A DNA stretch of 45,303 nucleotides, taken from a virus. Where the stretch lies: the IMG/VR virus record IMGVR_UViG_3300044713_000071, positions 1-45,303 of that record, one strand, 5' to 3'. Shown one piece after another: positions 1 to 45,303 of this stretch. The notes beneath the pieces were generated by a model. The model saw nothing but the letters and a program-made list of their open reading frames with translations, had not been told where the DNA came from and did not search any database. Within the stretch, counting starts at the first letter, position 1, and each line of letters opens with the position of its first letter. The position numbers and the translations under genes were made by a program.

Positions 1-83
1 GCCAGCGGATAACTGTAGCCGCGCCCTTCTGTTAAATCTGTGTTCGTCCATGCTATCCAGAATCGTTTGGTTTTTGAGTTCAT
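1..83 (-). CDS. 5' end of conserved phage hypothetical protein (continues at 45259-44930)
   Basis: The ATG is at 83-81 and the reading frame runs off the left end. It is the duplicated N-terminal part (27 codons) of the 109-residue protein described at 44930-45259, present twice only because of the terminal overlap. Its N-terminus has the pattern FWIAWTNTDLTEGRG. Confidence 0.85.
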   Translation of the reverse strand, partial: MNSKTKRFWIAWTNTDLTEGRGYSYPL

Positions 84-127
84 AATCTTCTACGGTGTTT
101 TGGTGATAAGTTCTAAAACCTTTTGTT
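1..127. repeat. Left copy of 127-bp terminal direct repeat
   Basis: Bases 1-127 match 45177-45303 exactly. A gene begins at 45259 in the right copy (position 83 in this copy), so the two ends are the same locus. The length of 127 equals a common assembler k-mer, so this is best read as the overlap of a circular or circularly permuted genome rather than a packaged terminal repeat. Confidence 0.95.
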
Positions 128-776
128 CTAAATAGGCACAGGCGTCCGCTTTGTAAATTGAATTGGACTCACGCCAATCATGTTCTAGCTGCTTTATAAA
201 TTTCGCCGCCTCTCGCAACGCCGCCTCCCGAGTCTTTGAAAGCTCAATTGCAAGATGAGTGTTTCTAACAGTTAATATTTTTAATTCATCCTTAACCTTC
301 ATCCGTTCCGCCTCACGGCCAGCTTGGCAGGCGTCTTGTTGGAGTTGCCTAGCCCAGGGGTAATTTAAAAATGATTCACTAAATACATAACGACCGTCTT
401 TAAAATTTATCCCTGGCCCAGCTTTTATGAATGCATTAACCGCATTCTCGATTTGGCTAACAATATTCATCGCGCCCTTGCTCTCGGTTTGGGGTTCGGG
501 ACTGTATGTCATTTCAAATATGTCCGGTTTGCAGGGGTAGAACTCGCCCTTAACGCCTTTAATAATCCAGTCGTCCAATGAAGCTACCATCTCTCCCTCC
601 AGTGTTTTTATAATAATAATTGCTGAATGAACCTCCATTTTCTTCAGGTTATAAGAGCCTGAAATAGGTAATGGGTAGCCAGCCCAAAACGGGATTTTAT
701 CCACAAAGTAGGCGAGTGCTGCTTCCTTTGTTAATTGTTTAGCTTCGATTATAACTGGGTTTTTACGATATTTCAT
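90..776 (-). CDS. Conserved phage protein with PGDYG-like N-terminal domain
   Basis: A 228-residue protein. Residues 1-90 fit a widespread small phage domain that starts MKYRKxPVxxEA and ends GEFYPCKPDIFEMTY. The family normally has a PGDY/W motif before the IIKGVKGEFYPC segment; here it reads SLDDWIIKG, so the PG pair is lost. The remaining part, after about residue 100, is mostly helical with charged repeats and is probably a second domain. A strong ribosome site (AAAGGAG) precedes the ATG. The stop of the upstream gene lies immediately next to this start, so the two are coupled. Function unknown. Confidence 0.85.
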   Translation of the reverse strand: MKYRKNPVIIEAKQLTKEAALAYFVDKIPFWAGYPLPISGSYNLKKMEVHSAIIIIKTLEGEMVASLDDWIIKGVKGEFYPCKPDIFEMTYSPEPQTESKGAMNIVSQIENAVNAFIKAGPGINFKDGRYVFSESFLNYPWARQLQQDACQAGREAERMKVKDELKILTVRNTHLAIELSKTREAALREAAKFIKQLEHDWRESNSIYKADACAYLEQKVLELITKTP

Positions 777-1013
777 TCACACTCCTTTCGTTTTGTTGAC
801 CCCATTATGCCAGACCTTATCCCAATTCTGCATAGCTAAAATTGGAGTTTCCCCAAAGGCGCACACTCCGTTCTGAATATCGTCCCCATAAAGAGCGCAC
901 CACATGTCGCCGTCTTGATATATTTTAGGGCGCATATAAACGTGAGGTTGGCGCAAGATGCATTGAGTCATTGAATGCTCCTGCACTATCATTTGTCCTT
1001 GTTCGTAATCCAT
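777..1013 (-). CDS. Conserved small phage protein, unknown function
   Basis: A 78-residue protein with the central pattern YMRPKIYQDGDMWCALYGDDIQ followed by GVCAFGETPxxAMQNWD. Small phage proteins with a CALYGxNLQxGVxGFGxTPxxA core are familiar to me as conserved hypotheticals. Its last codons (NKTKGV) supply the AAAGGAG ribosome site of the next gene, so the pair is translationally coupled. There is no clear ribosome site of its own; the start directly follows the stop of the 34-residue gene upstream. Confidence 0.8.
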   Translation of the reverse strand: MDYEQGQMIVQEHSMTQCILRQPHVYMRPKIYQDGDMWCALYGDDIQNGVCAFGETPILAMQNWDKVWHNGVNKTKGV

Positions 1014-1015
1014 AA

Positions 1016-1120
1016 TTATTTAGTTTCGTTTTGTGGCTTATTCGCCCCTACTTTTGGACTTCCAATTTCAGAGCTGGTCAGGGCTTTTCGACGGCCACAT
1101 TGTTCTTCTTCAAGGCTCAT
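1016..1120 (-). CDS. 34-residue microprotein, unknown
   Basis: A short frame beginning MSLEEEQCGRRKALTSSE, with a near-perfect Shine-Dalgarno (AAGGAGGTGAT) ending five bases before the ATG. It fills the gap between two neighbours in the same operon and ends with TAA three bases before the next ATG. No family recognised. The ribosome site is the main evidence that it is translated. Confidence 0.65.
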   Translation of the reverse strand: MSLEEEQCGRRKALTSSEIGSPKVGANKPQNETK

Positions 1121-1126
1121 TGAACA

Positions 1127-1507
1127 TCACCTCCTTTCGTTTTGTTGGTTGAGGGCTTCCATTATGAAAATTGCTTCGCACAAGATGCAGGTGCATTCTA
1201 ACCGATGGGTTCGAGTTTCAATTGTCGTACTTGAACGCTGCTTTAGGGCAGCTTTCTTCCACTGGTCACGTTCTCGCTCAATGGCTTTAGCGACTTGCTG
1301 AACCTCTCTGGCCCATGAATTACGATTTACTAATTCAAGCCTAAGCGCGTCACGTTCTCGCTCAAGTTTGCGGGCGGAATCAAAAACGGCATTTGAAATA
1401 CTGGCTTGGTCAAGATTCCCTCCAGACAGAAATGTCATTATTAATCTATCGCGTAAGGCATCAGTTTCAGGCGTCGGCGTCAGGTCAGGATTTGTATTGG
1501 TGGGCAT
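1127..1507 (-). CDS. Phage hypothetical with TPETDAL and coiled-coil region
   Basis: A 126-residue protein from the ATG at 1507. This start is preferred over an in-frame one at 1552 because it lies just after the TAA of the upstream gene (1509-1511) and has an AAGGA site. The N-terminal TPETDAL motif followed by ARKLERERDALRLEL is typical of small phage proteins with a predicted coiled coil. The C-terminus has a CTCILC cysteine cluster followed by an amphipathic helix. Function unknown. Confidence 0.8.
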   Translation of the reverse strand: MPTNTNPDLTPTPETDALRDRLIMTFLSGGNLDQASISNAVFDSARKLERERDALRLELVNRNSWAREVQQVAKAIERERDQWKKAALKQRSSTTIETRTHRLECTCILCEAIFIMEALNQQNERR

Positions 1508-1508
1508 G

Positions 1509-1874
1509 TTATTCGTCCTTCCAGAGATTGTGCGCACGCAACAGCGCTTCACATAGTTGAGCCGGGGTTGCTGTCAGCATTTCAAAATCCGAGATTGCGT
1601 TTTTGCCTAAATCACGCTGTAAAATTGCTCGCAGTGCATTGAGAAATAGAACCCTAAAAGATAATCCTTCCGATTTATCCAGCTTCATAATCAGCGGAAT
1701 TATTGCGTCGTAGGATGTGCGGTAGTTTAATTCACTTAACGAGTGTAATCCTTCATAGTGCCCCAATCCCCCTCTCGTAGCGATACAGCTCGCATTAATT
1801 GTTGTGGCAGTATCTGATGGGAAGCACCACTTATCCAACTTTGCCAGCTCAATATCTTGTAGTTCATCTTTCAT
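1509..1874 (-). CDS. Conserved phage hypothetical (TPxQLCEALLRA family)
   Basis: A 121-residue protein. The middle has YDAIIPLIMKL and the C-terminus has TPAQLCEALLRAHNLWK, both typical of a small phage protein family of unknown function found in early operons. Start overlaps the stop of the upstream gene (ATGA at 1871-1874), indicating coupled translation. Confidence 0.82.
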   Translation of the reverse strand: MKDELQDIELAKLDKWCFPSDTATTINASCIATRGGLGHYEGLHSLSELNYRTSYDAIIPLIMKLDKSEGLSFRVLFLNALRAILQRDLGKNAISDFEMLTATPAQLCEALLRAHNLWKDE

Positions 1875-2158
1875 CTTTCACGTTCTCCGGTTTGAGGGTT
1901 TTGCGAAATGCGGTTAAGCTCAGCCTCAAATTCATCTATTTCGGATTTCGCCCGTTTAATGCCGTGCAATATAACGTCACGTCTGGCTTCTACTTCCAGT
2001 TGCCAGATTTTCTTGAGGCGATGCTGACACTTAAAGCCACCTGCGACTTTTTCATACGCTCCAACAAAATCCGAAAAGTAAATGCCGGCCACGTGTTTGT
2101 AAACGACGGCATAAACGGTCCTGTTTCTTGCTGTGTGCCATGTTCGATTTAGTTTCAT
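1871..2158 (-). CDS. Small hypothetical, basic N-terminus and acidic C-terminus
   Basis: A 95-residue protein from the ATG at 2158, chosen over an upstream in-frame codon at 2356 because of a strong AAAGGAG site and because it follows the stop of the small membrane-protein gene at 2161. The N-terminal half is rich in Arg/Lys (KLNRTWHTARNRTVYAVVYKH) and the C-terminal half is a predicted helix ending FEAELNRISQNPQTGERER. No family recognised. Confidence 0.75.
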   Translation of the reverse strand: MKLNRTWHTARNRTVYAVVYKHVAGIYFSDFVGAYEKVAGGFKCQHRLKKIWQLEVEARRDVILHGIKRAKSEIDEFEAELNRISQNPQTGERER

Positions 2159-2160
2159 AA

Positions 2161-2334
2161 TCACTCCTTTGGATTCTTGCTCTGGCGGATGTTCTGACAA
2201 ATAATGGTTGCTAGTCCCATCAAACCAGATGCGCCTACTACGCCGAACGCGTCCCAAAGGCAACCTATTATGAATACAATGTAAAGCAACCGCCACCAGT
2301 CTTTCGGGGTTGGAAATGATTCTTCGTCTTTCAT
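2161..2334 (-). CDS. 57-residue membrane protein, unknown
   Basis: Begins MKDEESFPTPKDWWRLL, then a hydrophobic stretch (about residues 16-33) and a second weaker one (about 34-48), with a basic tail. This looks like a small two-pass inner-membrane protein. A ribosome-site-like AAAAGGA precedes the ATG, and the start overlaps the upstream stop (ATGA at 2331-2334). Role unknown; its place in the early operon argues against a lysis function. Confidence 0.68.
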   Translation of the reverse strand: MKDEESFPTPKDWWRLLYIVFIIGCLWDAFGVVGASGLMGLATIICQNIRQSKNPKE

Positions 2335-2564
2335 ATCCTTTTCTCGAATTGTTCAATCAGTTGCTCGCTGCGTTCGATGGAGCGCAGGACGAGCGGTTTA
2401 TGCACAATAACAGCCACGCGGTCAAACAGCACTTCCTTGCGAGCCTGGGCGAGCGTTTCGACCATCGAAGCGTCCAGCTTAACGTCTGGATGGAATCGGC
2501 CGGTTTTAACCTCATCCGGTCTCCTTTTCAGCTTTTGGCGTTTTGGGTTGGGCATGGGTTTCAC
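2331..2564 (-). CDS. Small basic hypothetical, GTG start
   Basis: A 77-residue protein, start GTG at 2564 with GGAAGAAAGA directly upstream; an ATG at 2555 is an alternative. The N-terminus is strongly basic (PNPKRQKLKRRPDEVKTG), followed by FHPDVKLDASMVETLAQARKEVLFDRVAVIVHKP, which could form a compact helical domain. Overlaps the end of the upstream gene. Unknown function. Confidence 0.68.
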   Translation of the reverse strand: MKPMPNPKRQKLKRRPDEVKTGRFHPDVKLDASMVETLAQARKEVLFDRVAVIVHKPLVLRSIERSEQLIEQFEKRI

Positions 2565-2757
2565 TCTTTCTTCCAGGGGTTATTTGTTTCCAGTCACCAT
2601 TTCTCAACTCTTCAACCATTCCGCATTCACACCGTCGCTGATGCAAAGGCATCTCACCTTCGACGAATTGACCAGTGCCAGCGCCACCGCGCGAACGCAT
2701 GGTAGTCGTATACGTCTTTCCAGTGTCAATCAGCTTGAATTGGTGGTTGTGGGTCAT
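2512..2757 (-). CDS. Hypothetical with CxC motif
   Basis: An 81-residue protein from the ATG at 2757. This start lies at the TAATATG junction with the upstream 38-residue gene, which overlaps the longer in-frame extension to 2829. The core is HQFKLIDTGKTYTTTMRSRGG and there is an HQRRCECG segment that may bind metal. The Lys/Pro-rich tail overlaps the next gene. Unknown function. Confidence 0.68.
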   Translation of the reverse strand: MTHNHQFKLIDTGKTYTTTMRSRGGAGTGQFVEGEMPLHQRRCECGMVEELRNGDWKQITPGRKSETHAQPKTPKAEKETG

Positions 2758-2758
2758 A

Positions 2759-2875
2759 TTATTCAATCCATCCCAAGCACTCGGGCGTTTCGCATTTGCC
2801 TGCCTTGCATTTATCATTTTGGATACCATTAAAATGAATGCATCGGCCCTCGATTTGTTGACGTAATGTTTTCAT
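2759..2875 (-). CDS. 38-residue cysteine-rich microprotein (CIHFNGI family)
   Basis: Begins MKTLRQQIEGRC with the pattern CIHFNGIQNDKCKAGKC followed by PECLGW. The C-x-H-F-N-G ... C-x-A-G arrangement recurs in small phage proteins and looks like a zinc knuckle. It ends two bases before the next ATG. There is no strong ribosome site, but the motif makes this a credible gene. Confidence 0.7.
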   Translation of the reverse strand: MKTLRQQIEGRCIHFNGIQNDKCKAGKCETPECLGWIE

Positions 2876-2894
2876 GCTTTAAATCCAAGTTCGG

Positions 2895-3593
2895 TCATAT
2901 TGTCGAAAAGTCAGGCACGTCCGAAAGATCAATGTGCTCCGCATTTCGAAACAGCCGTGAAGCGATTCGCCGGTCAAACTTTTGATGCCATTCGGCTGGC
3001 GGAAAATTTGTGCTGATAAAATTCCACTTGAATTCTCGGCGAGAAAGAATCAAGTAAAGCTGTTCGCGCCCGAATCCACTGGGGTCGTGCTCGGCTCCGA
3101 TGTCATCAATCAGGGCGATGTTGCAGTGCATCAAGTCATCGACTATACCAATTTCCTGACGCTTCTGAAATTCGTCAACGACGCCTGGCCAGTGAGCATA
3201 GCGGGCCGAAGCAAGCCCTATGGCGTCATCAAGGTCCGCACGAACGACCATCGGCATGAGCTGAGCCGTATGGTTAACCCAATCCCGAACGCAACGCATA
3301 GTGTGCGTTTTACCGACGCCGTTTAATCCATAGAGCACGCAGGTGCGCCCACGCACAGGATTGCGGGCCAAGAGTACGCACGAGGCGTAAATCGCTTCAC
3401 GCGCTTTCTGGAGGCGCGGATGCGTGATTTTCATCGGCAGCCATCTGTTGAGCCAGTTCTGCCGCTTCTCGCTCCTCTCGCTCGCGTTGAGCACGCGGCT
3501 TGGCTGTGGCGTAGGGGTTGTATCCCTCAGCTTCTCCGCAGACTCCAGCGTTTCGCGGGTTAGGTTTTCGATTGATTTGAGTTCGTTTTTCAT
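2895..3593 (-). CDS. DnaC/IstB-like replicative helicase loader
   Basis: A 232-residue AAA+ ATPase. Walker A is GLNGVGKT (89-96), Walker B NIALIDDIG (158-166), sensor 1 ISTN (193-196) and a likely arginine finger lies in FDRRIASRLF (206-215). By family this would load the host replicative helicase at the phage origin. A good ribosome site (GGAAGGA) sits upstream of the ATG at 3593. The N-terminal 65 codons overlap the 3' end of the initiator gene in another frame; an alternative start is Met54 at 3434. Fits a loader/initiator pair of the lambda P/O type. Confidence 0.88.
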   Translation of the reverse strand: MKNELKSIENLTRETLESAEKLRDTTPTPQPSRVLNASERSEKRQNWLNRWLPMKITHPRLQKAREAIYASCVLLARNPVRGRTCVLYGLNGVGKTHTMRCVRDWVNHTAQLMPMVVRADLDDAIGLASARYAHWPGVVDEFQKRQEIGIVDDLMHCNIALIDDIGAEHDPSGFGREQLYLILSRREFKWNFISTNFPPAEWHQKFDRRIASRLFRNAEHIDLSDVPDFSTI

Positions 3594-4338
3594 TGTCGTA
3601 TTTTCCTTCCATTATTTTTGCAACCGAATCCGGTTGGATGAACCAATCAAACGAGGCTTTCCAACCTCGGTTGTTGTCACCGCTTAAAAAATCGGATTTG
3701 GGGATGCGCTGCATCGCCGACTCCCAGTTCGTTTTGAAAAAGTCATCACGCAGCCTGCTTTCGAGTCCACGGCGCCGCTTGTCTGAAAGTATCAAGCATT
3801 GTGGAAGTTTCGTGTTCATCGCGTTTTTGTTCCACGTCTCAAAGACAAGAGCGAGGGGGGCGGATTTTCCGCCGATGCTTGTAGCCTTGTCCTTGTCCTT
3901 GTCCTTGTCCTTGTCCTTGTCCTTGTCCTTGTCCTTGTCCTTGTCCTTGTCCTTGGGGGTAGTAGCTACCCTATCGATAGCCTTAGCATAGGGTATCGAT
4001 AGGGCATCGATAGGGTATGAAATGCCATGTTTTTCGAGTAATTTAAACACGGATTGATGAACGCGGCTCTCTCTAACCAATTCACCGAATTGGAAGGCAA
4101 TGAATTTCTCAACAAGAAATTTACGCGGTGAAAGCTCCCGAAGTCTTGATTCAAGTTCCTTTAAATGCGTCGAATTTATTTCAATTCCAGATTGAAAAGT
4201 AGCCAGTCCTAAATCCGGCTCGACAACGCCAGCGTTGTCGCAGTGGTCTAGAATCCAATACCAAAGGAATTTAGCAGAGGGTGATAAAGAGCGGAACCAC
4301 GGGTCATTCCATTTGCCTGTTTCGGTGAATCTTTTCAT
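3397..4338 (-). CDS. Replication initiator/organiser-like protein with KD repeat
   Basis: A 313-residue protein from the ATG at 4338, because phage relatives start with the pattern MKRFTxTxKWxDPWFRxLSPxxKxLW. The frame is open further up to 4539 (ATGA overlap with the methyltransferase), which would add 67 atypical residues; I judge that extension less likely. The N-terminal half is winged-helix-like (Lin1244/DnaD-type phage replication proteins). The middle holds a Lys-Asp dipeptide repeat of about 12 units. The C-terminal WKASFDWFIQPDSVAKIMEGKYDN is typical of the family. It precedes the helicase loader, consistent with origin binding and loader recruitment. Iteron-like repeats lie inside the gene. 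Confidence 0.8.
   Translation of the reverse strand: MKRFTETGKWNDPWFRSLSPSAKFLWYWILDHCDNAGVVEPDLGLATFQSGIEINSTHLKELESRLRELSPRKFLVEKFIAFQFGELVRESRVHQSVFKLLEKHGISYPIDALSIPYAKAIDRVATTPKDKDKDKDKDKDKDKDKDKDKDKATSIGGKSAPLALVFETWNKNAMNTKLPQCLILSDKRRRGLESRLRDDFFKTNWESAMQRIPKSDFLSGDNNRGWKASFDWFIQPDSVAKIMEGKYDNEKRTQINRKPNPRNAGVCGEAEGYNPYATAKPRAQREREEREAAELAQQMAADENHASAPPESA
3885..3955. repeat. Hexanucleotide tandem repeat coding for Lys-Asp
   Basis: Eleven perfect CCTTGT units followed by CCTTG (plus strand), read on the minus strand as AAG GAC codons. Being six bases long, gain or loss of units keeps the frame, so the linker between the N- and C-terminal domains of the initiator can vary in length. 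Confidence 0.95.
3967..4017. other. Iteron-like cluster inside the initiator gene, candidate origin
   Basis: Three copies of ATCGATAG at 3973, 3995 and 4006, spaced 22 and 11 bp, that is two turns and one turn of the helix. The outer parts form a perfect 12-bp inverted repeat (TACCCTATCGAT at 3967-3978 against ATCGATAGGGTA at 4006-4017). Placement within the initiator gene resembles the lambda origin in gene O. Origin function is inferred. Confidence 0.5.
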
Positions 4339-4535
4339 CCAAATACACTGAGCGTGCGCCCAACGTTGAAACCAGGCACAGTGAACCCCGCGAGGAGTCC
4401 GCAGAGCAAGCCTTCCGTTCGGCGCACGTTCAGAATATTTGAGAATTGGATTATCACTGTTTTTGCCGGGTTTCAATCGGCTGAAATGTTCGACAAACTG
4501 CCTGTTACTCGAACGCCCGCACTGTACTGCAACTG

Positions 4536-5222
4536 TCATGGTGGTGTCAAGGGTTTATTTTCAGAAAATTGAAGAACTTCTTGGCTCATTCTTTTGGCCG
4601 CGATTTCGCAATATTGTTCTTCAATCTCTATCCCGACCGCTTTACGTCCTAAATCTTTGGCCGCTCGAAGGGTTGTGCCGCTTCCCATGAAGGGGTCGAC
4701 AATGGTCAGCGAATCAGGAGCGAGGCTAAGGCACCATCGCATAAGCTCCACCGGCTTTTGGGTCGGATGCACGCGAGGAATGCAGTGCTGCTCACCGCCT
4801 CGAATCATCCCATTCCAAAGGAAGTCAAATTTACGAACGGCCTTGGAAAGATTCGTCCACGCGAGTTCACAATCTGCAAAATCTCCGCTGTTCAACTTGT
4901 TCCAAACAAGCCAGCATTTTGATGGCGGGAAATGGAAATAATTGCCCCCCCACACAATCGAATGCAAAGCCTTCTCCACGACTCTCTGAATTAAAATACG
5001 GTCTGCTGGTTCTGCGTCCCATTCGGAGGTTTCGGCATATCGAGTCACTAAAGGAATCTTGGCTTTAAGGCGACCCCGGGAGCTTCTTTTGACAGGGTTC
5101 GACTCGCGAAGTCCATACGGCGGGTCAGTCAGCAGTAAATCGAACTTGCCAAGTTGAGGTACAATTTCTCTAGAATCTCCATGAAAAATCGTAACGGCTG
5201 AGTCTTGGTAGTAAGGTTTCAT
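4536..5222 (-). CDS. DNA methyltransferase (N4/N6 amino type, D12-like)
   Basis: A 228-residue SAM-dependent DNA methyltransferase. The catalytic motif IV is DPPYG (33-37), a HPTQKP segment lies at 152-157, and the SAM-binding motif FMGSGTT is at 178-184. Catalytic motif before SAM motif is the beta-class order of N6-adenine or N4-cytosine enzymes. DPPY rather than SPPY leans to adenine but does not decide it. No restriction enzyme is next to it, so it is an orphan modification enzyme, probably protecting phage DNA or affecting replication control. The start overlaps the upstream small gene (ATGA). Confidence 0.92.
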   Translation of the reverse strand: MKPYYQDSAVTIFHGDSREIVPQLGKFDLLLTDPPYGLRESNPVKRSSRGRLKAKIPLVTRYAETSEWDAEPADRILIQRVVEKALHSIVWGGNYFHFPPSKCWLVWNKLNSGDFADCELAWTNLSKAVRKFDFLWNGMIRGGEQHCIPRVHPTQKPVELMRWCLSLAPDSLTIVDPFMGSGTTLRAAKDLGRKAVGIEIEEQYCEIAAKRMSQEVLQFSENKPLTPP

Positions 5223-5329
5223 TTAAGATGGTGGAAATTATTTTCGGCTGCATATCCAGGTTTGAATACTCTGGCAATCCACGATGCCGGCAGATACGGA
5301 ATCTTGGCGTCGAATACGATGGGTTTCAT
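5219..5329 (-). CDS. 36-residue microprotein
   Basis: Starts MKPIVFDAKIPYLPASW and ends with a stop overlapping the methyltransferase ATG (ATGA at 5219-5222), the coupling pattern used throughout this arm. Ribosome site weak. No family recognised. Without it there would be a 128-bp gap in an otherwise closely packed operon. Confidence 0.55.
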   Translation of the reverse strand: MKPIVFDAKIPYLPASWIARVFKPGYAAENNFHHLK

Positions 5330-5350
5330 TTCTCTATTTTCTGGTTATTT

Positions 5351-5929
5351 TTAGGGGTGAATTCTCGTGAATGAGATTACCCATACAAACGGATTTTTGT
5401 CCCAAGAATTTTTCCCGTTGATTGATTCCCACAACCATGAAAATCCCATGCGATAGCAACTCGTTGGCCCTCCAGCTGGATATTTAATTCCTTCTTTTTC
5501 GGCGTCCTCTTCCGTAATATCCTGCAACCGCTCAACTCTGACTTCCGTTATTTCAAGGGTGAGTCGGCTGGCCTTACGAGGCATGAAGATGGAGGGTTTC
5601 CATGGGCCGAACGCGTGGTCAACTTTTGCCGCGCGGCTTATCGGTTTATTAGCCCTGTAAACAAATTGGTTGAACGGATTTACCTTAAAAGTTTCTCGCA
5701 CCCAAAGATGGTGACCCTCCATTCCGTATGGGCACTTGACCCCGTGAATCATTTTTCCGTTATCGAACTGGGCTTTAAGCACGTCATCGTTGCGACTCAT
5801 TCCGGCATAATGCCAATGAGGCTTATCGCTCATATCTTCGAGTCCATTCGTTCTCCGTGTCTGCGTCTTATGGCCAGACAGCAAAGCCTTTACCATTTCG
5901 CCAGAAAAAAGAATCGGACGCTCTCTCAT
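5351..5929 (-). CDS. ASCH/PUA-like phage protein (RPILFSGxMVxALLxGxKTQTRR family)
   Basis: A 192-residue protein. The N-terminal RPILFSGEMVKALLSGHKTQTRR, then LWVRETF, then SRLTLEITEVRVERLQDI and the C-terminal LWESINGKNSWDKNPFVWVI match a common phage family with an ASCH (PUA-fold, RNA-binding-like) domain, sometimes labelled morphogenetic in old annotations. The molecular role is unproven; ASCH domains are thought to bind RNA or nucleotides. Good ribosome site (AAAGGAT) and an ATGA overlap with the upstream nuclease-like gene. Confidence 0.85.
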   Translation of the reverse strand: MRERPILFSGEMVKALLSGHKTQTRRTNGLEDMSDKPHWHYAGMSRNDDVLKAQFDNGKMIHGVKCPYGMEGHHLWVRETFKVNPFNQFVYRANKPISRAAKVDHAFGPWKPSIFMPRKASRLTLEITEVRVERLQDITEEDAEKEGIKYPAGGPTSCYRMGFSWLWESINGKNSWDKNPFVWVISFTRIHP

Positions 5930-6390
5930 GGCAATATCCTTTGCTCTTGGAATTGGTTATTGTTCCTCCAAACGAGATACCAGTCAATTTGAGGGTATTT
6001 TGAAGCGGCGACCTTAATTTTTACAGCAGCATCGTCGCGCATCCAACCCTTGGTTTCATAGCATCTTACAAATCCAGCGTAAAAAACCACGAAATCAGGC
6101 AAAAATCTGACGCCATTGCCCAGCTTGAACGAAATCGATTGAGCGAAAACATTATTCGCGCCAAATTGGCCCACCAAACGGGCCAGAAAGTCCAATTCCA
6201 GCTTATTTAGAGGCTTCGCAGATTGACGCAGGAGCTTCTTTGGCTGTCCTGAGACCTTTTGAGCGAAAAAATCGCTGGCAGCCGGTACGGCGTTAGCAGT
6301 TCGGGCCTCATTGGCGGCGACCACACCCGCCCAAACATGCGGATTTCGCCTCTTCGTCGCCTCGCTTGGATTTTGGGGTAAATGAGCCAT
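5926..6390 (-). CDS. DUF1064-like endonuclease-fold protein
   Basis: A 154-residue protein from the ATG at 6390 (one base after the upstream TAA), beginning MAHLPQNPSEATKRRNP. The core GVRFLPDFVVFYAGFVRCYETKGWMRDDAAVKIKVAASKYP fits phage proteins of the DUF1064 type with a restriction-endonuclease fold: PDF ... ETKG supplies the D...ExK catalytic pattern. Relatives sit in phage recombination/replication modules, and here the exonuclease and ERF genes lie close upstream. Possible role: trimming of recombination or replication intermediates. Confidence 0.78.
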   Translation of the reverse strand: MAHLPQNPSEATKRRNPHVWAGVVAANEARTANAVPAASDFFAQKVSGQPKKLLRQSAKPLNKLELDFLARLVGQFGANNVFAQSISFKLGNGVRFLPDFVVFYAGFVRCYETKGWMRDDAAVKIKVAASKYPQIDWYLVWRNNNQFQEQRILP

Positions 6391-6391
6391 G

Positions 6392-6784
6392 TTAATCCCA
6401 TCCATCACACCCGCAATAGAATTTGTCGAATTGCTGTGGGCCTTTGGGCGTAAAAGAGGCACATTTTATATGGGATTTTGCTTCCGATATGCCTAAAGCC
6501 TCGCCGTGGAAAGCGGTGGCCTCTGATTTTCCCATCTCGATTTCCTTTCCTGGCGGTGCATGGTATTCGCGGTTAAATTGATGCACATCGCCCTTGCGTT
6601 TAATTGTGACGCTCCATCGGGGCTGGTGGGCAATCCACGCATAGCCACACCTGCATATCTCCATTGCTTCTCGCGAACCTTCTCCTTGAAATTCGAAAAA
6701 TGCTAAATTGTCCGTGCTCGGGCGCGTATTGCCGCAATGGCATCTCGCTATTCGACCTTCCAGATTTTGGGTTGTTGCGCTCAT
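6392..6784 (-). CDS. Conserved phage zinc-ribbon protein (ends FYCGCDGWD)
   Basis: A 130-residue protein from the ATG at 6784, chosen for its AAGAGGAT site and because it lies past the end of the upstream exonuclease. An N-terminal CHCG pairs with CRCGY about 30 residues on, a likely zinc ribbon. The C-terminus QFDKFYCGCDGWD is a strong family signature among phage hypotheticals. Function unknown. Confidence 0.8.
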   Translation of the reverse strand: MSATTQNLEGRIARCHCGNTRPSTDNLAFFEFQGEGSREAMEICRCGYAWIAHQPRWSVTIKRKGDVHQFNREYHAPPGKEIEMGKSEATAFHGEALGISEAKSHIKCASFTPKGPQQFDKFYCGCDGWD

Positions 6785-6800
6785 ATATCCTCTTTTGCTG

Positions 6801-7496
6801 TTAATGTATTCCGTCGCCCTCTTGAAGGGTGGCAGTTCGGTTGTCTGGTTCATATTGCATCGCATCATGTCGAACGGGCGGACCACCGTTTAGCTCGGTT
6901 AGCCGATTCATGGCTGAGTTGAACTTTTCTAGAAATGCGTCCAAGGCTTCGCACATCACGGCGATAATCTTTTCATCGCGCTCAATGATCAGTTTAAGCG
7001 GCGGGAATCCCCGCCGGTAGGAGAAGAATGTCCAGGATGAAAATCCTGTCACCAGCATTGATCCATGAACCTGATGGACATATTCCTCTGGAAGTTCTCC
7101 GGCCAAAAGGTATTTGGCATGCGTATTTGCAAGTGGACATTTAATTTCGATTCCGCTATCATGGCCAAGTAGTCCGTCCGGCGAACAGCCAAGTTTGCCG
7201 TCGTCGGTCGTGATGAATCCGACGCGCTGAATAGCGGTATCGTAAAAGTTTTCAAACCACGGAATTGCTTCGGTTTCCAAAACCTGGCCAAATTCCATGT
7301 CTATTCCCATGAAATTTGCAATCGGGCTTTGTGTCCACGCTTCCGCCACCTTTTGCGCCAGATACGTCGTGACCATTTTGCCTTTTCGAATCTCGAACTT
7401 GGGCGTTACAAGCGCATCCCATTCTGAGGCGGTTGGAATGCCGGCCCGAGCGTTGAGCCATTCGAGCGAATTTTGAGGTATATCAATGATTTTCAT
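6801..7496 (-). CDS. YqaJ/lambda-type recombination exonuclease
   Basis: A 231-residue nuclease of the YqaJ/lambda exonuclease superfamily (PD-(D/E)xK fold). GIPTASEWDALVTPK (19-33) is the conserved N-terminal segment; then E-x-G-x-x-L-E (68-74), CSPDGLLG (104-111) with the metal-binding Asp, IEIKCP (116-121) with the ExK residues, and QVHGSMLVTG (142-151). Together with the ERF protein two genes upstream it forms a two-component system: 5' resection of double-stranded ends and strand annealing. The start overlaps the upstream gene (ATGA). Confidence 0.9.
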   Translation of the reverse strand: MKIIDIPQNSLEWLNARAGIPTASEWDALVTPKFEIRKGKMVTTYLAQKVAEAWTQSPIANFMGIDMEFGQVLETEAIPWFENFYDTAIQRVGFITTDDGKLGCSPDGLLGHDSGIEIKCPLANTHAKYLLAGELPEEYVHQVHGSMLVTGFSSWTFFSYRRGFPPLKLIIERDEKIIAVMCEALDAFLEKFNSAMNRLTELNGGPPVRHDAMQYEPDNRTATLQEGDGIH

Positions 7497-7759
7497 CGAG
7501 TATTAGCCTCAAATTGTTCTTTTGTTAAAAAGGCTATGCCAGATTGATTAAAACAGTCTGGCTTTTTTACTTTGCGATAAGCGCCCTTGATATTCATTGG
7601 AGTACTTGTGCTGATTGCAAAAAGTGTTACCAATTTTGCAGAAGCAAGGTGCCAGCATTGTTTTGAAGTCACAGGTGAATCGACACCCGGGCGCTCACAC
7701 ATCCCGCAATGGTTATAGCGGTCATCTCGACAACCGGAGCAAGATTCTGTGGTTTTCAT
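7493..7759 (-). CDS. Small cysteine-rich phage protein
   Basis: An 88-residue protein with clustered Cys/His near the N-terminus (CSGCRDDRYNHCGMC), probably metal-binding, followed by SAKLVTLFAISTSTPMNIKGAYRKVKKPDCFNQ, a pattern I associate with small proteins near phage recombination genes. It lies between the ERF and exonuclease genes, joined to both by TAATG and ATGA overlaps. Function unknown. Confidence 0.78.
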   Translation of the reverse strand: MKTTESCSGCRDDRYNHCGMCERPGVDSPVTSKQCWHLASAKLVTLFAISTSTPMNIKGAYRKVKKPDCFNQSGIAFLTKEQFEANTR

Positions 7760-8529
7760 TAACGTCCTTTCCTTTCTTTCATCGACAGCATTTGGTCGAT
7801 TACCTCGTACTTGGCAGTCAAAATCCGACGATAATGTTCAAGCGCAGGTGGCTCATCCTTTTTTACTGTGACACCCGCCATTTGCAAAATTGCAATTTCG
7901 TTCGAGTTTGTTTCCTTCACGCGTCGTTGAAGTTCTGATGCCTGCCCTGGCGTGATAACAGTACCTTCGTTGCGCGGGTCGTGGTTTTCGTGGTCAATGA
8001 CAATGGCTAGAGCGCAGCAAAGAGCATTGCGCTTTGCGGATGTAATTGCGGCGTTATCGGCCTGGGTCTCGGTGGCGTTGACCGGCCCGCTACCGACGCG
8101 ATTCGTATACGGCGTTTCTTCCATGTGGCCGCTGGTATGAATGAGCCGACAGACGACCGTCACACGGTTGGCGTTATTCTCGGTAACCTTGAATGTATAG
8201 ACGAAGCCATTTTGAAGACATACCGGCTTTGCCTGTCGGTCAATTTCCTCAAATGTGGAAACAACAAACTTGGTGTTGCCAAATTTATCCGGCACTGACT
8301 TGGTCGCCTTTACTTGCTTAACCGCGTCTTGGAGCTTGATGAAGTCCTTCACAAAATCGCGAGTGGCCTGGCGGTCTTCCATGTGCTCCGAAAGGACGAC
8401 AAGCTCTTTGAATGCCTGGACATTTTCAGTATTGATGCCTTTTTCAATCATCTGCTGCATCATGTCGGCTGGCGTCGGTAATGGCCGCGCGACCTGCGAC
8501 TCTTCTACTTTTTGGAGTGTATTATTCAT
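7759..8529 (-). CDS. ERF-family single-strand annealing protein
   Basis: A 256-residue protein. The central part (about residues 60-170) has the ERF-family layout: KLQDAVKQVKATKSVPDKFGNTKFVVSTFEEIDRQAKPVCLQNGF, then VTVVCRLIHTSGHMEETPY and TETQADNAAITSAKRNALCCAL. This protein should bind single-stranded DNA and promote strand annealing during phage recombination, partnered by the exonuclease two genes downstream. The C-terminal part is variable and helical. Overlap with the upstream coiled-coil gene is ATGA. Confidence 0.88.
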   Translation of the reverse strand: MNNTLQKVEESQVARPLPTPADMMQQMIEKGINTENVQAFKELVVLSEHMEDRQATRDFVKDFIKLQDAVKQVKATKSVPDKFGNTKFVVSTFEEIDRQAKPVCLQNGFVYTFKVTENNANRVTVVCRLIHTSGHMEETPYTNRVGSGPVNATETQADNAAITSAKRNALCCALAIVIDHENHDPRNEGTVITPGQASELQRRVKETNSNEIAILQMAGVTVKKDEPPALEHYRRILTAKYEVIDQMLSMKERKGR

Positions 8530-8705
8530 GCGTCTTTCTTTTGTTCTGCGAGCATTTCGGCTTTGATTTGCTCGCGCAGGCGGGTGGATTCAAGCTGTTT
8601 GTGGCATTCGGCCCATTGAGATCGAACTGGTTCAATAGAGCGGCTCATGGCCTGATATTTGTCCCACAATTCCGACTCACGTTTTTCTAGTTCTTCGAGG
8701 GTCAT
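8526..8705 (-). CDS. 59-residue coiled-coil protein
   Basis: Begins MTLEELEKRESELWDKY and is helical and highly charged throughout, probably a coiled coil. It ends in an ATGA overlap with the ERF gene, so it sits in the recombination operon. No ribosome site of note. Unknown function; it might be an accessory factor of the recombination module. Confidence 0.65.
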   Translation of the reverse strand: MTLEELEKRESELWDKYQAMSRSIEPVRSQWAECHKQLESTRLREQIKAEMLAEQKKDA

Positions 8706-8716
8706 GTTTATGGTTG

Positions 8717-8947
8717 TTAGTCTTCGTAAAAATCCTGCGTTTTTTCTGCCGCGCGTTCCTGAACGTCGTCAGCGTCAATTTCTCGCCCGCACTCGCACTG
8801 CGTCGGCTCAATTTCGCCGCCTTCTTGGGGATAACAATTTTCAGGAGGGCCATACGTTTGGGCCGGAATAATTGGAATTGCCAACACGATGGTTTCTTTG
8901 CCGCAGGCGGGACACTCCCAGAAGATTTTGACAGGGCTATTTCTCAT
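8717..8947 (-). CDS. Small zinc-ribbon protein
   Basis: A 76-residue protein from the ATG at 8947 (in-frame alternatives at 8965 and 9052 would overlap the upstream gene more). Two cysteine pairs, CPACGKE and QCECGRE, about 40 residues apart, make a likely zinc ribbon; the C-terminus is acidic (EERAAEKTQDFYED-like). Start choice is uncertain because none has a clear ribosome site. Confidence 0.62.
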   Translation of the reverse strand: MRNSPVKIFWECPACGKETIVLAIPIIPAQTYGPPENCYPQEGGEIEPTQCECGREIDADDVQERAAEKTQDFYED

Positions 8948-9140
8948 AAAATGGCGAGTTTTCATTTTTGCTATAACCGCCGCCCTCCGTGTTTCCCACC
9001 GCCCGCGATGGGTCGGTAACAGAGTCTTGAGGGGTGTCAGAGGATTGCTCATCCCCGCGACGGTAAATTATTCCGGCGATAAATGTTATCATGCCAAGAG
9101 TGCCAAGACCGGCGAAAACGATGATTGCGAAGATGCTCAT
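8937..9140 (-). CDS. Small single-pass membrane protein
   Basis: A 67-residue protein. Start ATG at 9140 overlaps the upstream stop (ATGA); an in-frame ATG at 9149 is possible. Residues 1-25 (MSIFAIIVFAGLGTLGMITFIAG) form one transmembrane helix, followed by a polar tail rich in Ser/Asp/Gly. The role is unknown; its place in the early arm argues against a lysis function. Confidence 0.68.
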   Translation of the reverse strand: MSIFAIIVFAGLGTLGMITFIAGIIYRRGDEQSSDTPQDSVTDPSRAVGNTEGGGYSKNENSPFYEK

Positions 9141-9370
9141 TGAGTCCATCGGCCGCGTGGAAATTTGTTAACCTCACCCATCGCGCCCGCGTTCAGACGA
9201 CCGAACCGAGCCTTGATTGCGTCTTGCAGGATTTTCTTTTCGTCGTCATCGAGAGTCAAATCTGCGTCAATGTCACGGCCAAGCTGGATAAGCGTAGGCG
9301 CATCAGTCGAGCGCGATATATCCAGCGCGTGGACTGAGGCCATTGGTTGAGAATCAGCGGCTAGGTTCAC
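9137..9370 (-). CDS. Small hypothetical, GTG start
   Basis: A 77-residue protein. A consensus GGAGG lies five bases upstream of the GTG at 9370, and the GTGA overlaps the upstream stop, which together fix this start. Contains TLIQLGRDIDADLTLDDDEKKILQDAIKARF, probably helical. No family recognised. Confidence 0.72.
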   Translation of the reverse strand: MNLAADSQPMASVHALDISRSTDAPTLIQLGRDIDADLTLDDDEKKILQDAIKARFGRLNAGAMGEVNKFPRGRWTQ

Positions 9371-9600
9371 TCTATCCTCCAGATGCGGACATCTTTGCCG
9401 ATGGTTCGAGATGTAAACCGTTTTCCAGCGCGGCGTGATTTTGCAATGACGGTAGTGGAAAGGACGGCAGATTTCATGTCAATGCAAAGTATTGATTGGC
9501 CAACTTCAAGCTTTTCGACTGCGGCAGCATATTCGCGCCACTTTGCGAGACGTTTTTCCGGCACCGGTATGCCGGATTCAATTTGTATTTCAGGATTCAT
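9367..9600 (-). CDS. Conserved small phage protein (ends VRIWRIE)
   Basis: A 77-residue protein with GIPVPEKRLAKWREYAAAVEKLEVGQSILCI, a basic middle (KSRRAGKRFTSRTIG) and a C-terminal DVRIWRIE. The layout, GxPxP then a VGQS/VGDS segment and a final VWR, recurs in small phage proteins of unknown role that look DNA-binding. Confidence 0.76.
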   Translation of the reverse strand: MNPEIQIESGIPVPEKRLAKWREYAAAVEKLEVGQSILCIDMKSAVLSTTVIAKSRRAGKRFTSRTIGKDVRIWRIE

Positions 9601-9611
9601 ATTTTAATCAG

Positions 9612-9896
9612 TTAATTTGAGGCGGGAGACCATTGCCCTTCGGTGCCCTTGACATAACCAGCTTCCGTTAAAATGGATTCGGCTTGCTCATCATTGAGGC
9701 AGCGCGCCAAGTATTCAAATGTGAAAAAATTAAAAATATGGCCGTTCGAAACAGCCAAACATCGGATGGCTTGATTGCTAAACAATTTTGCGTCGTTGTT
9801 GTAACAGCCAGTCATTGCCTCGAAAAGCGAATGGGCGGCTTCGCCCGTTGCGCAGATTGAGTTATCGTTATTTGAAATGCGAATTGTTGGTTTCAT
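9612..9896 (-). CDS. Hypothetical protein
   Basis: A 94-residue protein, MKPTIRISNNDNSICATGEAA..., with mixed helix and strand prediction and three scattered cysteines. No family recognised. Separated from neighbours by 11 bp downstream and 141 bp upstream; the upstream gap holds only a possible TTG-started 31-codon frame that I do not call. Confidence 0.62.
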   Translation of the reverse strand: MKPTIRISNNDNSICATGEAAHSLFEAMTGCYNNDAKLFSNQAIRCLAVSNGHIFNFFTFEYLARCLNDEQAESILTEAGYVKGTEGQWSPASN

Positions 9897-10037
9897 AAAT
9901 TTATTGGCTGATTAGTTTAAGAGTTAAAAAGGCGCAGGTTTAGCCGTTGCCTCAAGTGAGGACCGGCGCACAGATTTCCGAATTGTAAACATGTTTTCAT
10001 AAATTCTGTCACCCGCCAATGTTTTAGCGACGCATAA

Positions 10038-10741
<704 letters not shown>

Positions 10742-10751
<10 letters not shown>

Positions 10752-11020
10752 GGCTGCCCTTTCCAAGCGGATTCAGCCTCTTTGGATGCCTCCATGACAC
10801 TGGTTACGTCATGCAGAGTTATTGCCGGCGCAGGAGGACCTATTTTACACGAATCCGACGGCCCGGACGATGCCAGGCCGACGACGCCGTGGATATCAGA
10901 CGACCAGTAAACGCACATTTGCGCTTGTTCGAGTCGAATGGTCTTGTTTTCAGTGGGTTTTCCGTAGCCAAAGAAAACGCCCTTATGGGCCGTTGTTACT
11001 ACTAGAGGTTTTTTGTTCAT
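10742..11020 (-). CDS. DUF6948-like conserved phage protein
   Basis: A 92-residue protein. VVTTAHKGVFFGYGKPT, CVYWSSDIHGVVGLASSGPSDSCKIGPPAP and ITLHDVTSVMEAS match a phage family I know as DUF6948 (VTTxxRGVFFGY ... YWxxxxxGVxGLAxxGPxxxCxIG). It is often next to the Gly-rich repeat protein seen here, suggesting a shared role, unknown so far. Confidence 0.82.
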
Positions 11021-11044
11021 TTTGTTTTTGGTTTGTGATGTAGT

Positions 11045-11218
11045 TTATTGTTTTACCGGCTCTCGCTGCATCTTCTCGCGCACAGAAAGGTCGATGAAGC
11101 GACCGGCATTTATCAGTTCGAGCGGCGTCCTGCCGTTTCGCTCCTGCAAATATTTGACGAGCGCATCGCCTGTTTCGCGGGTTATTCGGACGAGTTTAAG
11201 ATGAGATGTTTTCTTCAT
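11045..11218 (-). CDS. 57-residue basic protein
   Basis: Begins MKKTSHLKLVRITRETGDALVKY and is helical and basic, with RNGRTPLELINAGRFIDL in the middle. It might be a small DNA-binding protein, but no family is recognised. No clear ribosome site. It fills the interval between two convincing genes. Confidence 0.6.
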   Translation of the reverse strand: MKKTSHLKLVRITRETGDALVKYLQERNGRTPLELINAGRFIDLSVREKMQREPVKQ

Positions 11219-11275
11219 TGTGTTGCTAGTGTGCTATATTTTAGCTGCATTGCCAATAGAAATTGTGAAATAAAA

Positions 11276-11491
11276 TTATTTTGGGATTGAATCAAGAAAT
11301 TTTCCTTTGCATGTCTTGCAAATGCCATCGGTGATATTGTGTTTCCCGCCAAGCCATCCAAGAGGCGCAATGTGCATGAATCCGCCGTGCCAGCTACAGC
11401 GCCGATGGACGGTCAGCCAGAACCAATAACGGTGAACCAAAAGCCCCACGACTAGGACGATGAATGGCAGGATAAAAAGGAGGAGTTTCAT
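11276..11491 (-). CDS. Small membrane protein with C-terminal zinc-finger-like CSWH/CKTC
   Basis: A 71-residue protein from the ATG at 11491 with strong GGGGAGGAC upstream. Residues 1-24 are a transmembrane helix (MKLLLFILPFIVLVVGLLVHRYW). The rest has CSWH ... GICKTCKG, which resembles the Cx2(C/H) ... ITDGICxxC pattern of small phage and bacterial metal-binding proteins. Orientation in the membrane unknown. Confidence 0.78.
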   Translation of the reverse strand: MKLLLFILPFIVLVVGLLVHRYWFWLTVHRRCSWHGGFMHIAPLGWLGGKHNITDGICKTCKGKFLDSIPK

Positions 11492-11643
11492 TTGTCCTCC
11501 CCTAATCGCAATTTGCGTTTGGCGTTCACGCGCCTCCTTGCCGATTGAATTTCGCGGCACCGACGCGATGAAAGAAACGCCCCGCATTCATTTCGTATGG
11601 CCGAAAAGCTAAGCCGGTAGAGTTTAATTTCTTTTTGGTTCAT
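11488..11643 (-). CDS. 51-residue basic protein
   Basis: Begins MNQKEIKLYRLSFSAIRNECG and is rich in Arg (SARRRVNAKRKLRLGEDK at the end). Overlaps both neighbours by ATGA, and its final codons form the strong ribosome site for the next gene. Possibly nucleic-acid binding; no family recognised. Confidence 0.65.
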   Translation of the reverse strand: MNQKEIKLYRLSFSAIRNECGAFLSSRRCREIQSARRRVNAKRKLRLGEDK

Positions 11644-11942
11644 TTGCCAGCCTTACGGATGGCGCTGTAGGCCGATAAAGCCTTCACAAGGTTGTCCCTC
11701 GAGTTGCCGACCACTTGACCGACCGCAATGGCATCGCCAGCAACGCGAGCGATTCCAAGAAGCGCCTCGTATTCCTTGACCGCTTTGACGAACGCGTTTG
11801 CGACTTCTGAGTCGTCGTAGTGGGCCACTATCTTAATGGAAGCCATTTCGCGGGACTTTTTATCCAAAAGTAAAAGCAAATCGTTTGTGCGAACGACCTG
11901 TAACAGAGTGATTTTAGACAAAAAAACTTCATTGGTTTTCAT
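11640..11942 (-). CDS. Hypothetical protein
   Basis: A 100-residue protein. Strong ribosome site (GAGGAGG) and an ATGA overlap with the upstream gene. The N-terminal part is hydrophobic (LSKITLLQVVRTNDLLLLLD) and the remainder is a predicted helical bundle with VANAFVKAVKEYEALLGIARVAGDAIAVG. No family recognised. Confidence 0.72.
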   Translation of the reverse strand: MKTNEVFLSKITLLQVVRTNDLLLLLDKKSREMASIKIVAHYDDSEVANAFVKAVKEYEALLGIARVAGDAIAVGQVVGNSRDNLVKALSAYSAIRKAGK

Positions 11943-12094
11943 GAGACCTCCTCGTTTTGAAGTGTATCGCGCAGTTCAAGCATATATGCGTTTAACACCT
12001 TAGAGTCCAAGTTGTTTTTTTCGGCCAGTCGAGAAGCCAATGCGGTAAGCTCACTCGCCCAAACTAATAACGCTTCCAGTGTTGAGTTTTTCAT
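11939..12094 (-). CDS. 51-residue helical protein
   Basis: Begins MKNSTLEALLVWASELTALASRLAEKN and is likely all-helical. The stop overlaps the next start (ATGA) and the final Glu-Glu-Val codons provide the ribosome site of the next gene. Unknown function. Confidence 0.65.
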   Translation of the reverse strand: MKNSTLEALLVWASELTALASRLAEKNNLDSKVLNAYMLELRDTLQNEEVS

Positions 12095-12122
12095 AAATCG
12101 TTTCGTTTAAGGGGGTGAATGG

Positions 12123-12299
12123 CTATAGGCTTTCAGCCACCACTTGGTTGCGGTCGAGTTGGCCATGCGAAAAAATAAAGTGCAGTCGATGCGTGGCATT
12201 TTTGGCTGTCCGGCGAGCCACCCAACCAAACTCAGTATAGGTGGCATAGTGGCAACGGGTGGTGGTGACCAGTTTTTGGAGAGTGTTGTATGTTTTCAT
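12123..12299 (-). CDS. Small hypothetical
   Basis: A 58-residue protein from the ATG at 12299 with a good AAAGGAAC site; an in-frame GTG at 12332 is possible. Its start MKTYNTLQKLVTTT resembles the start of the next gene upstream (TLQELVKTTD), suggesting that the two arose by duplication or share a leader. Rich in His and Arg. Function unknown. Confidence 0.66.
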   Translation of the reverse strand: MKTYNTLQKLVTTTRCHYATYTEFGWVARRTAKNATHRLHFIFSHGQLDRNQVVAESL

Positions 12300-12328
12300 T
12301 TTGTTCCTTTCGCTGTCGAGTTTATCGC

Positions 12329-12610
12329 TCACAGATGGGCAGCCTGAAATTCCCCTTCAACCGGTCGAAAGATTTCAACCAATTCGCTAACCGGTTTGTT
12401 CCATCCGTTCCAACTATTTACCAGCGCATACGCGCCTGGGCTTTTAATCCCTGCCGCTTTTGCCAGTTGGCCAAAAAGACCACCAGTTTCAAACTCTTCG
12501 TTTGGAACGTCATAAGCAAACCAATTTGGATATTTGTTGTTAATCAGACATTTTATTTCGTCGGTTGTTTTAACGAGTTCTTGGAGCGTGTTGGAGCGGT
12601 TATTTTTCAT
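12329..12610 (-). CDS. First gene of the minus-strand arm, hypothetical
   Basis: A 93-residue protein from the ATG at 12610: MKNNRSNTLQELVKTTDEIK, then YPNWFAYDVPNEEFETGGLFGQLAKAAGIKSPGAYALVNSWNGWNKPVSELVEIF. The frame is open to 12937, and an in-frame GTG at 12712 falls near the expected start point of a predicted promoter, so a longer or leaderless product of 127 residues is possible. As the promoter-proximal gene it could be an immediate-early or regulatory protein; no known domain is recognised. Confidence 0.65.
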   Translation of the reverse strand: MKNNRSNTLQELVKTTDEIKCLINNKYPNWFAYDVPNEEFETGGLFGQLAKAAGIKSPGAYALVNSWNGWNKPVSELVEIFRPVEGEFQAAHL

Positions 12611-12895
12611 ATTTTTCAATTTACCAGCCGCATCAGCGGAGCCGCCAAATGAAGCGTGAGCAGCATCAAGCGGTCCGCTGACGGGCTGGAGATTGTTATT
12701 TTTGCTGCTCACATAGACAACATACCAGAGTGTTGCATCGGCGCAACATTTATTCGAGCAATCGAATGCTGATTGTAATCTAGGTGATTTACCTAGTACG
12801 TTTGCATGTCCATAGGGTTGGACAAATTTCGCTTGAAATGTCCAACGTATAGCGCGACGGTAGCTCCTGTGCGCCTCATCCGCCAACCCCAAGAC
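12611..12895. promoter_or_regulatory. Divergent regulatory region with four inverted repeats
   Basis: This 285-bp interval separates the minus-strand early arm from the plus-strand late arm. Four perfect dyads stand in a row: TGTTGC/GCAACA (12731-12748), ATTCGA/TCGAAT (12752-12767), CTAGGT/ACCTAG (12780-12796) and GTTGGACA/TGTCCAAC (12817-12846). They look like operators, perhaps for different factors because their sequences differ. No convincing gene lies between them. Confidence 0.55.
12719..12746 (-). promoter_or_regulatory. Candidate early promoter, minus strand
   Basis: On the minus strand, a TTGCGC -35-like hexamer (12741-12746) and a TATGTT -10 (12719-12724) with a TGn extension are 16 bp apart. 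The TGTTGC dyad overlaps the -35/spacer, as an operator would. Both hexamers are imperfect, so this is a candidate only. Confidence 0.35.
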
Positions 12896-13396
12896 ATGCC
12901 AGAGCCAGTCAAGCGTCGTCGAGGCGTCACCTGGCAAGACGCCGAAGCAATCAGCCGGCTAATGGCCGAAAAAAGATTGTTACCCGGCGAAGCTTGCGAA
13001 ATCGTCGGAATAAATTATCGAACTTGGGCCAGATGGATGGCAAAGGAAAAGAACCACGTCAGAGTATCCACTCTTATCGAGCGACTGCGCGGTCAGCGCC
13101 TCGATGTCCTAATTAGCAGAGTTGATGATGCTTCATTAGGAAAAAACATGAAGCAACCAGACTGGAGAGCAGCCGCCTGGCTGGCTCAAGTAATAGACCG
13201 TGAGCGATATGGCGACCAGCGCACCATCGGCACCCAAGTCAACAACACCAACGTGACGATCAATGCGCTGTACCTTGAGGCGGCGAAGCGCGTGTATGGT
13301 GCGACAGTAAATCAACCTGCTATACAGGCGAGTGATCGGACGATGAAGCAGATTACCATTAGTCCGGCTGAATCATCCACGGCGCCAAAGGAATAA
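12896..13396 (+). CDS. Putative small terminase subunit
   Basis: A 166-residue protein from the ATG at 12896; an in-frame ATG at 12806 would run through the operator region. The N-terminal WQDAEAISRLMAEKRLLPGEACEIVGINYRTWARWMA is a helix-turn-helix, and PDWRAAAWLAQVIDRERYGDQR is the segment typical of phage small terminase and terminase-like DNA-binding proteins, followed by a helical C-terminal part. It should recognise the packaging site and hand DNA to the large subunit, which lies 2.7 kb downstream rather than next door. No good ribosome site. Confidence 0.7.
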   Translation: MPEPVKRRRGVTWQDAEAISRLMAEKRLLPGEACEIVGINYRTWARWMAKEKNHVRVSTLIERLRGQRLDVLISRVDDASLGKNMKQPDWRAAAWLAQVIDRERYGDQRTIGTQVNNTNVTINALYLEAAKRVYGATVNQPAIQASDRTMKQITISPAESSTAPKE

Positions 13397-13458
13397 TAGT
13401 CCTGTTTTGGATGTATTCTTTAATAGTTTTACTTATCCTTTCACTGACTCGCAAGTCG

Positions 13459-13487
13459 TTGATTTGACGTTCTTTACGCTGTATATC
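13459..13487 (+). promoter_or_regulatory. Candidate plus-strand promoter
   Basis: TTGATT (13459-13464) and TATATC (13482-13487) are separated by 17 bp, and each matches four of six sigma-70 consensus bases. It points towards the gene at 13860 and the packaging module. Confidence 0.35.
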
Positions 13488-13511
13488 CTTGTGCTATGTC
13501 AAGCAATTGGA

Positions 13512-13549
13512 GTGTCGACAATATTGACACGTTAACATGCGTCGTGTCA
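13512..13549. promoter_or_regulatory. Nested palindromes downstream of the candidate promoter
   Basis: The palindromes TGTCGACA (13513-13520), CAATATTG (13519-13526) and GTTAAC (13531-13536) sit within two larger dyads, GTGTC/GACAC (13512-13530) and TGACACG/CGTGTCA (13525-13549). There is no following T-run, so this looks more like an operator than a terminator. It begins about 25 bp after the candidate -10. Confidence 0.45.
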
Positions 13550-13859
13550 GTGTGTTATGTGTTTTTAGGCAGCGACCTTTCAAAAAGCATAATATAGGGC
13601 ACCCACCCCTTTTTGCTGACGTTCCGTCTCATGCAATTTCTAAACAGGGATAAACTCAAGTTTAAGACCTGGCGAAATCTGTAACCTGAAATGTTTTATG
13701 AGAACACTGGAATCTCCCTTAAACCCTCTGTATCTGTATCTGATGACGGAACAGTCCAGATTGTTCCAGAACTTCTTGACATCGGTGGACATGTCCGTTA
13801 TTGTCTTGGACATGCAGGCTAAACAGGCGGAAATAAAGGTTTAATCAACACAATTCGAC

Positions 13860-14360
13860 GTGAACACATTTTGCCTTCTCTTTGGAAGTATCCTACGGTC
13901 GAGCATATGGGTTCAGGAGAACAAGGAAACGCGGCTTGTTTGGATAACGATACTCGCGCTCAAGGATAAGGACGGATGCGTCTATGCATCAAAGGTCGGT
14001 TTAGCTGATTCGGCAAAGGTGTCGCCGGAAGAATGTGCGGCGGCCTTGGTGACCCTCCTTTCACCTGACCCGAATGACACGAGCGGGGTTTACGAGGGAA
14101 GGCGAATAGTTGAGATACCAGGGGGTTGGCGGGTTATCAATAACGATTTGTACCGCTTTTCGACTGAGGCCAAGCGGGAAATCTGGCGGCAGCAAAAGGC
14201 CGTCCAGCGGGCGAAGAAACCACACCGAAAGAAAAATGTCGGCGACGATGGAAAGCCGCCATCGGCTGGATACATGAATCGTGAGATCCGATTTGTTGAA
14301 GCAGAGAAGAATGGCAATAGCGGGCTTGCGGATAAAATCGCAGGCGAAGGGTTAAAATGA
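13860..14360 (+). CDS. Conserved phage protein (FGSIxxSSIW ... GRRIxxxxGGWRVIN family)
   Basis: A 166-residue protein from GTG at 13860. FGSILRSSIWVQENKETRLVWITILALKDKDGCVYASKVGLADSAKV is a winged-helix-like N-terminal half, followed by LLSPDPNDTSGVYEGRRIVEIPGGWRVINNDLYR and a basic tail. This pattern is common in phages and is usually annotated hypothetical; the fold suggests DNA binding, and relatives lie near replication genes. Here it is placed between the terminase genes on the late strand, which is unusual. Start codon without an obvious ribosome site. Confidence 0.75.
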   Translation: MNTFCLLFGSILRSSIWVQENKETRLVWITILALKDKDGCVYASKVGLADSAKVSPEECAAALVTLLSPDPNDTSGVYEGRRIVEIPGGWRVINNDLYRFSTEAKREIWRQQKAVQRAKKPHRKKNVGDDGKPPSAGYMNREIRFVEAEKNGNSGLADKIAGEGLK

Positions 14361-14403
14361 ATCTCCCTTGTCAAAATAAAATTTCAGATTAGGGTATTGA
14401 CCA

Positions 14404-14619
14404 ATGAATAGGACCATCGAAGCCTTGGAAAAGCGAATCTCAGAACTTGAGCGAGAAGTGGCGTTATTGAAGCTCGCGCAGCACGTTCAGCACGTTCATT
14501 ACCATCACGAGCCGCAACCCATTCCAGCACCTCAGCCGTGGCCGCAATGGACGCCTTCAATTAGCCCGAACTGCATCAATGCGGTTTCAACATGCAGGGC
14601 CAATGGATGGTATTATTAA
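14404..14619 (+). CDS. Small coiled-coil protein with His-rich segment
   Basis: A 71-residue protein. Residues 3-25 form a coiled coil (IEALEKRISELEREVALLKLA), followed by HVQHVHYHHEP and a Pro/Gln/Trp-rich tail. The His cluster could bind metal. Ends one base before the secreted-protein start at 14621. Function unknown. Confidence 0.7.
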   Translation: MNRTIEALEKRISELEREVALLKLAQHVQHVHYHHEPQPIPAPQPWPQWTPSISPNCINAVSTCRANGWYY

Positions 14620-14620
14620 A

Positions 14621-15256
14621 ATGAAATTCACCATTGGCGGCTTAATCTGTATCGCTCTCCTGCTTTTATTCTCAGGCATGACGGTTCGTGGAGACACATT
14701 CTATGAAATGAGCAATGAGCTTGTGCGAGCTGGATGGACGCCGGTTCTGTCATCGTCGAATACTGTTGCTGAATGGGACTTTGATAATACCCATCAGGCA
14801 ACAAACTTTTTAAATACCAATCTTTCCGACTCATATATTGCAGGCGATGAGCCGGAAAACGATTTCCTCGTTTATTCCACAAATACCTGCGTCATGGCCA
14901 GGAGCAATGTCGTGGCAATTGAGTGTGACGACCTAACCATCACGAATAGCGGCGAATTTTGGTATCACAATAAACAAATAGGCAGCATCGCTCCGGTCGG
15001 CCAGATATTCTCAATTTCGTCCGAACTCATGACGAATTGGGCGACTGTCTCCCACACCGAGCCGGTGCTTTCGGGGAAACAGCTAACGGATGCGGTCTAT
15101 TACTATGGCTTGTATCATCAGATCGGAACCATCCAAAGCAACGTGATTGCGGTCATTGACTGGAAAGGACAATCCAAAACAGTTGTCCTCGAAAGCACGA
15201 ATATTGGGACAATCGAGCGCGATATTTCCGATGCGCCAAACCTTATCGGACAATGA
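14621..15256 (+). CDS. Secreted hypothetical protein with Sec signal peptide
   Basis: A 211-residue protein from the ATG at 14621. Residues 1-24 (MKFTIGGLICIALLLLFSGMTVRG) form a standard signal peptide, with likely cleavage before DTFYEM. The mature part is Asn/Thr/Ser-rich and probably all-beta, with no recognised domain. A secreted product encoded between packaging genes is odd for a virion component; it may be a cell-envelope factor acting on the infected cell, such as superinfection exclusion. Its stop overlaps the next start (ATGA). Confidence 0.72.
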   Translation: MKFTIGGLICIALLLLFSGMTVRGDTFYEMSNELVRAGWTPVLSSSNTVAEWDFDNTHQATNFLNTNLSDSYIAGDEPENDFLVYSTNTCVMARSNVVAIECDDLTITNSGEFWYHNKQIGSIAPVGQIFSISSELMTNWATVSHTEPVLSGKQLTDAVYYYGLYHQIGTIQSNVIAVIDWKGQSKTVVLESTNIGTIERDISDAPNLIGQ

Positions 15257-15462
15257 AAAAGCCACCAGAGGATTTAAACAAATTGATTGAGATTTCAGCC
15301 GCAGAACTTCTTTCGGGTCGGTACTCTATGGCAAAATGTGCTGGCTATCTTGGCAGGGAAGGATGCAGCAGGCCGGTGAGGTTTCTGATGACCATCGAAG
15401 AATGGCCAGAGGGCGAAGGCTATTACAATACCGACTATTTTTGCGAACTTCACAAGCCATGA
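15253..15462 (+). CDS. Small zinc-finger-like protein
   Basis: A 69-residue protein. Four cysteine-based ligands appear as AKCAGYLGREGCSRPV and YFCELHKP (C...C...C-x2-H), probably one zinc site. It starts and ends in ATGA overlaps. Unknown function. Confidence 0.68.
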   Translation: MKKPPEDLNKLIEISAAELLSGRYSMAKCAGYLGREGCSRPVRFLMTIEEWPEGEGYYNTDYFCELHKP

Positions 15463-15578
15463 AAAACCGCCGACTCTCCCATGCCTTAAAATGGTGCAAG
15501 AAACGCGCGAAGGAACGGGAAAAGGTTGACAAAGGCGTCAAACCTGAGAAGTTGAAACCAACAGGCCGACTTTCATAA
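15459..15578 (+). CDS. 39-residue very basic protein
   Basis: Begins MKNRRLSHALKWCKKRAKEREK; almost half of the residues are Lys or Arg. Start overlaps the upstream stop (ATGA). Likely nucleic-acid binding, or spurious; composition and coupling favour a real gene. Confidence 0.55.
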   Translation: MKNRRLSHALKWCKKRAKEREKVDKGVKPEKLKPTGRLS

Positions 15579-15723
15579 CGGGCAGCCCAAGGCTCGATAG
15601 GTCAATGTGAGTGACGCCGTGGTCTGTGGGCGGTTTTGTTCGCATGGTCCGCCGGGTTATCAACGGCTAATTGAATCGACTTGGGCGGAATTTATGATTG
15701 CGAATGCTTATTGGATAATAACG

Positions 15724-15843
15724 ATGACCACAAAACAGGCACCGCAACCAGCTCCCTTGACATTGAATGATGTAATTGGCATCGCGTGCATTGTGATTTT
15801 AGGGATTGTAGTTGTAATTTACATAAAGGTTTCAAAGGATTGA
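15724..15843 (+). CDS. 39-residue transmembrane peptide
   Basis: MTTKQAPQPAPLTLNDV followed by a single helix IGIACIVILGIVVVIYI and a short basic tail. An in-frame GTG at 15607 would add 39 atypical residues and is less likely. Small membrane peptide of unknown function, followed directly by another one. Confidence 0.58.
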   Translation: MTTKQAPQPAPLTLNDVIGIACIVILGIVVVIYIKVSKD

Positions 15844-15847
15844 TTTT

Positions 15848-15940
15848 ATGAACCATGCCTCAGCAGCGCAAATTGGTTTGGCTGTCGGAGGAATATTCGG
15901 GTGCATTATGATGTTAATCGCCATCTTGAAAAAGAAATAG
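15848..15940 (+). CDS. 30-residue transmembrane peptide
   Basis: MNHASAAQIGLAVGGIFGCIMMLIAILKKK is one glycine-containing hydrophobic helix with a Lys tail, a membrane topology signal. It begins four bases after the stop of the previous membrane peptide. No ribosome site. The two adjacent micro-membrane proteins could work as a pair. Confidence 0.5.
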   Translation: MNHASAAQIGLAVGGIFGCIMMLIAILKKK

Positions 15941-15945
15941 ACCCG

Positions 15946-16116
15946 ATGCCAAAGCGAATTAAAATCAGGTTTGAGCCGGAAGTGAATCTTCGGATTGATG
16001 TTTGGCAGGTCACCCGAAAATATTTGACACTTTATCGCCCATCGCTTCCCGAATTCGAACCCAATGCCATCCCTCAAGCCAAAAAAGCTCAGCAAAACAC
16101 AGCAAGCCGAATTTGA
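15946..16116 (+). CDS. 56-residue hypothetical overlapping terL
   Basis: Begins MPKRIKIRFEPEVNLRIDVWQV, with a strand-rich basic N-terminal half. It overlaps the first 53 bases of the terminase gene in another frame. Weak ribosome site. Called because it continues the dense run of small genes. Confidence 0.5.
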   Translation: MPKRIKIRFEPEVNLRIDVWQVTRKYLTLYRPSLPEFEPNAIPQAKKAQQNTASRI

Positions 16117-17611
16117 TGCCTACATGGGCATCCTCATGGCTGGCAAAGAGGCCGGTTGTCCGCAAGACCAGATGGATAATTTTCAGAAGGCTGGAATTGT
16201 ATTGCAGCCGAAACAGCTTTCCTTTTGCGCAGCGGCCCGTCTATGCGATATCGAAGGGGGACCAACCGGAATCATGGCCGGGGGCGGACGTGGAGGTTCA
16301 AAAACTTTTGCTCTTTGGGCGCAATTATGGTGCGATGATTGCCAGCGTTTTCCAGGTTTAAAAGGGTTGATTCTTCGCAAGGTCGGAAAAGCCAATAAGG
16401 AGCAAATCAACGATTATCGAGGCCGTCTCTTGCGCGGGCTGGAGCACAATTATAGGCAGCAGGACGGTGAAATATTGTTCGCCAATGGCAGCAAGGTTCT
16501 GGTGGGAAATTTCAAAGACGAAAAGGACATCGACAAATATCTTGGGCAGGAATATGACGTTATCTGCATCTCTGAATCCAACCAACTCACCTTCACAAAA
16601 AAGAAGTTCATCCTGACTTGCCTGCGCACATCAAAGGCTGGCTGGCGTCCGCGAGTCTACGAGGATACCAATCCTGGCGGCGTCGGCATGGCTGAGAACA
16701 AAAAGATTTATTATGAGCCGTGGAAAAAGCAATGCGAGCGGGAGACACGCTACATTCACTTTACGGTGCATGACAATAAATTCGTCAACCGCGAATATGT
16801 AGAACAACTGGAAACCCTGACCGGCTGGCAGCGAAAAGCGTGGCTGTTCGGAGATTGGGAGTTTGCCGCCGGCGCTTTCTTCACAAATTTCCTGCCCGAT
16901 ATTCATGTTTACCCTCGCCCGATTAACGCGGCGGAAAAAGCGAAATACATAGTCGATGGAAAGGCGATTACCATTCCCGATCAATTTGATTTTCAGGACA
17001 AGGACTTCATTCGTTGGTTTCTGGCCTATGACTTTGGTTTTGCCCACAATGCGGCGGCGGTCCTATGTGGCGAAACGCGCGGTCGGATTACCTGCTTCGT
17101 GGACGAATATTGCGAATCAGAACAGGTCATTTCAGAACAAGCTGAAAATATCAAATACATGGTCAAGAGGCATGGACTTGAATGGGAGGACTTGGATTTT
17201 GCTGTCGCTGGCAAAGATTGCTTCAACCGAAATGAGGATGGAAAGACGATTGCACAATTATTTGAGGCCGAAGGATTGTTTTTCGAACAGGCAGACATGG
17301 ACAGGATAAATGGCTGGAAACGGATGCACGCCTTATTCGGGGACATCAGTGCTAATATACAGCCAAAAGGTTATGTTCATTCGCGATGCGTTAATCTGAT
17401 TGACCAGATTGGAAAGGCTCAACATTCGATTAAGCGGCCAGGTGACATTGAGAAATTCAACGCCTCACCCGAAACTGGCGAAGGGGGTGACGACGTTTTA
17501 GATTCCGCCAGATTTATCTGCGCGTCGGACCCTTCAATCGCATTACAATGGGCCACACCCCTCAATCTTACGACTTTTCAACCAGCAATTCTTCAATTGA
17601 ATGTCGGATAA
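16064..17611 (+). CDS. terL: Terminase large subunit
   Basis: A 515-residue packaging motor. The ATPase half has a deviant Walker A GGGRGGSKT (73-81), in which Ser replaces the last Gly as in PBSX/SPP1-type terminases, a Walker B with catalytic Glu in YDVICISES (164-172), and a DTNPGG coupling motif (201-206). The nuclease half starts at FLAYDFGFAHNAAAVL (Asp323), continues with an acidic site around AGKD (382-385) and ends with GGDDVLDSARF near the C-terminus. It translocates DNA into the prohead and cuts the concatemer. The gene ends tail-to-tail with a minus-strand cassette (44-bp overlap). Confidence 0.95.
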   Translation: MPSLKPKKLSKTQQAEFDAYMGILMAGKEAGCPQDQMDNFQKAGIVLQPKQLSFCAAARLCDIEGGPTGIMAGGGRGGSKTFALWAQLWCDDCQRFPGLKGLILRKVGKANKEQINDYRGRLLRGLEHNYRQQDGEILFANGSKVLVGNFKDEKDIDKYLGQEYDVICISESNQLTFTKKKFILTCLRTSKAGWRPRVYEDTNPGGVGMAENKKIYYEPWKKQCERETRYIHFTVHDNKFVNREYVEQLETLTGWQRKAWLFGDWEFAAGAFFTNFLPDIHVYPRPINAAEKAKYIVDGKAITIPDQFDFQDKDFIRWFLAYDFGFAHNAAAVLCGETRGRITCFVDEYCESEQVISEQAENIKYMVKRHGLEWEDLDFAVAGKDCFNRNEDGKTIAQLFEAEGLFFEQADMDRINGWKRMHALFGDISANIQPKGYVHSRCVNLIDQIGKAQHSIKRPGDIEKFNASPETGEGGDDVLDSARFICASDPSIALQWATPLNLTTFQPAILQLNVG

Positions 17612-17774
17612 AAAGAGTCTCGCACAACTCCGATAGAGCAACTGTATAGCATGAAATCATTGAGTGCGCCCTAGCCTTCTCTTGATCCTGCCCATCAAGA
17701 GCATCATGATAACGCTGTATGCGTTCGATGCGTTCACGCCACGAGGTAATCAGTTTATCAATGTCTTTAATCAT
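17568..17774 (-). CDS. Small helical hypothetical, end of reversed cassette
   Basis: A 68-residue protein from the ATG at 17774, since the longer in-frame extension to 17945 overlaps the upstream gene. IDKLITSWRERIERIQRYHDALDGQDQEKARAHSMISCYTVALSELCETL is typical of small helical phage early proteins. The 3' end overlaps the terL 3' end on the other strand. Confidence 0.66.
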   Translation of the reverse strand: MIKDIDKLITSWRERIERIQRYHDALDGQDQEKARAHSMISCYTVALSELCETLFIRHSIEELLVEKS

Positions 17775-17976
17775 TTTCAACCGGCGGTTTTGAGGTTGGG
17801 GATGAGTTGAGTTCTGTAACTTGCATGAGGATAGGCTCCTTGTTCGCAGGACACATTGCCCAATAGTCGAACGCCTTGGTTTTCCTTGCTGGCGATTTGA
17901 ATTCCAACCTTTCATGGGTTCCTCCGCACCTTGCGCAGCATTCAACCCGAAAAGGCATCATATCAATTTCTCTCAT
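17767..17976 (-). CDS. Small zinc-binding phage protein (CARCGGTHE)
   Basis: A 69-residue protein, ATG at 17976 with an AGGGACGGA site. MPFRVECCARCGGTHERLEFKS and the later WAMCPANKEPILM match a common phage pattern (CxRCGGxHExLxF ... WAxCPxxxEPILL), a zinc ribbon of unknown role. Confidence 0.74.
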   Translation of the reverse strand: MREIDMMPFRVECCARCGGTHERLEFKSPARKTKAFDYWAMCPANKEPILMQVTELNSSPTSKPPVEND

Positions 17977-17991
17977 TATCCGTCCCTTGCC

Positions 17992-18237
17992 CTACATCCA
18001 TATTTCCTGTTTATAAGGAATTGGATTATAATCGTGGTCAATTGGATAGATGAATGTCCTTGAACCCCACTTCCCTGTTACTAGCCATCTTTTTATCATC
18101 ATCCATGTTGAAAAAGGAGTGCCTCTATGTCTTTCAGAGCACCAACGAGACCCAATTTTTTTCATCGGATGAGCCCGCTGATACTCGGCAACATCTCGCG
18201 GATTTAAATCGCCAAACATTGTTTTCATATTTAGCAT
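17992..18237 (-). CDS. Hypothetical protein
   Basis: An 81-residue protein with start ATG at 18237 in a TAATG overlap; ATGs at 18228 and 18219 are alternatives. FGDLNPRDVAEYQRAHPMKKIGSRWCSERHRGTPFSTWMMIKRWLVTG is basic and aromatic. No family recognised. Confidence 0.62.
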   Translation of the reverse strand: MLNMKTMFGDLNPRDVAEYQRAHPMKKIGSRWCSERHRGTPFSTWMMIKRWLVTGKWGSRTFIYPIDHDYNPIPYKQEIWM

Positions 18238-18452
18238 TATTTTAAGGATTGGCCAAGCCATTTTCGCAAGCATTGCAAATCACAAAAGTGATGCGTCCTG
18301 CGAATATCCGGCTCGATATTCATATCAGTAACCGGACCATCGCCCCGGCTATGGATTCTTTCGTTGTTCAGACTAAGGCGATAGTCAATTGAATTTGCGG
18401 TATAAGAAATATCCGTTCCGCATCCGTCACAATTGGTGATAGTTTTTATCAT
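18237..18452 (-). CDS. Conserved phage zinc-finger protein (CDGCGTDISYT ... HHFCDLQCL)
   Basis: A 71-residue protein with strong ribosome site (CAGGAGA). CDGCG near the N-terminus and CDLQC near the C-terminus form a zinc site; TANSIDYRLSL and PVTDMNIEPDIRRTHHFCDL are the family signature of a small phage protein of unknown function. Confidence 0.8.
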   Translation of the reverse strand: MIKTITNCDGCGTDISYTANSIDYRLSLNNERIHSRGDGPVTDMNIEPDIRRTHHFCDLQCLRKWLGQSLK

Positions 18453-18805
18453 TTGTGTCTCCTGTGTCGTATTCGATTTTCCTTCCGCCTGAAAGCTGAT
18501 GCAACTTCCGATGGCGTGGTTTCCCGTCCGTACTTTGGGTCAAGAGCTTTTGGGTCAATCTTCTGGATGCGATGAAGCGGCTTTGCTGATTCAACCATAA
18601 AATGGTCTCGAAAAACAAATCCGCGTTCGGCATCCCATGCCCACCAGTTCATAACTGCCGTCTCGCGTTCGAATCGCTTGAAATCAAAATTGGTGGATGC
18701 GAACAATTTCACGCCACAGTTGTGACAAAAGCCGGTCACGTTCTGTCGTCGAACGAAACACTTTGGACATTGATTCGATGACCGCAGAAGCAAGAAATCG
18801 CTCAT
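18449..18805 (-). CDS. Zinc-ribbon phage protein
   Basis: A 118-residue protein; the start at 18805 is fixed by an ATGA overlap. CPKC ... CHNCG (about residues 14-32) is a zinc ribbon, followed by FDFKRFERETAVMNWWAWDAERGFVFRDHF and a basic Arg-rich tail. Possibly a nucleic-acid-binding adaptor; no named family. Confidence 0.72.
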   Translation of the reverse strand: MSDFLLLRSSNQCPKCFVRRQNVTGFCHNCGVKLFASTNFDFKRFERETAVMNWWAWDAERGFVFRDHFMVESAKPLHRIQKIDPKALDPKYGRETTPSEVASAFRRKENRIRHRRHK

Positions 18806-19005
18806 ATCTGAATTTCGACGATGAGTTTGACGGGTTTGTCGCACGGCAACGCACTCCATTGTTCGCGCGTAATCGGAATTTCAATTCTGTCCGCAGGATT
18901 GTTTTTCGGAACGAACCGCGCAAAGAATCTAAGCGCGTCCTGTCGCTGAATAAGGGATTCGATTTTCCCTTCGATGATTGCAAGTTTTTGAGTGTCCCCG
19001 CTCAT
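18802..19005 (-). CDS. Small hypothetical, first gene of reversed cassette
   Basis: A 67-residue protein from the ATG at 19005 (an in-frame ATG at 19020 adds five residues). GDTQKLAIIEGKIESLIQRQDALRFFARF is a helix, then IPITREQWSALPCDKPVKLIVEIQI, probably beta strands. The start lies about 80 bp from the divergent portal gene. No ribosome site. Confidence 0.64.
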   Translation of the reverse strand: MSGDTQKLAIIEGKIESLIQRQDALRFFARFVPKNNPADRIEIPITREQWSALPCDKPVKLIVEIQI

Positions 19006-19048
19006 GCGAATAATAAACATCAACCGAACCATGACCGCAACAAAAATA

Positions 19049-19078
19049 TTGACATTTTGTATAGCGCAGTGATATTTG
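19049..19078 (+). promoter_or_regulatory. Candidate promoter before the portal gene
   Basis: A perfect TTGACA (19049-19054) is followed after 18 bp by a poor -10 (TATTTG, 19073-19078). It would let the head module be transcribed despite the reversed cassette upstream. The predicted start point is at or just past the portal ATG at 19085, which weakens the case. Confidence 0.3.
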
Positions 19079-19084
19079 CACGAC

Positions 19085-20545
19085 ATGGCGTTCAGCTTCT
19101 TTGCCAGAAAACCGAGACTCGCGGCTATACCTCCAAAGTTGTCGGAGATTAATCCCGATGATATGCCTGTTGCCATATCCCGCGTCGCCAGAGAATCCGG
19201 CATTTCGCAGACGCAATATCAGGGAACGGTTTTAGATGTCCAGCGTATCCAGAATGCGTTACGAGCGGCAGAACGCGGAAACACGTGGTTGCTTTTCACG
19301 ATTTGCCGCGATATGGCGGCATCATTCCCGCATTTAATGTCGGAATGGTCAAAGCGAAAGAATGTCATTGTAGGCCAACCGATGTCACTGCTTCCCGCCG
19401 ATGCCGCAAATCCTGATGATGTGATGGCAGTCAATGTCATTCGTGAGGCCATTGACAATTGCGAAAACTGGCAGGATGGCATCAAGCATCTTCTGGACGC
19501 CACGCTGTATCCGCTATCGCTGGCGGAAAAGATTTTTGACCCTATCGGCGAATCAGATAGGCCCAATTTCAAATATCTGCGCTCCTATCGCCTGAAAGAG
19601 CTTGCGCCCGTCAATCCGCTTCTTTTCTCTTTCGAGGTTCCCTATCGAGGCAATCTCACTCCGGTTTCAGATAATCCCGCCGCCGTGTTCAATCCTGATG
19701 CATGGGAAACATGGCTGCGCATCTATAAAACGATGCCCAGCGGCGCGATTAATTACAACGTCGGCGACGTATATGCTCCTGTTAAAAACATCCACATAAT
19801 TCACAGAGGGGGTGGACAAATCTCGCCGACGATTCCACCTAATTTCGGTGGAGTGATACGGGCGATTTTGTTCCTTTGGCTTTTTTCCATGCAGGACCGC
19901 GATTGGTGGACTCTGATGATGAGCAAATTCGGTATGCCGATTTTGGTCGGCAAGGTAGATTCATCTAATGTCACCGCCGTGACGAATATGCGGCAATCTC
20001 TCGCGCTGGCCGTTCAATTGGGCGGCATCGCCATTGATCGCAAAGCCGCACTGGAAGCGATTCAGGTCGCCGGAGTGGATGGCAGCAACGCCCATAAGAT
20101 TTTTCAGGATTGGCTGAACTGTGAAGTGAGCAAGATTGTCGTAGGACAGGTGACGAGCGCACGGCCCGAAAAGGGCGGCTTGGCTGGCGGCATGGCAGAA
20201 CAAGCGGAGAAAGTGCGCGACGATATTCGCATTTCCGATTTAACCAGCTTTGCATGGACGCTCGAACATCAATTGTTCCCGCAAATCCTTGCCATCAATC
20301 AATATCGAAAAGGCCGAGTTCATGTTTCGTGGGGCGGTCTTTCTGCTGATGAACTGAAACTTTTCATGCAGGCTGTTGGCCAGGGCTATCCGGCTGGCAT
20401 TCGCCTGGCTGATAGGGGTATTCAGACGCTTACGCAACGGAGTGGCGTTGAATGGGAGCGCGTGCCGGATAAACTCATGCAATCCTCGATGGGTGGAATG
20501 TCTGGCGGCAAAGACAAGGAAAAGGAAACAGCGGAGAAGAATTAA
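19085..20545 (+). CDS. Portal protein (Mu gp29-like, DUF935)
   Basis: A 486-residue protein from the ATG at 19085 (a TTG at 19076 is in frame). WLLFTICRDMAASFPHLMSEWSKRKNVIVGQP, then LKELAPVNPLLFSF, HRGGGQISP and WWTLMMSKFGMPILVGKVDSS match the DUF935 portal family of Mu-like head modules. Twelve copies should form the ring through which DNA enters, working with TerL. Lys/Glu-rich C-terminus. A Mu gp30-like minor head protein normally follows; I do not see one here. Confidence 0.87.
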   Translation: MAFSFFARKPRLAAIPPKLSEINPDDMPVAISRVARESGISQTQYQGTVLDVQRIQNALRAAERGNTWLLFTICRDMAASFPHLMSEWSKRKNVIVGQPMSLLPADAANPDDVMAVNVIREAIDNCENWQDGIKHLLDATLYPLSLAEKIFDPIGESDRPNFKYLRSYRLKELAPVNPLLFSFEVPYRGNLTPVSDNPAAVFNPDAWETWLRIYKTMPSGAINYNVGDVYAPVKNIHIIHRGGGQISPTIPPNFGGVIRAILFLWLFSMQDRDWWTLMMSKFGMPILVGKVDSSNVTAVTNMRQSLALAVQLGGIAIDRKAALEAIQVAGVDGSNAHKIFQDWLNCEVSKIVVGQVTSARPEKGGLAGGMAEQAEKVRDDIRISDLTSFAWTLEHQLFPQILAINQYRKGRVHVSWGGLSADELKLFMQAVGQGYPAGIRLADRGIQTLTQRSGVEWERVPDKLMQSSMGGMSGGKDKEKETAEKN

Positions 20546-20817
20546 TGGCCGCGCAACCTCCAATTATTTTCGGGCGAAATAAGAGCAATATCACGCCATT
20601 GCCGACGAGTTGCAGGGGCATGAGCGGGTTTTGGACCGTGCCGAATGGCTGGTTCATGAAACCCGCAATTCAATACAACCCTAATGCTGCCTCAAGCGAA
20701 ATGGTCGCCAGTCCGAACAGCGATTTTTCGGCCCCCGTTTATTATTGCACCTTGAGCGATGACGGGCAGACATTTTGTTTTTACGACCAACTACTTGATA
20801 CCTATGCCCGAACCTGA
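20545..20817 (+). CDS. Hypothetical head-region protein
   Basis: A 90-residue protein: PPIIFGRNKSNITPLPTSCRGMSGFWTVPNGWFMKPAIQYN, then SAPVYYCTLSDDGQTFCFYDQLLD. Probably beta-rich. Starts in a TAATG overlap with the portal gene. No family recognised. Confidence 0.68.
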   Translation: MAAQPPIIFGRNKSNITPLPTSCRGMSGFWTVPNGWFMKPAIQYNPNAASSEMVASPNSDFSAPVYYCTLSDDGQTFCFYDQLLDTYART

Positions 20818-21013
20818 AAATAATCCGTGGATTAGCGTTCCGTTGGCTGCGCGTTTCTACATCTTCAAGCATGTCGAGACTGTGCGCCGGATGTGTATCA
20901 GTGGGACATTCAAAAGCGCCCGCAAAGTGGGGACGGGCCAAAAAGCGCATTGGCAAATTTTACGCAGGGAAGTCATTCAACACTGCGGTAAAACAGCAAA
21001 CCAACAACTATGA
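20804..21013 (+). CDS. Small excisionase/MerR-like helix-turn-helix protein
   Basis: A 69-residue protein. WISVPLAARFYIFKHVETVRRMCISGTFKSARKVGTGQKAHWQILRREV follows the HTH_17/excisionase layout (a recognition helix then a two-stranded wing with KVG...W.I). In the absence of an integrase it is more likely a transcription or head-region regulator than an excisionase. Overlaps both neighbours. Confidence 0.62.
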   Translation: MPEPENNPWISVPLAARFYIFKHVETVRRMCISGTFKSARKVGTGQKAHWQILRREVIQHCGKTANQQL

Positions 21014-21528
21014 CCACCACAGACAAAACTCCACAAGCACCATCATTCACTCAAGAGCAGATGAACGATTATTTTCGTTCGCCCGAAGGCCAGCAGGCTT
21101 TGCGGCAATCACGCCTGCCACAGGAAGTCAAACAGCGTCCGGCAATGTCCGAGAGCGAGATGGACAAATATTGCAAGCTCGCCGAAAAGACGGACATTCG
21201 GTATATCCGCATTGACCCTGAGACTAAAAAGCCGCTGACCGAACCAAAAGGCGAAGAAACGTTTTGGCGGATTATGAATGTCATTCCGCAGGCAGTAGGC
21301 CACAATGAATCCCATATTCGGGTGAATTTCTACCTGCAACGCTTTTACCTGCACAAGACCTATCAGCGTTCGGTTTCTCCTACGAATGCCGCGCAGGTCA
21401 CGGAGCATGAAAGCTATACCATTCGCTCAACAAGCCGGTGGTCAAAGCTCTATTCGCTAACCGAAGTTGGCGACCGCATCATTGACGCGGCGGATTTCGA
21501 GCGTGAATATAAGCGGGATGAAGAATGA
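21010..21528 (+). CDS. Hypothetical head-region protein
   Basis: A 172-residue protein. Polar helical N-terminus (SFTQEQMNDYFRSPEGQQALRQSRLPQEVKQ), then FWRIMNVIPQAVGHNESHIRVNFYLQRFYLHKTYQRSV and a C-terminal WSKLYSLTEVGDRIIDAADFEREYK. ATGA coupling to both sides. No family recognised; position suggests a head or head-joining role. Confidence 0.68.
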   Translation: MTTTDKTPQAPSFTQEQMNDYFRSPEGQQALRQSRLPQEVKQRPAMSESEMDKYCKLAEKTDIRYIRIDPETKKPLTEPKGEETFWRIMNVIPQAVGHNESHIRVNFYLQRFYLHKTYQRSVSPTNAAQVTEHESYTIRSTSRWSKLYSLTEVGDRIIDAADFEREYKRDEE

Positions 21529-21905
21529 GAGAGCCTCAAAAGCCGTGGATTGGCGTCGATCTTGACGGAACGCTGGCTCTGCAAGATGGAATGGGTAGTG
21601 CAATCCATATAGGCGAGCCAATCCAGCCGGTGCTGGATTTTGTCCGTCGCATGGTGGAAAAAGGAATGAGGGTTAAAATTTTCACCGCTCGCGTTGATGG
21701 TGGAATCGCTGGATATCCTGATTCTCATCTTTATTCTGACGTTGACTTAGTGCGAAACACAATCATAGAGTGGTGCAAGAAGCATATTGGGTGTGAATTG
21801 GAAATTACCAATATTAAGGATGGCGCTATGCAGCTTCTTATTGACGATAAAGCAATCCATTGCTCTAGAAATACTGGAACATTTTATCCAATGCTCCAAG
21901 GATGA
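21525..21905 (+). CDS. HAD-superfamily phosphatase-like protein
   Basis: A 126-residue protein with the HAD motif I IGVDLDGTLA (9-18; nucleophile Asp12, acid Asp14), motif II-like KIFTARV (about 50-56) and a motif IV-like LLIDDKA (about 109-115). Small stand-alone HAD proteins of this size occur in phages, and the family includes nucleotide and sugar-phosphate phosphatases. It has been inserted into the head operon between structural genes. Substrate unknown. Confidence 0.78.
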   Translation: MREPQKPWIGVDLDGTLALQDGMGSAIHIGEPIQPVLDFVRRMVEKGMRVKIFTARVDGGIAGYPDSHLYSDVDLVRNTIIEWCKKHIGCELEITNIKDGAMQLLIDDKAIHCSRNTGTFYPMLQG

Positions 21906-22354
21906 CAGTTTCCATCACAATCTCTGGTCTTGATGAATTGCTTACGGATGAACTGCGGGAATTGAAGCAGGCGGCTCAAGCCGCAATGGCTGAAAAGTTT
22001 TTTGAAATTACGCGGGAGAATTTTGGCGATAATGGAGTTGACCGCCCTATTGAATGGCCCGCACTTGGTTTCAAATATGCAATGCGCGTCGGTAGGGAAC
22101 ATGCAACTTTGTTTTTGACTGGTGAATTGGAAGCCTCAATTCAAATTGATAGCTCCAATCCCGATTTTGCCGAAGTATTCACCGAAAATGAATATGCTGC
22201 TGCTCATCAATTGGGAACACAGCAACTGCCAGCACGTCCATTTTTTCCAATCGTCGGGGATATGCAATTGGAATCCGCTCAACTTACCAATTTCGCGCAA
22301 GAAGAAGTTTTGAAGGCCGCGCAACAGGCAATCGATAAAAAGAGCGGCGGCTAG
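21902..22354 (+). CDS. Phage virion morphogenesis protein (Mu gpG/tail-completion like)
   Basis: A 150-residue protein. The C-terminal half has LTGELEASI, YAAAHQLGTQQLPARPFFPIVGD, the signature of the phage virion morphogenesis family (Mu gpG, P2 gpS) in which a tyrosine-Ala-x-HQxG and PARPF(L/F) are conserved. Helps head-tail joining. It is the last gene before an intrinsic terminator. Confidence 0.82.
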   Translation: MTVSITISGLDELLTDELRELKQAAQAAMAEKFFEITRENFGDNGVDRPIEWPALGFKYAMRVGREHATLFLTGELEASIQIDSSNPDFAEVFTENEYAAAHQLGTQQLPARPFFPIVGDMQLESAQLTNFAQEEVLKAAQQAIDKKSGG

Positions 22355-22369
22355 TTCCACCGCTCTTTT
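22338..22369 (+). terminator. Rho-independent terminator
   Basis: A perfect 10-bp stem, AAAAGAGCGG (22338-22347) with CCGCTCTTTT (22360-22369), a 12-base loop and a following TTTTGTTTTG-type tail. It begins inside the 3' end of the morphogenesis gene. The A- and T-runs mean it could act in both directions. Confidence 0.8.
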
Positions 22370-22409
22370 GTTTTGCCTCAGCGTTTCAATGCGATGCGTT
22401 GCTCCGCTT

Positions 22410-22528
22410 TGCCTTTGCTGTGCTGTGCGCTGCCTTTGCTTGGACTGACTTTGCGCGACTATGCCTTTGCAGTGCTGAACAAAAACTTCCGTCAACGATT
22501 ATTTTCCATAAGGTCAACGCGGTCAACT
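22410..22528. promoter_or_regulatory. Intergenic region with TGCCTTTGC and GTCAAC repeats
   Basis: Between terminator and protease. TGCCTTTGC occurs at 22410, 22431 and 22462 (21- and 31-bp spacing, about two and three helical turns); the first and third extend to 16 bases with one mismatch. GTCAACG/GTCAACT occurs at 22491, 22513 and 22522. No coding potential seen. Likely binding sites for a factor that starts transcription of the capsid operon. Confidence 0.45.
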
Positions 22529-22563
22529 TTCCATTTCATTTGCCATGAACTACAACAGCGACA

Positions 22564-23691
22564 ATGAAATTGAGTTCGTTCGGTCAAATCGCCACCCGCA
22601 GCAAGATTGATTCTTCCAAAGGCATCATTTTTGGCGTGTCAGTTATTACCGTTGGAGAGGCGGAAGGCCATGAATTGATGATTGATACCAAGACCCTAGA
22701 ACAGGTCAAAACTCAGGCTGAAACATTCTCTGATGGCCTGAAAGTCCGAATGAATCATCCTGACAACGGTCAGGCCACAATTCAAAGCATCGTCGGCTCA
22801 CTCAAGAATTTTCGCATTGAAGGCAAATCTGTTCGGGCTGATTTGCATCTTTTAAAGTCCGATGAAAACTTTGACAAAATCATCGAACTGGCGGAAACGC
22901 AGCCGGAAAACTTTGGTCTCTCCATCGTATTTAGCGGGAAGGCGGAAACCGAGGATGATGTCAAGCTGGCCCGCTGCACCGAAATTTATGCGTGTGATTT
23001 GGTGGATACACCCGCCGCGAATCCGACCGGACTATTTTCTAAAAAGGATACATCTATGAGCAAAACTATCAAATATGCCAAAGGCGATTCGGGCGACCAT
23101 GCCAAGGATTGCGAATGCAAAATGTGCATGGAAAAGGGTGAGAAGGGCGAAAAGGAATCCAAGATGAGCGCCATTTTCGCCAGCCTTGGCCTTTCCGAAA
23201 ACTCCACCGCCGATGATTTTGTTTCGGCTCTTGGCAAAAAGCTCAAACCCGATGCCGATGCCGCATTGCTGGAACGGCTGGCCAAGCTGGAAAAGCAGGA
23301 TGCGCAAACACTTGCATTGTCGAACAAAACTCAAATCGACCATTTACTTGCCGAAGCCGCAGCCAATGGCAAAGTTGTTCCATTCGAAATGGGCGACCTG
23401 TACGAGGAAAAGGACGGTGTTCTAACCGTCAAAATGCAGCCGACTGCGCTGGCCAAAGTCATTTCGAAGCTCACGCCTACGGTCAAGACTCCTAAAACCA
23501 GCATGGGAATTCCCAAGGATCCCGATGGCAAGCCCCTGCCGATTACCGGACTCCACAAGCGTCGAAATCCGACGCAGTTGGCCGCAGTGCAATCGTATTG
23601 CGAGCAACAGCGCGAACTGAATGCGCCCATCATCGGTGCTCATATCAAACGTCTCCATGTCGAAAGCATGGAAAAGCAGACAATGAACTAA
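22564..23691 (+). CDS. Prohead protease-scaffold fusion
   Basis: A 375-residue protein. Residues 1-158 are the protease: His65 in VRMNHP, IVGSLKNFRIEGKSVRADLHLL, Ser120 in FGLSIVFSG, then EIYACDLVDTPAANPTGLF. This resembles serine-type capsid proteases (Mu gpI/S49- or U35-like) with a His/Ser pair. After a Lys/Cys-rich linker (CECKMC) the C-terminal part is helical and Lys/Glu-rich, as a scaffold would be, and ends in basic segments. It should assemble with the capsid protein and then be cut away. An internal start at 23056 may make scaffold alone. Confidence 0.82.
   Translation: MKLSSFGQIATRSKIDSSKGIIFGVSVITVGEAEGHELMIDTKTLEQVKTQAETFSDGLKVRMNHPDNGQATIQSIVGSLKNFRIEGKSVRADLHLLKSDENFDKIIELAETQPENFGLSIVFSGKAETEDDVKLARCTEIYACDLVDTPAANPTGLFSKKDTSMSKTIKYAKGDSGDHAKDCECKMCMEKGEKGEKESKMSAIFASLGLSENSTADDFVSALGKKLKPDADAALLERLAKLEKQDAQTLALSNKTQIDHLLAEAAANGKVVPFEMGDLYEEKDGVLTVKMQPTALAKVISKLTPTVKTPKTSMGIPKDPDGKPLPITGLHKRRNPTQLAAVQSYCEQQRELNAPIIGAHIKRLHVESMEKQTMN
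23056..23691 (+). CDS. Nested in-frame scaffold start (Met165 of protease gene)
   Basis: The ATG at 23056 has AAAAAGGAT seven bases upstream, a better ribosome site than the full-length start, which has none. It sits exactly at the boundary between the protease domain and the scaffold part. The product would be 211 residues, analogous to lambda C/Nu3 and Mu I/Z, where scaffold is made in excess from an internal start. Confidence 0.6.
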   Translation: MSKTIKYAKGDSGDHAKDCECKMCMEKGEKGEKESKMSAIFASLGLSENSTADDFVSALGKKLKPDADAALLERLAKLEKQDAQTLALSNKTQIDHLLAEAAANGKVVPFEMGDLYEEKDGVLTVKMQPTALAKVISKLTPTVKTPKTSMGIPKDPDGKPLPITGLHKRRNPTQLAAVQSYCEQQRELNAPIIGAHIKRLHVESMEKQTMN

Positions 23692-23701
23692 CCTGAATTT
23701 T

Positions 23702-24658
23702 ATGGCAAACTTTTCACTATTCGATTTGGCGACAATCAACCGCGCCGACCGCTACACCGGCCTGATTGAGGATGTAACAACTCTCCCGCGCGAGTGGGAT
23801 ACAATTGCCGCCGTCCCCCGCGATGGCACTTGGTATGAAATCGCCAAGCGCGTGACATATCCGACCGCTCAATTCCGCAAGCCAAATGCGGGCGTTGGCA
23901 CTTCCAAGAGCGTCTATAAAAAGGAACTCAAGGAAATGCTGTTCATCGATACGATTTTGAATGTCGATGAAGCCATTTGGGATGCTGATGATTCCAGCGT
24001 TGGAACGATCTGGATGAACGAAGCCGAGGGCGCGATGAAAGCGGCGGCAATCCTTATTGGACAGCAAACCTATTATGGCCAGAGTGCCGATGCCAATGGC
24101 TTTGTGGGCCTGCGCAGCCAGCTTTCCTATGTTGTCAAAGGGGGTGCCACCACGAATTCCACGTCGGCCTACCTGCTTTGGGAAGATACTAAGCAGGGCA
24201 TCCGGTATGACGTTGGCAAAAATGGTTCCTTCGATATTTCAGCGCCGATGCGCCAGCAAGTAACCGACGGGTCAAGCAATCCCTACTTCGCCTATGTAGG
24301 AAACCTGAAAGGATGGATTGGTTTATTTGTCGGCTCAAATCTTTCGGCTTTCGCCATCACCGGCATCACCACGACTGTTACCAGCCCTGGAACCAATGGC
24401 ATTACTGATGCCCAGGCGCAGCAGCTCTATGCCAACATTCCCGAGGCACGCCGCAATAAATTGCGCTGGTATATGAATCGTACGTGTGCCGCAATTCTCG
24501 AACAGAACCGCAATGCGGTCACGAATGCGACCGGCATCGCACAGTATCAACCGGCGGATGCAGGTGGGCGTCCGGCTTATTCCCCATTGCCTGAGATGCT
24601 AGTGGGATGGCCCGTGGAGACGACAGACAGCATACTTTCGACAGAAACGAACTCTTAG
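23702..24658 (+). CDS. Major capsid protein (HK97 fold)
   Basis: A 318-residue protein directly after the protease/scaffold. ATINRADRYTGLIEDVTTLPREWDTIAA at the N-terminus, LKEMLFIDTILNVDEAIWDAD in the middle, GFVGLRSQ and the C-terminal LPEMLVGWPVETTDSI, where the PVxxTDSI end is typical of HK97-type capsid proteins. No long N-terminal delta domain, in keeping with a separate scaffold. Should build the icosahedral shell. Confidence 0.87.
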   Translation: MANFSLFDLATINRADRYTGLIEDVTTLPREWDTIAAVPRDGTWYEIAKRVTYPTAQFRKPNAGVGTSKSVYKKELKEMLFIDTILNVDEAIWDADDSSVGTIWMNEAEGAMKAAAILIGQQTYYGQSADANGFVGLRSQLSYVVKGGATTNSTSAYLLWEDTKQGIRYDVGKNGSFDISAPMRQQVTDGSSNPYFAYVGNLKGWIGLFVGSNLSAFAITGITTTVTSPGTNGITDAQAQQLYANIPEARRNKLRWYMNRTCAAILEQNRNAVTNATGIAQYQPADAGGRPAYSPLPEMLVGWPVETTDSILSTETNS

Positions 24659-24667
24659 TCAAGACAA

Positions 24668-25261
24668 TTAACGTCTTATACCAGTTATATGACTCCAAGT
24701 TCTACCCTGACAAATAAAGGCGATGGCCGAATTGGAAGCCTTCATATCGGCGGCAATGGCGTAATACGGAACACCGCGTTTACGTTGCTCAATTATTTCA
24801 AGAACTTGCTCATCCGTAAATATGGCTCGCGCGTGAGATTCTCCCCTGCTTTTCCGAGATATAGTAAACTCGGTAGAAATGCGACCCTTTCGCTTGCTGT
24901 CCAGCATATTTTCTTTTCTGGTTCCAAGCCACAAATGATTCGGATTTACGCAGCGAGTATTATCGCACGAGTGGCACACATCTCGCCCCGCAGGAATAAT
25001 CCCGTTATGGAGAATGTAGCTTGCGATGTGCGCTCCAATGCTTCCGCTTGTTTCAAATCCTCGTCCGATGGCGGCGTACTTCTTCGGCCCTGTATTCTGC
25101 GGAATTATCCAGCACGAATCTGGTTCGGACTTAATTACCTTATCAATAAACCTTTGCGGAAATGTTTCCGAAAAGCCGTTGAGGTTAAGGAATTCTTTTT
25201 TGATTGCGTCCGGGTGCAAGCCCCATTCAATCAGATGGGCATCTGTCATGGTTCGTTTCAT
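24668..25261 (-). CDS. HNH homing endonuclease, antisense in capsid operon
   Basis: A 197-residue protein from the ATG at 25261 (alternative at 25249; a TTG at 25291 extends it). An HNH core around residues 96-113, CHSCDNTRCVNPNHLWLG, with zinc-type cysteines, followed by KGRISTEF and a C-terminal helix-turn-helix (QVLEIIEQRKRGVPYYAIAADMKASNSAIAFICQGRTW). This is the layout of free-standing phage HNH homing endonucleases, which spread into intron-less relatives. It is encoded opposite to its neighbours between the capsid and decoration-like genes, so it must use its own promoter. Confidence 0.88.
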   Translation of the reverse strand: MKRTMTDAHLIEWGLHPDAIKKEFLNLNGFSETFPQRFIDKVIKSEPDSCWIIPQNTGPKKYAAIGRGFETSGSIGAHIASYILHNGIIPAGRDVCHSCDNTRCVNPNHLWLGTRKENMLDSKRKGRISTEFTISRKSRGESHARAIFTDEQVLEIIEQRKRGVPYYAIAADMKASNSAIAFICQGRTWSHITGIRR

Positions 25262-25308
25262 GGCTACAATCTCGGATATTTTGAATACCAAAACAAGTAA
25301 AAATCATT

Positions 25309-25791
25309 ATGAGCGTAAACTTTTCCGGCATCGTCCCGAACAACTATCCGTTTAATAACCGGATAGTTCTCGACAACAGCTATATTTCGCCAAACATCGC
25401 GGGGCCAACCGCCACCGTCAACACGAACTCGCTCAATTTGCTAAATGCGACGCCGTATCCAGTGACAGAAGTCGTCAACGTGCTTTGTGTCGTTGGCGTT
25501 CAGGGAACCGCGAACACGGCTAATAGCAAGAATGTCAACGTCATCTTGCAGCAGACCACGGCGAACACCGATGGCACGGCCAATTCAACGAACTGGGTTA
25601 ATATCCCCACGCTGGCTGCCGTTTCCATTGTGACCGATAATGCGGGCGGCGGATGGGCTGCGCAAGGCAACGCGCTTTACAAACTTCCACCTGGTACTGT
25701 CACCGAACAGTTCATTCGCGCTCAGTTCACGCTTGAGTCCAATGGCGGCAACGCTTCAAGTTCGAACTGTTACGTTGCACTGGCGTTCTAG
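25309..25791 (+). CDS. Putative capsid decoration protein
   Basis: A 160-residue beta-rich protein without Cys except near the middle and C-terminus: MSVNFSGIVPNNYPFNNRIVLDNSYISPN, then EVVNVLCVVGVQGTANTANSKNVNVILQQTT and TVTEQFIRAQFTLES. Size, Asn/Thr-rich strands and its place near the capsid gene suggest a head decoration or cement protein, but no homologue is recognised. Confidence 0.6.
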   Translation: MSVNFSGIVPNNYPFNNRIVLDNSYISPNIAGPTATVNTNSLNLLNATPYPVTEVVNVLCVVGVQGTANTANSKNVNVILQQTTANTDGTANSTNWVNIPTLAAVSIVTDNAGGGWAAQGNALYKLPPGTVTEQFIRAQFTLESNGGNASSSNCYVALAF

Positions 25792-25816
25792 TGATAATCG
25801 AAAAGGGGAAACGAGA

Positions 25817-26218
25817 ATGAAAATATTTCCAGTTTTCACAGCCCTATTCCTTTTGCTGCTCATTTCGGGCGCAAGGGCTGGTGAAATTAACTGGCCGACC
25901 GCGCAGAATACTGTTTTCACGAATAACATCGTTTCGACAAACATCACGGCGACCACAATTCAGACCAATTCATTTACTGGCGTCCGGTCAATTTATCATA
26001 CGTTCGAATTTGATTGGACCGGAACTGGAACCAATGCGGCCACGAATTATTTGGATTATAGCGTTTCTGGCATCAATTGGACGAACGCCTTCACCATAGG
26101 CGGAACGGCGAGTTATTCGGCGCAGGTTCAATTAACCGGAGTGTTTCCATATTTCCGCGAACGCAGCACCATGTATAGCACCAATGGTTCAATGAACACC
26201 TACTATGCAGGCCACTGA
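25817..26218 (+). CDS. Secreted Asn/Thr-rich protein with signal peptide
   Basis: A 133-residue protein, ATG at 25817 with an AAGGGGAAAC site. Residues 1-22 (MKIFPVFTALFLLLLISGARAG) are a Sec signal peptide with ARA before the cut. The mature part repeats Thr-Asn (TNNIVSTNITATTIQTNSFTG) and contains YLDYSVSGINWTNAF, probably a beta-sandwich. Similar composition to the fibre proteins at 33.6-41.4 kb. A signal peptide on a head-module gene is unexpected. Confidence 0.7.
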   Translation: MKIFPVFTALFLLLLISGARAGEINWPTAQNTVFTNNIVSTNITATTIQTNSFTGVRSIYHTFEFDWTGTGTNAATNYLDYSVSGINWTNAFTIGGTASYSAQVQLTGVFPYFRERSTMYSTNGSMNTYYAGH

Positions 26219-27140
26219 TTCCAAAGCGACTCAATTTGTTACCGGCGGCAATCTCATGGCGGACTGCCCGCGAAAGGTGTATGTCGGCACCACGGCGCTT
26301 TGGTCGATTGACCCGTATTTCTTCCAATGCTGCCTCAAGGTTCAGGCCGAATTGTTGGAAAAGAAGCTGACTGGACAATCAAAGATTGGTTCGATGCTTG
26401 GCTTTTATGCCGGAGAATCTCCGGTGGGACGCTCCCGCAATTCTCTCACGGCTGAATTTCTCAAGACCGATTGCACTGACCTTTTGTTTATTGATTCCGA
26501 CCTGATTTTCTCCGCTGAACAAATTGAGCGCATTGTCCTTCACGAGGAAGATGTCGTTGGCGGTTTGTATCAGATGAAGTGCGAAGGGCAACCGCGCATT
26601 TGCTGGAATCACAAAGAAGGCGTCACCACACCGAATGAAAAAGGGTTGATGGAGGTTTGCTATATCGGTACTGGCTTCTTGCGCGTGCGCCGTCGCGTGT
26701 TCGAACGAATGGTTGCAGAATTTGGGGAGGATATTTGGTATGACACCGATAACGCGCAAATCAAGCGTGAGCGCCAGTATGATTTCTGGCGCATGGGGGT
26801 TTACAAATACAAAAACGGGGACCGTCGCTGGCTTTCGGAGGATTGGTGGTTTTGCCAGAAGTGTCAGGATTTAGGCATCCCCGTCTATGCCGATTGCAGC
26901 ATTCTCGCACGTCATTCTGGCAATGCGATTTATCCGCTTTCCTACCAGCATGACTTGCTTTACCCGAAAAAGGATTTGGCCGCTCCGGTGGCTGATAGCG
27001 CGGGAGCTTCGCGCATGACTTCCCCGCTTGTGGAGGCTCCTGCGCCAATTTCTTCTGACCGCATCCAACCAACGCCGGGATTCAGCATGGAACATCTCAA
27101 TGCGGCAATACCAGGCGAATTTGAAAGGGCAATAGTTTGA
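26205..27140 (+). CDS. GT-A glycosyltransferase-like protein
   Basis: A 311-residue protein from the ATG at 26205 (alternative at 26256). GRSRNSLTAEFLKTDCTDLLFIDSDLIFSAEQIERI carries a DxD-type motif (Asp97-Ser-Asp99), then VVGGLYQMK, EVCYIGTGFLRVRRRVFE and WLSEDWWFCQKCQDLGIPVYADCSILARH. This is the phage glycosyltransferase pattern seen in many environmental phages, with a short Pro/Ala-rich C-terminal extension. It may glycosylate virion proteins or modified DNA, or alter the host surface. Lies between head genes. Confidence 0.8.
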   Translation: MQATDSKATQFVTGGNLMADCPRKVYVGTTALWSIDPYFFQCCLKVQAELLEKKLTGQSKIGSMLGFYAGESPVGRSRNSLTAEFLKTDCTDLLFIDSDLIFSAEQIERIVLHEEDVVGGLYQMKCEGQPRICWNHKEGVTTPNEKGLMEVCYIGTGFLRVRRRVFERMVAEFGEDIWYDTDNAQIKRERQYDFWRMGVYKYKNGDRRWLSEDWWFCQKCQDLGIPVYADCSILARHSGNAIYPLSYQHDLLYPKKDLAAPVADSAGASRMTSPLVEAPAPISSDRIQPTPGFSMEHLNAAIPGEFERAIV

Positions 27141-27571
27141 GCCAATACACGAGTCAAACTGACATCTTGGGCGAGATTCAGCTTGCCGACCTGATTTCAT
27201 TGACCGATGACGCTCCGTTTACGGGCAATGTTAATCAGACCATTTTAAATCAGGTGATTTCGAATGCCAGCGGTGAGATTGATTTCTATGTTGGAAGTCG
27301 TTATTCGGTTCCATTCAGTCCAACGCCGCCATCAGTGGAATCAATGGCCATAGTTCTGACCTGTTACCGGCTCTATCGTCGGCGTGAAGTTCCTGACGAA
27401 AAGAACAAATATACCGAGGATAGACAGGAAATTATCAAGTTCTTGCAAAAGGTTAAGGCTGGCGATGAGGCTCTTGATTTGAGTGTTTCTCAGGAATTTT
27501 CGCCGGTTCAATCCGTCCAGCGGGCGACTATTTATGGATGGGGTTCGTCCTTCGTTCCAAACTCAATGTAA
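27137..27571 (+). CDS. Head-tail adaptor (Mu gp36-like, DUF1320), TTG start
   Basis: A 144-residue protein starting with TTG at 27137 overlapping the upstream stop (TTGA), so it is made by re-initiation. TSQTDILGEIQLADLISLTDD, ASGEIDFYVGSRYSVPFSPTPPSVES and YRLYRRREVPDE match the DUF1320/gp36 head-completion family. Connects portal ring and tail. Confidence 0.84.
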   Translation: MSQYTSQTDILGEIQLADLISLTDDAPFTGNVNQTILNQVISNASGEIDFYVGSRYSVPFSPTPPSVESMAIVLTCYRLYRRREVPDEKNKYTEDRQEIIKFLQKVKAGDEALDLSVSQEFSPVQSVQRATIYGWGSSFVPNSM

Positions 27572-27577
27572 CGATGA

Positions 27578-28060
27578 ATGCAAGCCACAGCCGCAAATCA
27601 AATTATCCCCGCAATGGAGTTCATTGCGGAAACGCTCTTGACCTTGGTTCAAACGGTCAACGGCTCTTGCGTCATGGTTTCAAACATGCGGGAAATGTGG
27701 CAACTCGCCTCCGAAGATTCGCAGAAACCTTTGATTTATGTGTGCTACGGTGGCGAATCCGCTTGGAGCAGCAATGCCAACATATCCGCACTGACATATC
27801 GAGTGTCCCGAAATTGGATAATTGGAATCAAGCAGGGACGGGGATATACATCGGACAGGGGATACAGCCTGACCAATTTTCTACCATTTGTGGAACTCGT
27901 ACGCGACACGATTCGCACCATGATCGGCGTCAGTCAGGACAACGGAAACGATTTTGCTTCCATCGAACCTTGGTCCCTGGGAACGCAGATCATCGATGGG
28001 TATATTCTGCGATTCAGCACGAAAAACGATTTGCCTCAAATTTTAACGCAACCCGATTAA
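27578..28060 (+). CDS. Putative tail terminator/minor tail protein (Mu gp37-like position)
   Basis: A 160-residue protein. FIAETLLTLVQTVNGSCVMVSNMREMWQLASEDSQKPLIYVCYGGESAW, SALTYRVSRNWIIGIKQGRGY and LPFVELVRDTIRTMIG are compatible with a tail-completion/terminator fold; the position after gp36 also fits. No direct family match recognised. Confidence 0.6.
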   Translation: MQATAANQIIPAMEFIAETLLTLVQTVNGSCVMVSNMREMWQLASEDSQKPLIYVCYGGESAWSSNANISALTYRVSRNWIIGIKQGRGYTSDRGYSLTNFLPFVELVRDTIRTMIGVSQDNGNDFASIEPWSLGTQIIDGYILRFSTKNDLPQILTQPD

Positions 28061-28064
28061 GCCT

Positions 28065-28361
28065 ATGGCCGATTTAACACCAGAACAGCAGGCAGCCCAG
28101 CAAAAACTGGCTGAGGCCCGTGCCGCCCGAATCGCGGCCAAAGTCGCTTTAAAGGCCAAGCAAGATGCGCTTCGCGCCAATATCGGCAAGACCTTTTCGA
28201 ACGGCGAACAGGATGCCAAGGTTGTCAATTTCGAAGTCAATCACTATTCCGACGGGATATGGGGAGAATCATTCGTCATCGAATTAGATAATCCAAATCA
28301 TCACACATTCAGAAATTGTGAAATGTTCCTTGCGGAATTTCAATTGAAAGGAGCGCCGTAA
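28065..28361 (+). CDS. Hypothetical protein in tail module
   Basis: A 98-residue protein. Residues 4-40 are an Ala/Lys/Gln-rich amphipathic helix (TPEQQAAQQKLAEARAARIAAKVALK), then a beta-rich C-terminal half ending FRNCEMFLAEFQLKG. Possibly a tail or joining protein. Confidence 0.65.
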   Translation: MADLTPEQQAAQQKLAEARAARIAAKVALKAKQDALRANIGKTFSNGEQDAKVVNFEVNHYSDGIWGESFVIELDNPNHHTFRNCEMFLAEFQLKGAP

Positions 28362-28362
28362 A

Positions 28363-28806
28363 ATGTCATGGCCGCCAAGTTTCAGCCTCGCCTTTAAAGG
28401 CGCAGGTTCAACCACTATTAAGTGGGGCACTGATGGCATCATGCCGAACAGTTCGCCGAATGGTAATGGTTCCGGTGGCGTATTCGGTTCCTATACCGTC
28501 GAATCCATTCGCCCGAACGATGAGATTGAAAACATTTACATCGAAAATGGCACCGGCATCAAGTCCACGCGCATTCAATTGTGGCAGGGCCGCGTGGTTA
28601 CCTTCACCGTCGTTGACGACCTGAACATGATTCATCCGGCAATGGGAACACAGGTTTACATCATTGACCCGATGAGCGGAGATTTCCTGCTTTTCACTGT
28701 TACCAATAATGGCACAAACAACGCCCGTAAGGTTGAAGGCAAGCGTGATATTACCGCTGAATATCTGACCAACATTGAAGGTGGTGGCTCCGTGCCGCCC
28801 ATCTAA
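28363..28806 (+). CDS. Putative tail tube protein
   Basis: A 147-residue beta-rich protein directly before the tail chaperones, the usual slot of the tail tube gene. SFSLAFKGAGSTTIKWGTDGIMP, VFGSYTVESIRPNDEIENIYIENGTG, QGRVVTFTVVDDLN and DITAEYL suit the simple beta-barrel of tube proteins. Assignment rests mostly on position and size. Confidence 0.55.
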   Translation: MSWPPSFSLAFKGAGSTTIKWGTDGIMPNSSPNGNGSGGVFGSYTVESIRPNDEIENIYIENGTGIKSTRIQLWQGRVVTFTVVDDLNMIHPAMGTQVYIIDPMSGDFLLFTVTNNGTNNARKVEGKRDITAEYLTNIEGGGSVPPI

Positions 28807-28811
28807 TCCAT

Positions 28812-29297
28812 ATGAGTACGGGGAACATTAATCCGGTATTGGTAGAGATGGCGACGGCCCGCGCTGCCGCCGACCCGTTGCCGGGCGCATTGAAAGAAGC
28901 ATTCATTGGCGGCGACATCAATGTAGCCAAGGATGTCACAGTGCGGCGCGTCGTGGCGTCTGACTGGAAAAAGCTTAAATGGCTGGATTCGCCGATTCTC
29001 AAACAGATGCTTGAACTTCAAAAGCCGGTCGAAGCGCGGGAAGAGGTGCCATATACCGATACCGAAGCTTTTGAGATTTGCTTTCAATTCACCCGTCCAC
29101 CGAAAGACACACATGCCTTTTTGCTTGGACCTCGTGAGAACTTTCGAGAAGCGGCGATTGACACCATTGGCGATAAATATGATTTGCCGTTGTGTTATAA
29201 AATCGTGGACGCGGTTTCAGAGCAATTCGCCAAGTCCTTTTTGACCGCGTTGCAATTCATGCCCGATGAAGAAAATGCGGAAAAAAAAAGTCCATAG
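28812..29297 (+). CDS. Tail assembly chaperone (gpG-like), zero-frame product
   Basis: A 161-residue protein: VEMATARAAADPLPGALKEAFIGGDINVAKDVTVRRVVASDWKKLKW and a C-terminal acidic tail MPDEENAEKKSP. It ends nine bases after a run of nine A (29281-29289). By position between tube and tape measure it is the G-like chaperone; a -1 slip on the A-run fuses it to the next frame. Confidence 0.78.
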   Translation: MSTGNINPVLVEMATARAAADPLPGALKEAFIGGDINVAKDVTVRRVVASDWKKLKWLDSPILKQMLELQKPVEAREEVPYTDTEAFEICFQFTRPPKDTHAFLLGPRENFREAAIDTIGDKYDLPLCYKIVDAVSEQFAKSFLTALQFMPDEENAEKKSP

Positions 29298-29614
29298 AGG
29301 ATGACGATGATGAACTTTCGCCATTGCATAACCTTATGGAAGCAGTCAATAAGCCAAAGCCATCGGCAACAGGTGACGGATGGTTGCTCGAATACGCCGC
29401 GTTGCTCCTTAAAACATTTTTCAATGGCAGACCGGAATATGTTTGGGATGAACTGCCAATGATAGAGGGATGGGCTTACTACCAATGGGCGGTCAATAAC
29501 GACCCATTAGTGAAGATTTTCGGTGAGCGAAACAGTAAGGGTTTTGTCGCTCAACAGGTGGAACGATTGGTTGATGAAGCCATTAAACATGACCCGCGTT
29601 GGTCTAAAGATTAA
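28812..29614 (+). CDS. Frameshifted tail assembly chaperone (gpGT-like fusion)
   Basis: A -1 shift on AAAAAAAAAG (29281-29290) after Lys159 continues with AAG TCC ATA GAG GAT GAC GAT in the -1 frame, through an acidic stretch (SIEDDDDELS) into the 29.3-29.6 kb frame, giving about 267 residues in all. The downstream frame has only a TTG at 29324 as start and no good ribosome site, so frameshifting is its most likely route. This is the usual arrangement of tail-chaperone genes in long-tailed phages. Confidence 0.75.
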
Positions 29615-31072
29615 ATGCCACGTTTAGCAGTCCAGTTTGAATTAGAAGTATCCAGCGCCCAAAAACAAGGGCAGCAGGCGGGTTCTCAATTTGCCACTGG
29701 ATTTGCGCAGGGCTTGTCGTCAAAAGGAAAGGCCGAAGCAGAGGCATTCATGCGCGGTTTGAGCGCAAGTGCCAAAGCGTCCGTCATGGCACAATTGGGA
29801 CTGTCATCAGGAAACGTTATCACGCCGCCAGGACTTGCGGTCTCGGCTTCTAAATTCCAGCAAATGCTGAATATGGGGCCGCTAAAGACTCCCATGCTCC
29901 CAACCGATTCAACGCAGGTCATGCGGCGAATCAATCAAATGGTTGGATTGAACAATATTCAGAATGTCGCCACTGGACAGGCTCGCACAATTTATACCGA
30001 TTTCTGGAAGCAAATAACGGCTGGAACAATCAAGGGCTTGCGAGATGTCACCGGCAAAGATTTGGCTAAAGTACAAGGATTGCCGGACATCGCATCCTAT
30101 GGTTCTGGACGAATGAAAAGTCTTTTGCTTGGTCTTGGTGCCGCTCCATTTTCTTCATGGATTGGCGCACGCTTGCTGTCGGATGCGGCCTTTGGTGGCA
30201 AAGGTGGCGGCGCCGGTGGTGGACATGGCGGCTTGCTTGGCGCTGGCGGCGCTGGCGGCTTCGCCGAATTCTTCATTGGCATTGAAGCTCTTAAAAAGGC
30301 ATTCGACTATGGCGCAGAGAAAATCAAACAGGTCATCGACAAAGGCTTTGACTTGTATGTGAATGCTTCACGCCTGCACACGACCGTTGGCCGATTCTTC
30401 TCAACAGAAGAAGCTGGCAAACAGGCCGGTCTTTCTGAATCGCAAATCGAGCAGTTCATGCTGCGTAACCAATGGGGACGTGCCCGCACTTCTTTGCAGA
30501 ATTTTGGCGTCATGTCGTCTCTGCGCGGCATGTCGAAAGATTTTCAGGATGCCTATCGCTGGGCGGCTCAAATTCAAGACCGGTGGGAATATACCAGCCG
30601 AACATCCTACGAGATTCACGTTAACATTCAACGCATGAAAGTTGATTGGTTGACCATGTGGAATGACAGCGGATTTTTAAAGGCATTGGATTCATTGACT
30701 GGATTGACTGACAAATTACTACATCTCATGGCATCCAACGGTAGTTCGATTCCGCGCACTCTTTTGGCCGGCCTGTTTCCGTCATTAAGCGGATTTATTT
30801 ATCAACTCGACCCGAATACCGGAAAAGGTCCAGCGTCAACCAACGCGCCTTTATTCAATCTTCCACGCGCGTTGCCTCAAATGAGCCAATTCGAGCGCAT
30901 GGGTTTTAATATCGGCGGTGTGAAAACCACGCAATCCCTGCTTGAAAAAGCCAATGGTTATTTGCAGGAGATTGCGCAAAACATTTCTAATGTCGTTAAG
31001 GGTGAAACCGGCGGTAGCAGTCACGGTCTCGGTTATCCAGGTTCATCCGGCGCGCTTCATAATATTCCATAA
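29615..31072 (+). CDS. Tape measure-like tail protein (short)
   Basis: A 485-residue protein after the chaperone fusion, the standard place of the tape measure. Features: helical Ala/Gln-rich N-terminal half (QKQGQQAGSQFATGFAQGLSSKGKAEAEAFMRGL), a Gly-rich stretch (about 195-215), a hydrophobic segment (FAEFFIGIEALKKAFDYG) and a Gly/Ser-rich C-terminus. At about 0.15 nm per residue it would specify a tail of roughly 70 nm, a short siphovirus tail. Confidence 0.72.
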   Translation: MPRLAVQFELEVSSAQKQGQQAGSQFATGFAQGLSSKGKAEAEAFMRGLSASAKASVMAQLGLSSGNVITPPGLAVSASKFQQMLNMGPLKTPMLPTDSTQVMRRINQMVGLNNIQNVATGQARTIYTDFWKQITAGTIKGLRDVTGKDLAKVQGLPDIASYGSGRMKSLLLGLGAAPFSSWIGARLLSDAAFGGKGGGAGGGHGGLLGAGGAGGFAEFFIGIEALKKAFDYGAEKIKQVIDKGFDLYVNASRLHTTVGRFFSTEEAGKQAGLSESQIEQFMLRNQWGRARTSLQNFGVMSSLRGMSKDFQDAYRWAAQIQDRWEYTSRTSYEIHVNIQRMKVDWLTMWNDSGFLKALDSLTGLTDKLLHLMASNGSSIPRTLLAGLFPSLSGFIYQLDPNTGKGPASTNAPLFNLPRALPQMSQFERMGFNIGGVKTTQSLLEKANGYLQEIAQNISNVVKGETGGSSHGLGYPGSSGALHNIP

Positions 31073-31073
31073 T

Positions 31074-31394
31074 ATGCCAATCCCATCACGCAACATTCCA
31101 GTCGTCACAAAGTTGACTGCTGAGTTTACCGAACAATCATGGTATTTCGGACCAGCGCAACGAATCTCGGTGGCCGACCCAACAGTTCCATCCCATTTTC
31201 CGTGTCATATCACCGGCACTTCTGAGGGATTGCTTTGCGCTCATGGTTCCGAAATGGTTGGCATTCCGTGGAGCGTTTTGCGAGCAGTTTGGGAGTCCGC
31301 AAATCCGAAACTTACCGCACCGCCTGCGCCTAAGAATAGCGAAGTTGCTGCCGCAGTCAAAGCCGCTACCGCGGAGGCCGCAAAGCTTCCATGA
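31074..31394 (+). CDS. Small tail-module protein
   Basis: A 106-residue protein from the ATG at 31074 after the tape measure. TKLTAEFTEQSWYFGPAQRISVADPTVPSHFPCHITGTSEGLLC and an Ala/Lys-rich C-terminal helix. No family recognised. Overlaps the next start by ATGA. Confidence 0.65.
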   Translation: MPIPSRNIPVVTKLTAEFTEQSWYFGPAQRISVADPTVPSHFPCHITGTSEGLLCAHGSEMVGIPWSVLRAVWESANPKLTAPPAPKNSEVAAAVKAATAEAAKLP

Positions 31395-32446
31395 GTGTAC
31401 CTTCAACATTCGACAGGGCTGATGGTTCGCCCGCATCTGTAGCGGCATATGGATTCTATGGCGGCGTTCCCACGCCAGCGGGTGCGCGTGTCATTACACC
31501 ATCGCCAACTTTTTTCAATGAACTGCCAACATCTCCAGCAGTTGAATTATCCGAACAGGCGACAATCTCAAAGCGATTTGTTTGCGATTATCTGACCGGC
31601 CAACTTGTTTTAGCGGCGTCCCCTCGCGGAACAATATTGACCGATACAGCCAATAATGTAAGCCGCGTATTATCTACACGCCTTGATTATCTCAAGGGGG
31701 ATTATGCAATGGTCACGCAAACTGCTGAGGGAGTTTCATTCAGCGTTCCACCGGATGAGTTTGATATTGAAGTACTGGAATTCAATCCAGCCATTCAAAA
31801 GCATCCCCGTTATTGCGGTCTAAACAATGCGAATCCATCAGCGCCGGACGGCGGATATGCGGCATGGCAAATCTTTTCGTATATCCAGCAGGCGGTAAAC
31901 CAACAGCTTAACGGAGCATTCGCAACATATCTTTCTCAGGTGTTCGCGTGGCTTGGTGTCCCTCAAACCTCGTCATCGACTGTCACCTATCCAACATCCA
32001 CTTCGCCCATTCTGGCGCAGGCGGCTCTTGAACTTTACAATAAAATGCTCAAGGGCGAGGAAACCTTTTATCTGGCCGGTTTTCGCGTCCGGTTCTCGAC
32101 CTATAATTTCCTGCCGCAAAATGTTGACCCAGGTGGACGAATTGAAGACCCCGTTGCTAGCGGCAACTTGCCCTATTATTTTTGGAGCAACGATGGCAGC
32201 GGCAATCCGGGTTCAAACATCCTGACCGCTCTGGCGTCAACGATTTCGCCGCAATTTTACGCCAATGGCATATCATGGCTTCGTGAGGCTGACTCGCAGT
32301 CCTATCAGCGCACATGGTTCCGACGCACTCAAAGTTGGGTTGGCGGCCCTGCTGGTGGCCCATTCCCGAATGGTTACAGTTTCGTCGGTCACTGGGATAC
32401 CGACATTTATTCAAATACCTTTGACGGTTACAACCTGACTACATGA
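31391..32446 (+). CDS. Putative tail tip protein
   Basis: A 351-residue protein rich in aromatic and small residues, without a signal peptide: VAAYGFYGGVPTPAGARVITPSPTFF, DEFDIEVLEFNPAIQKHPRYCGL and FYLAGFRVRFSTYNFLP. Placed between tape measure and fibres, so probably part of the tip or baseplate. No recognised domain. Ends in an ATGA overlap. Confidence 0.58.
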   Translation: MSVPSTFDRADGSPASVAAYGFYGGVPTPAGARVITPSPTFFNELPTSPAVELSEQATISKRFVCDYLTGQLVLAASPRGTILTDTANNVSRVLSTRLDYLKGDYAMVTQTAEGVSFSVPPDEFDIEVLEFNPAIQKHPRYCGLNNANPSAPDGGYAAWQIFSYIQQAVNQQLNGAFATYLSQVFAWLGVPQTSSSTVTYPTSTSPILAQAALELYNKMLKGEETFYLAGFRVRFSTYNFLPQNVDPGGRIEDPVASGNLPYYFWSNDGSGNPGSNILTALASTISPQFYANGISWLREADSQSYQRTWFRRTQSWVGGPAGGPFPNGYSFVGHWDTDIYSNTFDGYNLTT

Positions 32447-33606
32447 GGCGTTCATTCCAAGTGATGATTCCGCGAAACGATTTGCCTCGTTTTCGTGAAA
32501 CATCTCCGCTTTCACCTGCGCGGGATTCCGGTTCAATGAGCCGGATGTATCTTGGCGTCACGCGAACGGCGGACAGGGCGATTGCGCTGGCCAATAAAGC
32601 CTCACAACTGTCAGCCATGTCTCAGGCTGGCGGCTTGCCTGGATTCTCCATTCAGACCGGCAATTTTTACCCGTTCAAGATTTACACGCCGACAAACCTT
32701 TCGTCGTTCCTGTTCTCGACTTCCGGCCAGACCGTTCCAATGGTGACAACGACTGGGGGTGCCCTTGTGCCATGTCAACTAATCAATGGCGCAACGAATT
32801 TGGCGGCCAATCCTCCGCAATTGAATATCGCAGAGACATGGCGCTTTTGGGCGGTTCGATGGGGATGGGTGGAGACACGGCCAATCTATTCGACAACCAA
32901 TCTTGCGGGGAATATGACATATTTGGTTGTGCCTCAATACGTTGATTTTTACGAGGCAAATGAACCCGCAAATAATCCAGTCACGCCTGATTCAAGCAAT
33001 ACAAACCCATCTGGCATTATCGCATTAGGCGTCAATCCAGAACCAACCTCTAATAGCGTTTCGGCGTCGCTTTGGATTCAAGTGATTCCCGATACAAGTT
33101 CGGCGGCGTTGCCAACCGCTCAGATTCAAGGAGTTTGCTATTATAGCAGTTCACCGCCGTATGACGTGACAATCCCCGCACCATTCAACCCAACGACCAA
33201 TAATCAGATTCCAATCGGTTATCTGTTTGGTAATGCGCCAGCCGTGCAGGCGTACAGCCTGATATTCGATCATGCTCGTAATCGGTTCCCGTGCGGCAAT
33301 GGTAATTTCGGCGGCAATGGCAATGGGACGGTGATGAACTTTCGCGGGACAATCTCGTACAATTCAACCGCGAACACGGCCGTCGTTTCTCCATCTGATT
33401 TGCTCAGCCAAGTGATGTACCCAGGGGACGTAATTTGGTTTTACAGCTATTTTACGTCAGGTTCAGGTGGCATCAATCATAACCGGCAATATTCATTTGT
33501 TGGCGCGACGCCAGCACAGTTCAATCAAAGTTTTGCCTATCCGAATCCCATCGGAGATGCCAATTGGACTTCGACAATTCCGGTTGATTTGGGGACAGCA
33601 GTATGA
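32443..33606 (+). CDS. Putative baseplate/tail tip protein, Asn/Thr-rich
   Basis: A 387-residue protein. The N-terminal 60 residues are basic and helical; the rest is beta-rich with many Thr/Asn/Ser/Pro: TGNFYPFKIYTPTNLSSFLFSTSGQ, ETWRFWAVRWGWVETRPIYST, VPQYVDFYEANEPAN. It may connect tip and fibres. No recognised domain and no signal peptide. Confidence 0.58.
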   Translation: MRRSFQVMIPRNDLPRFRETSPLSPARDSGSMSRMYLGVTRTADRAIALANKASQLSAMSQAGGLPGFSIQTGNFYPFKIYTPTNLSSFLFSTSGQTVPMVTTTGGALVPCQLINGATNLAANPPQLNIAETWRFWAVRWGWVETRPIYSTTNLAGNMTYLVVPQYVDFYEANEPANNPVTPDSSNTNPSGIIALGVNPEPTSNSVSASLWIQVIPDTSSAALPTAQIQGVCYYSSSPPYDVTIPAPFNPTTNNQIPIGYLFGNAPAVQAYSLIFDHARNRFPCGNGNFGGNGNGTVMNFRGTISYNSTANTAVVSPSDLLSQVMYPGDVIWFYSYFTSGSGGINHNRQYSFVGATPAQFNQSFAYPNPIGDANWTSTIPVDLGTAV

Positions 33607-36600
33607 TACTTAAAGGGCAGTTGCAGGCAAAACGACTCGGGGAGTGCAAAACGCTTCTCGCGTGCCTGTTGCTTTTCCTTTTCTGTTTTTCAATCGAAGC
33701 TCAGACGCCGCTCGTTTTGCAGGTCGATTTGACATATTTCGGTGCCAATCCCGCAACCAATCGACAGGTTCAATGGCAACAAGTTTCACCATTTCAAGGG
33801 AATTTCAATTATGCCGAATCTGACCCAGTCAATGGGCAAATCTTTATCACGAACCCACCCGCTGGCCCAAGTATGGCCGTCTTGTTTCCGCTCAATTTCG
33901 TGATTCAATCGCCACCCGGTCAGCGCATCCAGTTTCAAGTGACAATGCTACCAGGAGACGCCGGAACGATTGATGCGTCCAATCGGTTGACATCGCCGTC
34001 TCCAACATTTCCGGCTGGTCTCGTTTCATGGGCAGTGGCTACGAGCGAAACACGCTATGCCTTGAGCACTAATCAAGCGGGCGCTTATGGCACGCTCGCG
34101 CAGATAACCAATATTGCCGTCGCCACCGCCAATCTCGTTGGTCAAAATGGGACGAACAACCTCAATTCCACAAATGCGCTTTATCAGCTTGTCTTTAATG
34201 CCTTGGGAACATTGGCGACTAATTTGGCAAATGCAAGGCAAGCTGGTTCTTTCACACTCACAAATCTAGCGATTACCGGGGCTTTCACAAATGTCCTTTC
34301 CGCTGGTCAGAATACCACCCTTTCAACAAATGCTGGCGTCGTGAGCGTCAATGCCACCAACCAAACGTTCCTGACCAACACCATGACCGGCATCGTGTTT
34401 CAGTCTCCGAACGCTTACCAGCCAGCGACGGCTGCATTGACGAATCTGAGCGGCACCGGCGCATTCACCAACGGCTTTGGCGCTGGCTTAAATGTCACCG
34501 TGACGACAAATGCCGGTCAGGTTCTCGTGAATGCAAATAGCCAAACGAACGGTTTTACCAGCATCGTTTCATCGAATCCGGCTGCGTATTATCAAAATAG
34601 CAATCCGTCAAATTTCATTCAATCGACTGCTGTTCCGGCGACATTGACGAATGGCTTTTATCCGCTTTCAAACCCGTCGAACTTTATCCAATCGGCCAAT
34701 GTGCCAGCATCGCTGACAAATCAATTTTATCCGTCGTCAAACCCGCAGGGATTCATTCCCTCCGTGAATACCCCGTCATGGTTGACCAATGGGCTGTTGC
34801 CCGGCCAGAACATAAGTTTTATGACCAATGGGAACGTCCTGACGGTTTCGGCAACGAACCAAACCTTTTTGACGAATAACTGCGTCCAGAGCGGATTCAC
34901 GAATGCGTTGCTTTCTCAGGGACAGGCGACATTGCTCTACTACCCTACTTCCAACCCTTCTGGATTTATCTCCGGCGCGATAACGAACGCTTTCCTACCA
35001 ACCAATACCGCTGCTCTATTGTACTATCCAACATCGAATCCTTCTCAATTTATTACAGGTCTTTCGACAAACGGATTGGCATCGCTGGTTGTCGTCACTA
35101 ACCTAATAAATATCGCCGGATTCAATTCCACAAACAACGACACCTATAATTTTCTTGTCCTGTCGAATGTGACCTATGGGATTGGACTGGCGAACAGTAA
35201 TAATGAAATACGCCTTTATGGTGTTGCGACGAACTATGCGAACACAAATGCAGCCGCGCAAATTGCAGCAATCCCAGTGCGCACGAATTATATCGCGTCG
35301 ACAAATGGAATCGCCTATGGCGCTCTGATAATCGCAAATGCTCTCGTGCTGAACAGCAAGACTAATTTCCTTGGTTCAACAAACGTTATCGGGGTCGTCG
35401 GCAATTTCGGTGGAACATATGAGCGTGCGCCGTATGGAACTATATTCACCAATTTCTCGAACAGCGCATACACCATTATTTATTCGCTAGGAAATTTTTA
35501 CCTGCAATCGAACACCGTCACCATGTATAGTTGGGGTCCACCACTCGGCTTAGGGACAATCGTTCTAGGCCCTTCGCCAGCCCCCTATGCCTCTTTTGGG
35601 GGATATCGTGGCGAGGATGGCATTGTCATTCACGGCATAATTGATTCAACCAACTTGCTTTATCTCCTGCAACAAGCGGTTGGCGTGCCGGTTGTCGCAG
35701 GAATTGGGCTGACGAATTCAGTTGCCTCGGGAACGAACACCGTATCGTTGAACACTAATTTTGTCGTTCAATTAATCATCGCCAATTCAGTTGGACCGAC
35801 AAACGGAGTGGGGACAAATTTCGTGGAGAGTTATGTCTCTCAGTTCAATCTCACAAATCAGTTCTTTGCTGCACCGGCGATCACCAACGTTCTATATACG
35901 AACGTCACTTCTCTTGAACCGGTCATCTCCGGCAATACGGTGTTCATCGAAACCAACTCAGGTGGGGGCGGAACGACGGCTAATGCGTATTTGACGAACG
36001 GAGTAAATGCCGATGCCTTTCCAAGTCTCACCAACGTGACGACTACAATTTCGATTAGCAACGTCACAGCCTCAACAATCGTCAACTCCCCAAATTTCGG
36101 AGTTGGCGGCACGCCGTATCTTAACTTCTCCGGCCAGCATTATGTTTTGGATTCGCCGGGGAGCGTATTGACGACATTTGGCGGTGATACCGGAACTGGC
36201 ATAATCGGCGGGACGAGCAATCAGATTGCTACCGTAATCGGCCAGTTCTACGGAGGATTCATCTTTGGAGGTTTCAGCAATGCTTTGCAAAATGGAAGCG
36301 GCGGTGCATGGGTCAATTCAGGAATTGAAAACAGTTTCCTATCGCATATTTATTCATTTAGCGGAGCGGTGACCAATCTGGAAATCATCAACTCCTACTA
36401 CAGTGGAATTTCGAATCAGCCAGGCGGCACGTTATTCAACGATGGGATTATCAATGGCGTCTATTCGTACATCGGTCAGAACTCGTCATCCGGTTCAGGC
36501 GTCTATTCAAATGACTTCGCCTTAGGGCCGGATGTTGGAATCACCAACAGCGATGTTATCGCTATTAACGCCAGTCCTTCAACTCCGATTACCTCAACGA

Positions 36601-38174
36601 CGAATGATGAGATTCTTCTTTCAGCGGCAAATGGGGTTTTCATCAATGGCTCGCTTATTACGCCTGGAATTCCGTATTTGAACGGTTCAGGAACGAACAC
36701 GACATTGAATTCAGCGGTGTCTGTCGTTGTGACAAATCTTGGAGTGCTCGGAACGTCGTACCTTGATGCGTCGAACTTGACGGCCGTTTGGACTGCTCCA
36801 CCGTCTCAGCAGACCGGCACATATCCTCAGGGACTTGTCCCGATAATGACTTGGAGCAATCTGCCATCCGGTCTTGCATGGGCGTCTGGCAATTTCCTTG
36901 GAACATCGCAAGCCAATAGTGTTTCGAACGCATGGGGCTTTTTCACGACCAATAGCGTGACGGTGACGACATGGGGCACTCCCGGCATGAGCAACACGGT
37001 TACCTATACCTTTCCGTCTAATGTCACTGTTTCCGGGGATGGAATTTCCTTTGGCGATGCCGACCAGGGATTTGCGCAGGCATTGTTTCAGGTTTCATAT
37101 GATGACGTGAACTGGACCACGTTGGGACAGACTCAATTGCAATGCAGCCTCAGCGGAAATGCGATGACGAATTTCTTTGCTCCGGTGGTATCCAGATATT
37201 TCAGATGGTCGTTTACGAATCAGCTCGGAACGTTTCAGGTATTTGGCGCTGGCAACAGCGCACTTGACCCGCCAGCTCAGATTTACGGTCCGCCATATGT
37301 TCCACCGACCGCCAACAACGGCATGAATGTCGTTTCATCGCCCGGACCGTCCATCTACTACAACGCTCCGAACGGTATCGGTTTCGGAATGACCAATGTT
37401 TATCCATATCAGCTTTCCATTAATGGAGGCGTATTCGCTGGTTCAGTTGCCGCTCCGAACGCCAGCCTTGGTGCGCTGGACGTGTCATCGTTGACGTTGA
37501 ACGGCAATCCCGTCTCGCTCTCAATCAGTTCATTGATATCCGTCTATGCAACCAATTTCTTCGATGCTCGGCAGGACGGGATTTACACAGGCAATGGCGT
37601 GCCAGGATTCCTGACAAATTCGGTTGGCGCCGTCTTTGTGAATATGACGAACTTCCCGTCCGGTCAGGCATATAATGGCGTGTACTCATCGGGTCCGACG
37701 TGGCTGGCAACAACGAACTGGAATACGTTCATTGCGGGGTCTTTCTATTCCACGAACTATCCACCGTCATATTATGTGGCTGGTTCATCTCCTTTGGGAA
37801 AATGGGTGCCAACGACACACATATCCGGTATATCCGGTGCTTCTCCATCCTTTTTCTTTGCCACATCGCCGCTACTCAATGGGACGCCGCCGATTACGAC
37901 GGCTTACGTCGTAACGAGTGTGGTCAATCCGTTGACAACCGTGTCATCGGTTAATTCCTCAATAACCGTCGTTCCGAGCACCAATAACGGGGTTGTGAAT
38001 TACGACCTCTCAGTGGGAGCAGGACAGAGCGTTTATTTCATCGTCAATCAAAGTGCGACTCTGCCAATCGCCACGCGTCCGGCCATCTGCTACGACACTC
38101 TTGGCGGGGAATTTTTCAAGACAAACTCAACGACCGACAACTCTGGCTGGTTGCAAATAATCTCAGACCAATGA
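33603..38174 (+). CDS. Giant tail fibre/adhesin-like protein with signal peptide
   Basis: A 1523-residue protein, by far the largest gene. The N-terminus MILKGQLQAKRLGECK is followed by a hydrophobic core TLLACLLLFLFCFSIEAQ, a Sec-type signal with Gln after the cut. The body is Asn/Thr/Gly-rich and beta. Residues about 330-490 contain five or so Y-P-x-SNPSxFI repeats, a motif seen in tail fibres. Around residues 1110-1220 a discoidin-like segment appears (SFGDADQGFAQALFQVSYDDVNWTTLGQ ... RYFRWSFTNQLGTFQVFG). The C-terminus ends YDTLGGEFFKTNSTTDNSGWLQIISDQ. Host binding is likely; the signal peptide is unusual for a fibre. Confidence 0.75.
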   Translation: MILKGQLQAKRLGECKTLLACLLLFLFCFSIEAQTPLVLQVDLTYFGANPATNRQVQWQQVSPFQGNFNYAESDPVNGQIFITNPPAGPSMAVLFPLNFVIQSPPGQRIQFQVTMLPGDAGTIDASNRLTSPSPTFPAGLVSWAVATSETRYALSTNQAGAYGTLAQITNIAVATANLVGQNGTNNLNSTNALYQLVFNALGTLATNLANARQAGSFTLTNLAITGAFTNVLSAGQNTTLSTNAGVVSVNATNQTFLTNTMTGIVFQSPNAYQPATAALTNLSGTGAFTNGFGAGLNVTVTTNAGQVLVNANSQTNGFTSIVSSNPAAYYQNSNPSNFIQSTAVPATLTNGFYPLSNPSNFIQSANVPASLTNQFYPSSNPQGFIPSVNTPSWLTNGLLPGQNISFMTNGNVLTVSATNQTFLTNNCVQSGFTNALLSQGQATLLYYPTSNPSGFISGAITNAFLPTNTAALLYYPTSNPSQFITGLSTNGLASLVVVTNLINIAGFNSTNNDTYNFLVLSNVTYGIGLANSNNEIRLYGVATNYANTNAAAQIAAIPVRTNYIASTNGIAYGALIIANALVLNSKTNFLGSTNVIGVVGNFGGTYERAPYGTIFTNFSNSAYTIIYSLGNFYLQSNTVTMYSWGPPLGLGTIVLGPSPAPYASFGGYRGEDGIVIHGIIDSTNLLYLLQQAVGVPVVAGIGLTNSVASGTNTVSLNTNFVVQLIIANSVGPTNGVGTNFVESYVSQFNLTNQFFAAPAITNVLYTNVTSLEPVISGNTVFIETNSGGGGTTANAYLTNGVNADAFPSLTNVTTTISISNVTASTIVNSPNFGVGGTPYLNFSGQHYVLDSPGSVLTTFGGDTGTGIIGGTSNQIATVIGQFYGGFIFGGFSNALQNGSGGAWVNSGIENSFLSHIYSFSGAVTNLEIINSYYSGISNQPGGTLFNDGIINGVYSYIGQNSSSGSGVYSNDFALGPDVGITNSDVIAINASPSTPITSTTNDEILLSAANGVFINGSLITPGIPYLNGSGTNTTLNSAVSVVVTNLGVLGTSYLDASNLTAVWTAPPSQQTGTYPQGLVPIMTWSNLPSGLAWASGNFLGTSQANSVSNAWGFFTTNSVTVTTWGTPGMSNTVTYTFPSNVTVSGDGISFGDADQGFAQALFQVSYDDVNWTTLGQTQLQCSLSGNAMTNFFAPVVSRYFRWSFTNQLGTFQVFGAGNSALDPPAQIYGPPYVPPTANNGMNVVSSPGPSIYYNAPNGIGFGMTNVYPYQLSINGGVFAGSVAAPNASLGALDVSSLTLNGNPVSLSISSLISVYATNFFDARQDGIYTGNGVPGFLTNSVGAVFVNMTNFPSGQAYNGVYSSGPTWLATTNWNTFIAGSFYSTNYPPSYYVAGSSPLGKWVPTTHISGISGASPSFFFATSPLLNGTPPITTAYVVTSVVNPLTTVSSVNSSITVVPSTNNGVVNYDLSVGAGQSVYFIVNQSATLPIATRPAICYDTLGGEFFKTNSTTDNSGWLQIISDQ
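34594..35060. repeat. Y-P-x-S-N-P-S-x-F-I coding repeats in giant fibre
   Basis: Diverged repeats of roughly 20-50 residues, each holding a YP/YY-x-SNPSxFI core (SNPSNFIQS, LSNPSNFIQS, SSNPQGFIPS, TSNPSGFISG, TSNPSQFITG). DNA copies are diverged, so this is an old duplication rather than recent slippage. Confidence 0.85.
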
Positions 38175-40870
38175 AACTTCGATTTTTCATCTTGTTAATG
38201 CTGCTTTCGATTTCTGCTTTCGGGCAGACTCAGCAATGGAATCGATTTGTCACTACGCCGGATGGACAGCCAGTTAACGGTAATACGGTAACGAATCTTC
38301 AAGGCTCAAACGTCGTCGGCACAATTAAGCTAACGAGCGCCAGCATCACGGCAATCACGAACAACAACATCACCATACTGGGAGCATTGACAGATAATAC
38401 AGGCAATGCTGGCGGCTTCGGCCAGATTCTTACTTCTTCTCCTGGGGCTGGTGGCGTTGTTTGGGAAAATCCGTCTCTCGCGTTCCCTCTTCCCGGCAAT
38501 GTCATAACGAACTTCGATCAACACAATTGGACGAATCAAAGCGCAGGCGGAATCTTTGCAAACGTCGTGACGGCTAGCACGTTCTACGGAACATTTGACG
38601 GAACTTTTAATCCCATCGGCCAGACATTTCTTTTTACAGGCAGCACGAACAGCTATTTGGAGAGCGAAATCCAAAACACGAGCAACGGTACAAATGCGAG
38701 CGGTGATTTTGTGGTGACGGCTGGCAATGGAAATGAGTCTCAAGGCTACGTGGATATGGGAATCAACTCCATGAACTTCCTCGGATACATCGGCAGTTCA
38801 AATGATGCGTATTTGTACGCTCAAGGCATTCCGACGAATACATACGGTGGCAACCTGTGGATTGGTGCGGCAACGACAAATACGGTGACGACAATCTTCG
38901 GATCATCGGCGCAACCTGCCAGTTCAGGCGGTCAAGGTTATGGATTCACAAACGAAGTGATTTATACCCCATCTAACGCTAATTTCAACGTGGCGATAAA
39001 GGCGAATGCGGGGGTTATTGGCAACGCATCCACAGCCACATCGGCGACTAATTTTAATAATGTTTCCTATATCTATCCCACGAACGTTTTTGCGAATGGA
39101 GTTGGGGACGATACGCTTGCGGTTTCAAACACGATAGTCTTGGCAAATACGGGAAACGGTTTAACCGTTATTGATTTGCTTGGGAAGTCCTACGGTATTT
39201 ATGCGTCATTGCCTGCGATAGATTCGATGCACGCTCAATTGCAAAACGGTGAAATTGATTACTATTCGACAAACGGAGCCTGCCTGACATTCCCGAACAC
39301 AAACGGTGTGAGTTATTTGACAGGACGAGACCAATATGAAGCGGCTCACTTAAGGATTTTCCAGAAAGCAGGTATTCCAAACACAAACTCCATTGGGATT
39401 CTTTTAGGCGATTCGAGCGGCCAATACGGAGTTGACGCGCAAGTTGCTTTTTGTTCAATCACAAACTTTTGGCGCGGGATTGAAGTCGCCTCAATGGCGC
39501 AGGTCAATATTCAGAACAACAATATTTTAAACAATTGGTCGAATGATGTTTATATTGCCAATAGCGGCCCTGACCCTGATATGATACGCATTTTTCAGAA
39601 TGACATGAATCATGCAGAGGTTGGGGGCGGCTCAACCATCACGAATCAGGCTTTCAATAACATTAATATACAGTGCGATATTGGATGTAAAGACGTGGAC
39701 ATTGAACAAAATAACGTTGGAGGAACTAAGGCTTTCCTGCTCGCGTTTCCTCACAACAGCGATGTGATAAGCGTGAATTATGCCTACAACGAACTTGAAC
39801 TTGTTCAGAACGACAACGTGCACACAAACTATTGTCCGGTTACAGTATGGGACGGTGATTTGACCTATATCAATGGGCAGAATGGAAACGGTTCCGGCGT
39901 GGCTTCAAGCAATTTTACGGCCAATGTTGGTATTTATGCGACAAACGGGTTCGGGCTTAATTTGCAGGACGATTTTATATACCAAGCGCAACCCGGCTTC
40001 AAGGTCGATGTGTGGTGCGCATCGTGGCTCAATAGCGTTTATTTTGTCAATACACCATGTCCATTGACGGAAAGGATTCACAACACATGGCAGGACGTAG
40101 GCACTCCGTATACCTTTAATTCTGGACAGGGGTCGCTTCCAATCTACTGGTCGAACACCAATACTGTGATGATTACTACTACGCCATACGGGCCAAACAA
40201 CAATAATGTAATAGATATTTTTGGGGGAGGCAGCGGCGGTATTCAGGTATTCAATAACGGGAATGCTGTTAGTTTTAACACAGCGGGAAGCGTTTCGTTT
40301 ATCAATTTCAATACGGAAGCAATCTACGACCAAGGCGCGGATTCATCTCTTTTAATCGCTGCTCAATATTCCCATGTTTGGCAATTAGATTCCCTGACTA
40401 CATCCACAACAGATTTGGAAGGTTCGAACAATTTTCTTTATGCGTTCGCCCCCTTTACTGGAAATATTGTAGTCACAAATGGCTCATTCGTTGGCAACGG
40501 TTCCGGCCTGACAAACATGGCGACGACATTCTTTACGAACGCGCCTGTTCTCGGCGGAATTTATACAAACAACTCCGGTAAGGTTCAGGAGTTCACAGTC
40601 CCAGTAGTTGTCACTCAGCCGGCGGCAACCTTAGGCTCATCGGAAATAGATGCTCAAATCCATGCGCCAGGGGGAGCTTTCTTTACTGTAAGCGACTTGG
40701 ATGTTGCTGGCGGGATTACATCGGTACTGTTTACGAACAGAGATACTTTCGTAATCAACATCCCTCAAGGATTCGGTTATTGCATTACCAGCACTGTCAG
40801 CGGGACGGGGTATACGGCTGGCATCGATAACTCGGGAGTTCGGACAAATACGCTTACGCTCTACCCATGA
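38171..40870 (+). CDS. Tailspike-like beta-helix protein with signal peptide
   Basis: An 899-residue protein. MKLRFFILLMLLSISAFGQTQ is a signal peptide with Gln after the cut. Mid-region VSNTIVLANTGNGLTVIDLLGKSYGIYASLPAIDSMHAQLQNGEIDYYSTNG and the later SIGILLGDSS, FWRGIEVASMAQVNIQNNNILNNWSNDVYI look like a right-handed beta-helix (pectin-lyase-like), as in tailspikes. A GNGSGLTN-type segment near residue 780 also occurs in fibres. Probably binds or cleaves surface polysaccharide. Overlaps both neighbours by ATGA. Confidence 0.7.
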   Translation: MKLRFFILLMLLSISAFGQTQQWNRFVTTPDGQPVNGNTVTNLQGSNVVGTIKLTSASITAITNNNITILGALTDNTGNAGGFGQILTSSPGAGGVVWENPSLAFPLPGNVITNFDQHNWTNQSAGGIFANVVTASTFYGTFDGTFNPIGQTFLFTGSTNSYLESEIQNTSNGTNASGDFVVTAGNGNESQGYVDMGINSMNFLGYIGSSNDAYLYAQGIPTNTYGGNLWIGAATTNTVTTIFGSSAQPASSGGQGYGFTNEVIYTPSNANFNVAIKANAGVIGNASTATSATNFNNVSYIYPTNVFANGVGDDTLAVSNTIVLANTGNGLTVIDLLGKSYGIYASLPAIDSMHAQLQNGEIDYYSTNGACLTFPNTNGVSYLTGRDQYEAAHLRIFQKAGIPNTNSIGILLGDSSGQYGVDAQVAFCSITNFWRGIEVASMAQVNIQNNNILNNWSNDVYIANSGPDPDMIRIFQNDMNHAEVGGGSTITNQAFNNINIQCDIGCKDVDIEQNNVGGTKAFLLAFPHNSDVISVNYAYNELELVQNDNVHTNYCPVTVWDGDLTYINGQNGNGSGVASSNFTANVGIYATNGFGLNLQDDFIYQAQPGFKVDVWCASWLNSVYFVNTPCPLTERIHNTWQDVGTPYTFNSGQGSLPIYWSNTNTVMITTTPYGPNNNNVIDIFGGGSGGIQVFNNGNAVSFNTAGSVSFINFNTEAIYDQGADSSLLIAAQYSHVWQLDSLTTSTTDLEGSNNFLYAFAPFTGNIVVTNGSFVGNGSGLTNMATTFFTNAPVLGGIYTNNSGKVQEFTVPVVVTQPAATLGSSEIDAQIHAPGGAFFTVSDLDVAGGITSVLFTNRDTFVINIPQGFGYCITSTVSGTGYTAGIDNSGVRTNTLTLYP

Positions 40871-41445
40871 AGCTCGCCCTTTCAATTCTGCTATTTGCTC
40901 TATGCGCCTCGGCCCAGTTAATCCCGCCGATGGTTCAATCGTCGGTTGTGGTTCAGCATAAAGTTCCGACGCCGAAAACATTCCCTCTCTCCTGGTATCA
41001 ACCGCCGTCACCGCTCGTAGCGTCCTGTACGATCACTGAGCAAACAAATGGCATTGCCTTCGCATCGACGAACACGACGGGTACAAACGTTCTCGCTCAG
41101 AAATGGCCAGGGACAAATGATTATTCATTTGTGACGATTGGAACGAACGGCATTAAATCGGCTCAATCGGTTTTCACTCTCAGCGGATGGTATCACGGCA
41201 ACACGCTCAATCTTTCGGTCGTCTCAAACGGTAGCACATGGACGAATATTGTATGCGCTGACGAATCCACATTGACCGCTCCAGCGTTTTTCAGGGTGGC
41301 CATAGGCGATACGGTTGTCATGCAAGAATCTCCATCACTGGCGTTTAGTTCAACTCTTATACTGTTTGCCGGAGACATTGACAACTTTCCAAGCATAGCG
41401 GCATACAAACCACTTTGGATTCCATATACGAGAAATATTCCATGA
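40867..41445 (+). CDS. Secreted Asn/Thr-rich protein
   Basis: A 192-residue protein. MKLALSILLFALCASAQL is a signal peptide with Gln after Ala-Ser-Ala. The mature part TFPLSWYQPPSPLVASCTITEQTNGIAFASTNTTGTN is beta-rich, Cys-poor, and similar in style to the fibre genes. Might be a fibre-associated or host-surface protein. Confidence 0.68.
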   Translation: MKLALSILLFALCASAQLIPPMVQSSVVVQHKVPTPKTFPLSWYQPPSPLVASCTITEQTNGIAFASTNTTGTNVLAQKWPGTNDYSFVTIGTNGIKSAQSVFTLSGWYHGNTLNLSVVSNGSTWTNIVCADESTLTAPAFFRVAIGDTVVMQESPSLAFSSTLILFAGDIDNFPSIAAYKPLWIPYTRNIP

Positions 41446-41852
41446 ACGAAGATACGCTCATCTGGTTATTCGCAATATTGGGCGGATGGAATCTCATCCT
41501 GACTGGTCACAGTTCTTACCTCATGTGGCAGATGAAAAAGCTCGTGCTTGCGGTTGACCTGTTCCTATCTGAGAATGGTAAAGGAGCGGCCATGATTCTG
41601 CATTCGCCAGACGACCATTTGGGAATTGATGAGCTTCTCGAACGGTACATTGCCAATCACCATGACCTTTCATATCAGGACTGGCTCGCGCTCAAGGTCG
41701 TCTGCGAGTGTATCCGCAATGGAACTATGCCGGATGGGCGCAAACTTTCAACGGATGAACAATTGGCCGCCAATTCACTGATGGCTTCGTTTCTCGCGCA
41801 ACTGGCCATGCACAAAACGAGTTGGGTTGAACCCATAAAGAAAGCCGGATAA
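41442..41852 (+). CDS. Membrane-anchored protein, holin-region
   Basis: A 136-residue protein from the ATG at 41442 (ATGA overlap). One N-terminal transmembrane helix, MNEDTLIWLFAILGGWNLILTG, then a cytoplasmic or periplasmic domain with DLFLSENGKGAAMILHSPDDHLGIDELLERYIANHHDLSYQDWLALKVVCECIRNGT. Similar position to small accessory membrane proteins around lysis genes. Function unknown. Confidence 0.68.
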   Translation: MNEDTLIWLFAILGGWNLILTGHSSYLMWQMKKLVLAVDLFLSENGKGAAMILHSPDDHLGIDELLERYIANHHDLSYQDWLALKVVCECIRNGTMPDGRKLSTDEQLAANSLMASFLAQLAMHKTSWVEPIKKAG

Positions 41853-41859
41853 TGACCCC

Positions 41860-42051
41860 ATGAATGAGAAGCTTAAAAAGTCACTGTTTGGGGGAAGCAG
41901 TCTCGGACTTTCGGCTGTCGCGGTCATTTGGATTTACCACAATTTTGTGACTAGACAGGAATACGATAAGGATTACAGTATTCAGCAGGCACAGAATACC
42001 GAACTTTGGCACGCAATACATCAGCAACAAAATACCAGTAAACCACAATGA
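41860..42051 (+). CDS. Small single-pass membrane protein
   Basis: A 63-residue protein: Lys-rich N-terminus, one helix (GSSLGLSAVAVIWIYHNFV), then a Gln/Asn-rich helical tail (QQAQNTELWHAIHQQQN). The size and topology would suit an i-spanin-like or holin-related protein, but neither is proven. Confidence 0.62.
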   Translation: MNEKLKKSLFGGSSLGLSAVAVIWIYHNFVTRQEYDKDYSIQQAQNTELWHAIHQQQNTSKPQ

Positions 42052-42482
42052 AAATACTCGTCCTCATCGCATTGCTCGCCTGCCTGTCCTTCAAATCGCA
42101 GGCGGCTCCAACATTGATTGCCGTAACCAATTATTTTTTACCATATCAGGAAGCGACAAATGCCATACCAACTAACCTACCTTATTCCACGTCCGCTGAC
42201 ATTGCGAAAGTCCTTTCTGATTTCGGCATCCACGTCTCGCTTGCGAGCGTCGGCATGTTCTTAGCCGTTGGCATTCCGCTTGTGAATGCTCTCGCGCGGT
42301 ATGCCCGCAAAGCCATCCCTGATAATGCGCAGGTCAATTCGCTTGGTCTGGCGCTCGCCCATGTGGCGGGTGAAGTGAATCCATCGATTGCCAAGCTTGC
42401 GGCAGAGGCGGCAAGTCCATCTGCGCAGATAGCGATTCCTGCCACACAGGCTATATTACCGCCAGCACCGCCAAAGGTATGA
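42048..42482 (+). CDS. Putative holin-like or exported membrane protein
   Basis: A 144-residue protein. MKILVLIALLACLSFKSQA is a signal-like segment; a second hydrophobic helix VSLASVGMFLAVGIPLVNALARYARK follows near residues 62-87, and the C-terminal third is Ala/Pro-rich. Two hydrophobic segments and a position in the lysis region allow a holin role, but the composition is also that of a small exported protein. Confidence 0.6.
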   Translation: MKILVLIALLACLSFKSQAAPTLIAVTNYFLPYQEATNAIPTNLPYSTSADIAKVLSDFGIHVSLASVGMFLAVGIPLVNALARYARKAIPDNAQVNSLGLALAHVAGEVNPSIAKLAAEAASPSAQIAIPATQAILPPAPPKV

Positions 42483-42619
42483 ATATCCTCAGCGATACCA
42501 TTTGTCTTGTTTGTGGTATTTGGCTTGGTATTTGGCTTGGCGCTTTGGTTATCCGAAAAGACCAAAAGGCCGAACCCATCGAACCCGAAAAGCTGATGGA
42601 AGGAATCGGAGACCCGTAA
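42479..42619 (+). CDS. 46-residue membrane peptide with GIWLG repeat
   Basis: MNILSDTICLVCGIWLGIWLGALVIRK then a charged tail. One helix with a duplicated GIWL motif, coded by a direct repeat, and a Cys-Leu-Val-Cys pair. Start overlaps the upstream stop (ATGA). A pore-forming or lysis-associated peptide is possible. Confidence 0.6.
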   Translation: MNILSDTICLVCGIWLGIWLGALVIRKDQKAEPIEPEKLMEGIGDP

Positions 42620-42659
42620 ACATAAAACAAAATCAATAAAATGAATAAAAGGAATACAC

Positions 42660-43478
42660 ATGAAATTAATTGAGTTCCCTGAGCAAACTGTCGTTATCGC
42701 CAAAGACCAACCGCAATATCTACCAATGCCGGCGCATGTGACGCACGATGATATGGGACGCATAATTTGTTGCTGGAAACTGAATTGGCGAGAGCGGCTA
42801 CGATTGCTCTTGACTGGCACACTATGGCACCACATTTGCACTTTCGGCAAATCTGTCCAACCTCAATTGCTGGATGTCAAATCACCATTCGTGGCCGCGA
42901 CAAAGGTTTTAATAGGCTCGTTGCTCATTTTGGTATCAATGTCCGCGAGGGCTCAAACGTCCACCAATTCCACCAGCCCACTACAGGACATTATCAACCT
43001 TGCCGCCGACATAGGTAATGGTCCTTGGGGCGTTTACAGCGGCTATGGTCATAGCATCTCAGGACCAGGCGCAAGTCTCGTATTCGCCGGTGTGACCTAT
43101 GACCTCGTAACCAATGCGAGCGACGCCGGCTTTGGCTCTGGCGCAATCGTCGGCTACGACGACACGTTCAGCCAGCACGCGCATCAAATCAACTCCGTTA
43201 ACGGCGGCTGGCAAGTCAGCTGGACCGGCAAACCGCTGGAATTCATCGGCTCAACCATACTGACGAATATCACAGCGACAGTGATGGCTTATCAGGTCAT
43301 CGCCACGCCGGAAAAGGGCAATGCGGTCGGTGCAATCACCGGAACCTCTGTTTCGTTCGACATTGGCGAATGGAGCGGCTTTCACTTAAAGGCTCTTGGT
43401 ATGTATGAGAGCCGAAATGGCACAGCGTTTGACGGCAACTGGCTTTGCGGTGGTTTGGCCATTGCACATAAGTTCTAA
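42660..43478 (+). CDS. Fusion of phage EFPEQ-domain protein with secreted outer-membrane-like domain
   Basis: A 272-residue protein with two parts. Residues 1-75, EFPEQTVVIAKDQPQYLPMPAHV ... CCWKLNWRERLRLLLTGTLWHHICTFG ... QPQLLDVKSPF, match a common small phage cytoplasmic protein that usually stands alone. Directly after comes a signal-peptide-like segment (residues 78-99, VAATKVLIGSLLILVSMSARAQ) and a beta-rich 170-residue domain ending in Phe (AIAHKF), as outer-membrane proteins do. An in-frame GTG at 42891 would start exactly at this signal segment, so two products are possible. Confidence 0.68.
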   Translation: MKLIEFPEQTVVIAKDQPQYLPMPAHVTHDDMGRIICCWKLNWRERLRLLLTGTLWHHICTFGKSVQPQLLDVKSPFVAATKVLIGSLLILVSMSARAQTSTNSTSPLQDIINLAADIGNGPWGVYSGYGHSISGPGASLVFAGVTYDLVTNASDAGFGSGAIVGYDDTFSQHAHQINSVNGGWQVSWTGKPLEFIGSTILTNITATVMAYQVIATPEKGNAVGAITGTSVSFDIGEWSGFHLKALGMYESRNGTAFDGNWLCGGLAIAHKF

Positions 43479-43500
43479 ACCAGCCTCTAAAATACACAGC

Positions 43501-43529
43501 AATCGCTCCAGAATGCCCTATAAGCGATT
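43501..43529. terminator. Weak hairpin before the hydrolase gene
   Basis: AATCGCT (43501-43507) pairs with AGCGATT (43523-43529) across a 15-base loop, followed by TTTGACCGTTTTA. The stem is short and AT-rich, so termination would be weak; it could also be an operator or mRNA structure. Confidence 0.3.
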
Positions 43530-43544
43530 TTGACCGTTTTATCT

Positions 43545-44084
43545 ATGCCGCTCCAAATAGCCAACTATCGAGGCGGTAAAGGCTTCATTGATGCCGGAAT
43601 ACGGGCTTTCACCTACGCGGATTATACCCATACGGCGGTACGGTTCACCGAGAACCTGCCCGTTCTCGGTGGAAGCATCCAACCAGGCGAAGTCATTGAA
43701 GCTTGGTTAGGCGGCGTCCGGCGCGTAGCCAGCCTGTCAGCGCAACATGCGCATGGTCAATTGTTGGATTTGATGGAGTTTGAGGAACCGCTTACAGAGA
43801 ATCAAGAGCGGATGGCCGCAACTTTCCTTTGGCAGAATATTGGGAAAGGATACGACTGGTTAAATGTCCTGCGCTTTGTTCCCTTGGTCAGAATGGCTAT
43901 TCCGACACCCGCGCCTCGAATATGGGATAGGAAGCATGTTTATTGCACGGAGCTTGTCGTGGAGATGTGCAGTCATATCGGGCGACCGCTGTTCAGGCCG
44001 GATTCAGTTAAGGCGTGGCAGGTTGCGCCGGGGGACGTTCCGCGTTGTCAGCAGTTGAAGCTGGTGAAGTCGGTTTCGATCTGA
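43545..44084 (+). CDS. NlpC/P60-like (permuted papain-fold) hydrolase, putative endolysin
   Basis: A 179-residue protein from the ATG at 43545. GKGFIDAGIRAFTYADYTHTAVRF contains the early His, VIEAWLGGVRRV follows, then QNIGKGYDWLNVLRFVP and KHVYCTELVVEMC with the likely Cys nucleophile. His before Cys is the circularly permuted YiiX/NlpC order. Such phage proteins are taken for cell-wall peptidases or amidases; here it ends the late operon after several membrane peptides, which suits a lysis role. Confidence 0.7.
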   Translation: MPLQIANYRGGKGFIDAGIRAFTYADYTHTAVRFTENLPVLGGSIQPGEVIEAWLGGVRRVASLSAQHAHGQLLDLMEFEEPLTENQERMAATFLWQNIGKGYDWLNVLRFVPLVRMAIPTPAPRIWDRKHVYCTELVVEMCSHIGRPLFRPDSVKAWQVAPGDVPRCQQLKLVKSVSI

Positions 44085-44085
44085 C

Positions 44086-44496
44086 CTATCCCATCTCCGC
44101 TATGGTTTTGAGCGCATCTCTAATCGGAGCCAGTTCGACCATAACACGCCTAATTGCTTTTTCTGGATGAACGCAACCAGAAATTATTCTCTCCAACATC
44201 TCAATAGCGACTGACAATTGGCGCTCGACCAGATTATGATGGTCAATGAAAGTTCCGAAATCTTGCAGTATGTCGTCAGACGCTTCACCGGATTTAAACT
44301 CATTGCGTATTCCGGTTTGAATAGCCGCCAGTTCAGCCTTCGTCTCGGCAAGCTCTTTGGCGGATTGAATGAGGGATTTGAGATTGTCATTTGAAATGTC
44401 CATTCGGATTCCTAGATTGGTTTTTCGCTCCAATTCCATGTTGATGCGCAAGTGATTTTCCAACTTATCCAATTGCTCAGTGGTCAGTGGGTTCAT
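44086..44496 (-). CDS. Coiled-coil hypothetical, end of minus-strand arm
   Basis: A 136-residue helical protein: LTTEQLDKLENHLRINMELERKTNLGIRMDISNDNLKSLIQSAKELAETKAELAAIQ, then HHNLVERQLSVAIEMLERIISGCVHPEKAI. It is typical of small phage coiled-coil proteins. It ends one base from the end of the plus-strand arm, so the two arms converge here without a visible terminator. Confidence 0.72.
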   Translation of the reverse strand: MNPLTTEQLDKLENHLRINMELERKTNLGIRMDISNDNLKSLIQSAKELAETKAELAAIQTGIRNEFKSGEASDDILQDFGTFIDHHNLVERQLSVAIEMLERIISGCVHPEKAIRRVMVELAPIRDALKTIAEMG

Positions 44497-44508
44497 AATA
44501 TTTGGCGA

Positions 44509-44694
44509 CTATCCCTTCACGGCAGGTAAGCCCTCTTTGCATTTCCGGCAAAGCGTTCCATAAGTGCCTGTAAAAAGTTGGTTTGTTAGTTGCTTGCATC
44601 TGGGACATTTAAGCGTAGGGCTATGGGACGGGCATGTCTGTGAGGTATGGTTACCCCAGAGATTGCAAAAAATACACCAGAATCGTTTTTTCAT
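44509..44694 (-). CDS. Small zinc-ribbon protein
   Basis: A 61-residue protein from the ATG at 44694, with GGAGG upstream and an ATGA overlap. CIFCNLWGNHTSQTC, CPRC and CRKC give three Cx2C pairs plus His, room for two zinc sites. Small and basic, probably binds nucleic acid. Unknown function. Confidence 0.74.
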   Translation of the reverse strand: MKKRFWCIFCNLWGNHTSQTCPSHSPTLKCPRCKQLTNQLFTGTYGTLCRKCKEGLPAVKG

Positions 44695-44861
44695 CGTGGG
44701 CCTCCAGTCGCAATAGCCTCGGTCAAACACCACCAAGCCAGAGGATCATCGGTTGCAATGTCTCGCGGTTTATCGCCCCATTGCTTCTTCTTGCCCATGG
44801 CTAAACGCGCCAGCTCAGAAGCCCATTTATAGCGTCGAATCACTTGTTTTTTTGTTTTCAT
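44691..44861 (-). CDS. 56-residue hypothetical
   Basis: MKTKKQVIRRYKWASELARLAMGKKKQWGDKPRDIATDDPLAWWCLTEAIATGG. Basic helical N-terminus, then a Trp-rich C-terminus. Its last codons (GGAGGC) are the ribosome site of the next gene, which starts in the ATGA overlap. Confidence 0.68.
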   Translation of the reverse strand: MKTKKQVIRRYKWASELARLAMGKKKQWGDKPRDIATDDPLAWWCLTEAIATGGPR

Positions 44862-44929
44862 TGGTTACTTGCCGTCAGGGGATAGTCGCCTAATATTTAT
44901 TTCGTGTAGATTGTGTAGGGCATAATATT

Positions 44930-45259
44930 TTAAGTGGATAAAGCGGCGATTTGCTCAGGTGTTAACCCGGCCTGCTTTGCTGCCTCTGTAGCCTTTGATT
45001 TTGCCTCCCATTTCTTATCGGCCCCATCATCCTCGCGCGTCGATGTTTGTATTAGTGCCGGAAACAGGTATCGACCGTCAATGTATGGAGCATCAAAATG
45101 CTCTACATTGCAGTCGCACCCCATAGTTGAGCCTTTGCGGCCGAGACGAATTGCGCACGCTCGGCTCTCTGATATGGCCAGCGGATAACTGTAGCCGCGC
45201 CCTTCTGTTAAATCTGTGTTCGTCCATGCTATCCAGAATCGTTTGGTTTTTGAGTTCAT
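44930..45259 (-). CDS. Conserved phage hypothetical (FWIAWTNTDLTEGRG family)
   Basis: A 109-residue protein. RFWIAWTNTDLTEGRGYSYPLAISESRACAIRLGRKGSTMGCDCNVEHFD matches a small phage family that I know only as hypothetical. Its C-terminal part (AKQAGLTPEQIAALST) resembles short helical tails seen in other phage proteins. Spans the circle junction: codons from position 83 to 1 in the left end are the same DNA. Part of the early arm that continues at 44861 and below. Confidence 0.85.
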   Translation of the reverse strand: MNSKTKRFWIAWTNTDLTEGRGYSYPLAISESRACAIRLGRKGSTMGCDCNVEHFDAPYIDGRYLFPALIQTSTREDDGADKKWEAKSKATEAAKQAGLTPEQIAALST

Positions 45260-45303
45260 AATCTTCTACGGTGTTTTGGTGATAAGTTCTAAAACCTTTT
45301 GTT
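45177..45303. repeat. Right copy of 127-bp terminal direct repeat
   Basis: Identical to 1-127. See that entry: it marks the closing point of a circular assembly of 45,176 bp. Confidence 0.95.

Follow-up and report, generated by a model that had tools for sequence, protein, structure and literature searches.

The analysed DNA, hereafter the window, spans one complete IMG/VR virus record, 45,303 bases in length. It carries a gene for a likely replication initiator, which contains two repeated elements and is followed by a gene for a helicase loader (Table 1). The C-terminal part of the initiator matches PHROG 10469 (DnaD-like loader, 1.3e-23), PHROG 19658 (initiation protein, 2.9e-23) and PHROG 345 (O-like, 5e-18), and a Pfam search gave no match to any initiator family. 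These matches, and a DnaC-like loader gene adjoining as P adjoins O, agree with the initial annotation, which had called the gene a likely replication initiator. The loader also matches DnaC/DnaI-type NCBIfam models, with scores below their cut-offs; read from its first ATG, its ORF overlaps the 3' end of the initiator gene by 197 nt (3397-3593) in another frame, and the real start may lie further inside the ORF. In an AlphaFold model of the initiator, most of residues 70-175 (the winged helix) reach a pLDDT of 90 or more, and the stretch for which repeats and KD tract code comes out disordered, with a pLDDT of 42-54 for residues 181-220. When the winged-helix alignment was run by hmmsearch against solved structures, no match emerged, and Foldseek with the initiator model returned nothing significant; VIA structure comparison gave weak winged-helix matches, among them the pSK41-type RepA (4pt7, Z 5.7), tied with unrelated winged helices.

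The start of the initiator gene is overlapped by 4 nt by a DNA methyltransferase gene (4536-5222), distantly CcrM-like, and the recombination genes upstream on the same strand encode an Erf-like annealing protein and a YqaJ exonuclease; the head genes are located on the other arm. Across the 45 kb of the window there are 23 GATC versus 207 GANTC sites, which suggests GATC avoidance.

Table 1. Genes and sequence elements at the initiator locus of the window.
Feature	Position	Strand	Remarks
DnaC-like AAA+ helicase-loader gene	2895-3593	-	next gene downstream of the initiator; PHROG 50 (DnaC-like helicase loader), 3.8e-18
Initiator gene	3397-4539	-	380 aa; winged helix ~68-175; disordered linker ~175-225, encoded by the putative origin; DnaD/O-like C-terminal part
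Hexamer tract (GGACAA)n	3884-3955	-	reads KDKDKD; proposed opening/loading element; (TTGTCC)11 on the + strand at 3887-3952
Iteron cluster	3967-4017	-	encodes YPIDALSIPYAKAIDRVA; a perfect 12-bp inverted repeat (3967-3978 / 4006-4017) forms its ends
Inverted half-site (+ strand CCCTAT)	3969-3974	-	single inverted copy
Half-site ATAGGG, copy 1	3988-3993	+	11 bp to copy 2
Half-site ATAGGG, copy 2	3999-4004	+	exact 11-bp steps to copies 1 and 3
Half-site ATAGGG, copy 3	4010-4015	+	11 bp from copy 2

A scan of the whole window located plus-strand copies of ATCGATAG at 3973, 3995 and 4006, in steps of 22 and 11 bp; the one further copy in the 45.3 kb is on the minus strand at 3971 and overlaps the cluster. 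Chance alone would be expected to give 0.87 copies in the window, and four copies were reached in 1 of 100 shuffles. The left arm of the inverted repeat, TACCCTATCGAT, is the exact reverse complement of the right arm, ATCGATAGGGTA, and arms lengthened to 17 nt remain 88% complementary. The three copies and the perfect inverted repeat, both reported in the initial annotation, were therefore found again exactly. Because the site is coding, we chose synonymous recoding as the null model, shuffling the codons of each amino acid within the initiator gene in 5,000 trials. The 84 nt before the KD tract contain 30 pairs of direct and inverted 7-mer repeats, against a null mean of 0.93 and a maximum of 11, and none of the recodings reached the observed value; this rules out the repeats as a chance product of the amino-acid sequence. 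The helical phasing that had been claimed is real at 11 bp, with a refinement: the cleaner unit, and the better description of a functional one, is the half-site ATAGGG, whose copies follow one another at exactly 11 and 11 bp. A perfect hairpin, GGCGGATTTTCCGCC, also lies within the initiator gene at 3859-3873, just downstream of the hexamer tract. Cumulative GC skew, which had been named as a check, has no extremum near 4 kb and tracks gene strand throughout the window; it is uninformative as an origin test and was dropped, and composition lends the origin no support.

The hexamer tract in the window is ~50% GC, and tract and flank together are ~40-50% AT, which rules out the KD tract of this virus as an AT-rich element and makes it less than evident that the tract would melt readily. 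Nor can (GGACAA)n by itself be taken as a specific origin mark: (GGACAA)4 turns up in unrelated phage genes as well, and only a handful of the 51 viral loci with (GGACAA)n fall in winged-helix initiators. The window has a second and much longer hexamer array, (GGCTCT/GGCTAT)n, on the minus strand at 10321-10720, in an ORF without a PHROG match. No palindromes adjoin it, and it therefore serves as a control, in that hexamers alone do not mark an origin. Two near-identical viral contigs (L102, L118) have an unrelated ORF that encodes a very long DQDQ...DKDK repeat.

Relatives were collected in three scans. The first yielded 80 relatives matched on initiator residues ~65-190 with patterns that included KDKDKDKD, and is thus KD-biased; the two others used patterns of the winged-helix domain alone to offset this sampling bias. 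Removal of near-copies at 75% identity in the winged helix left 94 dereplicated initiator genes. A scan of genome_contigs for relatives found none. Under synonymous shuffling of the 88 genes with a tract, silent-site inverted repeats peak in the ~60 nt before it (2.78 versus 0.49 in the null) and are flat elsewhere. Direct repeats at a lag of 11 amount to 380 pairs where 14.8 are expected, and are present in 68 of these genes; the excess continues at 22 nt (114 versus 5.6), 33 nt (60 versus 14.6) and 44 nt (15 versus 2.9). The 11-bp-phased repeats stand at the same place even in relatives with 25-38% overall protein identity and in divergent winged-helix initiators, and so persist despite protein divergence, as the initial annotation had proposed to check. 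The letters of the iterons vary by lineage (AGGGT, GGGGC and AACAGTT types), with position and phase constant, a behaviour that would be expected of binding sites co-evolving with their initiator.

A tract with a 6-nt period follows the winged helix in 88 of the 94 genes; applied to the regions coding for the winged helix and for the C-terminal part, the same search scored 1 of 94 and 1 of 45. A clear tract is missing in five to six of the 94 relatives. Initiator relatives of this kind are L054, L057, L066, L263 and L290, some of which apparently lack the repeats too; where both are missing, the origin may have been relocated. The coding-strand hexamer is GGACAA in the window and RGATAA, GGATAT, GGTAAT, GGAACA or AGAAAA among relatives, and averaged over lineages it is R-G-A-(T/A/C)-A-A, with G in 96% at the tick position. 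The exact RGATAA triple occurs in the records of 10 of 15 relatives, there confined to one place each. The tick falls on codon position 1 in 79 of the 88 genes, on position 2 in eight and on position 3 in one. Besides the prevalent KDKDKD, the tract is consequently read as DMDMVMVK (GGATAT, GGTTAT), GQGQ (GGACAA), GNGN (GGTAAT), GIGN, KGKG, KAKA, NKNK, EQEQ or RE.

Well-supported branches of the winged-helix tree make three independent frame changes the minimum for register 2. The plainest example is L233 compared with L234-L240. One additional nucleotide directly ahead of the repeats puts the two sides in different frames, and the next 48 columns are ungapped with 42-43 identities; just upstream, in the same frame, 30-33 of 46 nt are identical. 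Across iterons and tract the peptide changes from LKGYPKGIHTPQEKEKDK to ERVSNGYEYPLRKGKGKG. The frame is restored after the tract, as both flanks keep recognisable protein sequence of the family, the C-terminal part of L233 resembling that of L002; for this to be a sequencing error, two indels would have to compensate each other. Repeats and tract are kept despite a frame shift that changes the protein, and the conserved thing is therefore the DNA itself. The initial annotation had named relatives with the amino acids kept and the nucleotide repeats lost as evidence against an origin; the opposite was found. It had also placed the KD repeat next to the iterons. The adjacency holds, but the tract is not a mere neighbour, since it is part of the conserved DNA element. 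A prophage initiator from a bacterial genome (L378, 2501-2960) has intact iterons and an intact (AAAAAG)n, read as KRKRKR, and its frame stops shortly after; it is either a broken gene or a split initiator.

The iteron pattern of the window, used alone as a query, matched 17 viral loci, 14 of which, by inspection, lie at the same place in a second, divergent family of winged-helix initiators. In most of these the iterons are followed by purine-rich six-base tracts (AGAACA, GGAACA, GGGAAA, AGAATA, GGAGCA). An independent sampling of this family, blind to the repeats and guided by the winged helix alone, gave 24 dereplicated genes, in which lag-11 repeats number 102 versus 3.9 expected and are found in 16 genes. 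Its tracts are 74% A, 21% G, 2% C and 3% T; some have G at every third base and not strictly at every sixth, and one is (AATAAC)n. The G tick thus appears as a rule in the window's own family and as a looser tendency outside it. Among annotated phages, several with a different N-terminal domain also have mid-gene repeats followed by short-period tracts, and Pseudanabaena phage Pan5 has CCCCATAAATGGGG and a KDKDKD tract. Three further contigs (L095, L097, L101) contain tandem ATACCCTATCGAT without a long initiator ORF across it; in L095 and L097 this is at the end of the fetched stretch, and the repeat of L101 may be a non-coding site.

Comparison of the relatives shows both elements to be conserved as DNA, as far as can be judged from sequence, in a fixed order and with periods of 11 bp and 6 nt. 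An origin of replication is very probably located at this place. It is also likely that the site works as a phage origin of the lambda O type inside the initiator gene, composed of 11-bp-phased initiator sites and a repeated opening or loading tract, and we consider it fairly likely that the tract is functional as DNA; strand-specific recognition of the hexamer is possible, if somewhat doubtful. From this arrangement we infer binding, melting, strand choice and helicase loading as follows. The winged-helix domain would bind half-sites 11 bp, one helical turn, apart, such that several molecules align on one face of the DNA, and half-sites phased in this way would suit an initiator oligomer. The bound initiator would strain the DNA until the adjoining tract, downstream in the gene and with G at every sixth base of the coding strand, opens. 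The initiator or the DnaC-like loader next to it may then hold one strand of the tract as ssDNA, in a repeated register, and the loader would go on to load the host helicase. As the (GGACAA)11 of the window is half G+C, simple AT-richness is not the conserved property, and the repeated register suggests that one strand is held in a sequence-specific manner. The KD peptide would be mostly incidental, a disordered linker in which origin DNA can be accommodated.

A different reading keeps the iterons as initiator sites and origin, and has the KD tract selected only as a charged flexible linker, with a six-base period due to slippage of a dipeptide repeat. K, D and E make up ~83% of tract residues across all lineages, with both K and both D codons in use, and protein-level selection may act in the 79 of 88 genes whose peptide is mostly K/D/E; the occurrence of (GGACAA)4 in unrelated phage genes and the second array of the window, devoid of palindromes, point the same way. 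We nevertheless regard this as unlikely: hexamers of the same kind are read as GQ, GN, GI, KG, NK, DM/VM, EQ and RE, with three or more independent changes of frame, the shift between L233 and L234-L240 leaves 42-43 of 48 nt intact, and exchanges of K to M and D to V in the tract keep the G tick and not the chemistry. Codon choice in the KD lineages is moderately shifted in the tract as well (AAG 0.50 versus 0.37 in the comparison, p = 0.006; GAT 0.80 versus 0.61, p = 5e-5). Selection for a charged linker at the protein level probably coexists with selection on the DNA. It is likewise improbable that the purine-rich coding strand works through transcription, with its purine-rich RNA and the pyrimidine-rich template in a stable R-loop by which the origin would be opened or primed. 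Purines make up 81% of the tract's coding strand in the 88 genes, with 4.5% C, and 95% in the second family, and the orientation of the tract to transcription is constant; but the orientation is constant because the site sits in a gene, and an R-loop would not explain the six-base G register or its upkeep in the T-containing GGATAT, GGTTAT and GGTAAT.

These same hexamers bear on the other strand of the tract, (TTGTCC)n or (TTATCC)n, which might be a ladder like the DnaD-recognition element, bound by the DnaD-like C-terminal part of the initiator, for which the PHROG match speaks. Bacillus DnaD requires 5'-TnnT-3' pairs in ssDNA (PMC10201434), and (TTGTCC)11 on the plus strand of the window, with T at every third nucleotide, provides them as a continuous ladder. 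Some relatives lose them: the DM/VM and GN lineages (GGATAT, GGTTAT, GGTAAT) have no T ladder and keep the G tick, so that a universal ladder was rejected and we consider this reading quite improbable. As to the palindromic cluster, initiators often autoregulate, and the cluster could serve to regulate initiator expression, as an autoregulatory operator or as a hairpin in the mRNA, and be no origin. As single-stranded DNA the cluster folds at -12.6 kcal/mol, against -4.6 in shuffles. A regulatory role in place of an origin seems very unlikely to us, as L030, L255 and others have mainly direct 11-bp repeats and no comparable hairpin, the site sits in the middle of the gene, a long way from its start, and in nearly all cases abuts the hexamer tract, and the matching place holds the proven origin of lambda and the annotated one of 80alpha.

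The preferred reading, an origin of phased initiator sites and a repeated tract, has its closest precedent in lambda, where the iterons likewise lie in the middle of the initiator gene O, with the opening tract immediately after them on the coding strand and the helicase-loader gene next door. In gene O, the four iterons give way to a coding-strand stretch rich in A/G and poor in C, and O also binds the ssDNA of the opening region (PMC7466680). Lambda differs in that its iterons are 18 bp long at steps of 20-24 bp and its tract is AT-rich, whereas the window has half-sites in 11-bp steps and a tract with a six-base G tick and ~50% GC. In terms of homology to lambda O, the C-terminal part of the window initiator matches PHROG 345 and nothing in Pfam. 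The lambda O/origin architecture claimed in the initial annotation stands for the repeated sites inside the initiator coding sequence and for the loader gene directly downstream, but not for the AT-rich region beside the iterons, the place of which is occupied by the hexamer repeat; our claim is therefore that the site works like the lambda ori, and not that it is one. In Staphylococcus phage 80alpha, a putative rep_origin is annotated inside the replisome-organizer gene, with repeats, then a short-period tract, and a DnaC gene downstream; its N-terminal domain and repeats are different, and its tract is of the ACTAATAAT type. The RepA_N plasmid pSK41 has, according to the part of the published account considered here, a RepA whose N-terminal winged helix binds boxes located centrally in its own gene, whose origin-encoded middle is a dispensable linker and whose C-terminal part contacts primase; a hexamer tract goes unmentioned in that part (PMC5703833). 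The window initiator has no Pfam hit to RepA_N, and the tie noted above holds for its VIA match.

Origins within initiator genes are thus already known from lambda, the 80alpha annotation and pSK41 (PMC5703833), and the kind is not new. A literature search of incomplete coverage found no prior description of the hexamer tract or of the 11-bp rule across divergent initiators, and the frame-independent six-base tract provisionally appears to be new. Phage origin opening elements are usually described just as AT-rich. Single-strand binding in such regions has precedents in Rep proteins and lambda O, which bind one strand of their opening regions, and in DnaD with its TnnT pairs (PMC10797057, PMC7466680, PMC10201434). 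In bacterial oriC, the DnaA-trio and the DnaD recognition element are likewise short repeated ssDNA motifs beside double-stranded binding sites, which serve strand-specific opening and loading (PMC10201434, PMC10797057). The DnaA-trio is a three-base motif by DnaA boxes, and the window has six bases by phage iterons; no DnaA box was found near 3.9-4.0 kb in a scan of the window (nearest match at 2398), and with its period of six the tract is not a DnaA-trio. Tentatively, and with some doubt, we propose that the six-base G-tick tract is a general code for opening and loader landing beside 11-bp-phased iterons in at least two divergent families of phage initiators. If so, it would account for the KDKDKD, KEKEKE, DMVM or GNGN linkers in so many phage initiators, and the six-base register, fixed and robust to frame shifts, would offer a recognisable and testable rule at the sequence level for locating the start of helicase loading in many uncultured phages, as a frame-independent counterpart of the bacterial DnaA-trio.

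What the first reader, a model, noticed from the sequence alone, without database searches (positions are those of the whole stretch)
33603..43478. Series of signal-peptide-bearing, Asn/Thr-rich proteins in the fibre module
Proteins at 33603, 38171, 40867, 42048 and the second half of 42660 each carry a Sec-type signal segment, as do outliers at 14621 and 25817. Virion fibres normally assemble in the cytoplasm and have none. Four of the seven have Gln right after the cut (IEA/Q, AFG/Q, ASA/Q, ARA/Q), a feature described for Bacteroidota signal peptidase I substrates. Either this phage group exports its adhesins before virion attachment, or these are envelope proteins made for the infected cell, or the fibres keep a hydrophobic N-terminal anchor to the tail. 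Any of these would be new biology.
Basis: partly seen in the sequence, partly recalled or inferred. Interest (0 to 1): 0.78.

Follow-up and report, generated by a model that had tools for sequence, protein, structure and literature searches.

The report
Phage fibres carrying bacterial export signals
The fibre-like proteins of this uncultured tailed phage, and of nine distant relatives, begin with the signal that sends proteins out through the bacterial membrane; cultured marine phages have the same arrangement on proteins recorded as parts of the virus particle, so these phages may build their fibres outside the compartment where the rest of the particle is made.

Summary
Four fibre/lysis-module proteins (33603, 38171, 40867, 42048), plus 25817, start with good Sec/signal-peptidase-I segments; 14621 is plausible; 42660's segment is internal and undecided. 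Random stretches of fibre body never score as high (0/20,000). Ten divergent phages of the group all have a 1,069-2,083 aa protein at the fibre position with a signal peptide. In eight of them only the signal peptide and the following ~125 residues are homologous, while the bodies are unrelated, which is typical fibre architecture. Gln follows the cut in 14 of 35 cases (3.6% expected). Decisive outside evidence: Cellulophaga phages phi10:1 and phi19:1 carry such peptides on four consecutive fibre genes, all recorded in GenBank as virion proteins from MS/MS. One shares 650 residues (49%) with phi4:1 gp052, also an MS/MS virion protein, which has no signal peptide. I conclude that these are exported adhesins, probably virion fibres that dock after export. 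That they only coat the envelope and co-purify with virions is the main rival. Cleavage, virion presence in this group, and the host are untested. Part prior art: P. gingivalis phages encode Q-rule exported proteins of unknown function.

The parts
33603..33701 (+). Signal peptide of fibre 1 (33 aa, MILKGQLQAKRLGECKTLLACLLLFLFCFSIEA/QTP)
   Evidence: Score 3.52; own-N-terminus shuffles 21/5000; orthologues in G001, G008-G012 and G018 also carry one
33702..34070 (+). Conserved first domain of mature fibre 1, the only part shared between phages; weak model of a transthyretin-like beta-sandwich
   Evidence: blastp homology of SP plus ~125 aa in eight phages, E 1e-7 to 1e-44; alignments A6-A8; AF2 pLDDT ~70-80 over most of residues 1-90, Foldseek best E 1.3e-3
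33603..38174 (+). Fibre 1, 1523 aa, Asn/Thr/Ser/Gly-rich; start codon overlaps the stop of 32443 (ATGA)
   Evidence: phrog_17517 'tail protein' at aa 1076-1200, E 8.6e-5
38171..38224 (+). Signal peptide of fibre 2 (18 aa, ...SISAFG/QTQ)
   Evidence: Score 3.70; shuffles 0/5000
38171..40870 (+). Fibre 2, 899 aa; its middle reads like a beta-helix tailspike/lyase (inspection only); start overlaps the stop of 33603 (ATGA)
   Evidence: no PHROG, Pfam or phage tblastn match; AF2 model unusable, pLDDT 33.5
40867..41445 (+). 192 aa exported protein (signal peptide 40867-40914, ASA/QLI); start overlaps the stop of 38171
   Evidence: Score 3.24; shuffles 68/5000; G008 has an SP protein and G010 a lipoprotein between fibre and lysis genes
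42048..42482 (+). 144 aa protein with signal peptide (42048-42104, SQA/APT) and a second membrane segment; lysis/membrane cassette
   Evidence: Score 3.50; G010 31897 shares the VNPSIAKL region and also has an N-terminal hydrophobic segment
42660..43478 (+). ORF joining a cytoplasmic-type phage domain (aa 1-76) to an internal signal segment (42891-42953, ARA/QTS) and a part ending in ...LAIAHKF, like an outer-membrane barrel; start site undecided
25817..26218 (+). 133 aa exported protein directly after the decoration-like gene 25309; signal peptide MKIFPVFTALFLLLLISGARA/G
   Evidence: Score 3.81; homologues G001 3372, G013 13549 and G004 17156 all start with signal-peptide-like segments
14621..15256 (+). 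211 aa protein upstream of terminase with signal-peptide-like start (VRG/DTF); internal start of ORF 14579
   Evidence: Score 3.26; no homologue found in the group
31391..33606 (+). Two tail-tip-region proteins (351 and 387 aa) without signal peptide; homologues or same-position genes mark the position of fibre 1 in the relatives
   Evidence: no SP

Best explanation
The fibre proteins of this phage group are Sec substrates. They are made late, translationally coupled to the tail genes, exported across the inner membrane, and cut by the host signal peptidase I; where the new end is Gln it could be capped as pyroglutamate. The conserved first domain of the mature protein then docks the fibre onto the tail tip from outside the cytoplasm, most likely when holin and lysin bring the cytoplasm and its particles together with the periplasm/outer membrane. 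Shown here: the signal peptides, their conservation on homologous fibres, the conserved-N-domain/variable-body architecture, and the fact that signal-peptide fibres of cultured phages are recorded as virion proteins. Inferred: cleavage, the place and time of docking, and virion presence in this particular group.
For: (a) Ten of ten phages with a fibre region have a signal-peptide protein of 1,069-2,083 aa there. (b) In eight the homology covers the SP and first ~125 mature residues only, with unrelated bodies, as in virion fibres with an anchor domain. (c) Most sites keep an AxA-like pattern although the peptides differ (ADA/T, SQA/A, VFA/T, VGA/Q, AFA/E, VFS/A, ATA/Q), and Gln at +1 is 14/35 against 3.6% background, P 6e-12. 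(d) phi10:1 gp091-094 and phi19:1 gp101-104 have signal peptides and carry the GenBank note 'structural protein, experimental MS/MS proteomics'; related modules occur in Pachyviridae and Duneviridae. (e) The same 650-residue body is MS/MS-recorded in phi4:1 gp052 without a signal peptide, so the body is a virion fibre and the signal peptide a swapped front end. (f) In control phages only 3 of ~105 ORFs of 300 aa or more score, two of them one TerL artefact and one an OmpA.
Against: No particle of this group exists. The MS/MS evidence is a GenBank note; the source paper is not held and exported proteins can co-purify with membrane vesicles. A 1.5-2 kaa protein would have to stay competent in the periplasm and meet the virion during lysis, for which I know no precedent in tailed phages. 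Some members also have ~1,000 aa signal-less proteins (G004 24312, G013 20786, G018 32958) or the 32443 family that could be the virion's receptor-binding part. My scorer is not a trained predictor.
Confidence: 0.5

Rival explanations
1. Exported but not virion parts: the phage coats or feeds the infected cell. The fibres are secreted adhesins or enzymes on the host surface or in the matrix (receptor masking, superinfection exclusion, freeing progeny from glycans, binding to surfaces), captured from host exported proteins, and they co-purify with virions.
For: Other exported proteins sit in the same module: barrel-like proteins ending in F, lipoproteins, SP proteins next to the capsid genes. 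PHROGs files the phi10:1 fibre as moron/'pectate lyase'. Some signal-less large tail proteins could be the real receptor-binding proteins. Lambda Lom is a known exported protein coded among tail genes (PMC12309495).
Against: Conserved first domain with unrelated bodies is fibre architecture. Four consecutive SP genes are noted as MS/MS virion proteins in each of two phages. The same body is a virion protein in phi4:1 without any signal peptide. Starts overlap stops of the tail genes.
Confidence: 0.32
2. Uncut hydrophobic N-terminus: the segment is not exported but stays in the cytoplasm and plugs the fibre into the tail or membrane.
For: Charged start plus hydrophobic stretch alone would also fit an anchor; 33603 and G008 have longish n-regions.
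Against: Conserved small residues at -1/-3 and Gln at +1; Sec would act on such a segment in any case; the same fibre body works without it in phi4:1.
Confidence: 0.1
3. Chance hydrophobic N-termini or wrong start codons.
For: One artefact score in the window (22564), a few in relatives and controls; 42660 and 14621 depend on internal starts.
Against: 0/20,000 random stretches; 10/10 phages; four or five consecutive genes in each of five cultured phages.
Confidence: 0.03

Closest known systems
Cellulophaga baltica phages phi10:1 and phi19:1 (Assiduviridae), phi19:3 and phi46:3 (Pachyviridae), and Cellulophaga phage Ingeline_1 (Duneviridae): fibre modules
   Same: Four or five consecutive fibre-module genes with Sec signal peptides, often with Gln at +1; pectate-lyase-type bodies; in phi10:1 and phi19:1 recorded as MS/MS structural proteins
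   Different: No detectable sequence similarity to the window's proteins; cultured Flavobacteriia hosts; signal peptides not remarked on in the records or in papers I could search
Q-rule exported proteins of Porphyromonas gingivalis phages ('Nixviridae', PMC10367356)
   Same: Phage genes with signal peptides exposing Gln
   Different: Five genes of unknown function; not reported as fibres or virion parts
Lambda Lom and similar exported morons
   Same: Phage-coded Sec-exported protein among tail genes
   Different: Small outer-membrane barrel, not a fibre; resembles at most the C-terminal part of 42660
Filamentous phage coat proteins (Inoviridae pIII, pVIII)
   Same: Virion proteins with cleaved signal peptides (own knowledge)
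   Different: Extruded ssDNA virions; the window has terminase, portal, head protein and head-tail adaptor of a tailed phage

Membership tests
Sec / signal peptidase I substrates | Positive n-region, hydrophobic h-region, small residues at -3/-1 | tested here: met
   (home-made scorer)
Sec / signal peptidase I substrates | Cleavage in vivo | not testable with these tools
   needs N-terminal proteomics
Bacteroidetes Q-rule substrates | Gln at +1 in most substrates (average ~71% in Bacteroidetes, most other tested phyla below 20%; PMC5837995) | tested here: inconclusive
   14/35 = 40% in the group: far above background, below the Bacteroidetes average; Verrucomicrobia are not mentioned in that paper
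Tailed-phage tail fibre | Gene position after tail-tip genes in the late operon | tested here: met
Tailed-phage tail fibre | Conserved N-terminal domain, variable body | tested here: met
Tailed-phage tail fibre | Present in the virion | not testable with these tools
   Only for the analogous Cellulophaga proteins, through GenBank notes
Tailed-phage tail fibre | Made and assembled in the cytoplasm, no export signal (usual rule) | tested here: not met
   signal peptides in 10/10 phages
Lom-type outer-membrane moron | Signal peptide plus small beta-barrel ending in an aromatic residue | tested here: inconclusive
   Only the C-terminal part of 42660 and G008 28535, G009 33858, G010 32841 end in ...F; no fold confirmed

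The most novel reading that the evidence does not exclude
Several unrelated families of tailed phages finish their virions outside the cytoplasm: the fibres are sent through Sec, trimmed (and possibly pyroglutamate-capped) in the periplasm, and fitted to otherwise complete particles during lysis, the signal peptide being a swappable front end on ordinary fibre bodies.
Probability: 0.4. Interest if true: 0.9.

Novelty: new variant of a known kind. Interest (0 to 1): 0.76.

Why it matters
Tailed-phage assembly is taught as wholly cytoplasmic until lysis. If fibres are exported first, infected cells would display or store the phage's adhesins before lysis (receptor masking, superinfection immunity, neighbour binding), receptor specificity could be set at lysis, and annotation that treats signal-peptide proteins as morons would be missing the receptor-binding proteins of whole phage groups. 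It is directly testable in cultured Cellulophaga phages already shown to have such genes, with a natural control: phi4:1 carries the same fibre body without the signal peptide.

Tried and rejected
Direct relatives of the fibres by single-protein scans of IMG/VR and tblastn of the phage collection: none. Relatives came only through head-protein and terminase alignments. Host by prophage search in GTDB contigs with terminase and head-protein alignments: nothing. Shine-Dalgarno use is barely above shuffles, as in both Bacteroidota and Akkermansia phages, so it does not decide the host. The idea that the exported capsid-side proteins (25817 family and others) are paralogues of the signal-less decoration protein 25309 was not supported by profile comparison. 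AF2 of the 899 aa protein was unusable. AF2 of the fibre N-domain gave only weak transthyretin-like matches. The apparent signal peptide of 22564 was rejected: nearly all its homologues lack it and its h-region is glycine-rich and starts after a 20-residue n-region. Literature searches on signal peptides of tailed-phage fibres found nothing to the point.

Full report
What is in the window. The window is a 45.3 kb IMG/VR virus record of a tailed phage: terminase 16064-17611, portal 19076-20545, major head protein 23702-24658 and head-tail adaptor 27137-27571 are recognised by PHROGs. The tail-tip region (31391, 32443) is followed by the flagged module. Starts of 33603, 38171 and 40867 overlap the preceding stop codon (ATGA), so they are coupled to the tail genes. 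Pfam and PHROGs see almost nothing in the module, apart from a weak 'tail protein' match in 33603.

Conservation. Head-protein and terminase alignments brought in relatives. Nine long contigs were read in addition to the window. All ten phages have a 1,069-2,083 aa protein at the same place with a signal peptide. For eight (window, G001, G008-G012, G018) blastp homology covers the signal peptide region and the first ~125 mature residues only; bodies are unrelated. G004 and G013 agree by position only, and G011 and G012 are close relatives. Several phages have a second or third signal-peptide fibre in tandem: G008 23322 (BNR repeats), G009 30846, G018 43978 and 46167. Over 35 signal peptides of the group the residue after the predicted cut is Gln in 14, against 3.6% background (P 6e-12). 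Since the peptides themselves have diverged, keeping hydrophobicity, small residues at -1 and -3, and Gln at +1 argues for use by Sec and signal peptidase I rather than for a mere anchor.

Other exported proteins. A 25817 family (G001 3372, G013 13549, G004 17156) follows the decoration-like gene. Families at G013 15002/G002 1816 and G009 18308/G010 14723 lie beside tail-tube or head genes. Lipoproteins and small proteins ending in aromatic Phe lie in the lysis region. A paralogy of the exported capsid-side proteins with the decoration protein was tested and not supported.

Decisive outside evidence. Among cultured phages, phi10:1 of Cellulophaga baltica has five consecutive fibre-module genes with signal peptides (SLSA/QTTD, LSFG/QNIR, GVSA/QTVI, GLNA/QTVE, NCFS/QGKI). 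The first four are annotated 'structural protein ... experimental MS/MS proteomics analysis'. phi19:1 gp101-104 are the same case. phi19:3, phi46:3 and Ingeline_1, of two other families, share the arrangement. phi4:1 gp052, also recorded from MS/MS, has the same 650-residue body (49-50% identity) on a signal-less N-terminus. So one fibre body is used with and without a signal peptide, and both forms are recorded in virions. Among control phages (Akkermansia-type G006, G007 and Chantilly, G014, a groundwater myophage, FCL-2, parts of phi14:2 and phi4:1) only three of about 105 large ORFs score, one of them an OmpA and two the same terminase artefact.

Mechanism. The best reading is export, cleavage and later docking on the virion through the conserved first domain. 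Export is likely. Virion attachment in this group is an inference from architecture and from the Cellulophaga records. The place and time of docking are not shown by anything here. The strongest rival is that the proteins act on the envelope of the infected cell and co-purify with virions; the paper I take to be the source of the proteomics is not held, so purity could not be judged.

Host. Unresolved. The head protein is 26-28% identical to that of Akkermansia phage Chantilly over its length, which with the Asn/Thr-rich composition suggests Verrucomicrobiota. The Q-rule (PMC5837995) and the 42660 N-domain (Croceibacter and Elizabethkingia phages) point to Bacteroidota. No prophage was found in GTDB contigs.

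Known and new. Phage genes obeying the Q-rule were noted in P. gingivalis phages without assigned function (PMC10367356). Exported morons such as Lom are known. I found no description of signal peptides on tailed-phage fibres; only open-licence papers could be searched.

Noticed in passing
window 10038-10766 (- strand): ORF made almost wholly of Ala-Met/Ala-Leu dipeptides (MALAMAMALAM...), a long low-complexity tandem repeat in the early region.
   Followed up: no
window 26205-27140: Gene conserved in many relatives between head and adaptor genes (phrog_1574; 40-64% identity) that reads like a glycosyltransferase; in G001, G008 and G011 it is fused to a ~210 aa N-terminal extension.
   Followed up: partly
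G008 28041-28538, homologues in G011, G012, G018: Phage lipoprotein with a tyrosine-phosphatase-type motif (HCWHGEDRTG; HCARGKNRSG in G012) in the lysis region.
   Followed up: no
window 42660-43478; G008 28535, G009 33858, G010 32841: Small exported proteins of the lysis region ending in ...F like outer-membrane barrels, not detectably related to each other.
   Followed up: partly
G013 15002-15379 and G002 1816-2190: Signal-peptide protein family (47% identical) beside the tail-tube gene, absent from the window.
   Followed up: partly
G004 24312, G013 20786, G018 32958: ~1,000-1,200 aa signal-less proteins sharing a C-terminal half, just upstream of the signal-peptide fibre; candidate alternative receptor-binding proteins.
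   Followed up: partly
G013 29927-30685: Protein that reads like a papain-like cysteine protease (QGQIGSCTANA motif) at the end of the fibre/lysis module.
   Followed up: no
window 24668-25291 (- strand) and relatives in G001, G008, G018: Minus-strand ORF right after the head-protein gene with homologues elsewhere in the relatives (two copies in G001), possibly a homing-endonuclease-type insertion.
   Followed up: no
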